Origin: a virus
Strand: one strand, 5' to 3'
Virus record (IMG/VR): IMGVR_UViG_3300017728_000025
Coordinates: 1 to 42,339 of that record
Length of the DNA stretch: 42,339 nucleotides
The position numbers and the translations under genes were made by a program. Under the pieces are notes generated by a model. That model made no database searches. It saw only the letters and a list, made by a program, of their open reading frames with translations, and was not told the origin of the DNA. Within the stretch, counting starts at the first letter, position 1; each line of letters opens with the position of its first letter. Of the stretch, positions 1 through 42,339 are shown one piece after another.

Positions 1-437
1 ATATGCATGAACATATTATGAGGAAAGCCTATGATTTTTTCTATTTTTTTTTGTTTTTCACTGCTATCGCCTTGTTGTTCTTCATTAATTGCATCTTCGC
101 CATCTATGTAAAATTTTAATACATTAGGACGTCTGCCTCTTTCTATACGATAAGACTTGCCTTCTATTTCGAACTCTACTGTGGTAATCATTCCTTTACC
201 ATTTGTTTTGTTTATAAGGTTATCTTTTCTGATGTTTGTTAAAGCATCACCGTATAATGCATAACTTAATGCATTAATGATAGTAGTTTTACCAGTACCA
301 TTTCTGCTACCGTCTCCGCCCATGTCTAAGTTGTGGCCTAGTACAAGTGTAAGTTGACAGTTATCAAAATTAACTGCCTGTGTGTTGTTGCCAACACTCA
401 TAAAGTTCTTTGCTGATACGTTTTTAATTTTTAACAT
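1..437 (-). CDS. 46: gp46-like recombination endonuclease subunit (SbcC/Rad50 family), N-terminal part
   Basis: Reading the minus strand from ATG at 437-435 gives 145 codons that run off the left edge, so only the N-terminus is here. It starts MLKIKNVSAKNFMSVGNN and holds a Walker A P-loop, SRNGTGKTT, at residues 44-52, followed by INALSYALYGDAL. This is the usual opening of Rad50/SbcC-type SMC ATPases. In T4, gp46 is the ATPase partner of the gp47 nuclease in recombination-dependent replication and host DNA breakdown. The start overlaps the gp47 stop as TAATG and no Shine-Dalgarno is visible, so translational coupling is likely. Last gene of the gp55-gp47-gp46 operon. Family is certain from the P-loop, length and the neighbouring gp47. 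Confidence 0.93.
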   Translation of the reverse strand, partial: MLKIKNVSAKNFMSVGNNTQAVNFDNCQLTLVLGHNLDMGGDGSRNGTGKTTIINALSYALYGDALTNIRKDNLINKTNGKGMITTVEFEIEGKSYRIERGRRPNVLKFYIDGEDAINEEQQGDSSEKQKKIEKIIGFPHNMFMH

Positions 438-1453
438 TATTGGGTTTCTATGCTGTTATAGATATCTATTAAAACATCTTTTTGTACTGTATTACTTTCT
501 ATAGTTTCTAATTGCTGTATAACTATTTGGTCAACACTTTCAAAACTAATTTCGCCACCTTCATACTCCTCTTCTTCTTTAATAGGAATAAGTTGCAATT
601 CTCTTACTTTATATTGCTCAGCCATTTTTTCTCTTATAAAGTTTGCTTCTTCATATGATATGCTGATGTCAAGTTTTACTCTTGCATAAGTGTATGCATC
701 TAACAGAGTAGCATGGTCATCTAGTAATTGTTTTAATGTAAACACTTTATACTTAGGACATTCTGCCCAATTAACATATAGAGGTTCTTCTCCCCATGTT
801 AGGAACATGGCACCTCTTTCATTATCATCTACATCTGCGTAATTATGTGGGAAAGCATTGCCTATATAATGTATATTATTTTTAAACTGTCTTTTATGAA
901 AATGACCACTGAACACATACTCAGGACCACTCAGCATTTTATCATTAATGCCTCCGTGATCTGGCATCTCTACCATTGCATTCATTTTAAAATAAGGTAA
1001 TTCAAAATGACCAAACATATATTTGCATTTCATTTTTTGCACTTGTTTGAATTCGTCGCCTACTAACCAAGGTATGATTGCAACATCGTCTTGTAAAAAA
1101 TGTTCATCTACCATTACAAAGTTAGACAAGTCCCTAGCATATTCAATACTGTTTAATTCTCTTTTATCTTTATAATATAAATCGTGATTACCTGTTATAA
1201 AATAAACAGTTTCAAAGGCATCATTTAATTTTTTAAAATCTTTAATAGATGCATTCATAGTTGCAACACTAATACTTGCTCTATGGTGATTCCAGTCACC
1301 GAGGAAAATACAGGTTTCTGCATTTCTGGCTTTTGCTTCTGCAATAAACCAGTCCACGTACCTGTGACAGTCTTCTATATGTAAACGGCTATTTTGCTTT
1401 AGTCCGTAATGTATGTCCGTAAAGCAGGCCGCTGTCTTAAACAGTTGTGCCAT
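437..1453 (-). CDS. 47: gp47-like recombination endonuclease subunit (SbcD/Mre11 metallophosphoesterase)
   Basis: A 338-aa protein with the ordered motifs of calcineurin-type phosphoesterases: DIHYG (D13, H15), LGDWNHHR (D53), TGNHD (N89-H90-D91), GHFE (H149) and GHFHKRQ (H184, H186). These are the metal ligands and catalytic histidine of Mre11/SbcD. Length matches T4 gp47 (about 340 aa). It should form the nuclease half of a complex with gp46, encoded directly downstream with a one-base TAATG overlap. It begins 3 bases after the gp55 stop, with no clear Shine-Dalgarno of its own, so expression is probably coupled to gp55. The glutamate-rich stretch near residues 290-300 probably links the nuclease to the gp46-binding tail, which is inference. 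Confidence 0.95.
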   Translation of the reverse strand: MAQLFKTAACFTDIHYGLKQNSRLHIEDCHRYVDWFIAEAKARNAETCIFLGDWNHHRASISVATMNASIKDFKKLNDAFETVYFITGNHDLYYKDKRELNSIEYARDLSNFVMVDEHFLQDDVAIIPWLVGDEFKQVQKMKCKYMFGHFELPYFKMNAMVEMPDHGGINDKMLSGPEYVFSGHFHKRQFKNNIHYIGNAFPHNYADVDDNERGAMFLTWGEEPLYVNWAECPKYKVFTLKQLLDDHATLLDAYTYARVKLDISISYEEANFIREKMAEQYKVRELQLIPIKEEEEYEGGEISFESVDQIVIQQLETIESNTVQKDVLIDIYNSIETQ

Positions 1454-1456
1454 AAA

Positions 1457-2317
1457 TTAGTCTTGTGAATTTTCAGATTGTGCGGCCTCTCTAAGTACAC
1501 GCATTTCTTCTTCATGTTGGATTTGTCTACCATAACTTGGTAAATGTCCACTGTCGATTAAGATATCATCTCTAATCATCTGATTTCTTTTCTCTAAATT
1601 TAAAATTCTTGTAAAACTATTATTAACTGCGGCAGTATAATATGCAAATGGATTATCTGATTTTGCTTCATTAAATTGTAATCCTATTTGAGATAATTGC
1701 ACTAATGCTTGACCACGCATTTCATCTACGTAAGTGTAACCTCTCCAGTTTGATCTGTGTGAATATCTTTCAACTAGTTTTAAGAACATAGTTCCTAACT
1801 TGTTTGTAATTCTTCCATGATCTACACAAAACTCACCGTTACTTAAACTGCCCTGCCAATGGCTTCTTGCAACTTCTTTTATTTCACCGCCTATGTAAGC
1901 ATAATGTTTGAAGGGAGGAAAGTTTACTTTTGCTCTTGTTTCTGCTTCGTTCCTAGGATTCTTTTTTCTACCTGGCTCTAATGGAATATGTTCCATATCC
2001 ATAACTCTAAAAACTAAATCTTCTTGGTCTATGCTTTTAGGATCTATTGCAAATTCTTTTTGCTTGGGTTTATTTTTATAATCTTTAGGATCATGTAATG
2101 CCATTGCGGCTTGATATCCTGCTGATTGTATTTGTGATGCTCTGTTTTCTCTAGCAACCTTTATACTGTTTCTGTTGATTTTTTTAACGTCTTCTAAAAT
2201 TACATCAAAATTTGCATATTTGTCGTCTGCTACATAACAGTAAGTCATCTTACTTTTGTGTATTTCTTTTAGAATGTCTTTGTTGTTAAGGTAATTAACC
2301 TTTTTTGGCTGTGCCAT
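1457..2317 (-). CDS. 55: late-transcription sigma factor, gp55-like
   Basis: A 286-aa protein. The C-terminal half (about residues 180-265) looks like T4 gp55 / sigma70 region 2. It has YSHRSNWRGYTYVDEMRGQA, then NPFAYYTAAVNNSFTRILN and LEKRNQMIRDD, the helix that in sigma factors contacts core polymerase and melts the -10 region. T4 gp55 is about 185 aa, so the basic N-terminal 100 residues here (lysine- and asparagine-rich) are an extension whose role I cannot name. The product should direct host RNA polymerase to the GATAAATA late promoters seen on the plus strand. A clear ribosome site GAGGAG lies just upstream (minus strand, about 2327-2333). First gene of a minus-strand operon with gp47 and gp46. 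Confidence 0.92.
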   Translation of the reverse strand: MAQPKKVNYLNNKDILKEIHKSKMTYCYVADDKYANFDVILEDVKKINRNSIKVARENRASQIQSAGYQAAMALHDPKDYKNKPKQKEFAIDPKSIDQEDLVFRVMDMEHIPLEPGRKKNPRNEAETRAKVNFPPFKHYAYIGGEIKEVARSHWQGSLSNGEFCVDHGRITNKLGTMFLKLVERYSHRSNWRGYTYVDEMRGQALVQLSQIGLQFNEAKSDNPFAYYTAAVNNSFTRILNLEKRNQMIRDDILIDSGHLPSYGRQIQHEEEMRVLREAAQSENSQD

Positions 2318-2358
2318 ACATAACTCTCCTCAAAATTATCGTTCATTTATATTGTGTT

Positions 2359-2386
2359 ATTATACACAGTTCTTGTGCATTGTCAA
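2359..2386 (-). promoter_or_regulatory. consensus sigma70-type promoter for the gp55-gp47-gp46 operon
   Basis: On the minus strand, TTGACA (2386-2381) and TATAAT (2364-2359) are both perfect matches with a 16-base spacer. The predicted start is near 2352, about 35 bases before the gp55 ATG, leaving room for the GAGGAG ribosome site. The match suggests direct recognition by the unmodified host polymerase, as expected for an early or middle operon. Confidence 0.85.
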
Positions 2387-2390
2387 TAAG

Positions 2391-2398
2391 TATTTATA
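2391..2398 (-). promoter_or_regulatory. possible minus-strand late promoter (TATAAATA)
   Basis: The minus strand reads TATAAATA, the exact T4 late-promoter octamer, 5 bases upstream of the -35 box of the gp55 promoter. Transcription from it would start inside that -35 box and read into gp55. It could keep gp55 expressed late in infection. A chance match is possible because the region is very AT-rich. Confidence 0.4.
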
Positions 2399-2433
2399 AG
2401 AACTGGCAATTTAAAACTAGTTTTAATGAATAC

Positions 2434-2441
2434 GATAAATA
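2434..2441 (+). promoter_or_regulatory. late promoter (GATAAATA) for the gp48 operon
   Basis: GATAAATA is one base off the T4 late octamer and recurs in front of other late genes here (9891, 31174, 33994, 39775). With T4 spacing the start is near 2447, giving a leader of about 15 bases that includes AAGGAG (2451-2456), 5 bases before the gp48 ATG. Confidence 0.8.
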
Positions 2442-2461
2442 GTTACATACAAGGAGATTAA

Positions 2462-3391
2462 ATGCCAAGCGGTAGTGATTATTTAAAAGGATTAATAGGC
2501 GGAGTCGGAAACAACCTAATAGGCAAAATAGGCGGTGGAACAACTGTTACTGGAGCATTATTAGGCGGTTTATCTGATGCAGATTTCTATTCTTTCTTTT
2601 ATGATGGCAATGCAGGCCCTAGTAGAAACCCAGGAAGTAATTTATTATTTGGTGCTAGACAGCTCAGTGAACAACAATTAAAACAACAATTAGGTCAGCA
2701 AAGTAATCAGGCCGCAAGTTCTACTGCAATTAATCCTAGTGAAGGTAAAGGATTTGTAGATCATTATGACTGGAGAGCAAGATTAAGACCAAAGGGTGGC
2801 GGCGCCAAACGTTTTTACGGTAGCGAAGATAATAGTATTTTAGAGCCTATCAAATCTTCAGGTGGTTTAGTATGGCAATATACGCCGCAAATTTATGTAT
2901 CAGCATCTGCTGAATACGATCAGGCACAAATGCAAGGAATGAATTACCCTATTAATACATATCAAATGTCAACACCTCCTAGACTTACATTAACATCTAC
3001 ATTCACAGTAAACAATATAGATGAAGGTAGATATTTTGTAGCAATGATGCAGTTTGCCAGAATAGTTACAAAATCTTTTTACGGTGATAGTTCAGTAGCA
3101 GAAGGCACATTTGGAACACCACCGCCTGTAATGTTATTTGAATATTTAGGTGATCATGGTTTTAATAAAGTTCCTGTTGTTGTATTATCTTACTCTATAG
3201 AATTACCGCCCGAAGTTGATTATGTACCAGTAGAAATTAAAGTGGGAGAAAAGCCAACAACAACCTATGTTCCAACAGAATCTACTGTTACTTTTGATTT
3301 ATTACCTACATACACACCACATAAATTGCGTAAGAATTTTAATCTTAATACATTGAGAAGTGGACAAGCATATAAAGACGGATACATTTAA
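2462..3391 (+). CDS. 48: gp48-like baseplate tail tube cap protein
   Basis: A 309-aa protein. From about residue 125 it shows the pattern of marine T4-like gp48: ILEPIKSSGGLVWQYTP, an NTYQMSTPPRLTLTSTF core, MMQFARIVTKSFYGD, TPPPVMLFEYLGDHGFNKVP and PPEVDYVPVEIK, ending in TPHKLRKNF and a GYI tail. Such proteins sit on top of the hub and start tail tube growth, related to the tube protein fold. The N-terminus is glycine-rich (LIGGVGNNLIGKIGGG), possibly a membrane- or core-interacting stretch. AAGGAG sits 5 bases before the ATG. First gene of a late operon; it overlaps gp53 by one base as TAATG. Confidence 0.88.
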   Translation: MPSGSDYLKGLIGGVGNNLIGKIGGGTTVTGALLGGLSDADFYSFFYDGNAGPSRNPGSNLLFGARQLSEQQLKQQLGQQSNQAASSTAINPSEGKGFVDHYDWRARLRPKGGGAKRFYGSEDNSILEPIKSSGGLVWQYTPQIYVSASAEYDQAQMQGMNYPINTYQMSTPPRLTLTSTFTVNNIDEGRYFVAMMQFARIVTKSFYGDSSVAEGTFGTPPPVMLFEYLGDHGFNKVPVVVLSYSIELPPEVDYVPVEIKVGEKPTTTYVPTESTVTFDLLPTYTPHKLRKNFNLNTLRSGQAYKDGYI

Positions 3392-3690
3392 TGGCAGATT
3401 TTCATAGACAAGATAGTTTTTTAAGAGGAGCACAATCCTTTGATGGCTTTTTGGATGTAAACTCTTTACCTAAAATTCCTGAAGATCCTTTTGAACTTGA
3501 TTATAAAATAAAAGATGCAGAAGCAGGAAGGCCAGATATACTAGCAACAAATTTATACGGTACACCTAGACTTTGGTGGGTATTTGCTTTAAAAAATCCT
3601 GATGTCATTAAAGATCCCTTAAATGATTTTAAAGCAGGAGTTATGATAAAGATACCGTCACCGGAAACAGTCAAAAAGTTACAGGGATAA
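3391..3690 (+). CDS. 53: gp53-like baseplate wedge subunit
   Basis: A 99-aa protein. The C-terminal half has the LysM-like signature of gp53: LYGTPRLWWVFALKNPDVI then DPLNDFKAGVMIKIPSPETV. It is short against T4 gp53 (about 196 aa) but usual for the marine branch. gp53 holds baseplate wedges together during assembly around the hub. The order gp48-gp53 and the one-base overlap with gp48 support the call. The ATG is part of TAATG, so translation is likely coupled to gp48. Confidence 0.88.
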   Translation: MADFHRQDSFLRGAQSFDGFLDVNSLPKIPEDPFELDYKIKDAEAGRPDILATNLYGTPRLWWVFALKNPDVIKDPLNDFKAGVMIKIPSPETVKKLQG

Positions 3691-3694
3691 TACA

Positions 3695-6343
3695 ATGGAC
3701 GGTGTAACAACAAATAATAACTTTTTAGGTGAAATACCAACTAATCCTTTAGATCAATTTGATAATGTTACATATAATATTAAATTATATTTAATACCAC
3801 CTGACGAAGATATAGGCTCCGCACCTTTAGAAGATATAAATCCAAAATCAGATCAAGGAGGACAAACTGCTCCTAGAGGAGGATTTCTTAATGGCGCCTT
3901 TGTTGCAAAGCCAGAAAACACAGTGGTATTAGCACAAACCGGTGTCACAGGGACACTAATAGATAATTTAGTAATTACACAGGTACCATCAGGAAAAGGA
4001 TTTTCTTTAGCAAAAGAACTTTCCTGCACAATTAAACAACCGGGTGCCGCTAATTTTTTCGATATGATTGTCCTAGCAAGAAGACGTTTAGGAATAAAAG
4101 ATCGCCTTCCTTCAGGAGAGGCTTCTTCTCCTTTCTTCTTTGAAATAAATTTTCAAGGATATAGAGAATCAGGTGATGGATTTGAATCTGATGACGGTGG
4201 ACAAGTTAGGCATATTGCAGGTCCTTACAGATATAGGTGCCTATTAAAAGATGCAAATTTTTCATTAGATAGTACAGGTACAACTTACGATTTAAGTTTT
4301 GCTGTTACAAATGATGTTGCTTTCTCAGATAGAAATTTTAAAACAGAATCAACAATTACTGCTACAGGAAGCACTATAACAGAAATGATAACCTCTTTTA
4401 AGGATAGTTATAATGCTTTGAAAAAACTTAATTCCGGTAAAACTACAGATTTACCTGATCTTATAGAATTTAATTTACATAATTTAGTAAAAGAAGGACA
4501 GGATATCATTAAGGATGAGACTTTAGTAAATGAACAACAGATAGATGCTCATGTAAATACATTGTTAGACGATTCAGGTGAAACAAGATCAGACATAGTT
4601 GAAAAGGCTAAAGTTGTAGAAGGCGGTACAAATATTAAAACAGAAAAAATTAAAATAGAAGTACCGGCAGGTACCAGTATAGATAAATTTATCGGTATGG
4701 TATTAAATCGAAATAGAGATTTTATGAACGGCATTGTAAGGAGCAAAGAAAAGAACGCTCAAGGTACTAATACAACAGAAAGAGAAAAGACTAAAACTAC
4801 TAATGTAAATTGGTATAAAATAAATGGCCTTGTTAAGCAAACAAAATTTGATGAAACTAGAGGAGGGTATGCAAAAGAAATTATCTATATCCCAACAGTA
4901 TACAAAACTCCTACAGAAGCTCAGATAGCAGACCCCAAAGAATTAAATATTGAAGAAGATGAAATAAAAGCCAGAATACAGGCTATGGATATAAAGAGGG
5001 CCTATGAATATATTTTTACTGGGCGTAACGATCAAATATTAAGTGTAGATTGGAAATATAATTTTGGGTTTAATCTGCTAATACCTCCACACGGAGGAAG
5101 ATTTGGTAATGCTGTTTTAAATGAAATTGCAAATTTTTCCACTGAACCACAACGTAGTGATGACGGTTCCCTATCCGGTAAAGACCTTGCTTCGTTAGGT
5201 TCTATTTTACAAGATGCTAAAAAGTTACTAAATTTATTTAAAGCCGCAAAAGAAGGAAGTATACGAGATCTTGCCAAAGCGGCCGGATTAGATGACGCAA
5301 AGATCAAAGAGGTCATATCAGAACGTACAGGTAAGGCCGCAACAGCATTAGTAGATGCATTGTCTAATAAACAAATTGGACAGGCCGTAGCAAATGCAAT
5401 TTTACCTAAAGGTTCTTCTAATTCTGCAGGTAGTTTTACAGAAAGCGACAGGCAAATACAAATAGATAATAGTATAGGCGAAACTTACGATCCGGAGCCA
5501 AGTGGGTATATTTACGGAAACGATCTTTTAAGTGGCATAGGATTAGATATAGATATAGAACCATTTTTATCTGATGCAGATGTCAAAACGGCTGAAGACG
5601 CCGGTATAGATTTAAATAGTTTAAAACCTAATGTTGTTGAAACTATGGTAGAAAGCGAAACGTCCTCAAGTGGTCCTCCATCATATAGTAATACTTTATT
5701 TGGGTATATGTATGGGCAGAAAGACACCGCAGATATTATGTTTAATTTAGACATGACATTAAGAGGAGATCCTTGGTATTTAGGAGAAGCGGACAGGAAA
5801 GGTTATGTGAGTTTTGATAATATACCAGATGCCAAAACATCTAAATCTACAGAGGAAGGATTAGATGATTTCGGATCAGATAATTTTATTTTATTTGAAT
5901 TGAGGCAACCGCAACACTTTGACCCATTTATTAATGATGAAGATTTAAATACAGGTATGTATCCTCCTGGTAAGCAAAGTTATATGGTTACGGGTGTATA
6001 TAGGATATTAGAAGTCGAAAATAGTTTTGATAACGGTAGGTTTACGGTAAATGCTCGATGTGCTAAAGAATTTACTTTAGACTTGTCTAAATTAGATATA
6101 GATAGTTTAAGAGTTAGTGATTTACAGGATACAGCAGTTGAGGCTCAGAGACTTAGAGATGCAAAATCAATAGATCTAACAGAATCTGGAGATAGATCAT
6201 CTTACACACCTGACTTTATACAAGGTGCATTAGATACATCAAATAATTTAGGCTTAGGCTCAACGGCAGAGTCGTTAAGAGATAATGGACTTATTAGCAG
6301 TGAACAATATGATGCTTGGAAAGACAAATACGGAGGAGGATAA
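3695..6343 (+). CDS. large baseplate hub/structural protein (VrlC-like)
   Basis: An 882-aa protein between gp53 and the gp5-like spike, the place held in marine T4-like phages by the structural protein often labelled VrlC. The N-terminus (NPLDQFDNVTYNIKLYLI) and C-terminal third (TLRGDPWYLG near residue 690, then YMVTGVYRILEVENSFDNG and FTVNARCAKEF) look like phage hub proteins of the gp27/gpD type that carry the spike. The central part (about 230-600) is lysine- and glutamate-rich and then helical. No gp27 gene is otherwise visible, so this may fill that role; that is inference. AGGGA near 3682-3686 is a plausible ribosome site. The stop overlaps the next ATG as TAATG. Confidence 0.7.
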   Translation: MDGVTTNNNFLGEIPTNPLDQFDNVTYNIKLYLIPPDEDIGSAPLEDINPKSDQGGQTAPRGGFLNGAFVAKPENTVVLAQTGVTGTLIDNLVITQVPSGKGFSLAKELSCTIKQPGAANFFDMIVLARRRLGIKDRLPSGEASSPFFFEINFQGYRESGDGFESDDGGQVRHIAGPYRYRCLLKDANFSLDSTGTTYDLSFAVTNDVAFSDRNFKTESTITATGSTITEMITSFKDSYNALKKLNSGKTTDLPDLIEFNLHNLVKEGQDIIKDETLVNEQQIDAHVNTLLDDSGETRSDIVEKAKVVEGGTNIKTEKIKIEVPAGTSIDKFIGMVLNRNRDFMNGIVRSKEKNAQGTNTTEREKTKTTNVNWYKINGLVKQTKFDETRGGYAKEIIYIPTVYKTPTEAQIADPKELNIEEDEIKARIQAMDIKRAYEYIFTGRNDQILSVDWKYNFGFNLLIPPHGGRFGNAVLNEIANFSTEPQRSDDGSLSGKDLASLGSILQDAKKLLNLFKAAKEGSIRDLAKAAGLDDAKIKEVISERTGKAATALVDALSNKQIGQAVANAILPKGSSNSAGSFTESDRQIQIDNSIGETYDPEPSGYIYGNDLLSGIGLDIDIEPFLSDADVKTAEDAGIDLNSLKPNVVETMVESETSSSGPPSYSNTLFGYMYGQKDTADIMFNLDMTLRGDPWYLGEADRKGYVSFDNIPDAKTSKSTEEGLDDFGSDNFILFELRQPQHFDPFINDEDLNTGMYPPGKQSYMVTGVYRILEVENSFDNGRFTVNARCAKEFTLDLSKLDIDSLRVSDLQDTAVEAQRLRDAKSIDLTESGDRSSYTPDFIQGALDTSNNLGLGSTAESLRDNGLISSEQYDAWKDKYGGG

Positions 6344-8442
6344 TGCCTAAGAATTTTTATGTAAGCAGTGATTCCGCAGTAACTCATGGTAATCCAATTG
6401 ATAAAAAGAATACTAGTAAAAAATACTTTGGTATCTATATAGGTATAGTAGACTTTAATACAGATGCTACAAGAACAGGTAAAGTATCGGTTTACATTGC
6501 AGAATTAAATAGAGACCCTAGTGAAAGAACTTTATTTGAGTGTATGTATACGTCTCCCTTTTATGGAGGTTCTAGCACATCTTTTGTAAAATCAGATGAT
6601 GTAACACAGGAAGAAAAATCTAGGCGTTCATATGGTTTTTGGACACCACCCCCTGATGTAGGCAATGTTGTTTTAGTTGCATTTGGTGACGGCCTTTTAT
6701 CAAATCCTTTTATAATAGGCCACACAATGCCTACGCCATATAACCAGATGATACCGGGTATCCCTGGTGGCCCAAGTTTTCAAGGTGGACCATTTAATAC
6801 ACCTACAGTAGAAAAAAATAATTTCGATCCAGACGATAAACATAATGGTAAACTAAGACCTATATTTCATGACTTTGCAGAAACAATAACAAAGCAAGGT
6901 CTTATTAACGACCCAATAAGAGGTGCGACATCTAGTAGTGCTAGAAGAGAATCCCCAAGTCAAGTTTTAGGTATTTTAACAAAAGGACCTAGAGACCCTG
7001 ACGGTAAACCTTTAGGACCCGGTCATCAATTTATTATGGATGACAGTGAAAGTAATTCTAATATAAGATTAAGAACAGGTGGCGGAAATCAAATTTTACT
7101 AGACGACTCAACAGGTTCGATTTATGTTATTAATAAAAACGGTACAGCATGGTTTGAATTAGATAAAAATGGTAACATAAATGTTTTTGGCGAAGGCTCA
7201 ATGAGTTTGAGAAGTAAAGGAGACTTTAACTTAAGAGCAGATAAAAATGTTAATATTGAAGCAGGTAATGATGTAAATATAAAAGCCGCAGGTGATAATG
7301 ATGCCGGCGGATATAAAGGCATTGCAAGTAAATTAGGTGCATTAGGAATACCACCATTGGGTGTAGGCGGTTCTGTAAGAATACATGGAACGGAAGATGT
7401 TTCTATACATGCAAACTTGAACTCTCAGATTACAGCAAACGCAGGTGAACTACAATTAAGTTCTGCAGGAAGATTAACAGCAACAAGTACATTGGGTGTA
7501 GCAGTACAGTCACAGGGTTATACAACTGTTCAAGCAACAGGTAAATTAGATGTATTATCAGGAGGAGTTGCAACAGTTTCTGCAGGTGGTGTTTTAAATT
7601 TATTTGGTGCTACAATAGGATTAAACAATCCTGGAGTACCACCAACACCAGATCTTATTCCTGCTATTCCGGCGCCACAATTAGGCGGTGCAGAAAAACC
7701 AGATCAATCCTCATCTCAACCTGAATACGATAGAGAGTCGGAAGGTAATCCTATACAAAACGGTGGACAAAGACCTGAAAAAGGCCCTAGTATTAATACT
7801 ATTGTAGGTAAACTAGTTACAGCAGAACCTTACATAGGACACGGGCAATACGATCCTAGTTCAGATGATAAAGAAAGCATGGAAGAAGATATTTCTGCAG
7901 AATCAGAAACGTTAGAAAATCAAATAGATCCTACAGATGAAACACCAGCAGATGCTGATACGCCTGAAGGTACAAAGATAGGTAAAGGATTTTCAGATGC
8001 AAAAGATAAATTTGGTGATTTAAAAGACGATTTTGATGAGGCTACATCTGGTATCAAATCAATCTATGAAGATTATAACGCAGTACTAAGTGATTTTTAT
8101 GCCCTTCAAGATTTAAACTTTGCTAGTATACAGGGTCTAATGGGAATTGCAGATAAATTAGGAATTGCTATTCCGCCGTTTAGAATTCCAACGGTAACAA
8201 CTATACAACAGAAAATTATAGGACAGTCTAAAATACTAACTGACCTAGAAGCAAGACTTAATCAGTTTTCTTTAGACGGATTGGGACTGCCAGTTGATTT
8301 ACAAGATGCAGTTGTTAAAGGTATGAAAGGTGATATAAGTGGTGCCATTAACGATGCAACAGGCGGAAAAGTAGAAGACTTTAAAAATGCGGCTAAAGAC
8401 AAAGTAAATGGAGCAACAGGAGGTAGTGGCAGTGGCGGATAA
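6343..8442 (+). CDS. 5: gp5-like baseplate hub spike without lysozyme domain
   Basis: 699 aa from ATG 6343, chosen because GGAGGAGG (6332-6339) precedes it and the ATG overlaps the upstream stop. Residues about 25-130 form an OB-fold-like domain with a conserved FWTPPPDVGNVVLVAFGDG and PFIIGH. Residues about 215-433 carry the short beta repeats of a needle: IRLRTGGGNQILLDD, GDFNLRADKNVNIEAGNDVN, then a run up to VLNLFGATIGLN. This matches the OB and beta-helix parts of T4 gp5, but the lysozyme domain that sits between them in T4 is missing. A lysozyme-like gene follows instead. The C-terminal 250 residues (acidic linker, then helices, ending in a GGSGSGG tail) are extra compared with T4. Confidence 0.82.
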   Translation: MPKNFYVSSDSAVTHGNPIDKKNTSKKYFGIYIGIVDFNTDATRTGKVSVYIAELNRDPSERTLFECMYTSPFYGGSSTSFVKSDDVTQEEKSRRSYGFWTPPPDVGNVVLVAFGDGLLSNPFIIGHTMPTPYNQMIPGIPGGPSFQGGPFNTPTVEKNNFDPDDKHNGKLRPIFHDFAETITKQGLINDPIRGATSSSARRESPSQVLGILTKGPRDPDGKPLGPGHQFIMDDSESNSNIRLRTGGGNQILLDDSTGSIYVINKNGTAWFELDKNGNINVFGEGSMSLRSKGDFNLRADKNVNIEAGNDVNIKAAGDNDAGGYKGIASKLGALGIPPLGVGGSVRIHGTEDVSIHANLNSQITANAGELQLSSAGRLTATSTLGVAVQSQGYTTVQATGKLDVLSGGVATVSAGGVLNLFGATIGLNNPGVPPTPDLIPAIPAPQLGGAEKPDQSSSQPEYDRESEGNPIQNGGQRPEKGPSINTIVGKLVTAEPYIGHGQYDPSSDDKESMEEDISAESETLENQIDPTDETPADADTPEGTKIGKGFSDAKDKFGDLKDDFDEATSGIKSIYEDYNAVLSDFYALQDLNFASIQGLMGIADKLGIAIPPFRIPTVTTIQQKIIGQSKILTDLEARLNQFSLDGLGLPVDLQDAVVKGMKGDISGAINDATGGKVEDFKNAAKDKVNGATGGSGSGG

Positions 8443-9022
8443 TGTATTTGATGATGTTGTAGAAAGATTAGCAAAAAAAGGGATAGATGTCTATATAGAC
8501 GGACCTAGTATAATTTATTTACATAAAAAGACAGGATATAAATTAGTAGAATTTATAGACGGACTAGGGCCTGCTTCAGAAAGACTTGCCTTAGAAGCCG
8601 ATCTTAAAAAGGCACTTAAAGATGCACAAAGATTTATACAAGTACCTTTAAACGATAATCAATTAGGCGCAATGGCAAGTTTCATACAACACATAGGTAT
8701 AGATAATTTTGCAAAAAGTAAAGTTTTAAAAGCATTAAACGAAAAAAAATATGAAGCAGTACCAAAACTTATGCAGAACTATAGGGTAGGAAGAATGGGT
8801 AAAAAACATACTAGGCCTAAAGTTAGACAGGACTATATTGCTAGAAGAAGATACGAAGCAGAATTATTTTCTACACCAGGACATCTCAATTGGCAAGTAG
8901 AATTAGATGATGTTGAGGAAACGTTATACCCAGCACAAAGAAATCTTAGTTTTGAAGAATTAAGAGCGGTACTCAAACTTGCAAAAAGAAGAGCATATAA
9001 TAAATTAGGAATTTTCTTTTAA
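8432..9022 (+). CDS. lysozyme-like protein (GH24 C-terminal lobe), probably non-catalytic
   Basis: 196 aa from GTG 8432, which lies 8 bases after AGGAGG (8418-8423); an upstream in-frame ATG at 8408 lies before this site. Residues about 60-147 match the second lobe of T4-type lysozymes (GH24): LNDNQLGAMASFIQHIGIDNF, then LKALNEKKYEAVPKLMQNY and the ending RRRYEAELF. The usual N-terminal block with the catalytic Glu (E-x8-D-x5-T in T4 lysozyme) is not recognisable; this part reads DGPSIIYLHKKTGYKLVEF. It overlaps the gp5-like gene and probably came from its lysozyme domain. It may be a structural remnant, or a catalytic centre I fail to see. Its stop overlaps the convergent minus-strand gene. 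Confidence 0.7.
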   Translation: MADNVFDDVVERLAKKGIDVYIDGPSIIYLHKKTGYKLVEFIDGLGPASERLALEADLKKALKDAQRFIQVPLNDNQLGAMASFIQHIGIDNFAKSKVLKALNEKKYEAVPKLMQNYRVGRMGKKHTRPKVRQDYIARRRYEAELFSTPGHLNWQVELDDVEETLYPAQRNLSFEELRAVLKLAKRRAYNKLGIFF

Positions 9023-9216
9023 GCAGTCTGTCTTAAAGCCTTTTTAAGATCAGCATTTTCGACTAACAATCTATATTTTTGTTCTTGTTCATCTGCAACT
9101 GCTTTTTCTAATAATTTTATATGAGCTCTCAAACCATGATTCTCATTATTTTTATCAACGAGCATAACTCGTAATTCCTCTTCTAAGGTATCGTTTAGTG
9201 TGTTTATATCTGACAT
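9019..9216 (-). CDS. small coiled-coil protein, unknown function
   Basis: 65 aa from ATG 9216, picked because GAGGAA (minus strand, 9226-9221) lies 4 bases upstream; a TTG start 12 bases earlier is less likely. The sequence is almost all predicted helix with heptad-like spacing of leucines (LEEELRVMLVDKN, LRAHIKLLEKAVA, LLVENADLKKAL) and many charged residues, so a coiled coil is likely. Its ribosome site lies in the last codons of the hydrolase gene, so the two are probably co-translated. The end overlaps the lysozyme-like gene by 4 bases, tail to tail. No family recognised. Confidence 0.7.
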   Translation of the reverse strand: MSDINTLNDTLEEELRVMLVDKNNENHGLRAHIKLLEKAVADEQEQKYRLLVENADLKKALRQTA

Positions 9217-9217
9217 A

Positions 9218-9826
9218 TTATTCCTCAAAGATAATTTGTTGTAACATATCTGTTACATCATTATTTAACAAAACTCCGCTGTGACCTGCTTCTATGTAAA
9301 CATTTTCAGTGTTTTTGAATTTAGGCGGTGTGGTAGATTGACTAGCAACCGATATCATTCCATCGTTTGCATGTCCACCTAACCCTGCTAATGGATTAGA
9401 ACCTCCTGTACATACTATATTAGTGTGTTTTCCTGTAAAAGACTTTTCTTGTAAAAGTCTTAAAACATCTGCACCTGGTTTAGTATTTTCAAATACTTTT
9501 CTATTTCTAAAAATCATAGATAATATTCTTGCTACTGGAGTACCTTCCCAAGGAGTTGCTATTGTAATAAGGTGATCTACTTTTCTAGGATACACACTTG
9601 CATACCAACTTGCTAGTAATCCGCCAAAACTATGTCCAACTATTACTACCTTTTGCTTACCCCATTCTCTTTCTTTTTGCATTCTTACATGCTCAACTAA
9701 ATCGTAAGGATCTTGCTCCATGTCGTATGCAGGTGCAAAGAATGGATGTTCTGGCATCTTTAATGTATAATAATTAAAGTTATCAGGGTCTGCATTCGCA
9801 CCATGTAAATAGATCACATTTTTCAT
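9218..9826 (-). CDS. alpha/beta hydrolase (lipase/esterase-like)
   Basis: 202 aa. N-terminal VIYLHGAN (residues 4-11) gives the oxyanion loop; VIVGHSFGGLLASWYASVYP holds the nucleophile elbow GHSFG with Ser66; the likely acid is Asp155 in NDGMISV and the base His182 in AGHSG. Order and spacing fit a complete catalytic triad, so an active serine hydrolase is expected. The TPWEGTP stretch after the elbow is common in lipase/PGAP1-like members. No signal peptide is seen, so it acts in the cytoplasm or is released at lysis. It lies on the minus strand inside the baseplate cluster with its own promoter. Substrate unknown; a role in membrane lipid attack or lysis is a guess. Confidence 0.88.
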   Translation of the reverse strand: MKNVIYLHGANADPDNFNYYTLKMPEHPFFAPAYDMEQDPYDLVEHVRMQKEREWGKQKVVIVGHSFGGLLASWYASVYPRKVDHLITIATPWEGTPVARILSMIFRNRKVFENTKPGADVLRLLQEKSFTGKHTNIVCTGGSNPLAGLGGHANDGMISVASQSTTPPKFKNTENVYIEAGHSGVLLNNDVTDMLQQIIFEE

Positions 9827-9832
9827 ATCATT

Positions 9833-9860
9833 ATTATAACACCTATATTAAAGATGTCAA
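9833..9860 (-). promoter_or_regulatory. consensus sigma70-type promoter for the hydrolase gene
   Basis: Minus strand TTGACA (9860-9855) and TATAAT (9838-9833), both perfect, with a 16-base spacer, the same build as the gp55 promoter. With the -10 at -12 to -7, +1 falls on 9826, the A of the hydrolase ATG, so the mRNA would have no leader. No ribosome site is present upstream. Confidence 0.82.
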
Positions 9861-9890
9861 GCAATAATTAAAACTATATTTAAATATTTT

Positions 9891-9898
9891 GATAAATA
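9891..9898 (+). promoter_or_regulatory. late promoter (GATAAATA) for gp25-gp6-giant gene
   Basis: GATAAATA ends 5 bases before the gp25 ATG. With T4 late geometry (octamer at -13 to -6), +1 is 9904, the A of the ATG, so the transcript would be leaderless. There is no Shine-Dalgarno to compete with this reading. Confidence 0.78.
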
Positions 9899-9903
9899 CT
9901 TAC

Positions 9904-10278
9904 ATGGCGACATTGTTTAAAGGATTCAGTACAATAGATAAAAAAAGGGCACCCTTTACCCTTACGGACACTGATCTTATCAAACGAGATTTGTTAAATC
10001 ATTTCTATACTAAAAAGGGAGAACGAATTATGCGACCTAATTTTGGTTGTATTATTTGGGATATGTTAATGGAACAAGACTCGCCGGCTTTACAAGAAGA
10101 GATAAGAGAAGATATAGAACGTATTGTTGAGTTAGATCCTAGAGTAACTTTAGAAAATACAATTTTATATATAAATGATCAAACTATAAGAGCTGAAGTA
10201 GTGTTAAAATATTACAATTTAGATCAAGCAGATACTTTATATTTAGAATTTAATAAAAGAAATGCAGAGGCAGAATAA
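9904..10278 (+). CDS. 25: gp25-like baseplate wedge subunit
   Basis: 124 aa from ATG 9904. A longer frame from 9889 would begin upstream of the late promoter, so ATG 9904 is preferred. It has the gp25/W family core: DTDLIKRDLLNHFYTKKGER, MRPNFGCIIWDMLME, then IREDIERIVELDPRV. The EPR motif of gp25 is kept as DPR. In T4, gp25 with gp6 and gp53 makes the inner baseplate and triggers sheath polymerisation. Length matches T4 gp25 (132 aa). Likely translated from a leaderless mRNA. Overlaps gp6 by one base as TAATG. Confidence 0.92.
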   Translation: MATLFKGFSTIDKKRAPFTLTDTDLIKRDLLNHFYTKKGERIMRPNFGCIIWDMLMEQDSPALQEEIREDIERIVELDPRVTLENTILYINDQTIRAEVVLKYYNLDQADTLYLEFNKRNAEAE

Positions 10279-13200
10279 TGGCATTAGTTGATAGACAGAA
10301 TAATTTATTTGCGGCAGAGGACTGGAAAGTTGCATATAAGGCTTTCAGCGAAGTAAACTTCCAAGCATATGACTTCGACACAATGCGTACTAGTTTAGTT
10401 GAATATGTAAGAACAAATTTTCCTGAAAACTTTAATGACTATATAGAAAGTTCAGAGTTCATAGCAATTATAGAATTATTGGCATTTTTAAGTACAAGTT
10501 TAGCATTCAGAATGGATGTTAATACCAGGGAAAACTTTTTAGAAACAGCAGAAAGACGAGACTCAGTATTTAAATTAGCAAGAATGTTAGGATACAATCC
10601 TAAGAGAAATATTCCTGCAAGTGGATTAATGAAAGTTACTGCTGTAAAGACAAACGAGCCTTTACAAGACAGTCAAGGAAATGATATATCAAATCAAAAT
10701 ATATTCTGGGACGATGCAAATAATCCAGACAGTTACGAGCAGTTCATTACAGTATTAAACGCCGCAATGGGAACAACAAATAGATTCTCATCACCTGTAA
10801 AATCAGGTAAAGTAGGCGGTATTAATACTGATCAGTATACAATAAGTACCCCTATTACATCTCCAATTGCACACAGTTTTAATCTTAATGTAAATGGTGT
10901 TGCAAGAAGTTTTGAAATCGTTAATGCTGATTTCTTTGATGGAGAATATTTTTATGAAAAGCAACCTGACCCAACAAACAATTTAGGGTTCTTTTATAGA
11001 AATGATGGATTAGGATTATCAAGTAATAGTACAGGGTTCTTTTTGTTATTTAAACAAGGGCAATTAGCATTTGAAGATTTTAATTACGAGACTCCGTTAC
11101 AAAATAGATTACAAGATATTATAAAAAATAATATTAACGAAACAGATGTTTATATACAAGAAGTAAACACGCAAGGTATTGTACAAAATCAGTGGACTAA
11201 AATCCCAAATACAGTAGGACAAACTTTAAATTATAATAGTAAGGCACTTAATACAAGAAATTTGTATTCTATAGAAAATCTTAATAATGACGGAATAAGA
11301 ATTAAATTCCCAGACGGTAATTTTGGTAATGTTCCTTCTGGTATATTTAGAGTATGGCATAGAGTTAGTGATGGAGAAAGATTTACTATACATCCTGATG
11401 ATACTAGAAACACATCAGTTAATGTACCTTATGTAAATGCAGACGGCGAATCATTTACATTAACATTTACATTTGGTTTAGAAAATACTGTTAGCAATAG
11501 TTTGCCTGCAGAGAGTCTACAAAATATAAAAAATAGAGCACCTCAAACATTCTATACACAGAATAGAATGGTGTCAGCACAAGATTATAATATATTTCCT
11601 TTAAGTCAGACATCAAATATATTAAAACTTAAAGCAACAAATAGAACACATGCAGGTCACAGCAGATATATAGATATTAATGATCCAACAGGAACTTTCC
11701 AAAGTGTTGAAACATATACTGAAGATGGATTTCTTTATAAAGACGATGACCCTATAGCAAAAGAAATTATAGTCAGTGATAATAATACACCTGCTGAAGT
11801 TGTAGATAATACTATTGTAAATTTCTTAAAAGAACAAAAATTAAACAATGTAATATATGACACATTAAGAGAAAAATGGAGTAACTTTATTCCAACCAAG
11901 TTCCAGACTGATACTCTTAATATAAGATGGAATCCTCTTCCTGTAGCAACAGATAGCACAACCGGTTATATGACAGAAACATTTAGTAGTGCTGATACTG
12001 TAGTAATGGTAAACAATACAGAGTCTACTAAAGTTTTCCAAGAAAATACATTTATAAAATTTGTAGATACAACAAACATTGCAAATTATAAATGGGTTAG
12101 AGTTACAGGTGTACAGAATAATGGTGCTTTATCCAGTGGATTAAGTACAAGCATAGGTCCTTGGACACTAAGTGATAATGTAAATTCTAATTGGAGAGCA
12201 GACGAAGTTATTGCAAGTTTAAGAAAAACATTTACTAATTCAGAACAAACACTTATAGAAGATGCTTTAAAAAATAAAAGTACATTTGGTATAGGTTTTG
12301 ATTTAACTGATCAATCTTATTATGTAATATCAAATGCAAACCTACTTAAAACAGGAAATTTAGGTATAGAGAATGCAAAAGATACCACATTATCAGGAAA
12401 AGATAATAGTTGGATCATGCTATTTGAATACACACCTGTAGATACTACTAGTTACAAATACAATGTTAGTATACGAGGTTTATCTTATGTTGTACAAAGT
12501 GCTAACGACTTAAAATTTTATAATGTTAAATCTGTAAAAGTTACAGATGGTACAACTCAAGCAGTTAGTGATACAATTACGTTTAATACATTAAATTACA
12601 AACCTGGTGTAACAGAAACATTTGTATGGTCAGATTCAAATGATGATGGTGTTGCAGAAGCCTGGCAAAGTTTAGATAATTCAGCATACTACGACCCTAA
12701 TGGTTTAAGAACAAATATTGCATTAAGAACACGAGATATAAAATGGTTTGATGTTAATGTAACATGGCAAAGTACATTTGGATTATTGAGAAACGATGCA
12801 GTAACTGATAATCATACTCCAGCAAATATATATGCTTTAAATAGATTTGTAAATGCGGCGAATGTATCTTTAAATCCATATTTTGATGATGGTAACATAT
12901 CAACTAATAATGTAACATTGTCTAATAACGATGGCCGTATTTCTAAATTACCAAATAATTTAAATTTTACTTTTGATAATACAACTTTTGGCTACAATAT
13001 TTTAGATGATAATGGTGATATTACATATAAACAGTACAATCATAATACTGGCCTAACAGAAATTTATCATGGTAACAGTTCAATATACACATACGGTATA
13101 GACGGAACTACTGGCAACACAAGTGAAGTAGGAAGAATGTTCCTATCAAATGCAAATGCTACAGCAGGAACAGGTACCTTAACATATGATGAGTTAGATG

Positions 13201-14444
13201 ATAATTTCCACTTGTTTGCATCAGATACAACAGGTGCTATAAGTAGGGATAAAATTTTAGTAGAATACAAATCAGCCAAAGACAGATTAGATACTGATAT
13301 TGTTTATGAAATTTCAGACGTATTTAAATACTCAGATGGATATACAGATAATAGAAAAGTAAAAGTTGCACCAGTAGATTCTGATGGCGACTTAGTTCCT
13401 GATAAACCGTTCCAGTTTAATGAATTCGTATCAAGTACGGATCTTATAATATTTGAAAATTATACAGACTTTGATGGCTATGTATATGATAGACCGGTAA
13501 GTGGAGTAATTTTAGATTGGAGGGGAGAGACAGATTGGGATAATACAAGAGCCAGCGGAAACCCAGCGACTATATCTCCAATAAGTTATTCTGATCCAGT
13601 TGAATGGAGTACAGTAAATTATGTTATTGTGGATACATTAGCATTAGCAGAAAAGTTTGAAAACACAGCAGACCAATATTTTGGAATAAAAATTTATGTT
13701 GTTGAAAACGAAAAATTCTATGTAATGACAAGAAGTAGTACAAATTCTAATGCTATTAGTTTAGTAGAAACTGCTAATTGTTTTGTTAAAACAGGTAGGG
13801 GCAAAGATCAAAATACAAGACTACCTGATGTTAGGCCTTGTGTAATGAAATGGGACCATAAAGCACCTAACGATGTTAGAATAGATCCAAGTATAAGTAA
13901 CGTTGTTGAAATGTTAGTATTAACGAATGCTTACTATTCAGACATACAAAAATACATTAGTGTACCAGGTACAGCATACCCACTAGCACCTACTAGTGAT
14001 GAACTTGCAAACGAATTTCAAAATTTAGAGACATTTAAAAATGCTAGTGACACATTAGTTTATAGAAGTGCAAAATTTAAAAGATTGTTCGGTGCAGATG
14101 CAGACGAAAGTGTACAAGCAAAATTTAGAGTTGTTAAACTAGCAGGAACTACACTCAGTGATAATGAAATCAAAACAAAAGTAATACAATCATTTAACAG
14201 ATATTTTGATGTAAATAATTGGGAGTTCGGTGAAAATTTCTACTTTACTGAATTAAGCAGTTATGTACATCAGCAGTTAAGTGGTATTATAGGAAGTATA
14301 GTTATTGTACCTAAAATAAACTCAGGTAACTTTGGAGACTTATTCCAAATTAAAGCAGAAAGTAATGAATTCTTTGTTAGTACAGCAAAGGTTTCTGATG
14401 TTGAAATTATAGATAAAATTACTAAAACTACATTGGCTAATTAA
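10278..14444 (+). CDS. 6: gp6-like baseplate wedge subunit, enlarged
   Basis: 1388 aa, about twice T4 gp6 (660 aa). The first 130 residues are typical: YVRTNFPENFNDYIESSEF, LAFLSTSLAFRMDVN, ENFLETAERRDSVFKLARML and the GYNPKRNIPASG turn that opens the J-like domain. The next 300 residues hold baseplate-J type strands, including IRIKFPDGNFGNVPSGIFRV and QNRMVSAQDYNIFPL. The C-terminus (about 1275-1388) has the closing domain with LSDNEIKTKVIQSFNRYFD and ELSSYVHQQLSGIIGSIVIV. Between them lies a long strand-rich insert with two aspartate clusters (near 784 and 1032) like Ca-binding loops. gp6 forms the ring around the hub. GAGG at 10266-10269 is the ribosome site. The giant gene follows after 2 bases. 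Confidence 0.88.
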   Translation: MALVDRQNNLFAAEDWKVAYKAFSEVNFQAYDFDTMRTSLVEYVRTNFPENFNDYIESSEFIAIIELLAFLSTSLAFRMDVNTRENFLETAERRDSVFKLARMLGYNPKRNIPASGLMKVTAVKTNEPLQDSQGNDISNQNIFWDDANNPDSYEQFITVLNAAMGTTNRFSSPVKSGKVGGINTDQYTISTPITSPIAHSFNLNVNGVARSFEIVNADFFDGEYFYEKQPDPTNNLGFFYRNDGLGLSSNSTGFFLLFKQGQLAFEDFNYETPLQNRLQDIIKNNINETDVYIQEVNTQGIVQNQWTKIPNTVGQTLNYNSKALNTRNLYSIENLNNDGIRIKFPDGNFGNVPSGIFRVWHRVSDGERFTIHPDDTRNTSVNVPYVNADGESFTLTFTFGLENTVSNSLPAESLQNIKNRAPQTFYTQNRMVSAQDYNIFPLSQTSNILKLKATNRTHAGHSRYIDINDPTGTFQSVETYTEDGFLYKDDDPIAKEIIVSDNNTPAEVVDNTIVNFLKEQKLNNVIYDTLREKWSNFIPTKFQTDTLNIRWNPLPVATDSTTGYMTETFSSADTVVMVNNTESTKVFQENTFIKFVDTTNIANYKWVRVTGVQNNGALSSGLSTSIGPWTLSDNVNSNWRADEVIASLRKTFTNSEQTLIEDALKNKSTFGIGFDLTDQSYYVISNANLLKTGNLGIENAKDTTLSGKDNSWIMLFEYTPVDTTSYKYNVSIRGLSYVVQSANDLKFYNVKSVKVTDGTTQAVSDTITFNTLNYKPGVTETFVWSDSNDDGVAEAWQSLDNSAYYDPNGLRTNIALRTRDIKWFDVNVTWQSTFGLLRNDAVTDNHTPANIYALNRFVNAANVSLNPYFDDGNISTNNVTLSNNDGRISKLPNNLNFTFDNTTFGYNILDDNGDITYKQYNHNTGLTEIYHGNSSIYTYGIDGTTGNTSEVGRMFLSNANATAGTGTLTYDELDDNFHLFASDTTGAISRDKILVEYKSAKDRLDTDIVYEISDVFKYSDGYTDNRKVKVAPVDSDGDLVPDKPFQFNEFVSSTDLIIFENYTDFDGYVYDRPVSGVILDWRGETDWDNTRASGNPATISPISYSDPVEWSTVNYVIVDTLALAEKFENTADQYFGIKIYVVENEKFYVMTRSSTNSNAISLVETANCFVKTGRGKDQNTRLPDVRPCVMKWDHKAPNDVRIDPSISNVVEMLVLTNAYYSDIQKYISVPGTAYPLAPTSDELANEFQNLETFKNASDTLVYRSAKFKRLFGADADESVQAKFRVVKLAGTTLSDNEIKTKVIQSFNRYFDVNNWEFGENFYFTELSSYVHQQLSGIIGSIVIVPKINSGNFGDLFQIKAESNEFFVSTAKVSDVEIIDKITKTTLAN

Positions 14445-14446
14445 TA

Positions 14447-17400
14447 ATGGCAGATAAAATTTACAAAAAATTACCGGGCATCCTGCAAACAGACACAATC
14501 AAGAATTTCTTTGAAGGAACCGTTGAACAATTATACAGTAAAGCAAATGTAGAATCTGTAAGCGGATTTATTGGTAGGAAAACATCCATAGACCAGAAGG
14601 TAGACGGCACATGGATTTACGAAGAAGATAAAGATAAAGAATTTTATGGATTAACTCCAGTTGTAAATAGCACAAATGCAAATACCAGAGTCAGTGAGAA
14701 TTTTATATTTTACGATGAATTTGTTTCTACATTAAAAAATTACAATGTTGATTTATTAGATCATAACAAAATTTTAAAATCTAAATATCAAGCATTTTTA
14801 CCGCCCATAGAATATAACAAGTTTTTAAATTTCCAAGAATATTATTGGAGTACAACAGGACCAACAGCAATATCAATATCCGGTTCTTTAACTGACCCTA
14901 TTAATGTAGATAAAGATATTCTAGGCAAAAGAAATTATACGCCAAAAGACGGTAAAGCATTTAAAAATGGAATGAAAGTTTCCTTTACTGGTGACTATGT
15001 TATCAGTAATCCAACATACGTAGGAAAAGAATTTATTGTTGAGGGTGTTGGAGATAGTATAGTACTTGTACCTGTAGATGTAAGTTATGCCAACGGCATA
15101 GCCAACCCACAAACAAGTAAGGATTATGTTGTTTTAGGCAGAGGTTCTGCTAATAAAAATGTATGGAGTAGAGTTAATTTTTGGTATCATAAAGAAAACT
15201 TTATAGATGCAGGTGACGATATTCCTGCTAAAACACAACAAGCAGATAGACCTATATTAGAATTTAATAAAGATTTAGAATTATATAATGTAGGCTCAAC
15301 AAGTAAAGGGAATGTAGATGTTAGTTCAACATTATTGTACAGCGAAGTTGTTGGATTAGATGCTAGTAATGTTGATATAGATACTGTAACAATTGAATCA
15401 GGAACAACATTAATATTTCCTAATGATGATGCAAGTGTATCTGCTAACGTATATGTGGCAACAGTAGCCAATGCATCGCTTTCTAATGCAATTAGTTTAA
15501 GTGTTAGTACTACCCTAAGTAAAGGAGATACTGTATTTGTTTCCTCCGGTAGTTCAGAAATAGGTAAAGAATATCACTATAACACAAATGGCTTGAAACA
15601 ATCTCAAATTAAATCTAAATTAAATCAAGCACCATTATTTAATTTATACGATGACCAAAAACGTTATTTAGGTGATACAACAATTTTCCCAAACAATAAT
15701 TTTGAAGGTAATAAACTTTTCGGTTTTGAAGTAGGCACAGGAAATATTGATAAAATTTATAATTTGCCTTTAGCATATAGATCTTTTAAAAGTGCTAGTG
15801 AGATAAGTTTCGAAAACTTTATGTCTACAGAAACTTACACTAATATAGTTTTAGGTAGCAGTGAATCTACAGATATAAAAGGGTACTATTTTTATAAATT
15901 ATTAAAAACACAGTCAGAATATTACAACAACTTTAAAACTGTAGACGATTTTAGTGAACAAAGAATAGAAAGAAAATTTGATATTACAACTACTTTCTTA
16001 GATAGTTTTAGCGAAGAGTTTGAATTAGGATGTATTCCAAATGTGCTATCAACTACAGCAAGTGGATTTGATATTATTGTAAGGAAAAACGGAGACTTAT
16101 TTACTGACTTTACATACACATCTAACGATGATAAAATTTTAATTAAAAGAAAGAATTTTGCAGTAGGTGATATTTTTGAAACTTCATGTACATCAGATTC
16201 TTTAATAGATAGTACAGATAATATAAGTAAATTCACATTACCTCTAGCATGGGGAAATAATCCACTTAAAGAGGATATCACGAAGATATCAGAGCCAGAG
16301 TTTTTACCTCATTTTAGAAACTATATGGAAAGACAACCTGGATTTACCGGTGATGTTTTAAATAATAACAACTTTAGTGATTTAAGATTATATGATAATC
16401 TTGCAACAGATATAGTTAAAAGTAATAATGATTTAATTCTCGGTGCCTTCTTATTAGATGATCAACCACATAATATTGTAGATGCATTAAGATTTAACAG
16501 TAACGAATATAACAAATACAAAAAACGATTCTTTAAAGAACTAACAGATTATTATAATATTGTAGATTTTAATGAATTTACTAATGAAGAAATTTTAGAA
16601 AAAGTTTTAAGAAATTTAATTGCTTTTAGTGTAGGCAGGAATGTATTTGGACAAACTTACATATTACCTTTTGGCGATAATTACAATAAAGAAGTATTAA
16701 TAATAAATGACACAACGTTGTCTTCACATACTTTATCATCGTCCTTAGATTTAGATAAAGTAGAAAACAGTCTTTTAATTTATTATACAAGAAACAATGT
16801 TAAAACTTTAATGTCTATAGGTGAAGATTATACACTTACATATAGTCCACTTACAGTAACATTTAAAAATTATGTACCAGAGTTACTAGATGAATTAGAA
16901 TTTAAATTATATAATTCTAATAGGGATAGTGTTGAATGTCCTCCTACTCCTAGTACAATGGGATTATATAGACTTTATACTCCTGCAAAAATATCGGACG
17001 ATACTTTCCAAACACCACAGGAAGTTATATTAGGACACGACGGTAGTAAAACTCCAATTTTCAATGACGAAAGAGATGATATTGTACTAGAATTTGAAAA
17101 GAGGATTTATAACTCTGCAAAAGCAGAATTTAGAGAAAAGAACAGTATTCCAGATATAAACATTTTAAGAGCCAGACCAGGTGAATGGAGACAAGGAACA
17201 TTAATGGTAGACACATTCAACGATGTGCTACAAACTAGTTTTGAAAATTGGGTCATGGAAAATAAAGTAGACCCTATTGTAAACGAATTTTACGACAACA
17301 ATGATAAATGGACATGGAACTATAGAGGAACAACAGAAGAACCGGGACACTGGAGAGGCTGGTTCGAATACTATTACGATACAGTAAGACCTCATACACA

Positions 17401-20400
17401 TCCTTGGGAGATGTTAGGCTTTGTAGATAAGCCAACCTGGTGGGACGATCAGTACATAACAACTACCTATACAGACTATAGTAGTAATAATATTCCTATG
17501 TGGTCTGATCTTGAAAAAGGCATAATACGACAAGGAGATAGAGAAAACTTTGTAGATGGAAGTTTTGATGACCAGTTTAATCCTTATAGAAGAAGGGGTG
17601 CTGGTACTAGAGTTGACCTAATAGAAAAATGCCCTGTTGATAGTGATGGAAATTTAAAAACTCCTTACGAGATTACAACAACAGGAGTTTCCAGTTTCTC
17701 ACCAAGATGGAGCTCATCAGAGCCTAATACTTCACAAGGCTATAAAACAACAAGTTTTATTTCTGATGATGGTATTAATGTTCAGTTTGATGCAACTAAT
17801 AGATACATTACCAGTTATGGTATTCCAACATTTTCTAGAAGGTTTATAGATGAATCTGTCGAAAGACCTGAATGGGGTAATTTTAAATCCACTTACAGAA
17901 TTCCTAATAATATAGATTATAACACATTAGGTCCAGGCACTGAACATTCAATCGATCCTTTGTTAAAAGGAGCAAGTGCAATACTAGTAGGGGGTTTACC
18001 ATTATATAGTCCTATTGCTGATGCTTACGAAACTGATAACACTTGGGCATACAACTTAGGATTTTTAAATAAGAGCTCTAAAGAAAACGGAGACTTTGCA
18101 AATACAGATACAGATGGTAAAGTTTACTCAGTAACAATTACAAAAGAAATGAGTAATAGTACTGCATGGGGAAATTCAACAACACACTCTGGAATAGTAG
18201 GTTGGGCATTTGATGGTTTACCAATTTATGGACCATATGGTTACACTGATCCTATGGATAAGACTAGTGCAATCACAAATATTAAAAGTGCATTTACATT
18301 AAGATCAGGTAATAGAGCAACAGGGCCACAAGGAGCTCATACAGGAGAATTTGTACAAGACTATGTTTTAGATGCGTCTAAAAATGGCATTAACGGATAT
18401 GCAGACAGATGGAATACTAGATATGGATTTACGCCAGAGTCACCAAGTCAAGCAATAAGATATTATGTAGTTACCTTAGATGATAACGGTGACGACATGT
18501 TCCCTTACGCAGTAGGCGGTGGAACAAAAACATTTAATGGTTCTAACGTAGTATACGCAGGGCTATTCTATAATAACGTACAAGATATAGATACAAACTA
18601 TAACGGTACTGCACCTACAAATTCATCGGCAACTTATGCCAAAATCAGTGAACGTATTAATCGTATTACAGACGGTACAGGACAAGACAATCCATGGAGG
18701 TTCGGGGATAACGGGCCTGTAGAAAATGCTTGGAGATATAGTGAAAAATATCCATTTGCTGTTGTTGAAGCACTTTGCTTAACAAACCCAGGTGGATTTG
18801 CTACACAATTCAGTGACCCGACACAAATAATTAAGGCCCCAGCAGACAGAGATATATATGTAAATAAAGATACTAGAAAATCTTGGAGGTTCACAGAAGC
18901 AGATCATTTTAAAATTCATGGCGATATAGATGACAATGGCGAACTTGTTACAAATATAGGTTATACACAATTTATTAATAGTTGGATTAAATTCCAAGGA
19001 CTGAATGTAGTAACAGATTTTGCTGAAAAATTAAGAAATTTAAATGTAAAATTAGGTCATAGATTATCTGGATACATTGATAAAGATACAATGACAATGT
19101 CAATGGATCAATATAGTACCACAGGAAGTAGTACTAACCTAATTATCCCTCAGGAAAATATTACTGTAAACATTCATAACTCTCCTTATAAATCTAGAAA
19201 CATTTATCAAGGTGTAATTATACAAAAAACTACAACTGGTTATAAAGTAAAAGGTTATGATAAAAATTTAGGACACTTTAAAATTTTAGAAAGTGACACA
19301 ACCGGCAGATCAGAAAAAATACAAGTAGGCGGAGAGGCACATCCTTTTGTAGATTGGCAAGAAAGCACATCATATAATAAAGGCACTATTGTAAGATATA
19401 ATGAAGTATATTATGAGGCTAAAGAATACGTTCCTAAGTCCACAACATTTAATAATGTTTTTTATAAAAAACTAAACAAACTTCCTCAAATTAATTTTAA
19501 AGAGGGTGCAGTATATTTAGATACAACAGGAATTATAAAAAAAGTAGAATATGAAACTGTATATAGTACAGAACAAGAAGTATTTGATTTCTTAATATCT
19601 TTAGGAAGATACCAAAAGCATGTAGGTTATACCTTTGGTGAATATGATATTAGCATAAATGAAACAAGAGATTGGGTATACTCTGCAAAACAATTCTTGT
19701 TCTGGTTACAGGGTAATTGGCAAACAGATAATACATTAGAATTATCACCAATGGCATCTAAAATTACATTTGAATCAACTAAAGGTTTTGTTGCAAAAAT
19801 TAAACGTAATGAATTTAATATGTTTAACATTATGGACAAAGACGGTAAGTCTATAGATCCTAAAGAATGTGCAATTAATAGACAAGATTTAAGATTAGAA
19901 ATTATACCACCAGCAGGTAAAGAAATTTATGCAGTCTGTTTATTTGTAAGAGAAATAGAACATGCAATGGTATTTGACAATATTACAGAATTTGCTGATA
20001 CACTTTATAATCCTTTATACAATCAAAAACAAACAAGAATTAGATTAAAAGGAAATAGAACAGCAAACTGGGACGGTAGATTTATTAGTGAAGGGTTCTT
20101 GATTGAAGGAGATTCATTAAAGCCTAACTTAGATAACCTTGCAGAAAGCATGGGAAGATATCATGAATTAGGATTTGTACCAGTTGAACGACAAGTATAT
20201 AATACTGCTAGGAATTTATTTGGTTATCAAGAAAAAGATTACCTTGCAGAATTACAAATAGACGATGATCAACAATTTGAATTCTATAAAGGATTTATAC
20301 AGAATAAAGGTACAAAAACAAGTTTAAGTAGAATAGGAAGAAGTAGTGCTATTATACAAGGCAACATGGATGTATATGACGAGTGGGCAATTAAAGTTGG

Positions 20401-23400
20401 CTCGTTCGGTGATTTAGAAAACAATCAAAGTGTTGAATTAGCATTAGAGAAAAAAGATTTTGTACAGGACCCTCAATTATTTACATTGTCCTTCCCTGAA
20501 GATACAACAGGTGTTGTTGATAGAATAGATGTTTTAAACACAAAACATCAATACTTTGATGTACCTGAAGTAGTAATCACACAATCAACAGATGGTACTC
20601 AGGCAAAAGCAACAGCCGTACTGGATAATAATGGATTAATAAGTTCTATAAATGTTACTGAACAGGGAACAGGTTATACAGATACACCTGGTCTTACAAT
20701 TATTACTGGCGAATTAAGTGTAGGAAATATATCAACAAAATTAGCAAGTGTAAGTGCAAGATCCTCTGGCACCATCACATCGGTTACACAAAATACAAGC
20801 GGTAGTGTAATAAGCAGTAATATTTCAAATATTAATTCTTTAGGCACAATAACAATCGCAGATAACTTTGGTGCAACAGCATCCTTTAATTTAAGTTCTA
20901 TAACAGATGTAGCAAATATTACAACAGCGATTAATTCTGATGCAACAATTAATGCTAACATTACAGCATATACAATAGACAATTATATTTCTAATAATGG
21001 TAATGTAGTAATTAATAAAGGATTAAAAATATCTGGTAATGACTTTACTGTTGGAGGCCACTCACCTACATTAGCAAATCTAAATATTACTGCTGGAAGA
21101 TATCAGCCAAGACAGAGATATGCACTTAATGTTGCAAACAACACCCAAACTTCAGATATAGTAGTTTCAGTTGATAATTTAGCAGTAGCAAGTAACAAGT
21201 ATGTTTTTGATGCAGGAGATAGATGGCAAATTACAGCACCGTCTACAGTTTCAGGAAATAGTAGTATAAGTTATGTTTTAAATACAGGTGTAGTAAACGC
21301 AAATACATCGTTCCATAGTAACAACATTACAGAGTATGATGGTAATTATCCGTTTGTAGATGTTTACCTTAACGGTACAAAGATAGAAAATCCAGGTTAT
21401 GAAACAAGGTATCAAGTAGATAATACAACAACAATTACATTCCCAAATGTTGGCTTGTTACCTGATGAGCAAATTGTAGCAGGTTCAAATGTTTATATTG
21501 TTGAAAGAGCAACTATAGATTTAGAAGATGCATATCAAGGAGACTTACCTGGTAGTACTTTAAATGTAAAAGCAACTACTAATGATGACATAGCAGTACA
21601 TGTTAAGAGTGTAAGAATATATGAAATAACACCTGATGCAAAAGATGACGAAGTAATATTAATTGATATAGATGATACATCAAGATTCCTTAAGAAACCT
21701 AGCGGTGTTAGAGAAAGTAATTTATGGCCTAAAACAGGAAACGTAACATATCAAGGATTACAAGATAGTAAATACAATCCTTTGCCTAACGCAGGATATG
21801 TAAATGAAAAAGATGTAAACTTTAGTGCATTTGACCTAGGCGGTGTTACAGAATTATTTGGTAATAACATAAAATTCAAACCAACAGGTAATGATTTTAT
21901 CCATGTTGCTAAGAGTGAAAATTTAGACTGGAATGTTTATAAATTAAAACAAGCAAATAAAGGTAATGTAAATTTTGTTGAACAAGATGCAATTACAGAC
22001 ACAGCATATTTATATACAGAAAGAAGTCTATTTAATTATGTAGACAGCAACCAATTATTAGGTAATGATTTATCTAGGTATTTAGATTATGCATTAGTAG
22101 TTAAAAAAGCAGACATTACAGATGAGTTTGTTATATGGCAAAATGAAGATATTGTAAGAAGAAAATCTGTACAGATATCAAACTTTGGTAGAGCGAATAT
22201 GATCACTGCTAATATAGGCGCAATAGCACCTACAAGAGTAGTAAGTATTGCAAATATACAGCCAGCCATTAGTGCTTATACAAGTGCAGACGCAAATATT
22301 ATAGGCAGTAATACTATACAAATCTCCGGCTCACAAGGCACACTAGCAAACGGAGATACAGTTGAATTCTTTGTAAGCAGTATAACCGACAGATCATTTA
22401 CAACAAGTAATGTATCCTATGTAACAATTACTGATACTGCTAATTTAAAAAACACATCATTAGCAGATAGAACATTAAACTTTACAGAAAATGCTAGTTA
22501 TGAATTTGCAAACGTAAAATATACAGGTAATTCTCAAATAATACCTTTAGAAAGTTTAGAAATGGCAGTTTATAATGCTAATGCAGATAGTACAGTAAGT
22601 TATTTTAACAAAAGTAATATTATACTTCCAGCAACACATTTGCCTGCTACTAATACAAGTGTTACATTAACAACATTCCATACAGGTAAATTAAAACTTG
22701 GTGTTGCAAATATAAATTTACATGGTGCAGGTATTGTTGCCGCAAATAATGTTGTAAGATTATCAGCAACTAATACAACTTATAACAACGCATCGTTTAC
22801 AGTTACAGACGTAGATACTGCAAATAATACAATTACTATTGATATTGATATTTTCAATAAAAACATTGATCTTTCAGATGATTTTGACAATCAATTTTTA
22901 GAACCTGCAGAGTTAGGGATCACAGGATTTGTATTTGAAGAACAGTATCCTTTACATGCACAAAGACATACTATTAGTAATGTTAGTTTAACAGGATTTA
23001 CAGTTCAACAAGCAAACGTCACAGCAAATATAGATTCTGGAAATTTATCTTATGGTATTTTTGGTAAAACAGAGATTACTGCTACAGATCATGATTTAAC
23101 ATCTGGAGAATTAATTAAATTATCAGCAAATGCATACTCTGGATTCTATTATGTAGAAAGTGCAAGTAAAGATACATTTAAGATTGATGCACCTTATAAT
23201 TCAAGTATACCTGCAAGTGGAAATATTATTCCAGAAGGTATAACTATTACAACTGATACAGCACACGGTATAAACGTTTCTTATGCAGGTAAGAGAATTG
23301 CTGTTCATTTAGCAGAACCTAGATATTATAACCAAGTTTATACAGTAAGTGATGTAACTACTAATACTATTTTAGTTGAAAATGGTGCTTTTGCATTCTA

Positions 23401-26400
23401 TCCCTATTCAGTTGTACAGGAAAACGCAGTACTTACAACATTAGATCACGGTTCAATGACCCTCAACAATTCATTAATTAATATTAATAATGTAAACTCT
23501 CCAGAATCTATAAAAGAAGAATTTAATAGACAAATGGATTTGAGAAGAGGATTAATTGACGACAACGGCTTGACAATTCCAATGCTTAATAACATAGAAT
23601 GTAGTGAAAAAGTATATGCAGGAGTTCCCTCTACAGAAGTACAGGGTTCAGGTCCTTATGTACCGAGATCTCCTAATATGGAAGGTTTAGAACTTAAAGG
23701 TGTGATGCCTTTTGCTACAGAAGACGATTTAAAATATGGATTCCCAGGGGAAAATATAGATGACGTTGATATGATCACTGATCATAGAGCGAGGCCCGGC
23801 GATTGGCCACCATTTGGATTAAGAAATCCAAAAATTCCAGGTAAGAATACAGGTACGGTGCCATCAAATACACAAATTCCATTATACGATATTAAAGGCA
23901 GTGGCAAAAATAGACGTAGAGCAGACTATATTGGGGTTCCTATACTTGATCCTACTAAAGCATTTGCGGCTTTAGATGTTAAACAATGTGAAATTTGTGC
24001 ACCTGCACCGCCCCCAGTATCATCAAGTGTATCAAATGCTAATGGTAAAAGATATATTAATAAAAATTACGGCGGAACTATTACAGTAAGTGCTTCAGGC
24101 AATGGTAAAGGTAAAAGACCATGGCAAGGAACTTACTCAGGATATTATAAAACCACTGGACCTAAAAGAGGACAAGTTTCACAATTCGGTGGTAGTAAAC
24201 ACATGCCAGCAGATGCATTATTAGGCGCAATAACATGGGCTGATAATGGAAGTAGAAATACATTTAGTTTAAGTTGTACGTTTAGTGAAGCAGGAACTTT
24301 CTATGTACATGCATATTACTCTGCAAAAAATACCGGGGGATCGGCCTCAATTAGCATAAGTGGTGCGGCAAGTGGTAGTACTTCTCCAAAGCACTTAGGA
24401 AAAACAGATTCCAATTTTAGTGGTCCTGGTAGTGTAATACCGTTTACCGTAACAGCAGGACAAACAGTAACAATAAACGGAGTAGCACAATGGGGCAGTA
24501 ATCACTGGAACTCTGTTGGATTCCATTTAAGTACAAGAGCAGGTTCGTTAAGTACAACAGCAACAATAGAAGATCCTGCAACATCAACACCTACAGAAAC
24601 TGCAAATACTACTACAGGATCTTCCTTAGTACAAACTGAGTTTATAGAACAGTCAACAAGAGAATGGAAGAAAGGAAATGCTGGAAAAGACGATGAATGG
24701 TTGTTCAATCCTGGTGCAAGTGGAATAATAGAAATACTATTTGACATGTATAGCGGTGCAGACGGATTAGAAGTTTATCAAGGAGACCAAGTTACACAAT
24801 CATCCTTAATATCATCAACTCAACCACAAAATTTAAGTGTTCTATCAGAAGCAGAAAAAAGTGAAATATTAACAAATGCTAGAAAACCAGGTGCAGGACA
24901 AAATACTGGACAATCGGGTGTAATAAGAAATTATATAGAAAGTTCTATATCAGCACCAAATAATACAGGTGTAAAATACGGTGGTGCCTTAAGATTTAAT
25001 TTTAATAAAACTTCAGGCGACTATATAAAAATTAAAGTATATAAATCAAGTAGTGTTTATAGATTTGTATTAAAATACCCTAAAGTAGGCCCTAATATTC
25101 CTAATCCAGGAGTAAATCCGACCACAACAGGAGCATGTGATACAGCAAGTGACGGAAATACAACTGTCACTGGCAACAGTTTACCACAAACACCAATAAA
25201 TACACCAGTAGGTGGCGGTAGTAATACCGGAGGCGGAAACACTGGTGGTGGAAACACTGGTGGTGGTACTACTGGCGGCGGAGCCGGTGGCGGCGGTAGA
25301 CGTGGCGGCGGTGGCGGCGGAGGCGGCGGTGGCGGTGCCGTAAGAAGAGTTCAAGCACAAGCAAATAAAACGTATGGGCCTGTTTATACACCACCTCCTG
25401 TTGAAAAATTCCCTCAACCTTCACCTATAACACCTTATAAACCGGGATTCCCTATTGCTCCGATATCACCTTTACCTGTACAGGTGCCTTTCACTCCATT
25501 TATTACACCTAGTATAGTAGGAGGCGGAAATTTAATAACATCTAGTTGGCAAAAGGGCATAAAAAATATTAGAGCTGGCGGAAATAATCCTGGCGCATTT
25601 TTTAGTGCTAATTTTGGTGATGTAGGTTTGCCTAGTTTAGCAGGTTACAGATTTATACCAAATGTTTTAAGAAAAACAACAAAAATTACAAAAGCAAACA
25701 ACATTGGAAGGTTTATACCATTAGAAGGTAACCAGTATGTGAATACAACTATGCAAAAAGTAACCGGTGGTAAGAAAATACCATTGGCAACACCACTTGC
25801 AGAGAAGGTACCGTTTAAACCTAGTCCTTTAAGAGCAATAGACGTCAAAGAGTACAACTATAACTTTATAACAAAGTTAAATAATCCGTATTTTACAAAA
25901 TCTGGTAATGCTATTAGTTTCCAAGCACAAAAAATAGGTGGAGATCTTGTTTTACCTGACGGAAGTAGTATAAGAAATATACTTGGAGACGCAAGTGGTA
26001 TAAATGCAGACAACGTATTAATAAGATACCCAGGAAACGAATTAGTTGACTTTGTAAACCGAGGAGATAATCCTCCAACATACGATTATCTACCAGGTGA
26101 TACAACTATTCCAGACGAATTAGGACAACCTGATGTAGATAATATAGATTTCAATAGAGGAGGCGGATTCTCTATACAACCTTTACTAAGGACTCCAGAA
26201 GGTAATTACATTCCTGGTGGCCCACAAGTAGGATGTCACTTAACACAGCCTACACCTGGATTCAACATACCAATGGATAACATGACTGGTATAAAACCAG
26301 GCGATGAACTTATTATTAATAATAGAAAATATGTTTTCCCAGGCAGTGACCCTAAAGTTGTAAGAAATACTTTAATGTGCGGACCTGCTGGTAGCGGAAT

Positions 26401-29400
26401 CGAAGTTAAAGACACTAAAGTTAATGGTAAAGATGCTATAAGAATTAGTAGTTGTAGTGGTGCACCAATTATTATTAGAGATGGTTGTGCAGGCGGTGTT
26501 TATAAGGAAGTATTAGACTTTCATGTTGTAAGAGGTTTCGATCAAAGTGTAGTAGACACTAGTAACACATTAGTTTTACCAGCGATTTTCGGTACAGCAA
26601 ATACTGTTACAACAGCAAGTTATAATACTTACGGCCCACAGGGAGATAACACAGGTGTTGCTACAAGTGGTGGTTCAGATATAACAAGTGAGCAAGGCGT
26701 AGGTGCAATATTATCAAGTAGTTCAGTTAGTAAATCAACTGGAGGCAGTGGTTATGTTGTAGGAGATAGATTAAGACTAGTTGGAGGTACTCCAATAGCA
26801 GATCCTTACGGTAGTGTTACAGAAATCTGTATAGATGCACCAGGAGCCGGATATTCTGATACTGCAAATGTTGTAGTTTATATAGGAGACGGTAATACAC
26901 CTGGTAGTGGTGCTAAAGCAGGTAGTGTTATATTAGATGATGAAGGCGGAATTAAAACTATTCTAATGGTAACCGGCGGTGAAGGCTACGATGTAACTAA
27001 ACCACCTAAAGTAAGAATTATAGATTTAAATGACACTGGTTTAGTAATACCAGCATCGGCACATGCAAAAGTGGCTTCAGGAGATAGTGTACCTCCTAGA
27101 GTAGCAAAATTTGTTGTTACTAGTATAGATGCTGTAGGAACAATTACAAGTTTACAAATTATTGATAGGGGTATTTATAAAGTATTCCCAAGTGATTTAA
27201 CAATGGGTATTCCTTTAGAGTACGACTATGTTAATCTAGGAGATGAAACAGGTACAGATGCAGATGGTAATTTCTTCCAAGGAACAGGGTTAGGACAATT
27301 TGATCCATTAGCAGACGGCAAACGTTTAGGCTCACCAGGAGGATACGATCCGATTAATGACACATTAGGTGGCGGGTCAGGTGCTAGGGTGTTCTTAACA
27401 TCAAGAGAGATACCAGATTGCTCAGAAAAAGGAAATGCAAGAAGTCAGTTAGGTTTACCAGAAAGAGTTACAGAAATAAATATACCAGAAGATATTACAG
27501 CATGTTTTAATAACAATTTAGCAGGTCCTGGATATGATGAAGACTTATATTTAGAAACAGAGCCAGTAAACGATTGTATTACAGCAATTAAAATTAGACA
27601 TCCAGGTTTCGATGGTGTAAGATTAGATGAAAATGTTCCAGGATTCTTAGATAGAATAGGATTACCTAGAGGTGATTACAACCAAGACATGCTATGTATG
27701 GTATCAACAGTAATTACAAAATCTTTTGAACAAGATAGAGACAATAGTGTAGGTACAACAACTGGATTTGATATATTAGATGTAGACGGTTACGGTACAT
27801 CTGGATTTGCAACATCAGAAGCAACAACATTAGAGATTAATTGTGTAGATAATTTAAGAACAGACCCTAATAGTTTATTTGGTGTAGCAGGAAATACAGG
27901 CGGAGACGACTCGGCAAATAATGTTGGACTATCATTTACAACTGATTTATATCAATATGAATTAAGAAGATTAGATGGCGGCCCTGTTAATACGGTTAAC
28001 CTACAACAAAACTGTGATGTTTATTATTTAGAAAGTCATAGGTTTGCAAACACATCTGTTATAAGCAGTCACACTCATATAGATGATGGTAATGTATCTA
28101 TTGCAAATTATGATAAAGTTTGGATAGATGAATATGTTGATTCTGCTAATAGTATAAATGGCTGGGCATATATAGAAAACAATAGTCTAAAAAGATATCA
28201 TGAAAGTTTAGTTGATTCTAAATTTGTAAATAATACTATTATTTACGATTCAGAAACAGGTGAAAAAGATTGGGACCTTTACGAATATGATCCTTTTAAA
28301 GGTGTTATACCAGGATTTATAGACAAAGAGATAGACTTTGTAAGCGAAAGTGATCCGGTAGTTTATAATCAAGCAAGAACAAGATTTGGTAGCAAGGACG
28401 TTGGTAAAGTCTGGTGGGATACAAGTACAATAAGATACAGATGGTACGAACAAGGCTCTTCTAATAGAGAACGTTGGTTAAATTGGGGTAAGACATTCCC
28501 TGGTAGTAGTGTAACTTTATACGAATGGGTAGAAAGTAAATCACTACCTCAATCATATATTGGCACAGGCACGCCTAAAAATGCATTAGACTATGTAACA
28601 GAAACATTTAAAGATCCTGTAACAGGAGTAAACCAAACATGTTATTATTACTGGGTACAAAACAAACAAGAATTAGATAATCATGTTGCAACAGATTTAA
28701 ATAGACAATATTCAACATTTGAACTTGCAAGATTGTTAGCAGATCCAGTAGGTCAAGGATTGCCTTTGATTAGTTTTGTTAGTGATACATCGTTTGTACT
28801 TACAAATGCTAGTTCAATAATAAAAGAAGAAGATCAAAATTTACAGATTAATTTAAGTAGAAACTTAAATCCAATTGGGCAGAAACATGATGCTTGGAAA
28901 CTTCTCAGAGAAGGCGACAATAATAGTGTGATCCCAGAAGATTTAGGAAACAAATTAATAGATAGTTTATGTGGTAATGATGCTAGTGGTAAAAGTGTAC
29001 CAGACCCATTACTAAGTGAAGTAGAAAAATATGGTGTTGCATTTAGACCTAGACAATCTATGTTTAAAAATGTAAAAGATGCAAGAAGAGAACTAGCATA
29101 TAGTTTAAATGAAATACTTGCAGACATTAAATTAAATAGTGAATTCGTAAATTGGGACAAAGATTTACCAGCAAGTAGAACTTATATAGAAACAGTAAAT
29201 TGGTTTGACACTATAAGAGTAGACGCATTTAATAATAAAAAAATTAGATACGATAGTTCTTATAAACCTATTTTAAATGTTGGTAGTATTTCTGAACTTA
29301 CTGCTATTACAGGCTCTATCAAAGACGGTGCAATTATACAAGTACAGCCTAATGTAACAAGTAGATACGAACTTTGGAAATATGTTTCTAAGACAAATAC

Positions 29401-31153
29401 GTTCACACAAATTTCTATAGAAAATGAGACTGTAAAATTAAAAGATACAATATTTACAGACGAAACAAATACAACAATGCAAACTGAAATAAGATCATTA
29501 TTAATTGCATTAAGAAATAACGTATTTGTAAATTCTGTTAATTGGAACAAACTATTCTTTGCACTATTAAAATATTCAGCAGTTGAACAAGATCAATTAA
29601 ATTGGGCATTCAAATCAAGTTATATCTATATTGAAAAAGAAGAAGAAGATTTAGTTAAAGTAGACGGATTTAAAGTTGATAACTTTGATAAAGTATTAAA
29701 ATATTTTGAAGATGCAAAACCTTATACATCGAAAATAAGAGAATACAAAGACGGTAAGAGCCCTGCAAAAGAACTTATACAGTATACACAGATAAGTGAC
29801 TTTGATAAGCCACCATATCCTGATAGTGCGACTGGTAATGTCAGAATTCTGGATGACTTCTTGCAAGACGATTCTAATATTATACAAACAAATAATAATT
29901 ATGTCAAGTATTTTGGAGTTAGTGGTAATGCAGATGCAGACACACCTATAAGAAAAATAAAATCAACAATTAGGTTTGATAGAACTAATACTGTACTAAC
30001 TGATTTTGAACCATTAGCAAATGTAAATGCAGATTATACTAAAGCAGATATGAATACAAGTATAGCATCAAATATTGTAACATTGATGAACTTTGGCCAT
30101 ACACCGAATAGTAACACCGCAATAGCAAGTAATGTATATTATAGATATGCTGACCGAGTATTTAAATACGATACAGAAGTACAAGCACAATTTAAAGTAG
30201 ATCTTGATAGTTACTTTGGTGTTACTGATTCAGTTTCAAATGCAAACATTATTGGTAGTTCTGCAAATATACTTACAGCCATTAACGCAGGTAATTTAAA
30301 CAATACATTAGACTTAGTAAGTACTAAAGTAGGTGGTAAGTTTAGAGGAACATCTTTAGATGCAAATTTATTTACAAAAGTTGTTTCAGGCGCAAGTACA
30401 CAAGATTACCAAACACAATTTGGATTTGGTAGTGAGCCATTTGGTAAAGTAATATATGATAACCCTATAGAAGTAGATAACTATGTAGGTTCATTTACAG
30501 AATCAAGTACTTTAACAAAAGATAATATTGCATACGAAGGTTTTGATGGAGTAACATTCCAAAGAGTTGGTTACGGAGAACGTGTACCAGAAGAAATGGT
30601 ATTGTTTGATCCTTACGAAACTTTGATTATAAATGTTTTAACAAGTAATAAATTAGCAGGTAATAGTAGTTTAGCAAGTGCAAGTGCAAACGCATCAACA
30701 GTAGAATATCAAGTAACAATGGATTTATTTGGTAATACAGAATATATGAGAAAATTACAGGACGGTAGTGCAAATACACTACTAACTGCTAACTTACTGA
30801 TGTCAGATAATGAGATATCAGTTGCAAATGCAAATATATGTACTGAACCTTCAGCAACAGTAAATGGAGTTGTTTGGGTAGAGAGTGAAAGAATAGAATA
30901 CACAAGAATAGATTTAGCAAATAATAAGTTATCAGGATTGATTAGAGGTACAAGCGGTACAACTATACAAGATTGGTACAGCAATAATACTGTTATTGTT
31001 TGGGACGGAAGTGAATCGCAAATATTTAAAAACTTTGTAGACAATTCTGTAGATAGTAATGTATGGTTAGACAGTGGAGCAACTAGTTTAACAGATAAAG
31101 GTAATGTAAGTGGAAATACATCTGTAATGAACTTCTTACATAATCTTAAATAA
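14447..31153 (+). CDS. giant baseplate/tail protein at gp7 position (5568 aa)
   Basis: One uninterrupted 5568-codon frame, over five times T4 gp7 (1032 aa). The N-terminus (FFEGTVEQLYSKANVE, GFIGRKTS, then FLNFQEYYWSTTGP near residue 128-141) and a block near 966 (PGHWRGWFEYYYDTVRPHT, then HPWEMLGF) resemble the large baseplate protein that follows gp6 in marine T4-like phages. Visible parts: a YHYH-like domain (about 1120-1370), strand-rich repeats, a CEIC motif near 3181, a beta-sandwich-like part (about 3199-3366), a 42-residue Gly tract (3589-3630), a Pro-rich stretch (3647-3690), GxGY repeats (about 4095-4250), and a C-terminal ESERIEYTRI ... LSGLIRGTSGT module near 5485-5515 known from phage tail proteins. 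It probably replaces gp7 and perhaps gp8-gp10. No clear ribosome site. Confidence 0.75.
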   Translation: MADKIYKKLPGILQTDTIKNFFEGTVEQLYSKANVESVSGFIGRKTSIDQKVDGTWIYEEDKDKEFYGLTPVVNSTNANTRVSENFIFYDEFVSTLKNYNVDLLDHNKILKSKYQAFLPPIEYNKFLNFQEYYWSTTGPTAISISGSLTDPINVDKDILGKRNYTPKDGKAFKNGMKVSFTGDYVISNPTYVGKEFIVEGVGDSIVLVPVDVSYANGIANPQTSKDYVVLGRGSANKNVWSRVNFWYHKENFIDAGDDIPAKTQQADRPILEFNKDLELYNVGSTSKGNVDVSSTLLYSEVVGLDASNVDIDTVTIESGTTLIFPNDDASVSANVYVATVANASLSNAISLSVSTTLSKGDTVFVSSGSSEIGKEYHYNTNGLKQSQIKSKLNQAPLFNLYDDQKRYLGDTTIFPNNNFEGNKLFGFEVGTGNIDKIYNLPLAYRSFKSASEISFENFMSTETYTNIVLGSSESTDIKGYYFYKLLKTQSEYYNNFKTVDDFSEQRIERKFDITTTFLDSFSEEFELGCIPNVLSTTASGFDIIVRKNGDLFTDFTYTSNDDKILIKRKNFAVGDIFETSCTSDSLIDSTDNISKFTLPLAWGNNPLKEDITKISEPEFLPHFRNYMERQPGFTGDVLNNNNFSDLRLYDNLATDIVKSNNDLILGAFLLDDQPHNIVDALRFNSNEYNKYKKRFFKELTDYYNIVDFNEFTNEEILEKVLRNLIAFSVGRNVFGQTYILPFGDNYNKEVLIINDTTLSSHTLSSSLDLDKVENSLLIYYTRNNVKTLMSIGEDYTLTYSPLTVTFKNYVPELLDELEFKLYNSNRDSVECPPTPSTMGLYRLYTPAKISDDTFQTPQEVILGHDGSKTPIFNDERDDIVLEFEKRIYNSAKAEFREKNSIPDINILRARPGEWRQGTLMVDTFNDVLQTSFENWVMENKVDPIVNEFYDNNDKWTWNYRGTTEEPGHWRGWFEYYYDTVRPHTHPWEMLGFVDKPTWWDDQYITTTYTDYSSNNIPMWSDLEKGIIRQGDRENFVDGSFDDQFNPYRRRGAGTRVDLIEKCPVDSDGNLKTPYEITTTGVSSFSPRWSSSEPNTSQGYKTTSFISDDGINVQFDATNRYITSYGIPTFSRRFIDESVERPEWGNFKSTYRIPNNIDYNTLGPGTEHSIDPLLKGASAILVGGLPLYSPIADAYETDNTWAYNLGFLNKSSKENGDFANTDTDGKVYSVTITKEMSNSTAWGNSTTHSGIVGWAFDGLPIYGPYGYTDPMDKTSAITNIKSAFTLRSGNRATGPQGAHTGEFVQDYVLDASKNGINGYADRWNTRYGFTPESPSQAIRYYVVTLDDNGDDMFPYAVGGGTKTFNGSNVVYAGLFYNNVQDIDTNYNGTAPTNSSATYAKISERINRITDGTGQDNPWRFGDNGPVENAWRYSEKYPFAVVEALCLTNPGGFATQFSDPTQIIKAPADRDIYVNKDTRKSWRFTEADHFKIHGDIDDNGELVTNIGYTQFINSWIKFQGLNVVTDFAEKLRNLNVKLGHRLSGYIDKDTMTMSMDQYSTTGSSTNLIIPQENITVNIHNSPYKSRNIYQGVIIQKTTTGYKVKGYDKNLGHFKILESDTTGRSEKIQVGGEAHPFVDWQESTSYNKGTIVRYNEVYYEAKEYVPKSTTFNNVFYKKLNKLPQINFKEGAVYLDTTGIIKKVEYETVYSTEQEVFDFLISLGRYQKHVGYTFGEYDISINETRDWVYSAKQFLFWLQGNWQTDNTLELSPMASKITFESTKGFVAKIKRNEFNMFNIMDKDGKSIDPKECAINRQDLRLEIIPPAGKEIYAVCLFVREIEHAMVFDNITEFADTLYNPLYNQKQTRIRLKGNRTANWDGRFISEGFLIEGDSLKPNLDNLAESMGRYHELGFVPVERQVYNTARNLFGYQEKDYLAELQIDDDQQFEFYKGFIQNKGTKTSLSRIGRSSAIIQGNMDVYDEWAIKVGSFGDLENNQSVELALEKKDFVQDPQLFTLSFPEDTTGVVDRIDVLNTKHQYFDVPEVVITQSTDGTQAKATAVLDNNGLISSINVTEQGTGYTDTPGLTIITGELSVGNISTKLASVSARSSGTITSVTQNTSGSVISSNISNINSLGTITIADNFGATASFNLSSITDVANITTAINSDATINANITAYTIDNYISNNGNVVINKGLKISGNDFTVGGHSPTLANLNITAGRYQPRQRYALNVANNTQTSDIVVSVDNLAVASNKYVFDAGDRWQITAPSTVSGNSSISYVLNTGVVNANTSFHSNNITEYDGNYPFVDVYLNGTKIENPGYETRYQVDNTTTITFPNVGLLPDEQIVAGSNVYIVERATIDLEDAYQGDLPGSTLNVKATTNDDIAVHVKSVRIYEITPDAKDDEVILIDIDDTSRFLKKPSGVRESNLWPKTGNVTYQGLQDSKYNPLPNAGYVNEKDVNFSAFDLGGVTELFGNNIKFKPTGNDFIHVAKSENLDWNVYKLKQANKGNVNFVEQDAITDTAYLYTERSLFNYVDSNQLLGNDLSRYLDYALVVKKADITDEFVIWQNEDIVRRKSVQISNFGRANMITANIGAIAPTRVVSIANIQPAISAYTSADANIIGSNTIQISGSQGTLANGDTVEFFVSSITDRSFTTSNVSYVTITDTANLKNTSLADRTLNFTENASYEFANVKYTGNSQIIPLESLEMAVYNANADSTVSYFNKSNIILPATHLPATNTSVTLTTFHTGKLKLGVANINLHGAGIVAANNVVRLSATNTTYNNASFTVTDVDTANNTITIDIDIFNKNIDLSDDFDNQFLEPAELGITGFVFEEQYPLHAQRHTISNVSLTGFTVQQANVTANIDSGNLSYGIFGKTEITATDHDLTSGELIKLSANAYSGFYYVESASKDTFKIDAPYNSSIPASGNIIPEGITITTDTAHGINVSYAGKRIAVHLAEPRYYNQVYTVSDVTTNTILVENGAFAFYPYSVVQENAVLTTLDHGSMTLNNSLININNVNSPESIKEEFNRQMDLRRGLIDDNGLTIPMLNNIECSEKVYAGVPSTEVQGSGPYVPRSPNMEGLELKGVMPFATEDDLKYGFPGENIDDVDMITDHRARPGDWPPFGLRNPKIPGKNTGTVPSNTQIPLYDIKGSGKNRRRADYIGVPILDPTKAFAALDVKQCEICAPAPPPVSSSVSNANGKRYINKNYGGTITVSASGNGKGKRPWQGTYSGYYKTTGPKRGQVSQFGGSKHMPADALLGAITWADNGSRNTFSLSCTFSEAGTFYVHAYYSAKNTGGSASISISGAASGSTSPKHLGKTDSNFSGPGSVIPFTVTAGQTVTINGVAQWGSNHWNSVGFHLSTRAGSLSTTATIEDPATSTPTETANTTTGSSLVQTEFIEQSTREWKKGNAGKDDEWLFNPGASGIIEILFDMYSGADGLEVYQGDQVTQSSLISSTQPQNLSVLSEAEKSEILTNARKPGAGQNTGQSGVIRNYIESSISAPNNTGVKYGGALRFNFNKTSGDYIKIKVYKSSSVYRFVLKYPKVGPNIPNPGVNPTTTGACDTASDGNTTVTGNSLPQTPINTPVGGGSNTGGGNTGGGNTGGGTTGGGAGGGGRRGGGGGGGGGGGAVRRVQAQANKTYGPVYTPPPVEKFPQPSPITPYKPGFPIAPISPLPVQVPFTPFITPSIVGGGNLITSSWQKGIKNIRAGGNNPGAFFSANFGDVGLPSLAGYRFIPNVLRKTTKITKANNIGRFIPLEGNQYVNTTMQKVTGGKKIPLATPLAEKVPFKPSPLRAIDVKEYNYNFITKLNNPYFTKSGNAISFQAQKIGGDLVLPDGSSIRNILGDASGINADNVLIRYPGNELVDFVNRGDNPPTYDYLPGDTTIPDELGQPDVDNIDFNRGGGFSIQPLLRTPEGNYIPGGPQVGCHLTQPTPGFNIPMDNMTGIKPGDELIINNRKYVFPGSDPKVVRNTLMCGPAGSGIEVKDTKVNGKDAIRISSCSGAPIIIRDGCAGGVYKEVLDFHVVRGFDQSVVDTSNTLVLPAIFGTANTVTTASYNTYGPQGDNTGVATSGGSDITSEQGVGAILSSSSVSKSTGGSGYVVGDRLRLVGGTPIADPYGSVTEICIDAPGAGYSDTANVVVYIGDGNTPGSGAKAGSVILDDEGGIKTILMVTGGEGYDVTKPPKVRIIDLNDTGLVIPASAHAKVASGDSVPPRVAKFVVTSIDAVGTITSLQIIDRGIYKVFPSDLTMGIPLEYDYVNLGDETGTDADGNFFQGTGLGQFDPLADGKRLGSPGGYDPINDTLGGGSGARVFLTSREIPDCSEKGNARSQLGLPERVTEINIPEDITACFNNNLAGPGYDEDLYLETEPVNDCITAIKIRHPGFDGVRLDENVPGFLDRIGLPRGDYNQDMLCMVSTVITKSFEQDRDNSVGTTTGFDILDVDGYGTSGFATSEATTLEINCVDNLRTDPNSLFGVAGNTGGDDSANNVGLSFTTDLYQYELRRLDGGPVNTVNLQQNCDVYYLESHRFANTSVISSHTHIDDGNVSIANYDKVWIDEYVDSANSINGWAYIENNSLKRYHESLVDSKFVNNTIIYDSETGEKDWDLYEYDPFKGVIPGFIDKEIDFVSESDPVVYNQARTRFGSKDVGKVWWDTSTIRYRWYEQGSSNRERWLNWGKTFPGSSVTLYEWVESKSLPQSYIGTGTPKNALDYVTETFKDPVTGVNQTCYYYWVQNKQELDNHVATDLNRQYSTFELARLLADPVGQGLPLISFVSDTSFVLTNASSIIKEEDQNLQINLSRNLNPIGQKHDAWKLLREGDNNSVIPEDLGNKLIDSLCGNDASGKSVPDPLLSEVEKYGVAFRPRQSMFKNVKDARRELAYSLNEILADIKLNSEFVNWDKDLPASRTYIETVNWFDTIRVDAFNNKKIRYDSSYKPILNVGSISELTAITGSIKDGAIIQVQPNVTSRYELWKYVSKTNTFTQISIENETVKLKDTIFTDETNTTMQTEIRSLLIALRNNVFVNSVNWNKLFFALLKYSAVEQDQLNWAFKSSYIYIEKEEEDLVKVDGFKVDNFDKVLKYFEDAKPYTSKIREYKDGKSPAKELIQYTQISDFDKPPYPDSATGNVRILDDFLQDDSNIIQTNNNYVKYFGVSGNADADTPIRKIKSTIRFDRTNTVLTDFEPLANVNADYTKADMNTSIASNIVTLMNFGHTPNSNTAIASNVYYRYADRVFKYDTEVQAQFKVDLDSYFGVTDSVSNANIIGSSANILTAINAGNLNNTLDLVSTKVGGKFRGTSLDANLFTKVVSGASTQDYQTQFGFGSEPFGKVIYDNPIEVDNYVGSFTESSTLTKDNIAYEGFDGVTFQRVGYGERVPEEMVLFDPYETLIINVLTSNKLAGNSSLASASANASTVEYQVTMDLFGNTEYMRKLQDGSANTLLTANLLMSDNEISVANANICTEPSATVNGVVWVESERIEYTRIDLANNKLSGLIRGTSGTTIQDWYSNNTVIVWDGSESQIFKNFVDNSVDSNVWLDSGATSLTDKGNVSGNTSVMNFLHNLK
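17804..18556 (+). other. YHYH-like domain inside the giant protein
   Basis: Residues about 1120-1370 include GGLPLYSPIAD, TWAYNLGFL, then FDGLPIYGPYGY (D1256-Y1266) and RYGFTPESPSQAIRYYVVT followed by MFPYAVG. The DGxPIYGPxGY block and the later YxVT and PY elements are the hallmark of YHYH-family domains found in bacterial secreted proteins. Role in a tail protein unknown. Confidence 0.7.
25211..25336 (+). repeat. glycine-codon repeat tract (42 codons) in the giant gene
   Basis: Tandem GGGNT/GGGTT units grade into an uninterrupted run of 11 glycine codons (residues 3589-3630), followed by a proline-rich stretch. GGC and GGT codons make this the most GC-rich spot in an AT-rich gene. It looks like a flexible linker between the two halves of the protein, prone to slippage. 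Confidence 0.85.
26731..27200 (+). repeat. GxGY beta repeats in the giant protein
   Basis: Repeated units around GGSGYVVGD, APGAGYSDTANVVVYIG, TGGEGYDVTKPPKVRI and the weaker IDRGIYKVFP, each about 40-50 residues. A similar pair sits near residues 2045-2085 (HQYFDVPEVVI and EQGTGYTDTPGLTI). They look like a stacked beta module common in phage tail proteins. Confidence 0.6.
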
Positions 31154-31173
31154 ATATGTACTTAACTGATAGT

Positions 31174-31181
31174 GATAAATA
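31174..31181 (+). promoter_or_regulatory. late promoter (GATAAATA) after the giant gene
   Basis: GATAAATA lies in the gap after the giant gene. With T4 geometry +1 is 31187, the A of the second of two adjacent ATG codons (31184, 31187), so a leaderless mRNA is predicted. Confidence 0.75.
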
Positions 31182-31186
31182 GTATG

Positions 31187-31834
31187 ATGGAAGAGAGCAA
31201 AGACAAAATGAAAGAGCAAAAAGACTTAAAACCTAATGAACATGCCGGTGTAAATATGAACGGTCATATATTAATCAGAGATAAAGAAACCGGTGAGGAA
31301 TTAGTAAACAAAAGAAATGCTATTCACTATGGTAACATGGCTTACATAGTAGCGAATGCTCTTAACGGAACAGACAATGCAAGAGTGTATTACATGGGAT
31401 TTGGAAACGGTGGTACTAGTGTAGATACTACAGGTAAAATCATATACAAATCTCCTAGAGTAAGTGAAGCATTCCAATCTTCTGCAAGTTTATATAGTAG
31501 AACATACAAAAAGATTGTTGGTGGCTCCGGTGATTCAACAAACCAAATAGAAGTCATAACAGGAACATCTTATTCTGATATTAAGGTTACAGCAACTTTA
31601 AGTTATTCAGAGCCAGCAGACCAAGATCTTTTCGATACAAGTACAGATAACAACGGCTCTTATGTTTTTGATGAATTAGGACTTTTCAGTTACCCAACAG
31701 ATCCTTCGCCTAGCGACGGCAGTGACCCTATTGATACTAGTAGAATGTTGACTCATGTTGTATTTCATCCTGTACAAAAAGCACAGAATAGGGTTATAGA
31801 AATCATATATACTGTCAGAGTACAATTAAGTTAG
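31187..31834 (+). CDS. virion structural protein, conserved in marine T4-like phages
   Basis: 215 aa from ATG 31187, the codon that matches the predicted transcript start; ATG 31184 or GTG 31172 would lengthen it by 1 or 5 residues. The N-terminal 30 residues are charged and helical. The core starts GHILIRDKETGEELVNKRNA then IHYGNMAYIVANAL, MGFGNGGTSV, and ends with strands (HVVFHPVQKAQNRVIEIIYT). This pattern is familiar from structural proteins of cyanophages but has no T4 name that I can assign. Lying between the giant baseplate gene and the tail fibre, it may join fibres to the baseplate, like T4 gp9; that is inference from position only. Confidence 0.6.
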   Translation: MEESKDKMKEQKDLKPNEHAGVNMNGHILIRDKETGEELVNKRNAIHYGNMAYIVANALNGTDNARVYYMGFGNGGTSVDTTGKIIYKSPRVSEAFQSSASLYSRTYKKIVGGSGDSTNQIEVITGTSYSDIKVTATLSYSEPADQDLFDTSTDNNGSYVFDELGLFSYPTDPSPSDGSDPIDTSRMLTHVVFHPVQKAQNRVIEIIYTVRVQLS

Positions 31835-31843
31835 GAGTAGTAA

Positions 31844-33994
31844 GTGGCATATAGTATAACGAATACAGACGGAACAGAAGTAATTATTATTGCTGATCAG
31901 TCTATTGATTCTACTTTATCTTTAAATTTAATAGGCCCTAACGCAACTAATTACGGCGATGATATAGCCAGAAATACTGTAAGGCATTTAGAAAATTTTG
32001 CAGGGACAACAGCACCTAATCCAACAAAAAAATTAATTGGACAACTTTGGTATGATAAAAACGACAATATTCTAAGAGCATGGAACGGTACTGTTTGGCA
32101 AAAACTAAGACCACAAATATTAAATACCGAGCCTACAGGAACTGGATTAGAAGCATCTAGTTCAGGCGATTTATATTTTAATAGTGTAAACAATCAATCA
32201 TATATTCATGATGGTACATCATGGAAATTACAAAATTATGCAGGTGAAGTCTCCAGCAAATTTAAGTCTGTAGACGCAATAGGCGAACCACAGACAGCAT
32301 ATGGTTCAAAATTTAAAACAATATATTTAAAAGATGCTGGAAATGTTTCTAGAGCAGTAGCGGCACTTGTATCAGTAAACGATAGCACAAACGCATTATA
32401 TAAAGGCGTAACAAACGGTGAAACAGTAATGGCTGTATTCACAGATGAGGCGTTTACACTTGGTAATTTTGATTCTGAAGCAGAAGGTATAGATGTAAAT
32501 TACTATCCTGAATTTGCAGGTACAGGTGGTATTGGACTTAACCTAGTTAAAGGTATGAACTTGAGAGCAGATTATTCTCAAACATCAGTACCATTAGCAG
32601 ATTTGGCCACTAGAGCAACAACAGCCAATGCATTATACAGTTCAACAACAGGCACAAATATAGAATCTGACTTTAGTGGTGGTATAGGTAGTACATATAT
32701 TTTTAATAGTAAATTAGATATTATACCAGCAGATGATAACAGTAGAAAATTAGGTGACGCAACTAAAATATTTGCACAAACATATACCAATGAATTACAC
32801 TTAGGTAAAGACAGTACATCAGCAGGTAAAATATTGTTTGAAAATGCTGATATCCAAATAGGTGCAGATGTAGATGATGCCTCGCCGGCAGTCAATGGTT
32901 ATCCAGCAAGTCACATTTATACAAAAGATTTAACAGTTTCAGGTAACGTTAGTTTTGATACAGGCGTACAAAACTTAGGTTCGCAAAGTACACCTTTAGA
33001 AAACTTGTATGCTAATACAACGATAGTATTAGGTGGTGCAAGTGGTGATATTACACTTAACGGATTTGGTTTTCCTCCAGCAAGTACTCCTAGTGATAAC
33101 CAAGCATTAACATATGATAGTGGTACAGGTAATATAGATTTTACTAGTGTTGCATTAAGTTCAACACAAATGATTGCTGGTGCCGGTCTCACAGGCGGTG
33201 GTGATTTATCTGCAAGTAGAACATTTAATGTTGTAGGTACTGACGATATAATTGTTACAGATAACCTAGTTGGTGTTAGGACATCTGCCGATAACCAAGT
33301 TAATTATATTGTAAAACGTAATGATGCAGGTGACTTTACAGGTGGTACTATTACCGCTGAAACCAGTTTAGTAACACCAATATTAACAGTTAATGGTAAT
33401 GCGGCAGTAACAAATTTATCAGCAACACAAATTGTTCAAGCAGAACATTTATCCTCAACAGACGATGCCACAATCGCTGATACATTAACAGCAGGAACAT
33501 TAACAGATGGAACACTAAGTATTAGCAGTGGTGCTATAACAAGTGGCACAACAGCATCATTTAGTGGAAATGTTACAGCATCATACTTTGTAGGTACAGC
33601 GACACAGGCACAATATGCAGATTTGGCAGAAATATATGAAGCAGATGCAGATTATGAACCAGGTACAGTAGTCAAAATAGGCGGTGAAAAAGAAATTACA
33701 CAAACAGAAAGTCACGCAGATACAGATGTATTTGGTGTGATATCAACTAATCCAGCATACTTAATGAACAGTGAAGCAGAAGGATTAGCAGTAGCATTAA
33801 CAGGTAGAGTACCAGTTAAGGTTTTAGGAAAAATTAAAAAAGGTGACAGACTTATATCAAGTGACGAACCAGGATATGCATGGGCCTATACAGATAGCGA
33901 TAGTTACGACACTAGAGCAGTAATAGGTAGATCCTTACAAGATAAGGAAGACGGCGGCTTAGGAATAGTAGAAGTAGTCATAGGTGTAAAATAG
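31844..33994 (+). CDS. tail fibre protein
   Basis: 716 aa from GTG 31844, 6 bases after AGGAG (31833-31837), which overlaps the previous stop. The N-terminus (about 1-95) has the attachment-type sequence seen in marine myovirus fibres: GPNATNYGDDIARNTVRHLENF, then GQLWYDKNDNILRAWNGTVWQ. The middle has shaft-like strands with repeated LGDATKIFAQTYTNELHLG and LGSQSTPLENLYANTTIVLG units. The C-terminus (about 590-716) carries AQYADLAEIYEADADYEPG, then GVISTNPAYLMNS and a GRVPVKVLGKIKKGD hairpin, the common end domain of such fibres. No S74 self-cleaving chaperone motif is evident. Probably contacts the host surface. The next late promoter begins inside its stop codon. Confidence 0.8.
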   Translation: MAYSITNTDGTEVIIIADQSIDSTLSLNLIGPNATNYGDDIARNTVRHLENFAGTTAPNPTKKLIGQLWYDKNDNILRAWNGTVWQKLRPQILNTEPTGTGLEASSSGDLYFNSVNNQSYIHDGTSWKLQNYAGEVSSKFKSVDAIGEPQTAYGSKFKTIYLKDAGNVSRAVAALVSVNDSTNALYKGVTNGETVMAVFTDEAFTLGNFDSEAEGIDVNYYPEFAGTGGIGLNLVKGMNLRADYSQTSVPLADLATRATTANALYSSTTGTNIESDFSGGIGSTYIFNSKLDIIPADDNSRKLGDATKIFAQTYTNELHLGKDSTSAGKILFENADIQIGADVDDASPAVNGYPASHIYTKDLTVSGNVSFDTGVQNLGSQSTPLENLYANTTIVLGGASGDITLNGFGFPPASTPSDNQALTYDSGTGNIDFTSVALSSTQMIAGAGLTGGGDLSASRTFNVVGTDDIIVTDNLVGVRTSADNQVNYIVKRNDAGDFTGGTITAETSLVTPILTVNGNAAVTNLSATQIVQAEHLSSTDDATIADTLTAGTLTDGTLSISSGAITSGTTASFSGNVTASYFVGTATQAQYADLAEIYEADADYEPGTVVKIGGEKEITQTESHADTDVFGVISTNPAYLMNSEAEGLAVALTGRVPVKVLGKIKKGDRLISSDEPGYAWAYTDSDSYDTRAVIGRSLQDKEDGGLGIVEVVIGVK

Positions 33995-34001
33995 ATAAAT
34001 A
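33994..34001 (+). promoter_or_regulatory. late promoter (GATAAATA) for the second fibre-like gene
   Basis: GATAAATA shares its first base with the tail fibre stop codon (TAG 33992-33994). The predicted start near 34007 gives a leader of about 29 bases containing AGGAGA (34025-34030) just before ATG 34036. Confidence 0.75.
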
Positions 34002-34035
34002 TACACTATATAATAGCAATTATTAGGAGAAATAG

Positions 34036-35055
34036 ATGGCATCAGGATCAAGTTATACAGTAAGTGGCGGAACCACTATGACCGGTGTTGTATCAGGAGA
34101 TGTTATTGATGATGCAGATTTCAATAACATGAGAACAAATGTTAATGCCCTTATGGGTACAGCACAGGATGTTACTTTAGGCACATATACTGCGGCTTCA
34201 ACTTATGGTTGGGGACAAGGTGGTGCAGGTGTAAATGCCGCTAGTGCAGGTGGACTTGTTTATGCCGATAACGCCACAGGCGGATTTAAAAGATTACAGG
34301 ATGATGTACAGGCAATGTGTGCATTTTTAGGTGTATCAGTTAGAACAGGTGTTGGATCAGATGTTGCAGACGGTGGATCAATTACTGCCGCAACTTGGAC
34401 TAATACAATGCTAAACATTCAAGATTGTTGGAATGCTAGATTCTCAGTTGCAAGTGATACAGGTGCAACCGGAGATAGTTCAACATTTACCAGTACATGG
34501 AATACTAGTTTATCAGCAGAAGCAACATTTACGTTTGCAAATGAAGGAGCATGTAGAGGCTACTTTAATGGTGGTGGTAAAGTAGGATTTACCTCAACAA
34601 GAGCAAGTGGTAGTTCAACTACACAGAATACTAACTGGACCGATACTCTAAGTGCTTTAGGAAACTATCAATTGAAACATGATACATCCTATGCGGCTTC
34701 AGGTACAAATTCAGGATTAGGGTTTTACGAATTAACTACAAGTTATCAAACACTTTGGACTAAATTTGGTTCAGGTAGTTATGCAAGTAACTTCTTTAGA
34801 GTTGAAGGTAAAATAAATTCAACAACTAACCCAACAGTTATCACACTTAAAGCAACATGGAGTGACCCTCACGCAGAAGGAGCCGGCTCTTTAGGACCAG
34901 ACGGACAAGCAGGAACAGGCGACGAAGCATTCGGTAATGACTTTATTGATGGAACACTTACATTAAATGGAAATACATTTACACCAGATGCAAGTGGTTC
35001 AGGATTTAGTTTCTCAGCACCTACAGTAAGTTGTGGATCTATTAGCGGAACATAA
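34036..35055 (+). CDS. fibre-like virion protein, unknown
   Basis: 339 aa, rich in Ser, Thr, Gly and Ala, with no long hydrophobic segment. The N-terminal 110 residues include a helical part (DVIDDADFNNMRTNVNALMG, FKRLQDDVQAMCAFLG) followed by WNARFSVAS. The rest is strand-rich: FTFANEGACRGYFNGGGKVG, then FYELTTSYQTLWTKF, and a C-terminal end in SCGSISGT. Composition, own late promoter, and position right after the tail fibre suggest an exposed adhesin or short fibre. The CRGYFNGGGKVGF pattern recurs in marine phage structural proteins. No T4 counterpart recognised. A strong terminator follows directly. Confidence 0.6.
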   Translation: MASGSSYTVSGGTTMTGVVSGDVIDDADFNNMRTNVNALMGTAQDVTLGTYTAASTYGWGQGGAGVNAASAGGLVYADNATGGFKRLQDDVQAMCAFLGVSVRTGVGSDVADGGSITAATWTNTMLNIQDCWNARFSVASDTGATGDSSTFTSTWNTSLSAEATFTFANEGACRGYFNGGGKVGFTSTRASGSSTTQNTNWTDTLSALGNYQLKHDTSYAASGTNSGLGFYELTTSYQTLWTKFGSGSYASNFFRVEGKINSTTNPTVITLKATWSDPHAEGAGSLGPDGQAGTGDEAFGNDFIDGTLTLNGNTFTPDASGSGFSFSAPTVSCGSISGT

Positions 35056-35073
35056 TAAAAACTCTCGAGTTAG

Positions 35074-35104
35074 AAAGCCAGTTCATAGTAACTGGCTTTT
35101 TTTT
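35074..35104 (+). terminator. intrinsic terminator ending the tail/fibre block
   Basis: A perfect 10-bp stem, AAAGCCAGTT (35074-35083) with AACTGGCTTT (35090-35099), loop CATAGT, followed by a further T run to 35104. It is 18 bases after the stop of the fibre-like gene and just ahead of the next late promoter, so it separates the structural block from the accessory cassette. Confidence 0.92.
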
Positions 35105-35108
35105 GACT

Positions 35109-35116
35109 GGTAAATA
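35109..35116 (+). promoter_or_regulatory. late-type promoter (GGTAAATA) for the accessory cassette
   Basis: GGTAAATA, a variant of the GATAAATA box, 4 bases after the terminator T run. With T4 geometry +1 is 35122, the A of the next ATG, again predicting a leaderless mRNA. No ribosome site precedes that ATG. Confidence 0.65.
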
Positions 35117-35121
35117 GTAGC

Positions 35122-35481
35122 ATGAGTACAAGACTAACAAAGGCTCTGGAGTTTGCAAACTATCGCACAACGATTAACAATCAACAGGCACAACTAAAAG
35201 CAAAAACACAAAACCTATTAAGTTACAGTATTAATGGCGGTACATTTACTATTGATGTGCCATTAATTACCTTCTGTAAGCAACTTATGGACGAGGGACA
35301 AACTGAAGTGGTACTCTTAGACATTTACAATAATCCAATTAGAGTAGATGTAACAAAGTTTTATGAGGAAATACATAGTAGATATTTTGAAGTAACAAAC
35401 GATTATTATGTGGAATATGAAAAACTTCGTAAAGCAAGAAAAGTACACAAAGTTTTGGACCTAGATGAAAAAGGAAAGTAA
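35122..35481 (+). CDS. conserved small protein of marine T4-like phages, unknown function
   Basis: 119 aa. It begins LTKALEFANYRTTINNQQ, then has a short central strand part (YSINGGTFTIDVPLITFCK), QTEVVLLDIYNNPIRVDVTKF, and a helical end with NDYYVEYEKLRKARKVHKVL. I recognise this type as a small protein repeatedly found near tail fibre genes in cyanophages, without a known role. No signal peptide or membrane span. First gene of the cassette after the terminator; its start is probably leaderless. It overlaps the next gene by 17 bases, so the two are co-expressed. Confidence 0.75.
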   Translation: MSTRLTKALEFANYRTTINNQQAQLKAKTQNLLSYSINGGTFTIDVPLITFCKQLMDEGQTEVVLLDIYNNPIRVDVTKFYEEIHSRYFEVTNDYYVEYEKLRKARKVHKVLDLDEKGK

Positions 35482-36364
35482 TTCACGCGGTGTAATAATG
35501 TTTGCACATAACAATACGGAAATAGATTATTTTCGTCTTGCAGTTGTGAATGCTTTACTAGTACAAAAGAATCTAGGTATAAAAAATGTTACAGTAGTAA
35601 CTGACCCTCATAGTCTTAAACAAGGCGAAAAAACTTTAGGTAAAAGATTAATTAAGAAAGCAATTAACAATATAATTGTAATAGAAAAAGATAAAAAATT
35701 TAAAGCATTAAATCAAAGACTTTATAAAGACACCAGTCATACTACTAAGTACTTGCCTTTTTATAATGTTAATAGATGTGATGCTTACCACTTATCCCCA
35801 TATGATGAGACATTACTAATAGATGTAGACTATTTAATTTTAAGTGATACATTAAATCATTGTTGGGGACATAACAACGAACTTATGATGAATTGGAAAT
35901 ACCAAGACATCATGTACGAAAGAAAAGACCCATCGTTAGCAAGGCTAAACGACATGGGTATTACCATGTATTGGGCGACTGTGGTTTATTTCCGCAAAAC
36001 AGAATATGTAGAAAGTTTCTTTAACATAGTTAGTCATGTTAAAAACAATCCACAGTTCTATAAAGACTTATATCAATGGCAAGGTACTCTATACAGAAAC
36101 GATTATAGTTTCTCAATTGCCGCACATATGATGTCTGGTTTTGTAGACAAAGGTATACCTCAGTTGCCTACTACCCTTTATAAAAGTTTTGATACAGACG
36201 ACATACATAGTGCTATAGATGAGAACACTATTGTCATGTACTTAGAGAAGCCCAGAAGCCCTGGAGACTTCATGCTAACTAAATGGCAGGATATTGACTT
36301 ACATATAATGAATAAATGGGCAATAAACAGAGTAAGTGAGGAATTGTTAGAATATGCAAGATAA
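35465..36364 (+). CDS. glycosyltransferase-like protein (GT-A type fold) 1
   Basis: 299 aa. After SRGVIMFAHNNTEIDYFRLA it has a Rossmann-like start, then LSPYDETLLIDVDYLI with a DxD pair (D120, D122) at the end of a strand, the metal and nucleotide-sugar site of GT-A enzymes. Later comes ITMYWATVVYFRKTEY and a C-terminal helix part. The gene product at 38289 is a paralogue: it shares SRG-x5-A-x-NN near the start and SPYDET-x4-D-x-D. A transferase acting on a sugar donor is likely, but donor and acceptor are unknown and catalysis is not shown. Start ATG 35465 is kept because the paralogue begins at the same point. Overlaps both neighbours. Confidence 0.65.
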   Translation: MKKESNSRGVIMFAHNNTEIDYFRLAVVNALLVQKNLGIKNVTVVTDPHSLKQGEKTLGKRLIKKAINNIIVIEKDKKFKALNQRLYKDTSHTTKYLPFYNVNRCDAYHLSPYDETLLIDVDYLILSDTLNHCWGHNNELMMNWKYQDIMYERKDPSLARLNDMGITMYWATVVYFRKTEYVESFFNIVSHVKNNPQFYKDLYQWQGTLYRNDYSFSIAAHMMSGFVDKGIPQLPTTLYKSFDTDDIHSAIDENTIVMYLEKPRSPGDFMLTKWQDIDLHIMNKWAINRVSEELLEYAR

Positions 36365-37340
36365 AGAAAAGTTCTACAATGCTTCGCCTATGAAATATAT
36401 ATTATTGAGCGACGTAATAAATCACCCTGATCATCAAGCAGGTAGACTTCTACATATTAAAGAGTCTACAGCAGATATGGTTTTAAAATTTTTCAGATCA
36501 AATATAAAAAATTTAAAGTACCAGTTCAATACTAAAGCAAAAACAATAAAGATCAATTTAGAAGAAGATGATTACTTTAATTGTTTTGTAGTATCTAAAA
36601 TACATTGGTTAATGCATGATTTTAAAGTAAATGGTGTAAGTTTCGCACCACAAGGGTTTTTACAAAAAACAATAGATGGAGATCAATTTGCGGCAGAAAT
36701 ACATCCAGGTACATATAGATATCATGCAATGATACTAGCAGAAATGTATAATGAATATATCATTGTTGCTGATAAAGAAAATATTTTTCCTGATCATAAA
36801 GTTTTATCTTTTGAAGAACACAATGAACTTGTTAATAAAGGATTCATAAGAGAAAGAAAAGGCTCTTATTCTGAAGTGGAAGTTTCAAACAAAGGAGAAG
36901 ATGTCTTTACTTTACATGAAGCAGGAAATCATCACGATTGGAATATTTTAAAACAATCAGAAGAATTAATTAAAATGTTCACAAATTTAACAGTTTATAC
37001 AGATGACCAAGAGGGTGTAGAAAAATTAAATCTAATCAAAGAACAAAATATAGATGTTAAAATAACAGATAATGGTTATGCTACAATTCCCCATAAAGAA
37101 GAATGGAAAGGTATATCTGTTTATATACCAAAATCTGATTCCATGGAAGATCATTTTACACTTGACATGATATTAGATTTAGATATCGATACTGATATAG
37201 TATATCATATTGACACCGGAGTAACTATTATAAATAATAGTTCAGTAGGATGTAAAAGACTGATACTAGAAATAATACAAGAATCTAAACCTGAATATTT
37301 AGATAATTTTTTATGGGCAAGGAGAGTAGTCAGAAAATGA
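36354..37340 (+). CDS. unknown protein of the accessory cassette
   Basis: 328 aa; family not recognised. It is rich in charged and aromatic residues, with no signal peptide or membrane span. Notable parts: ILLSDVINHPDHQAGRLLHI near the start, FAAEIHPGTYRYHAMILAEM (about 115-134), FTLHEAGNHHDWNI (about 183-196) and a C-terminal YHIDTGVTIINNS. The conserved-looking HPGTYRYHAM and His-rich stretches could mark a ligand or metal site, but this is not certain. GAGGAA (36338-36343) lies 10 bases before ATG 36354, inside the upstream gene. Its TGA stop overlaps the next ATG as ATGA. Position between a GT-like and a 2OG-oxygenase-like gene suggests a shared pathway. Confidence 0.6.
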   Translation: MQDKEKFYNASPMKYILLSDVINHPDHQAGRLLHIKESTADMVLKFFRSNIKNLKYQFNTKAKTIKINLEEDDYFNCFVVSKIHWLMHDFKVNGVSFAPQGFLQKTIDGDQFAAEIHPGTYRYHAMILAEMYNEYIIVADKENIFPDHKVLSFEEHNELVNKGFIRERKGSYSEVEVSNKGEDVFTLHEAGNHHDWNILKQSEELIKMFTNLTVYTDDQEGVEKLNLIKEQNIDVKITDNGYATIPHKEEWKGISVYIPKSDSMEDHFTLDMILDLDIDTDIVYHIDTGVTIINNSSVGCKRLILEIIQESKPEYLDNFLWARRVVRK

Positions 37341-37894
37341 AGTATTCATCAAAACCGTTTCCTTGGAAACATTATATATTAGAAGATTTCTTTGAGCAAG
37401 ACGATTTTGAAAATATTAAAAATTTAAAAATTAATAATGCAGATTACTCAACTATTACAGGTTTTAGAGATGTTATAGGCGGCAGGACATTCTTAAATAA
37501 TTCCTTTGTAGAAGAAAATCCAGAATTTAAAAAAGCCGCAGACTGGTTAAACAGGCGAGATTATTATGAAGATTGTTTTAAAACAGATTTAAGCAATACA
37601 TATATGAGAGCAGAAATTATACATGACAGATATCCGTTTTTTCATGATATACATTTAGATTTACCTTGCAAAAATTTAACAACAATCATTAATATAGATA
37701 AAGAGGACGAAAAAAATCTAGCAACAGATTTATACCACACAAAGGAACATCACGTAAAAAGATTAGACTGGGTACCTAACGGAGGACTAGCATTTAAGAT
37801 TACAGATTCTGCTTGGCACGGATTTGCACCTACAGAATATAAAGGCATAAGAAAAATTATGATTATTAATTATGTTAATATAGATGAATGGTGA
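37337..37894 (+). CDS. 2OG-Fe(II) oxygenase-like protein
   Basis: 185 aa from ATG 37337, picked because it overlaps the previous stop as ATGA and GGAGAG lies at 37321-37326. It opens PFPWKHYILEDFFEQDDFEN, typical for short prolyl-4-hydroxylase-like proteins. Likely iron ligands are His106 and Asp108 (HLD in FFHDIHLDL) with distal His161 in DSAWHGFAP, and Arg172 in GIRKIMIINYV as the 2-oxoglutarate anchor. The order HxD...H...R at these distances fits an active dioxygenase. Such enzymes are frequent in marine T4-like phages with unknown substrates, either protein side chains, sugars or bases. Confidence 0.8.
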   Translation: MKYSSKPFPWKHYILEDFFEQDDFENIKNLKINNADYSTITGFRDVIGGRTFLNNSFVEENPEFKKAADWLNRRDYYEDCFKTDLSNTYMRAEIIHDRYPFFHDIHLDLPCKNLTTIINIDKEDEKNLATDLYHTKEHHVKRLDWVPNGGLAFKITDSAWHGFAPTEYKGIRKIMIINYVNIDEW

Positions 37895-37916
37895 GATAAG
37901 GATCAATTATATATTA

Positions 37917-38138
37917 ATGAGTAAAATTGTTTCACCATGTATTGATAGATGTTTCACAGATGGTAATAAATGTCCAAGTTGTGGCCGTACCAATGACGAG
38001 GTACAAGAATGGTTTTATGCAGATGAGAAAAGAAAGAAAGAAATTTTAGAAGAATGTGCAAAAAGGTTAGATCCTGTAGCATATGATTATTGGGAAGAAA
38101 TGTATGAGTATAAAAGGCAAGAGCAAGAAGGCTCCTAG
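37917..38138 (+). CDS. DUF1289-like small cysteine protein
   Basis: 73 aa from ATG 37917 (a longer frame starts at 37884 but adds residues before the family start). The sequence SPCIDRCFTDGNKCPSCGRT then EVQEWFYAD, with a basic helix after it, is the DUF1289 pattern. Four cysteines (8, 12, 19, 22) could bind zinc or an Fe-S cluster; the family is annotated as Fe-S but this is unproven. No clear ribosome site nearby. It sits between a 2OG-oxygenase-like gene and small cassette genes, and ends in an overlap with the next one. Confidence 0.82.
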   Translation: MSKIVSPCIDRCFTDGNKCPSCGRTNDEVQEWFYADEKRKKEILEECAKRLDPVAYDYWEEMYEYKRQEQEGS

Positions 38139-38292
38139 TTTAGGAGACAAAATAGAGCATACTTGTAGACTCAATGGAAAGTTTGAGGGTAAAGTTATAG
38201 AACTATTGGCTATGCAATTCATATATGAAACTAAAGAAGGTCACCATAGGCATTGCCTTTTTAGAGAAGATTGGAAATATAAAACAAAATGA
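38104..38292 (+). CDS. small conserved-type protein, unknown function
   Basis: 62 aa from ATG 38104; a start at 38083 is possible but less likely because it lies deeper in the previous gene. The sequence is basic, with SLGDKIEHTCRLNGKFEGKV and MQFIYETKEGHHRHCLFRED, which looks like a small SH3-type beta barrel, as in many tiny phage proteins. Overlaps the DUF1289 gene and the next gene (ATGA), so it is co-translated. No function assigned. Confidence 0.65.
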   Translation: MSIKGKSKKAPSLGDKIEHTCRLNGKFEGKVIELLAMQFIYETKEGHHRHCLFREDWKYKTK

Positions 38293-39155
38293 GTAGAGGG
38301 TATATAGTAATAGCACAAAACAATGATACTGTTGACTATCTAGAGCAGGCGTATGCACTTGCACTCAATTTAAAACTAACACAGACTACTGTAAGCAATC
38401 TAACAGTATGTGTTGATACTAAAACTAAAAAATTTATAAAAGCAAAACATAAAAAAGTATTTGATAGTATAGTGGACATACCTTGGCAGGACGATGCCAA
38501 AGACGCAGAATGGAAGATTAATAATAAATGGAAGTATTACTATATGTCTCCTTATGATGAAACTGTAATACTTGATACTGATATGATATTCCCTACAGAC
38601 GTAAGTCATTGGTGGGACATAATGGCACAAAGAGATGTTTGGGCAACTACAAAAGTAAGAACATATAGAGGCGAGGTAGTTAGTAGTAATTTTTATAGAA
38701 AATATTTTGCGGCAAACGAATTACCTAATGTATATACTGCTTTCTTTTATTTTAAGAAAAGTGAAATCGCAAGTGAATTATTTGCAATGGTAGAAATTAT
38801 ATTTCAACATTGGCAAAGAATGTTTTTCAAATATATGCCTAAAGGTAAACCAGATTGGTTAAGCGGAGACGTTGCTTTTGCACTTGCTATGCAGATTTTA
38901 GGAATAGAGCATGAATGTACTAGAGAAAATATTGATGAAGTGCCAACGTTTGTACACATGAAAAGCCATGTGCAAAATATACCAGATACAAGAATAAGTG
39001 AAATATGGACTGAAACATTACCAACTTATTATAATACATACAAAGACTTTAAGATAGGAAATTTTCAGCAACTCTATCCTTTCCATTATGTAGAAAAGGA
39101 TTGGATAAGTAATACTATGATAAAGCAAATGGAACAAGATTATGGCATTAAGTGA
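38289..39155 (+). CDS. glycosyltransferase-like protein (GT-A type fold) 2
   Basis: 288 aa, paralogue of the product at 35465: both start SRG, have ANN/QNN about residue 10, and share SPYDET before a strand that ends in D-x-D (here D96-T-D98, LDTDMIF). Later parts include YTAFFYFKKSEIASELFAM and WLSGDVAFALAMQILGIEHE, consistent with the acceptor half of a GT-A protein. A conserved-looking SGD and FVHMKSHVQN follow. Function as a sugar transferase is inferred from fold-level motifs only. The start overlaps the previous stop as ATGA and the end overlaps the next gene by 14 bases. Part of the late cassette. Confidence 0.68.
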   Translation: MSRGYIVIAQNNDTVDYLEQAYALALNLKLTQTTVSNLTVCVDTKTKKFIKAKHKKVFDSIVDIPWQDDAKDAEWKINNKWKYYYMSPYDETVILDTDMIFPTDVSHWWDIMAQRDVWATTKVRTYRGEVVSSNFYRKYFAANELPNVYTAFFYFKKSEIASELFAMVEIIFQHWQRMFFKYMPKGKPDWLSGDVAFALAMQILGIEHECTRENIDEVPTFVHMKSHVQNIPDTRISEIWTETLPTYYNTYKDFKIGNFQQLYPFHYVEKDWISNTMIKQMEQDYGIK

Positions 39156-39795
39156 AGCAGAAAAAAGACGTAGGAGATTTTTAAAATCTAAAAAAGAGGC
39201 CGGCGGTGATATAGAGTCTTTACAAGCAAAAATGTTTGATAGAGATTTTTCTGTAAACTTTGATAAAGAGGGAAATATTCTAGGCTTTTCTCAGGAAAAA
39301 ATAGTTAAAAAGAAAGGTACATTTTTAGAAACATTTAAAAGAGAGCAAATTGAAATATTAAAAGGTAAAAATACTAATTTATATAAAGTAGTTCAAGATC
39401 CAAATATAGATACAATTTTTAGTATTCAATTAAAACCTGTAGAAAGTGTCTTTGTAAGAACAGAACAAAGTTTTGTAAGTGTAATAGAACATGGTAAAAA
39501 GACAGGTGCAGATATATTAGTCTATTTCGAAGAAGATCAATTTATTGTTGAAATCACAAACAAGATAAAAAAGAAATATAAAGATATAGAACCAAAACTA
39601 GCAAATATAAATGGCGGTAAGATTCTAAAATTTTATTTTACTAGCATACGTGATCCACATTTTTTAGTCCATAATATTAATATATCTTTAGAAAAATTAT
39701 TAACAAGTACAAAGATATCAACTAAAGTTCCTAAAAAATTGAATCAATGTAGTGTATATACCCTAAAATTATTTGATAAATATGTGCGTACTTAA
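39142..39795 (+). CDS. unknown protein, basic N-terminus
   Basis: 217 aa; not recognised. It begins with a very basic helix, SEAEKRRRRFLKSKKEAGGD, followed by mixed strands: VVQDPNIDTIFSIQLKPVES, VSVIEHGKKTGADILVYFEE, then IVEITNKIKKKYKDIEPKL. The basic N-terminus could contact nucleic acid or membrane, without proof. No membrane span or cysteine cluster. It overlaps the GT-like gene upstream by 14 bases. A late-type promoter lies in its last codons. Confidence 0.6.
   Translation: MALSEAEKRRRRFLKSKKEAGGDIESLQAKMFDRDFSVNFDKEGNILGFSQEKIVKKKGTFLETFKREQIEILKGKNTNLYKVVQDPNIDTIFSIQLKPVESVFVRTEQSFVSVIEHGKKTGADILVYFEEDQFIVEITNKIKKKYKDIEPKLANINGGKILKFYFTSIRDPHFLVHNINISLEKLLTSTKISTKVPKKLNQCSVYTLKLFDKYVRT
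39775..39782 (+). promoter_or_regulatory. late promoter (GATAAATA) for the last cassette unit
   Basis: GATAAATA lies in the final codons of the 39142 gene. The predicted start near 39788 gives a leader of about 29 bases with AGGA (39805-39808) ahead of ATG 39817. Confidence 0.65.
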
Positions 39796-39816
39796 AAAAT
39801 ACACAGGACGACACAT

Positions 39817-40815
39817 ATGGCAAAAATTGATGTTACAGAACTAGACATATTCTATATTTCATACGATGAACCAAATGCTGAAGAGCATTGGGCAGATCTA
39901 TTAAATAAAGTACCGTGGGCAAAACGTGTACATGGTGTAAAAGGCTTTGACGCCGCACACAAGGAATGTGCAAATCAATCAGAAACAGAACGTTTTATCA
40001 CAGTAGACGGTGATAATATTGTTATGGATGACTTCTTTGAACAAGTATTAGACGTACCTGACACAGACCATGACGGCAATAACATAGCAGAAAGTATTTT
40101 TAGTTGGAATGCTAAAAACATTCTTAACGGATTAGTATATGGTAACGGTGGACTAAAATGTTGGCCAACAGAATATACTAAAACAATCAATACACATGAA
40201 GCCGCAACAGACGGTGAGGGTATGGAGTTTTGTTGGAAACTAAATTACATACAACTCAACGACACGTTTTCAGAAGTACATCAAACTGCTTCTCCTTTCC
40301 AAGCCTTTAGAGCAGGATTTAGAGAAGGTGTTAAGATGAGTTTAGATCAAGGTGATAGAGTTTCGCCCGATGACTTTAAAGAAAAGATTTGGTATGGTAA
40401 TTATAACAGGCTAAATGTTTGGTGTAATATTGGTTCAGATGTTGACAATGGTTTATGGGCAATGTACGGTGCTAGACTAGGTTGTGATATGACTGTACTA
40501 AGTGATTGGGATACAAATTTAATTTCTGATTATGATTGGTTTAAAGACTTTTTTGAAAATTCTGTATTGCCTCGTTTTCCAGGAGATGAAGTATGTAAGT
40601 ATACAAAAGTTTCTTGGAATCCTGAGATGGTAGAAATTGCTATAAAAGACTTAGGTGTAAAATTAAACGAAAGCATAAATTCTATGATGTTGTTTGATCC
40701 TAATCCTAATATGTGTAAATTTTTTAAAGCAACTTACGTCAACCCTAGAAGATGGGGAGCGATGATAAGAGAAACACAAATACAAGAATTACTAGAAAAA
40801 GGGTTAATACAATAA
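39817..40815 (+). CDS. glycosyltransferase-like protein 3
   Basis: 332 aa. It starts with ELDIFYISYDEPNAEEHWAD and AKRVHGVKGFDAAHKECANQ, then ERFITVDGDNIVMDDFFEQ with a DGD pair (D64, D66) at a strand end, the look of a GT-A nucleotide-sugar site. SPFQAFRAGFREGVKMSL follows in the centre, and a helical C-terminal part with FKATYVNPRRWGAMI. It differs from the two other GT-like proteins of the cassette and is of a type often called hypothetical in marine phages. Function inferred. ATG 39817 follows AGGA by 8 bases. The radical SAM gene begins 3 bases after its stop. Confidence 0.65.
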   Translation: MAKIDVTELDIFYISYDEPNAEEHWADLLNKVPWAKRVHGVKGFDAAHKECANQSETERFITVDGDNIVMDDFFEQVLDVPDTDHDGNNIAESIFSWNAKNILNGLVYGNGGLKCWPTEYTKTINTHEAATDGEGMEFCWKLNYIQLNDTFSEVHQTASPFQAFRAGFREGVKMSLDQGDRVSPDDFKEKIWYGNYNRLNVWCNIGSDVDNGLWAMYGARLGCDMTVLSDWDTNLISDYDWFKDFFENSVLPRFPGDEVCKYTKVSWNPEMVEIAIKDLGVKLNESINSMMLFDPNPNMCKFFKATYVNPRRWGAMIRETQIQELLEKGLIQ

Positions 40816-40818
40816 TAA

Positions 40819-42339
40819 GTGAGCAACTACGACCAGGCCGCTGATAAGGCTAAAGAACAACTGGACTCTATCAGTCCAACAATGTGTTATGCAAAATGGA
40901 CACAGGTATCCATGCATCTAACAAATGGTAAAACACATAGTTGCTATCATCCTCCAACACATGATATAGACGTTGAGGAACTAAAAGTAAACCCTTCAGC
41001 ACTACATAATACAACTGAAAAGAAAGAGCAACGTGCTCAAATGTTAGCAGGTGAGCGACCAGAAGGGTGTAGTTACTGTTGGCGTATAGAAGATGTTGGC
41101 GGTAGAAGTGATAGAGTTTATAGGAGTGGCGAGTACTGGGCACAAAATGCCAGGGAAGAAATAGCAGAAGCAGGTGCTGACGGAAACATAAATCCCAGAT
41201 ATGTTGAAGTAAACTTTAATCAAGCATGTAATTTTAAATGTAGTTATTGTAGTCCACATTTAAGCACTACCTGGGAAAAAGAAGTCAAGGAACATGGCCC
41301 GTATAATATTATACAAGGCGAGCATAATAATTTAGACAGTTTAAGTAAACAGCGATTACTACCACAAAAATTAGCACAAAACGAAAATCCATACGTTGAA
41401 GCATTTTGGAAATGGTGGCCTGAGTTATATAAAAACCTAGAAGTTTTTCGTATGACAGGTGGTGAACCATTAATGGATGTAAACACATTTAAAGTTTTAG
41501 ACTATGTGTACAAACACCCTAATGCCTGGTTGGAGATGTCTATGACATCGAACATGGTACCACCTAAACCTATCTTAATGGATATGTTTATAGAGAAACT
41601 ACAAAGATTAGAAGAGATACAAATTTGGGAAGACCCAGAAAAGTTTAATCCAAACTCTGGGAATAACTGGTATGTAGCACCAGCATGTAAGAACTTTGCC
41701 ACGTTTGTAAGTGTAGATGGTTACGGTGAACAAGCAGAGTATATGCGTAGCGGTATGGATTTTTCAGTGCTACAGAAAAATGTAAAACGAATTTTAAAAG
41801 AAACTGATAATAGTACTATAACATTTATTAATACGTTCAATGTACTAAGTCTTACAAGTTTACGTGACTATTTACAATGGATATTAGACTTGCGAGACGA
41901 GTATGCTAAAGACAGACAAGGAATAAAATATATTCCTATTCCAGATAATGGAGATCACAAACACCCTGATTATGAAGTAAAACCTAAGCAAAGAATATGG
42001 TTTGATATACCTTTACTTAGAGCACCACTGTGGCAATGTATACAAATAATGCCTGACTATTATCAGAGTTATTTAGAAGAAGCAATCGCATTCATGGAAA
42101 TGAATCAAGCAGATGAAGTAAATATAGACTATAGAGGTTTCAAAGATTTTGAAATAGACAAAGTAAGACGTAATCTAGAATGGATGAAAGCAGGTTCTAG
42201 TATGGATAAGGACGAGCTACTTAAAGCAAGAGCAAATTTTTATAAATTTTTTATGCAACATGACGAAAGACGTGATACAGATTTTTTGTCTACTTTTCCA
42301 GAAATGGAAGACTGGTGGAATATTTGTAAAGAAGCAGAG
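40819..42339 (+). CDS. radical SAM enzyme, twitch-domain type, C-terminus cut
   Basis: 507 codons from GTG 40819 stay open to the window end, so the C-terminus is missing. GTG is preferred over ATG 40882 because SPTMCYAKWTQVSMHL, typical of the family start, begins before that ATG. The 4Fe-4S site is CNFKCSYC (C137, C141, C144). RMTGGEPLMD is the SAM-binding GGE block, and SNMVPPKP follows. A second Cys pair, CSYC, lies near residue 84 before the main site. Family members occur in marine T4-like phages with no assigned product. It is probably translated after the GT-like gene (TAATAAGTG junction) from the late promoter at 39775. Confidence 0.88.
   Translation, partial: MSNYDQAADKAKEQLDSISPTMCYAKWTQVSMHLTNGKTHSCYHPPTHDIDVEELKVNPSALHNTTEKKEQRAQMLAGERPEGCSYCWRIEDVGGRSDRVYRSGEYWAQNAREEIAEAGADGNINPRYVEVNFNQACNFKCSYCSPHLSTTWEKEVKEHGPYNIIQGEHNNLDSLSKQRLLPQKLAQNENPYVEAFWKWWPELYKNLEVFRMTGGEPLMDVNTFKVLDYVYKHPNAWLEMSMTSNMVPPKPILMDMFIEKLQRLEEIQIWEDPEKFNPNSGNNWYVAPACKNFATFVSVDGYGEQAEYMRSGMDFSVLQKNVKRILKETDNSTITFINTFNVLSLTSLRDYLQWILDLRDEYAKDRQGIKYIPIPDNGDHKHPDYEVKPKQRIWFDIPLLRAPLWQCIQIMPDYYQSYLEEAIAFMEMNQADEVNIDYRGFKDFEIDKVRRNLEWMKAGSSMDKDELLKARANFYKFFMQHDERRDTDFLSTFPEMEDWWNICKEAE

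Follow-up and report, generated by a model that had tools for sequence, protein, structure and literature searches.

The giant ORF at positions 14447..31153 (plus strand) of the virus record IMGVR_UViG_3300017728_000025 probably encodes a baseplate wedge protein at the gp7 position of the baseplate operon, composed of a scaffold (blocks N, M and C, see below) with inserted surface modules, in a clade of jumbo myoviruses that is uncultured and mostly marine. The stretch analyzed, referred to as the window, comprises the entire record (42,339 nt) and is apparently a fragment, the rest of the genome lying outside view. The product (5568 aa, 613 kDa, pI 4.9) is striking and its ORF is genuine, yet it represents an enlarged new member of an already known kind of protein: on the basis of profile comparisons we assign it to phrog_10938, the family of giant virion proteins known from jumbo myoviruses. 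Its enlargement appears to consist of big inserted modules and not of a fusion of other known baseplate parts. The gp7-position wedge protein would be a site at which large exchangeable modules are added in jumbo phages, as they are in T4-like cyanophages.

Integrity of the giant ORF

The ORF starts with ATG and runs for 5568 codons to a single, terminal stop, taking up 39.5% of the window; the uninterrupted 16.7-kb frame covering about 40% of the DNA, on which the original prediction was based, is therefore real. From the base composition, ~460 stops would be expected over this length, and the other two forward frames contain 506 and 748. In relatives with 77–80% identity the giant is intact as one ORF (5613 and 5645 aa), as it also is in more distant relatives of ~42–50% identity (5487–7227 aa). 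The comparison with the nearest full-length relative yielded dN 0.127 and dS 0.949, with a low ratio in every 400-codon block, i.e. the gene is under purifying selection. Since the frame is open, intact in relatives and shows low dN/dS, we regard it as a functional gene and not as an assembly artefact. In one relative (L013, 7877-15844) the giant is interrupted, leaving ORFs of 1394 and 1252 aa, but its frame is open throughout in L014, which is similar in this stretch; the break may be either an assembly error or real.

Family assignment and genomic neighborhood

The three thirds of the protein matched phrog_10938, annotated as a virion structural protein, with E-values of 4.7e-199, 7e-57 and 2e-73. 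Characterized relatives are 3.3–4.6 kaa long and exhibit the same N, M and C blocks (PA5oct gp355, 3857 aa; Atu_ph07 gp180, 4449 aa; Phosso, 4555 aa; SCTP-2 gp140, 3807 aa; CBB_236; PBECO4 gp538, 3333 aa), with 23–39% identity to the window giant in the core blocks. These are virion proteins: the record of PA5oct gp355 carries an ESI-MS/MS mark, and CBB_236 was detected in virions by mass spectrometry (21 peptides, 7.7% coverage; PMC5259590).

Analysis of the genomic neighborhood revealed a gp25-like baseplate wedge gene (9889..10278, plus strand) directly upstream of a gene for a gp6-like baseplate wedge protein of 1388 aa (10278..14444, plus strand; phrog_10646, E-value 0; phrog_219, the T4 gp6 family, E-value 1e-19), with the giant directly 3' of both, which agrees with the position after gp6 originally predicted. 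The complete order is SbcC/SbcD and a late sigma factor (minus strand), a structural protein, gp53, a structural protein, gp5, gp25, gp6, the giant, a 220-aa protein and a fiber-like protein. Pseudomonas phage PA5oct has almost this order, and Atu_ph07, Phosso, CBB and PBECO4 have a similar one; the phrog_10938 proteins of jumbo phages follow gp25-gp6 and lie before or near a phrog_11259 gene, SCTP-2 being the exception with respect to gp6. In the window the phrog_11259 member is the conserved 220-aa partner (31172..31834, plus strand); this gene adjoins the giant in most relatives, and the PA5oct homologue of its product is marked ESI-MS/MS. It is followed by a gene for a 716-aa tail-fiber-like protein (31844..33994, plus strand), of which the first 82 aa resemble PA5oct gp358 (annotated as T4-like gp10) and the last ~140 aa resemble PA5oct gp359, as if two adjacent fiber genes had recombined.

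Because of the gene order, the conservation and the presence of orthologues in virions, we propose that blocks N, M and C probably form a wedge scaffold beside gp6 and gp25.

Core blocks, inserts and predicted folds

The alignment of 20 proteins delineated a core present in all jumbo-phage relatives (residues 1–1076, 1400–2090 and 4560–5130, with weaker conservation to ~5550) and inserts confined to the window's group (residues 1077–1400 and 2091–4559). In comparison with the phrog_10938 proteins of jumbo phages, the window giant adds a YHYH-containing insert and, separating block M from block C, a further ~2470 residues; in total the clade has probably inserted ~2800 residues of extra modules between the blocks.

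Block N (residues 1–1076; 14447..17674, plus strand) begins with the signature LPxxxQT...FFxxTVEQL...GYIG, followed by beta-rich domains. Block M (residues 1400–2090; 18644..20716, plus strand) contains a CBM5/12-like domain (residues 1637–1666; 19355-19444, plus strand), with a match in 38 of 43 relatives, and a FYxxxIxxKGTxxSL helix-turn-helix (20282-20326, plus strand). Block C (28124..31150, plus strand) is conserved over residues 4560–5130 and more weakly over residues 5131–5568, with an RGTxGT-type module at its end.

The AlphaFold models of residues 1–1080 (pLDDT 82) and 1400–2090 (pLDDT 76) were both searched against the PDB. Foldseek reported no match below an E-value of 0.001 for the models of blocks N and M, and in PDB sequence searches with these blocks CBM5/12 proteins were the only relevant matches; the BFVD search with block N placed jumbo-phage and uncultured-phage homologues at the top of the list. 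Solved relatives were limited to the CBM domain and to a small beta domain (residues 744–825; 16676..16921, plus strand), of types found in phage fibers, spikes and baseplates. The latter domain, of the type seen in fiber-anchoring and baseplate proteins, matched the P1 baseplate (Z 9.8), CBA120 TSP4 (Z 8.8), the N-terminus of T7 gp17 (Z 8.7) and T4 gp10 (Z 6.0), and is present in the window's clade and in some other relatives.

The first clade-specific insert (17675..18643, plus strand) carries a YHYH domain (PF14240) also known from giant structural proteins of cyanophages (Pfam match at 17969-18481, 65.6 bits against a cut-off of 25). This domain has been predicted to be a tail-associated metal-dependent hydrolase, with the His pair of the YHYH motif as the proposed metal site (PMC7824862). 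The pair is missing in the window copy, which retains HSGIVGWAFDGLPIYGPYGY, and in its nearest relatives, so the activity of the window copy is doubtful; in two other relatives (G010 and G005) the His pair is present, as FHYH.

The second insert (residues 2091–4559, ~2470 aa; 20717..28123, plus strand) has GxGYT beta-repeat modules near both edges and differs in content between relatives. It includes a Gly-rich linker (residues 3588–3630; 25208..25336, plus strand) that overlaps 9-15-bp tandem repeats; a DNA pattern search for the Gly repeats returned nothing. In relatives, PA14/GLEYA lectin-like or Big_9 Ig domains sit inside this long insert (L027, aa 1752–1864; L064:11969-19999, aa 2137–2247; L055:12154-19998, aa 967–1053). 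A flexible linker in so large a protein would also suit a polyprotein cleaved after its synthesis into several virion proteins; we consider this highly improbable, as neither the Pfam nor the PHROG scan found a protease domain and CBB_236 is listed as a single structural protein (PMC5259590).

Judging from the types of modules, the inserts are probably sugar-binding and may be exposed on the surface. The long insert, with its beta repeats and flexible Gly-rich linker where relatives have lectin-like or Ig domains, and the YHYH-containing insert most likely project from the baseplate rim as exchangeable surface modules, which would touch the host envelope and bind its sugars, or dock fibers. 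The modules of carbohydrate-binding type, the beta repeats, the Gly-rich linker and the domain of fiber-anchor type would also fit an adhesin or fiber-like virion protein attached to the wedge without being its scaffold, the true gp7 equivalent being another gene, and the fact that the SCTP-2 giant does not adjoin gp6 points in the same direction. Nonetheless, we find such an arrangement unlikely: conservation of the core blocks extends to every part of the group (the block N and M profiles comprise 81–98 sequences each) while the modules vary, the giant immediately follows gp6 in nearly all cases, and no other gp7 candidates were seen between gp53 and the fiber genes. In Salicola phage SCTP-2 (L022) a long distance separates the giant from the gp6-like gene, and a different protein, of 3096 aa, is encoded ahead of the giant.

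Relationship to T4 gp7

The wedge-scaffold reading implies equivalence to T4 gp7, whose gene likewise lies immediately downstream of gp6, and at 1032 aa this protein is indeed more than five times shorter than the giant, as originally stated. The PHROG scan reported no match of the giant to the gp7 family phrog_964, and hhalign comparisons with gp7, carried out with shallow profiles, gave probabilities of ~0 except in the KGT segment, where they reached no more than 10.7%. The latter value corresponds to a likeness also visible by eye between T4 gp7 DFYSTKGIEASYKFLF and the giant FYKGFIQNKGTKTSL; it is above that of other slices and not significant. T4 gp7 is absent among the PDB matches listed for the models of residues 1–1080 and 1400–2090. 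With no significant match in sequence or fold, the equivalence to gp7 is positional only; on the other hand, the failure to show homology is inconclusive, because the profiles were shallow and only two parts of the protein were modeled. We found no solved baseplate of this group of jumbo phages. A rather doubtful guess is that one wedge-core domain of gp7 type could have been split into two halves ~1900 residues apart, namely the LPxxxQT helix at the N-terminus and the pair of KGT helices around residue 1950, with the remaining chain looped out as an extra host-sensing layer of the baseplate.

Relationship to gp8–gp12

The original prediction held that one chain may have merged several peripheral baseplate parts, i.e. 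that it replaces gp7 together with several of gp8, gp9, gp10, gp11 and gp12. Indeed, none of gp8–gp12 is recognizable around the giant within the window, which is a fragment of the genome, and these genes may be encoded elsewhere, beyond it. The resemblance of the beta domain 744–825 to one in T4 gp10 and the fact that the gp8 profile catches ~70-residue repeat modules within several giants could also be taken in favor of a merger. However, the gp8 match is confined to the repeat module (profile positions ~186–280 of 478), which recurs in other proteins too, and the 744–825 fold is widespread among fiber adaptors. The profile searches with slices against T4 gp7–gp12 proposed along with the prediction yielded no significant match, the core slices showing none to gp8–gp12, and when insert slices were compared by HMM search with the ORFs encoded in loci of T4, cyanophages and jumbo phages, other giants were the only matches and no separate gene was among them. 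Moreover, complete jumbo-phage relatives with a giant of 3.3–3.9 kaa, which lack the insert, likewise have no recognizable gp8 gene, so that the absence of these genes is not correlated with the added length, and in PA5oct a domain similar to the gp10 C-terminus is encoded by a separate downstream gene. With neither slice matches nor a recognizable gp8 gene in the insert-less relatives, the fusion is not supported and we consider it very unlikely.

In profile-profile comparisons of core slices with T4 gp7–gp12 and cyanophage gp7/gp8, repeat and CBM-like modules were the sole matches. The products of the downstream genes (220, 716 and 339 aa) did not match gp7–gp12.

Comparison with cyanophages

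In T4-like cyanophages the protein after gp6 is also giant (3335–6167 aa; e.g. P-SSM2, 5195 aa; S-CAM8, 6167 aa; MED4-213, 4458 aa; ACG-2014f, 4225 aa), and in one record, that of ACG-2014f, it is annotated as a "baseplate wedge initiator". Since these phages too have a protein of 3.3–6.2 kaa after gp6, the occurrence of giants at the gp7 position was already known. The cyanophage proteins share with the window giant the place after gp25-gp6, a similar size, the YHYH domain and the GxGYT beta repeats; profile comparisons detected no similarity between the core blocks, the YHYH and GxGYT repeat modules being the only shared parts detected. The prediction that the giant starts like the protein after gp6 in marine T4-like phages was thus not upheld, as its N-terminus resembles the jumbo-phage proteins and is not detectably cyanophage-like. 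Three of the cyanophages checked retain a separate full-length gp8 gene. VrlC has been reported to replace gp7 in cyano- and pelagimyophages (PMC7029224); like VrlC, to which we liken it by description only, the window giant would stand in for gp7 in the baseplate.

Distribution and clade of the window

Relatives of block M are encoded by 505 IMG/VR stretches. In the gp6 tree, inferred by a quick method and showing long branches, the window falls within a supported clade (31 rows, SH-aLRT 100) in which complete giants are 5038–7227 aa long. The window thereby defines a clade of jumbo myoviruses, with forms of 5.0–7.2 kaa, that allows the core to be distinguished from the insert. At least one other form above 5000 aa (L156, 5216 aa) is on a separate branch of this tree, hence great length either evolved repeatedly or has been lost in places. 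If the giant is present in six copies, as may be expected of a wedge protein, it would weigh ~3.7 MDa per virion, and any tail structure of these phages must therefore account for it.

Other features of the loci

Within the baseplate operon of the window, the minus strand carries a gene (9218-9826) with weak similarity to esterases/lipases. In another locus (L017, 3862-7975) the gp6-like gene is split into two overlapping ORFs. Downstream of the fiber gene (window 35465-42339), several genes appear, on visual inspection, to encode enzymes of sugar-modifying or radical-SAM type; a Pfam scan of some of them did not confirm this impression for those scanned. Radical SAM genes are found in a similar place in Atu_ph07 and Phosso.

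Follow-up and report, generated by a model that had tools for sequence, protein, structure and literature searches.

To our knowledge, glycosylation of phage virions is known from few systems, which usually involve one or two transferases. The virion proteins of mycobacteriophages bear glycans (Freeman et al. 2023, via PMC12619734), which, as far as they are summarised in that source, concern the capsid and tail tube of actinobacterial phages and come without a radical SAM array. Chlorovirus PBCV-1 encodes sugar-nucleotide and glycosyltransferase machinery of its own, partly independent of the host and acting on a virion protein, and the locus studied here resembles it in what its genes predict; PBCV-1 differs in having a eukaryotic alga as host and the capsid protein as target, and in lacking radical SAM enzymes (PMC9614988). 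Among T4-like phages, a 2020 study of pelagimyophages reported that their host recognition cluster contains cassettes of glycosyltransferases (mostly GT8) and radical SAM genes (PMC7029224). A T4-like genome of 183 kb from the environment, in which 12 genes are of the radical SAM type, had been reported in 2017; the portions of that paper drawn on here discuss it in terms of Fe-S metabolism and make no mention of a glycosyltransferase or fibre setting (PMC5332604). The Schizotequatrovirus isolates K566 and K575, which are T4-like Vibrio phages, carry several radical SAM genes of ~25% identity, but in a region that PMC12028318 names an anti-defence island and not behind a fibre gene of the type described below (f4).

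The present locus shares with the host recognition cluster of pelagimyophages and cyanomyophages (PMC7029224) a T4-like structural region, tail fibres, GT8 enzymes, UDP-glucose dehydrogenase and radical SAM genes. That cluster is located from VrlC to gp14, with tail fibres; the cassette analysed here follows the baseplate wedge protein phrog_10646 and the fibre genes, and a downstream gp14 was not identified in the relatives. Whereas PMC7029224 stresses a non-syntenic island and a role in the host O-chain, the genes f4, A119, GT1, GT2, U217 and GT3 form a fixed block here, with membrane proteins nearly absent. An earlier reading of this DNA from the sequence only had stated that it knew of no system described with this set. 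This is wrong in part, given the published cassettes and the genome with 12 radical SAM genes; what we did not find described in the literature is the fixed f4-linked block, together with a radical SAM expansion that these phages share with Bdellovibrionota.

A fixed, co-inherited block behind a fibre-like gene

The window, that is, the whole 42,339-nt stretch of viral DNA that was analysed, contains the start of the module. All features given here are on the + strand, and the end of the window at 42339 falls inside the first radical SAM gene. Upstream of the cassette, f10 (31172..31834) encodes a conserved phage protein 5' of the fibre genes (phrog_11259, E 6.8e-59), which is syntenic in most A119 loci, and f3 (31844..33994) encodes a tail-fibre-like virion protein whose C-terminus matches phrog_19602, tail fiber protein (E 1.1e-12). 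The following gene, f4 (34036..35055), encodes a Ser/Thr/Gly-rich protein with 26% S+T, the highest S/T content among the measured window proteins; it is reciprocally linked to A119 and is the proposed glycosylation substrate. Profile searches returned no PHROG match and no PDB relative for f4, which we call fibre-like from its position and composition only.

Between this last fibre-like ORF and the cassette there is a strong intrinsic terminator (35074..35104), AAAGCCAGTT-CATAGT-AACTGGCTTT followed by a T run, with a 10-bp perfect stem and a 6-nt loop. It is kept in near relatives, where the stem has changed on both sides, and is absent from distant relatives. In the clade of the window the terminator separates f4 from the cassette, a counterpoint to a fibre-directed function; it also weakens the earlier claim that the cassette is expressed together with the tail fibres, and joint expression was no longer taken as an established fact. 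The T4 late promoter motif TATAAATA had 4 matches, below chance, and the sigma-70 promoter scan gave matches below the shuffle expectation.

The cassette ORFs are closely packed, overlapping by 11-28 nt or lying 3-150 nt apart, in agreement with the gene content and location first described. A119 (35122..35481) is a core member of 119 aa with an alignment of homologues; it has no Pfam match, only sub-threshold PHROG and NCBIfam matches, and nothing significant in the PDB profile search. GT1 (35465..36364; glycogenin profile, E 1.4e-6) and GT2 (38289..39155; AF2 pLDDT 94; glycogenin by Foldseek, E 5.6e-8) belong to one GT8-like family, and the predicted structure of GT2 is matched over most of its length (VIA Z 15.7, 216 residues aligned). 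The family carries the DxD metal site and C-terminal H...K of GT8 enzymes, with D98 present in 45/45 members, H266 in 44/45 and K270 in 42/45. From these residues and folds, GT1 and GT2 are predicted to be paralogous GT8-type glycosyltransferases. U217 (39142..39795), a core protein of 217 aa, gave nothing significant in profile searches against solved structures.

GT3 (39817..40815; AF2 pLDDT 87) belongs to a separate family, which upholds the view of two paralogous transferases and a different one. Its N-terminal half is GT-A-like (VIA Z 9.9 over 140 residues, residues 7-156), its C-terminal half is helical, and D64 and D66 are invariant in its homologues. The fold matches include the S-glycosyltransferases SunS and ThuS and a PBCV-1 enzyme, and MobA, IspD and other nucleotidylyltransferases score as high as the transferases; GT3 is a probable GT-A-fold glycosyltransferase whose fold match also fits a nucleotidylyltransferase.

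The linkage between these genes was tested from three starting points, namely relatives of the radical SAM enzyme, of A119 and of f4. In the relatives the order is f4, A119, GT1, GT2, U217, GT3, and in most cases 3-9 N_Twi radical SAM paralogues come next in tandem. Among A119 loci with sufficient flank, f4 lies at most three genes upstream in 76/76 and a gene of the GT1/GT2 family lies downstream in 75/75. Within 8 kb 3' of A119, U217 was present in all loci with that much downstream sequence (49/49), GT3 in 48/49 and radical SAM genes in 44/49. The searches based on f4 recover the same block, and the f4 loci with downstream sequence carry A119. The order from f4 to GT3 is constant across the independently found loci with enough flank, which span 11 f4 clusters at 50% identity and in which A119 and f4 homologues reach down to ~20% identity. 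Distances correlate between f4 and GT1 (0.92) and between f4 and the first radical SAM protein (0.74), values to which shared descent also contributes. These genes are a fixed, co-inherited block.

A DNA-level search of 30000-42339 against the phage collection gave no match, and tblastn of the radical SAM protein, GT2, GT3 variants and A119 against phages gave none or very weak ones. GT3 has no match among ~50,700 sequenced phage records, and the block itself is widespread in environmental viral contigs.

The insertion between GT1 and GT2

Four ORFs occupy the interval between GT1 and GT2 in the window. U328 (36354..37340) is followed by a 2OG-Fe(II)-oxygenase-like protein of 193 aa (37313..37894), a Cys-rich small DUF1289 protein (37884..38138; PF06945, 45 bits against a cut-off of 27) and the small ORF s69 (38083..38292), which has homologues in 5 loci. 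For the 2OG protein, the IMG/VR scan returned five related loci; its HxD...H...R motif is kept (H114xD116, H169 and R180 invariant in 6 homologues), and its profile comparison gave no Pfam match, while in the PDB one putative hydroxylase came up weakly (E 0.051). The motif agrees with the probable oxygenase first proposed, and the Pfam score bears out the DUF1289 protein.

Their place in the system is another matter, as the 2OG, DUF1289 and U328 genes were found in 5/44 GT1-GT2 intervals, the others varying widely and containing an aldolase, an SGNH hydrolase or nothing. They are a clade-specific insertion, for which an unstructured collection of auxiliary genes remains the best view, and the 2OG and DUF1289 genes were ruled out as core members. 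Co-occurrence in relatives, which the sequence-only reading had named as its own test, holds for the glycosyltransferases and the radical SAM gene; the 2OG and DUF1289 genes do not belong to the conserved set. Its single cassette needs correction: the window ends within the first radical SAM gene, so that an array of the kind usual in relatives would not have been visible to it. Its hydroxylation plus glycosylation route is left unsupported by so rare an insertion.

Possible targets of the cassette

We give about even chances to the following explanation, taken as a whole: the block belongs to T4-like marine and freshwater phages, is appended to f4, the distal fibre gene, and encodes soluble enzymes by which a fibre protein of the virion is glycosylated and radical SAM enzymes by which either the glycan or the protein is tailored; both the target and the chemistry are what we infer. 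A Ser/Thr-rich fibre protein, f4 and/or f3, would receive a short glycan from GT1, GT2 and GT3 in the cytoplasm, either ahead of tail assembly or while it proceeds, and A119 and U217 would act as chaperone or adaptor. Tailoring of the sugars would follow, the radical SAM enzymes carrying out dehydrogenation, epimerisation or deoxygenation or, less likely, acting on the fibre protein, and the 2OG, DUF1289 and U328 proteins may add an optional, clade-specific tailoring step in the phage of the window. The cassettes of relatives add NeuB, UDP-glucose dehydrogenase, NAD epimerase, carbamoyltransferase, class II aldolase and other carbohydrate enzymes. The obligate linkage to f4 favours a virion target, one of the two kinds suggested from the outset.

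A possible but doubtful alternative is that the cassette remodels a host surface glycan, the O-chain or similar, late in infection, so as to exclude other phages or stop re-adsorption of the progeny. This was proposed for the pelagimyophage clusters (PMC7029224) and is consistent with GT8 enzymes being mainly LPS enzymes and with NeuB, UDP-glucose dehydrogenase and epimerases being typical O-antigen genes, but obligate coupling to a single fibre gene is unexpected for a role at the host surface. Membrane components are also nearly absent: predicted TM segments are lacking in 527/535 cassette proteins, two are present in 3/535, and three or more in 0/535, while the same script finds proteins with 4-8 TM segments in bacterial loci. 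The multi-TM flippase, polymerase or Gtr protein of a gtr-type seroconversion or O-antigen export cluster was thus found in 0/535. A cassette free of membrane proteins could nonetheless modify lipid-linked glycans of the host at the cytosolic face, the side from which LgtC acts.

A RiPP-like maturation is rather improbable; in it, the side chains or backbone of a fibre or of a small peptide would be modified by the radical SAM enzymes, A119 would provide recognition, and the transferases would glycosylate the residues so modified. Peptides are often the substrates of SPASM/twitch radical SAM enzymes, the array is positioned behind a fibre gene, and SunS and ThuS are among the fold matches of GT3; however, no precursor-peptide gene was recognised, the genes found alongside encode sugar enzymes and not the transporters or proteases of RiPP pathways, and A119 has no RRE-like match in Pfam, PHROG, NCBIfam or PDB profiles. 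Hypermodification of the phage DNA by the 2OG oxygenase, radical SAM enzymes and transferases, as protection from nucleases, is very improbable: some phages do hypermodify DNA with 2OG oxygenases and glycosyltransferases, but the cassette is located in the fibre region, its 2OG gene is accessory (5/44), and the folds of GT1-GT3 are GT-A-like, while the T4 DNA glucosyltransferases are GT-B. We consider just as remote, and for the core already disfavoured, an unstructured gene collection with no joint function in a hypervariable island, since what lies between GT1 and GT2 and beyond GT3 is highly variable but the order from f4 to GT3 is fixed in all loci with enough flank.

If fibre glycosylation is correct, ocean phages probably use this block to give their fibres an unusual coat of sugars, and the receptor-binding surface of many of them would be chemically unlike its gene sequence, which would affect the prediction of host range from sequence.

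Radical SAM arrays in phages and predatory bacteria

The first radical SAM gene, R0 (40819..42339), is cut by the contig end, its ORF being just a few residues shorter than the 510-aa homologue in locus L004; in relatives it usually opens a tandem array. The assignment as a radical SAM enzyme agrees with NF033640 (N_Twi_rSAM; 324 bits against a cut-off of 170), with the CxxxCxxC motif (C137xxxC141xxC144) and with an extra N-terminal Cys cluster (C23, C42, C84 and C87), all of these cysteines being invariant in 16 homologues. Profile searches of R0 against solved structures gave nothing significant, and tblastn with the radical SAM protein in the phage collection gave only distant matches, in Vibrio phages.

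NF033640 takes in R0 as well as the members of the array, and such arrays occur both in phages and in predatory bacteria. Should the proposed function hold, the arrays would constitute a large pool of radical chemistry yet to be characterised. The Bdellovibrionota carry N_Twi radical SAM enzymes without f4, A119 or GT1/GT2, which indicates that the role of these enzymes is not specific to phage fibres, and the expansion of the array in predatory bacteria suggests a common problem of attaching to Gram-negative surfaces. As an unlikely, tentative extension, T4-like aquatic phages and Bdellovibrionota may share a radical-SAM tailoring of glycans or glycoproteins, with at most ~20 paralogues in a phage and >30 in a bacterium, which together with GT3-type transferases would decorate structures for attachment to Gram-negative cells, the f4 fibre being the substrate in phages. 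In bacteria too, GT3 is found directly 5' of an N_Twi radical SAM gene (G002 contig 7; L098).

Arrangement of the fibre-linked block

The window (42,339 bases) is a linear virus record from IMG/VR and has a T4-like gene content that includes an SbcD-like nuclease subunit, a late sigma factor, and baseplate wedge and hub proteins. It also encodes a virion structural protein that, at 5568 aa, is one of the largest for phages of this kind; pieces of this ORF (14447-31153) match phrog_10938, virion structural protein. Ten ORFs, all on the + strand, extend from 35122 to the contig end, and a strong terminator (35074-35104) lies between them and f4 (34036-35055), the last fibre-like ORF. The window stops within its first radical SAM gene (40819-42339), while a 92%-identical relative, L004, has five further radical SAM genes past this point, with genes for a NeuB-like synthase and a UDP-glucose dehydrogenase between them.

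An IMG/VR scan with the radical SAM protein, from which the best 80 of 521 matches were taken, gave 79 loci, and clustering of these best-match loci plus the window (80 loci) yielded 356 radical SAM ORFs. Despite highly diverged proteins, phages repeatedly show the order f10-f3-f4 (upstream genes), A119 (119 aa), GT1-GT2 (GT8-like paralogues), U217 (217 aa) and GT3, with several radical SAM genes behind it. A second search was started at A119, so its loci are not conditioned on a radical SAM gene. Among loci with enough flank, f4 lay at most three genes upstream of A119 in 76/76, and a GT1/GT2-family gene lay downstream in 75/75. The 49 A119 loci with 8 kb downstream contained U217 in every case, GT3 in 48 and radical SAM genes in 44, which bears out co-occurrence of glycosyltransferases and radical SAM in relatives, a check named in the sequence-only reading. 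Starting from GT3, 57 of 58 loci had GT1/GT2-type genes within 3.5 kb and 52 had A119, and starting from f4, A119 was found in every locus with downstream sequence; these counts are not independent events, because the A119, GT3 and f4 sets share many contigs and many contigs are related. The f4 proteins form 11 clusters at 50% identity. As far as the searched literature goes, this fixed fibre-linked block is new.

Phage contigs with the f4-A119-GT block are also binned into bacterial MAGs of genome collections (L086-L135, e.g. L091, L095, L101, L108, L111, L125), assigned to Rickettsiales, Pelagibacter, Neomarinimicrobiota, Betaproteobacteria and Verrucomicrobia.

Glycosyltransferase-like proteins and the GT1-GT2 interval

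Clustering places GT1 and GT2 in one family, whose profile (45 sequences) matches glycogenin at E 1.4e-6 and which retains the Asp that binds the metal, together with the C-terminal His and Lys. An AlphaFold2 model (pLDDT 94) gives full-length matches to glycogenin and other GT8 enzymes, and the two paralogous GT-like proteins proposed earlier are upheld. GT3 is a family apart, with invariant D64 and D66 and a model (pLDDT 87) whose N-terminal half is GT-A-like; since nucleotidylyltransferases fit this model as well as glycosyltransferases do, GT3 is only probably a glycosyltransferase. In several phages the far end of the cassette carries GT3-like proteins of 854-1358 aa, composed of repeated degenerate GT3-like units (L139, L144, L027:11524-14088); a methyltransferase gene lies next to them, often together with one for a carbamoyltransferase.

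The DUF1289 protein and the radical SAM enzyme pass curated cut-offs. The 193-aa oxygenase-like protein (2OG) had no family match in a Pfam search, and its six homologues keep H114xD116, H169 and R180. The sequence-only reading had included 2OG and DUF1289 in the set; this does not stand, as the pair of 2OG and U328 (328 aa), with or without DUF1289, occupies just 5 of 44 GT1-GT2 intervals. Of these intervals, 24 are empty and others carry an aldolase or an SGNH hydrolase; 2OG is present in 3 and DUF1289 in 1 of the 49 A119 loci with 8 kb downstream. The interval is a variable insertion site, and the 2OG genes are accessory, outside the core, a status that is new as far as the searched literature goes.

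Virion fibre or host surface

Accessory genes of the relatives encode carbohydrate enzymes (NeuB, UDP-glucose/GDP-mannose dehydrogenase, NAD epimerase, carbamoyltransferase, class II aldolase) and, as judged from their sequences, sulfotransferase-like and amidinotransferase-like proteins. Of 535 proteins encoded from A119 to the last radical SAM gene, 527 lack any predicted TM segment and no protein has more than two; the same TM script detected proteins with 4-8 TM segments in bacterial loci. Within the literature searched, this near absence of membrane components is new. Polysaccharide export or membrane seroconversion systems would need multi-TM proteins. Cytoplasmic glycosylation of a virion fibre is favoured by the near absence of TM proteins, by the obligate link to f4 and by the richness of f4 in S/T, and from the linkage we infer that f4 may be the substrate.

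The host recognition cluster described in PMC7029224 has GT8 enzymes and radical SAM cassettes, and there an action on host glycans is preferred. Soluble glycosyltransferases can also use lipid-linked host glycans as substrates. Glycans on mycobacteriophage virions are described in PMC12619734, citing Freeman et al.

Radical SAM genes in phages and Bdellovibrionota

PMC5332604 reports 12 radical SAM genes in one T4-like genome. Whole-record counts for the N_Twi radical SAM family (NF033640), taken at E up to 1e-3 and including weaker relatives, were 1-21 across 14 phage records and 6-37 across six Bdellovibrionota genomes. The family cut-off was passed by 41 of 144 Bdellovibrionota genomes versus 3 of 200 Pseudomonadota, and by none of 14 control genomes. 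GT3 homologues were present in 5 of 12 genomes carrying this family, in two of them immediately 5' of an N_Twi gene. A GT3-radical SAM pair common to phages and Bdellovibrionota is, to the extent of the literature searched, new, and no link of NF033640 to Bdellovibrio was found in the open-licence literature. In the bacterial set, A119 and GT1/GT2 occurred only on contigs resembling phage contigs that were binned in MAGs.

The Bdellovibrionota genomes with loci L146-L149 (G002 contig 1, G003 contig 275) have up to 37 N_Twi matches, which are clustered; in one cluster, three PP-loop ATPase copies lie beside the radical SAM genes, and the one copy tested matches QueC. Several distant radical SAM genes also occur in an accessory island of cultured Vibrio Schizotequatroviruses (OZ196521.1, 160-180 kb, L136; OZ196514.1, L137), which could serve as a laboratory model.
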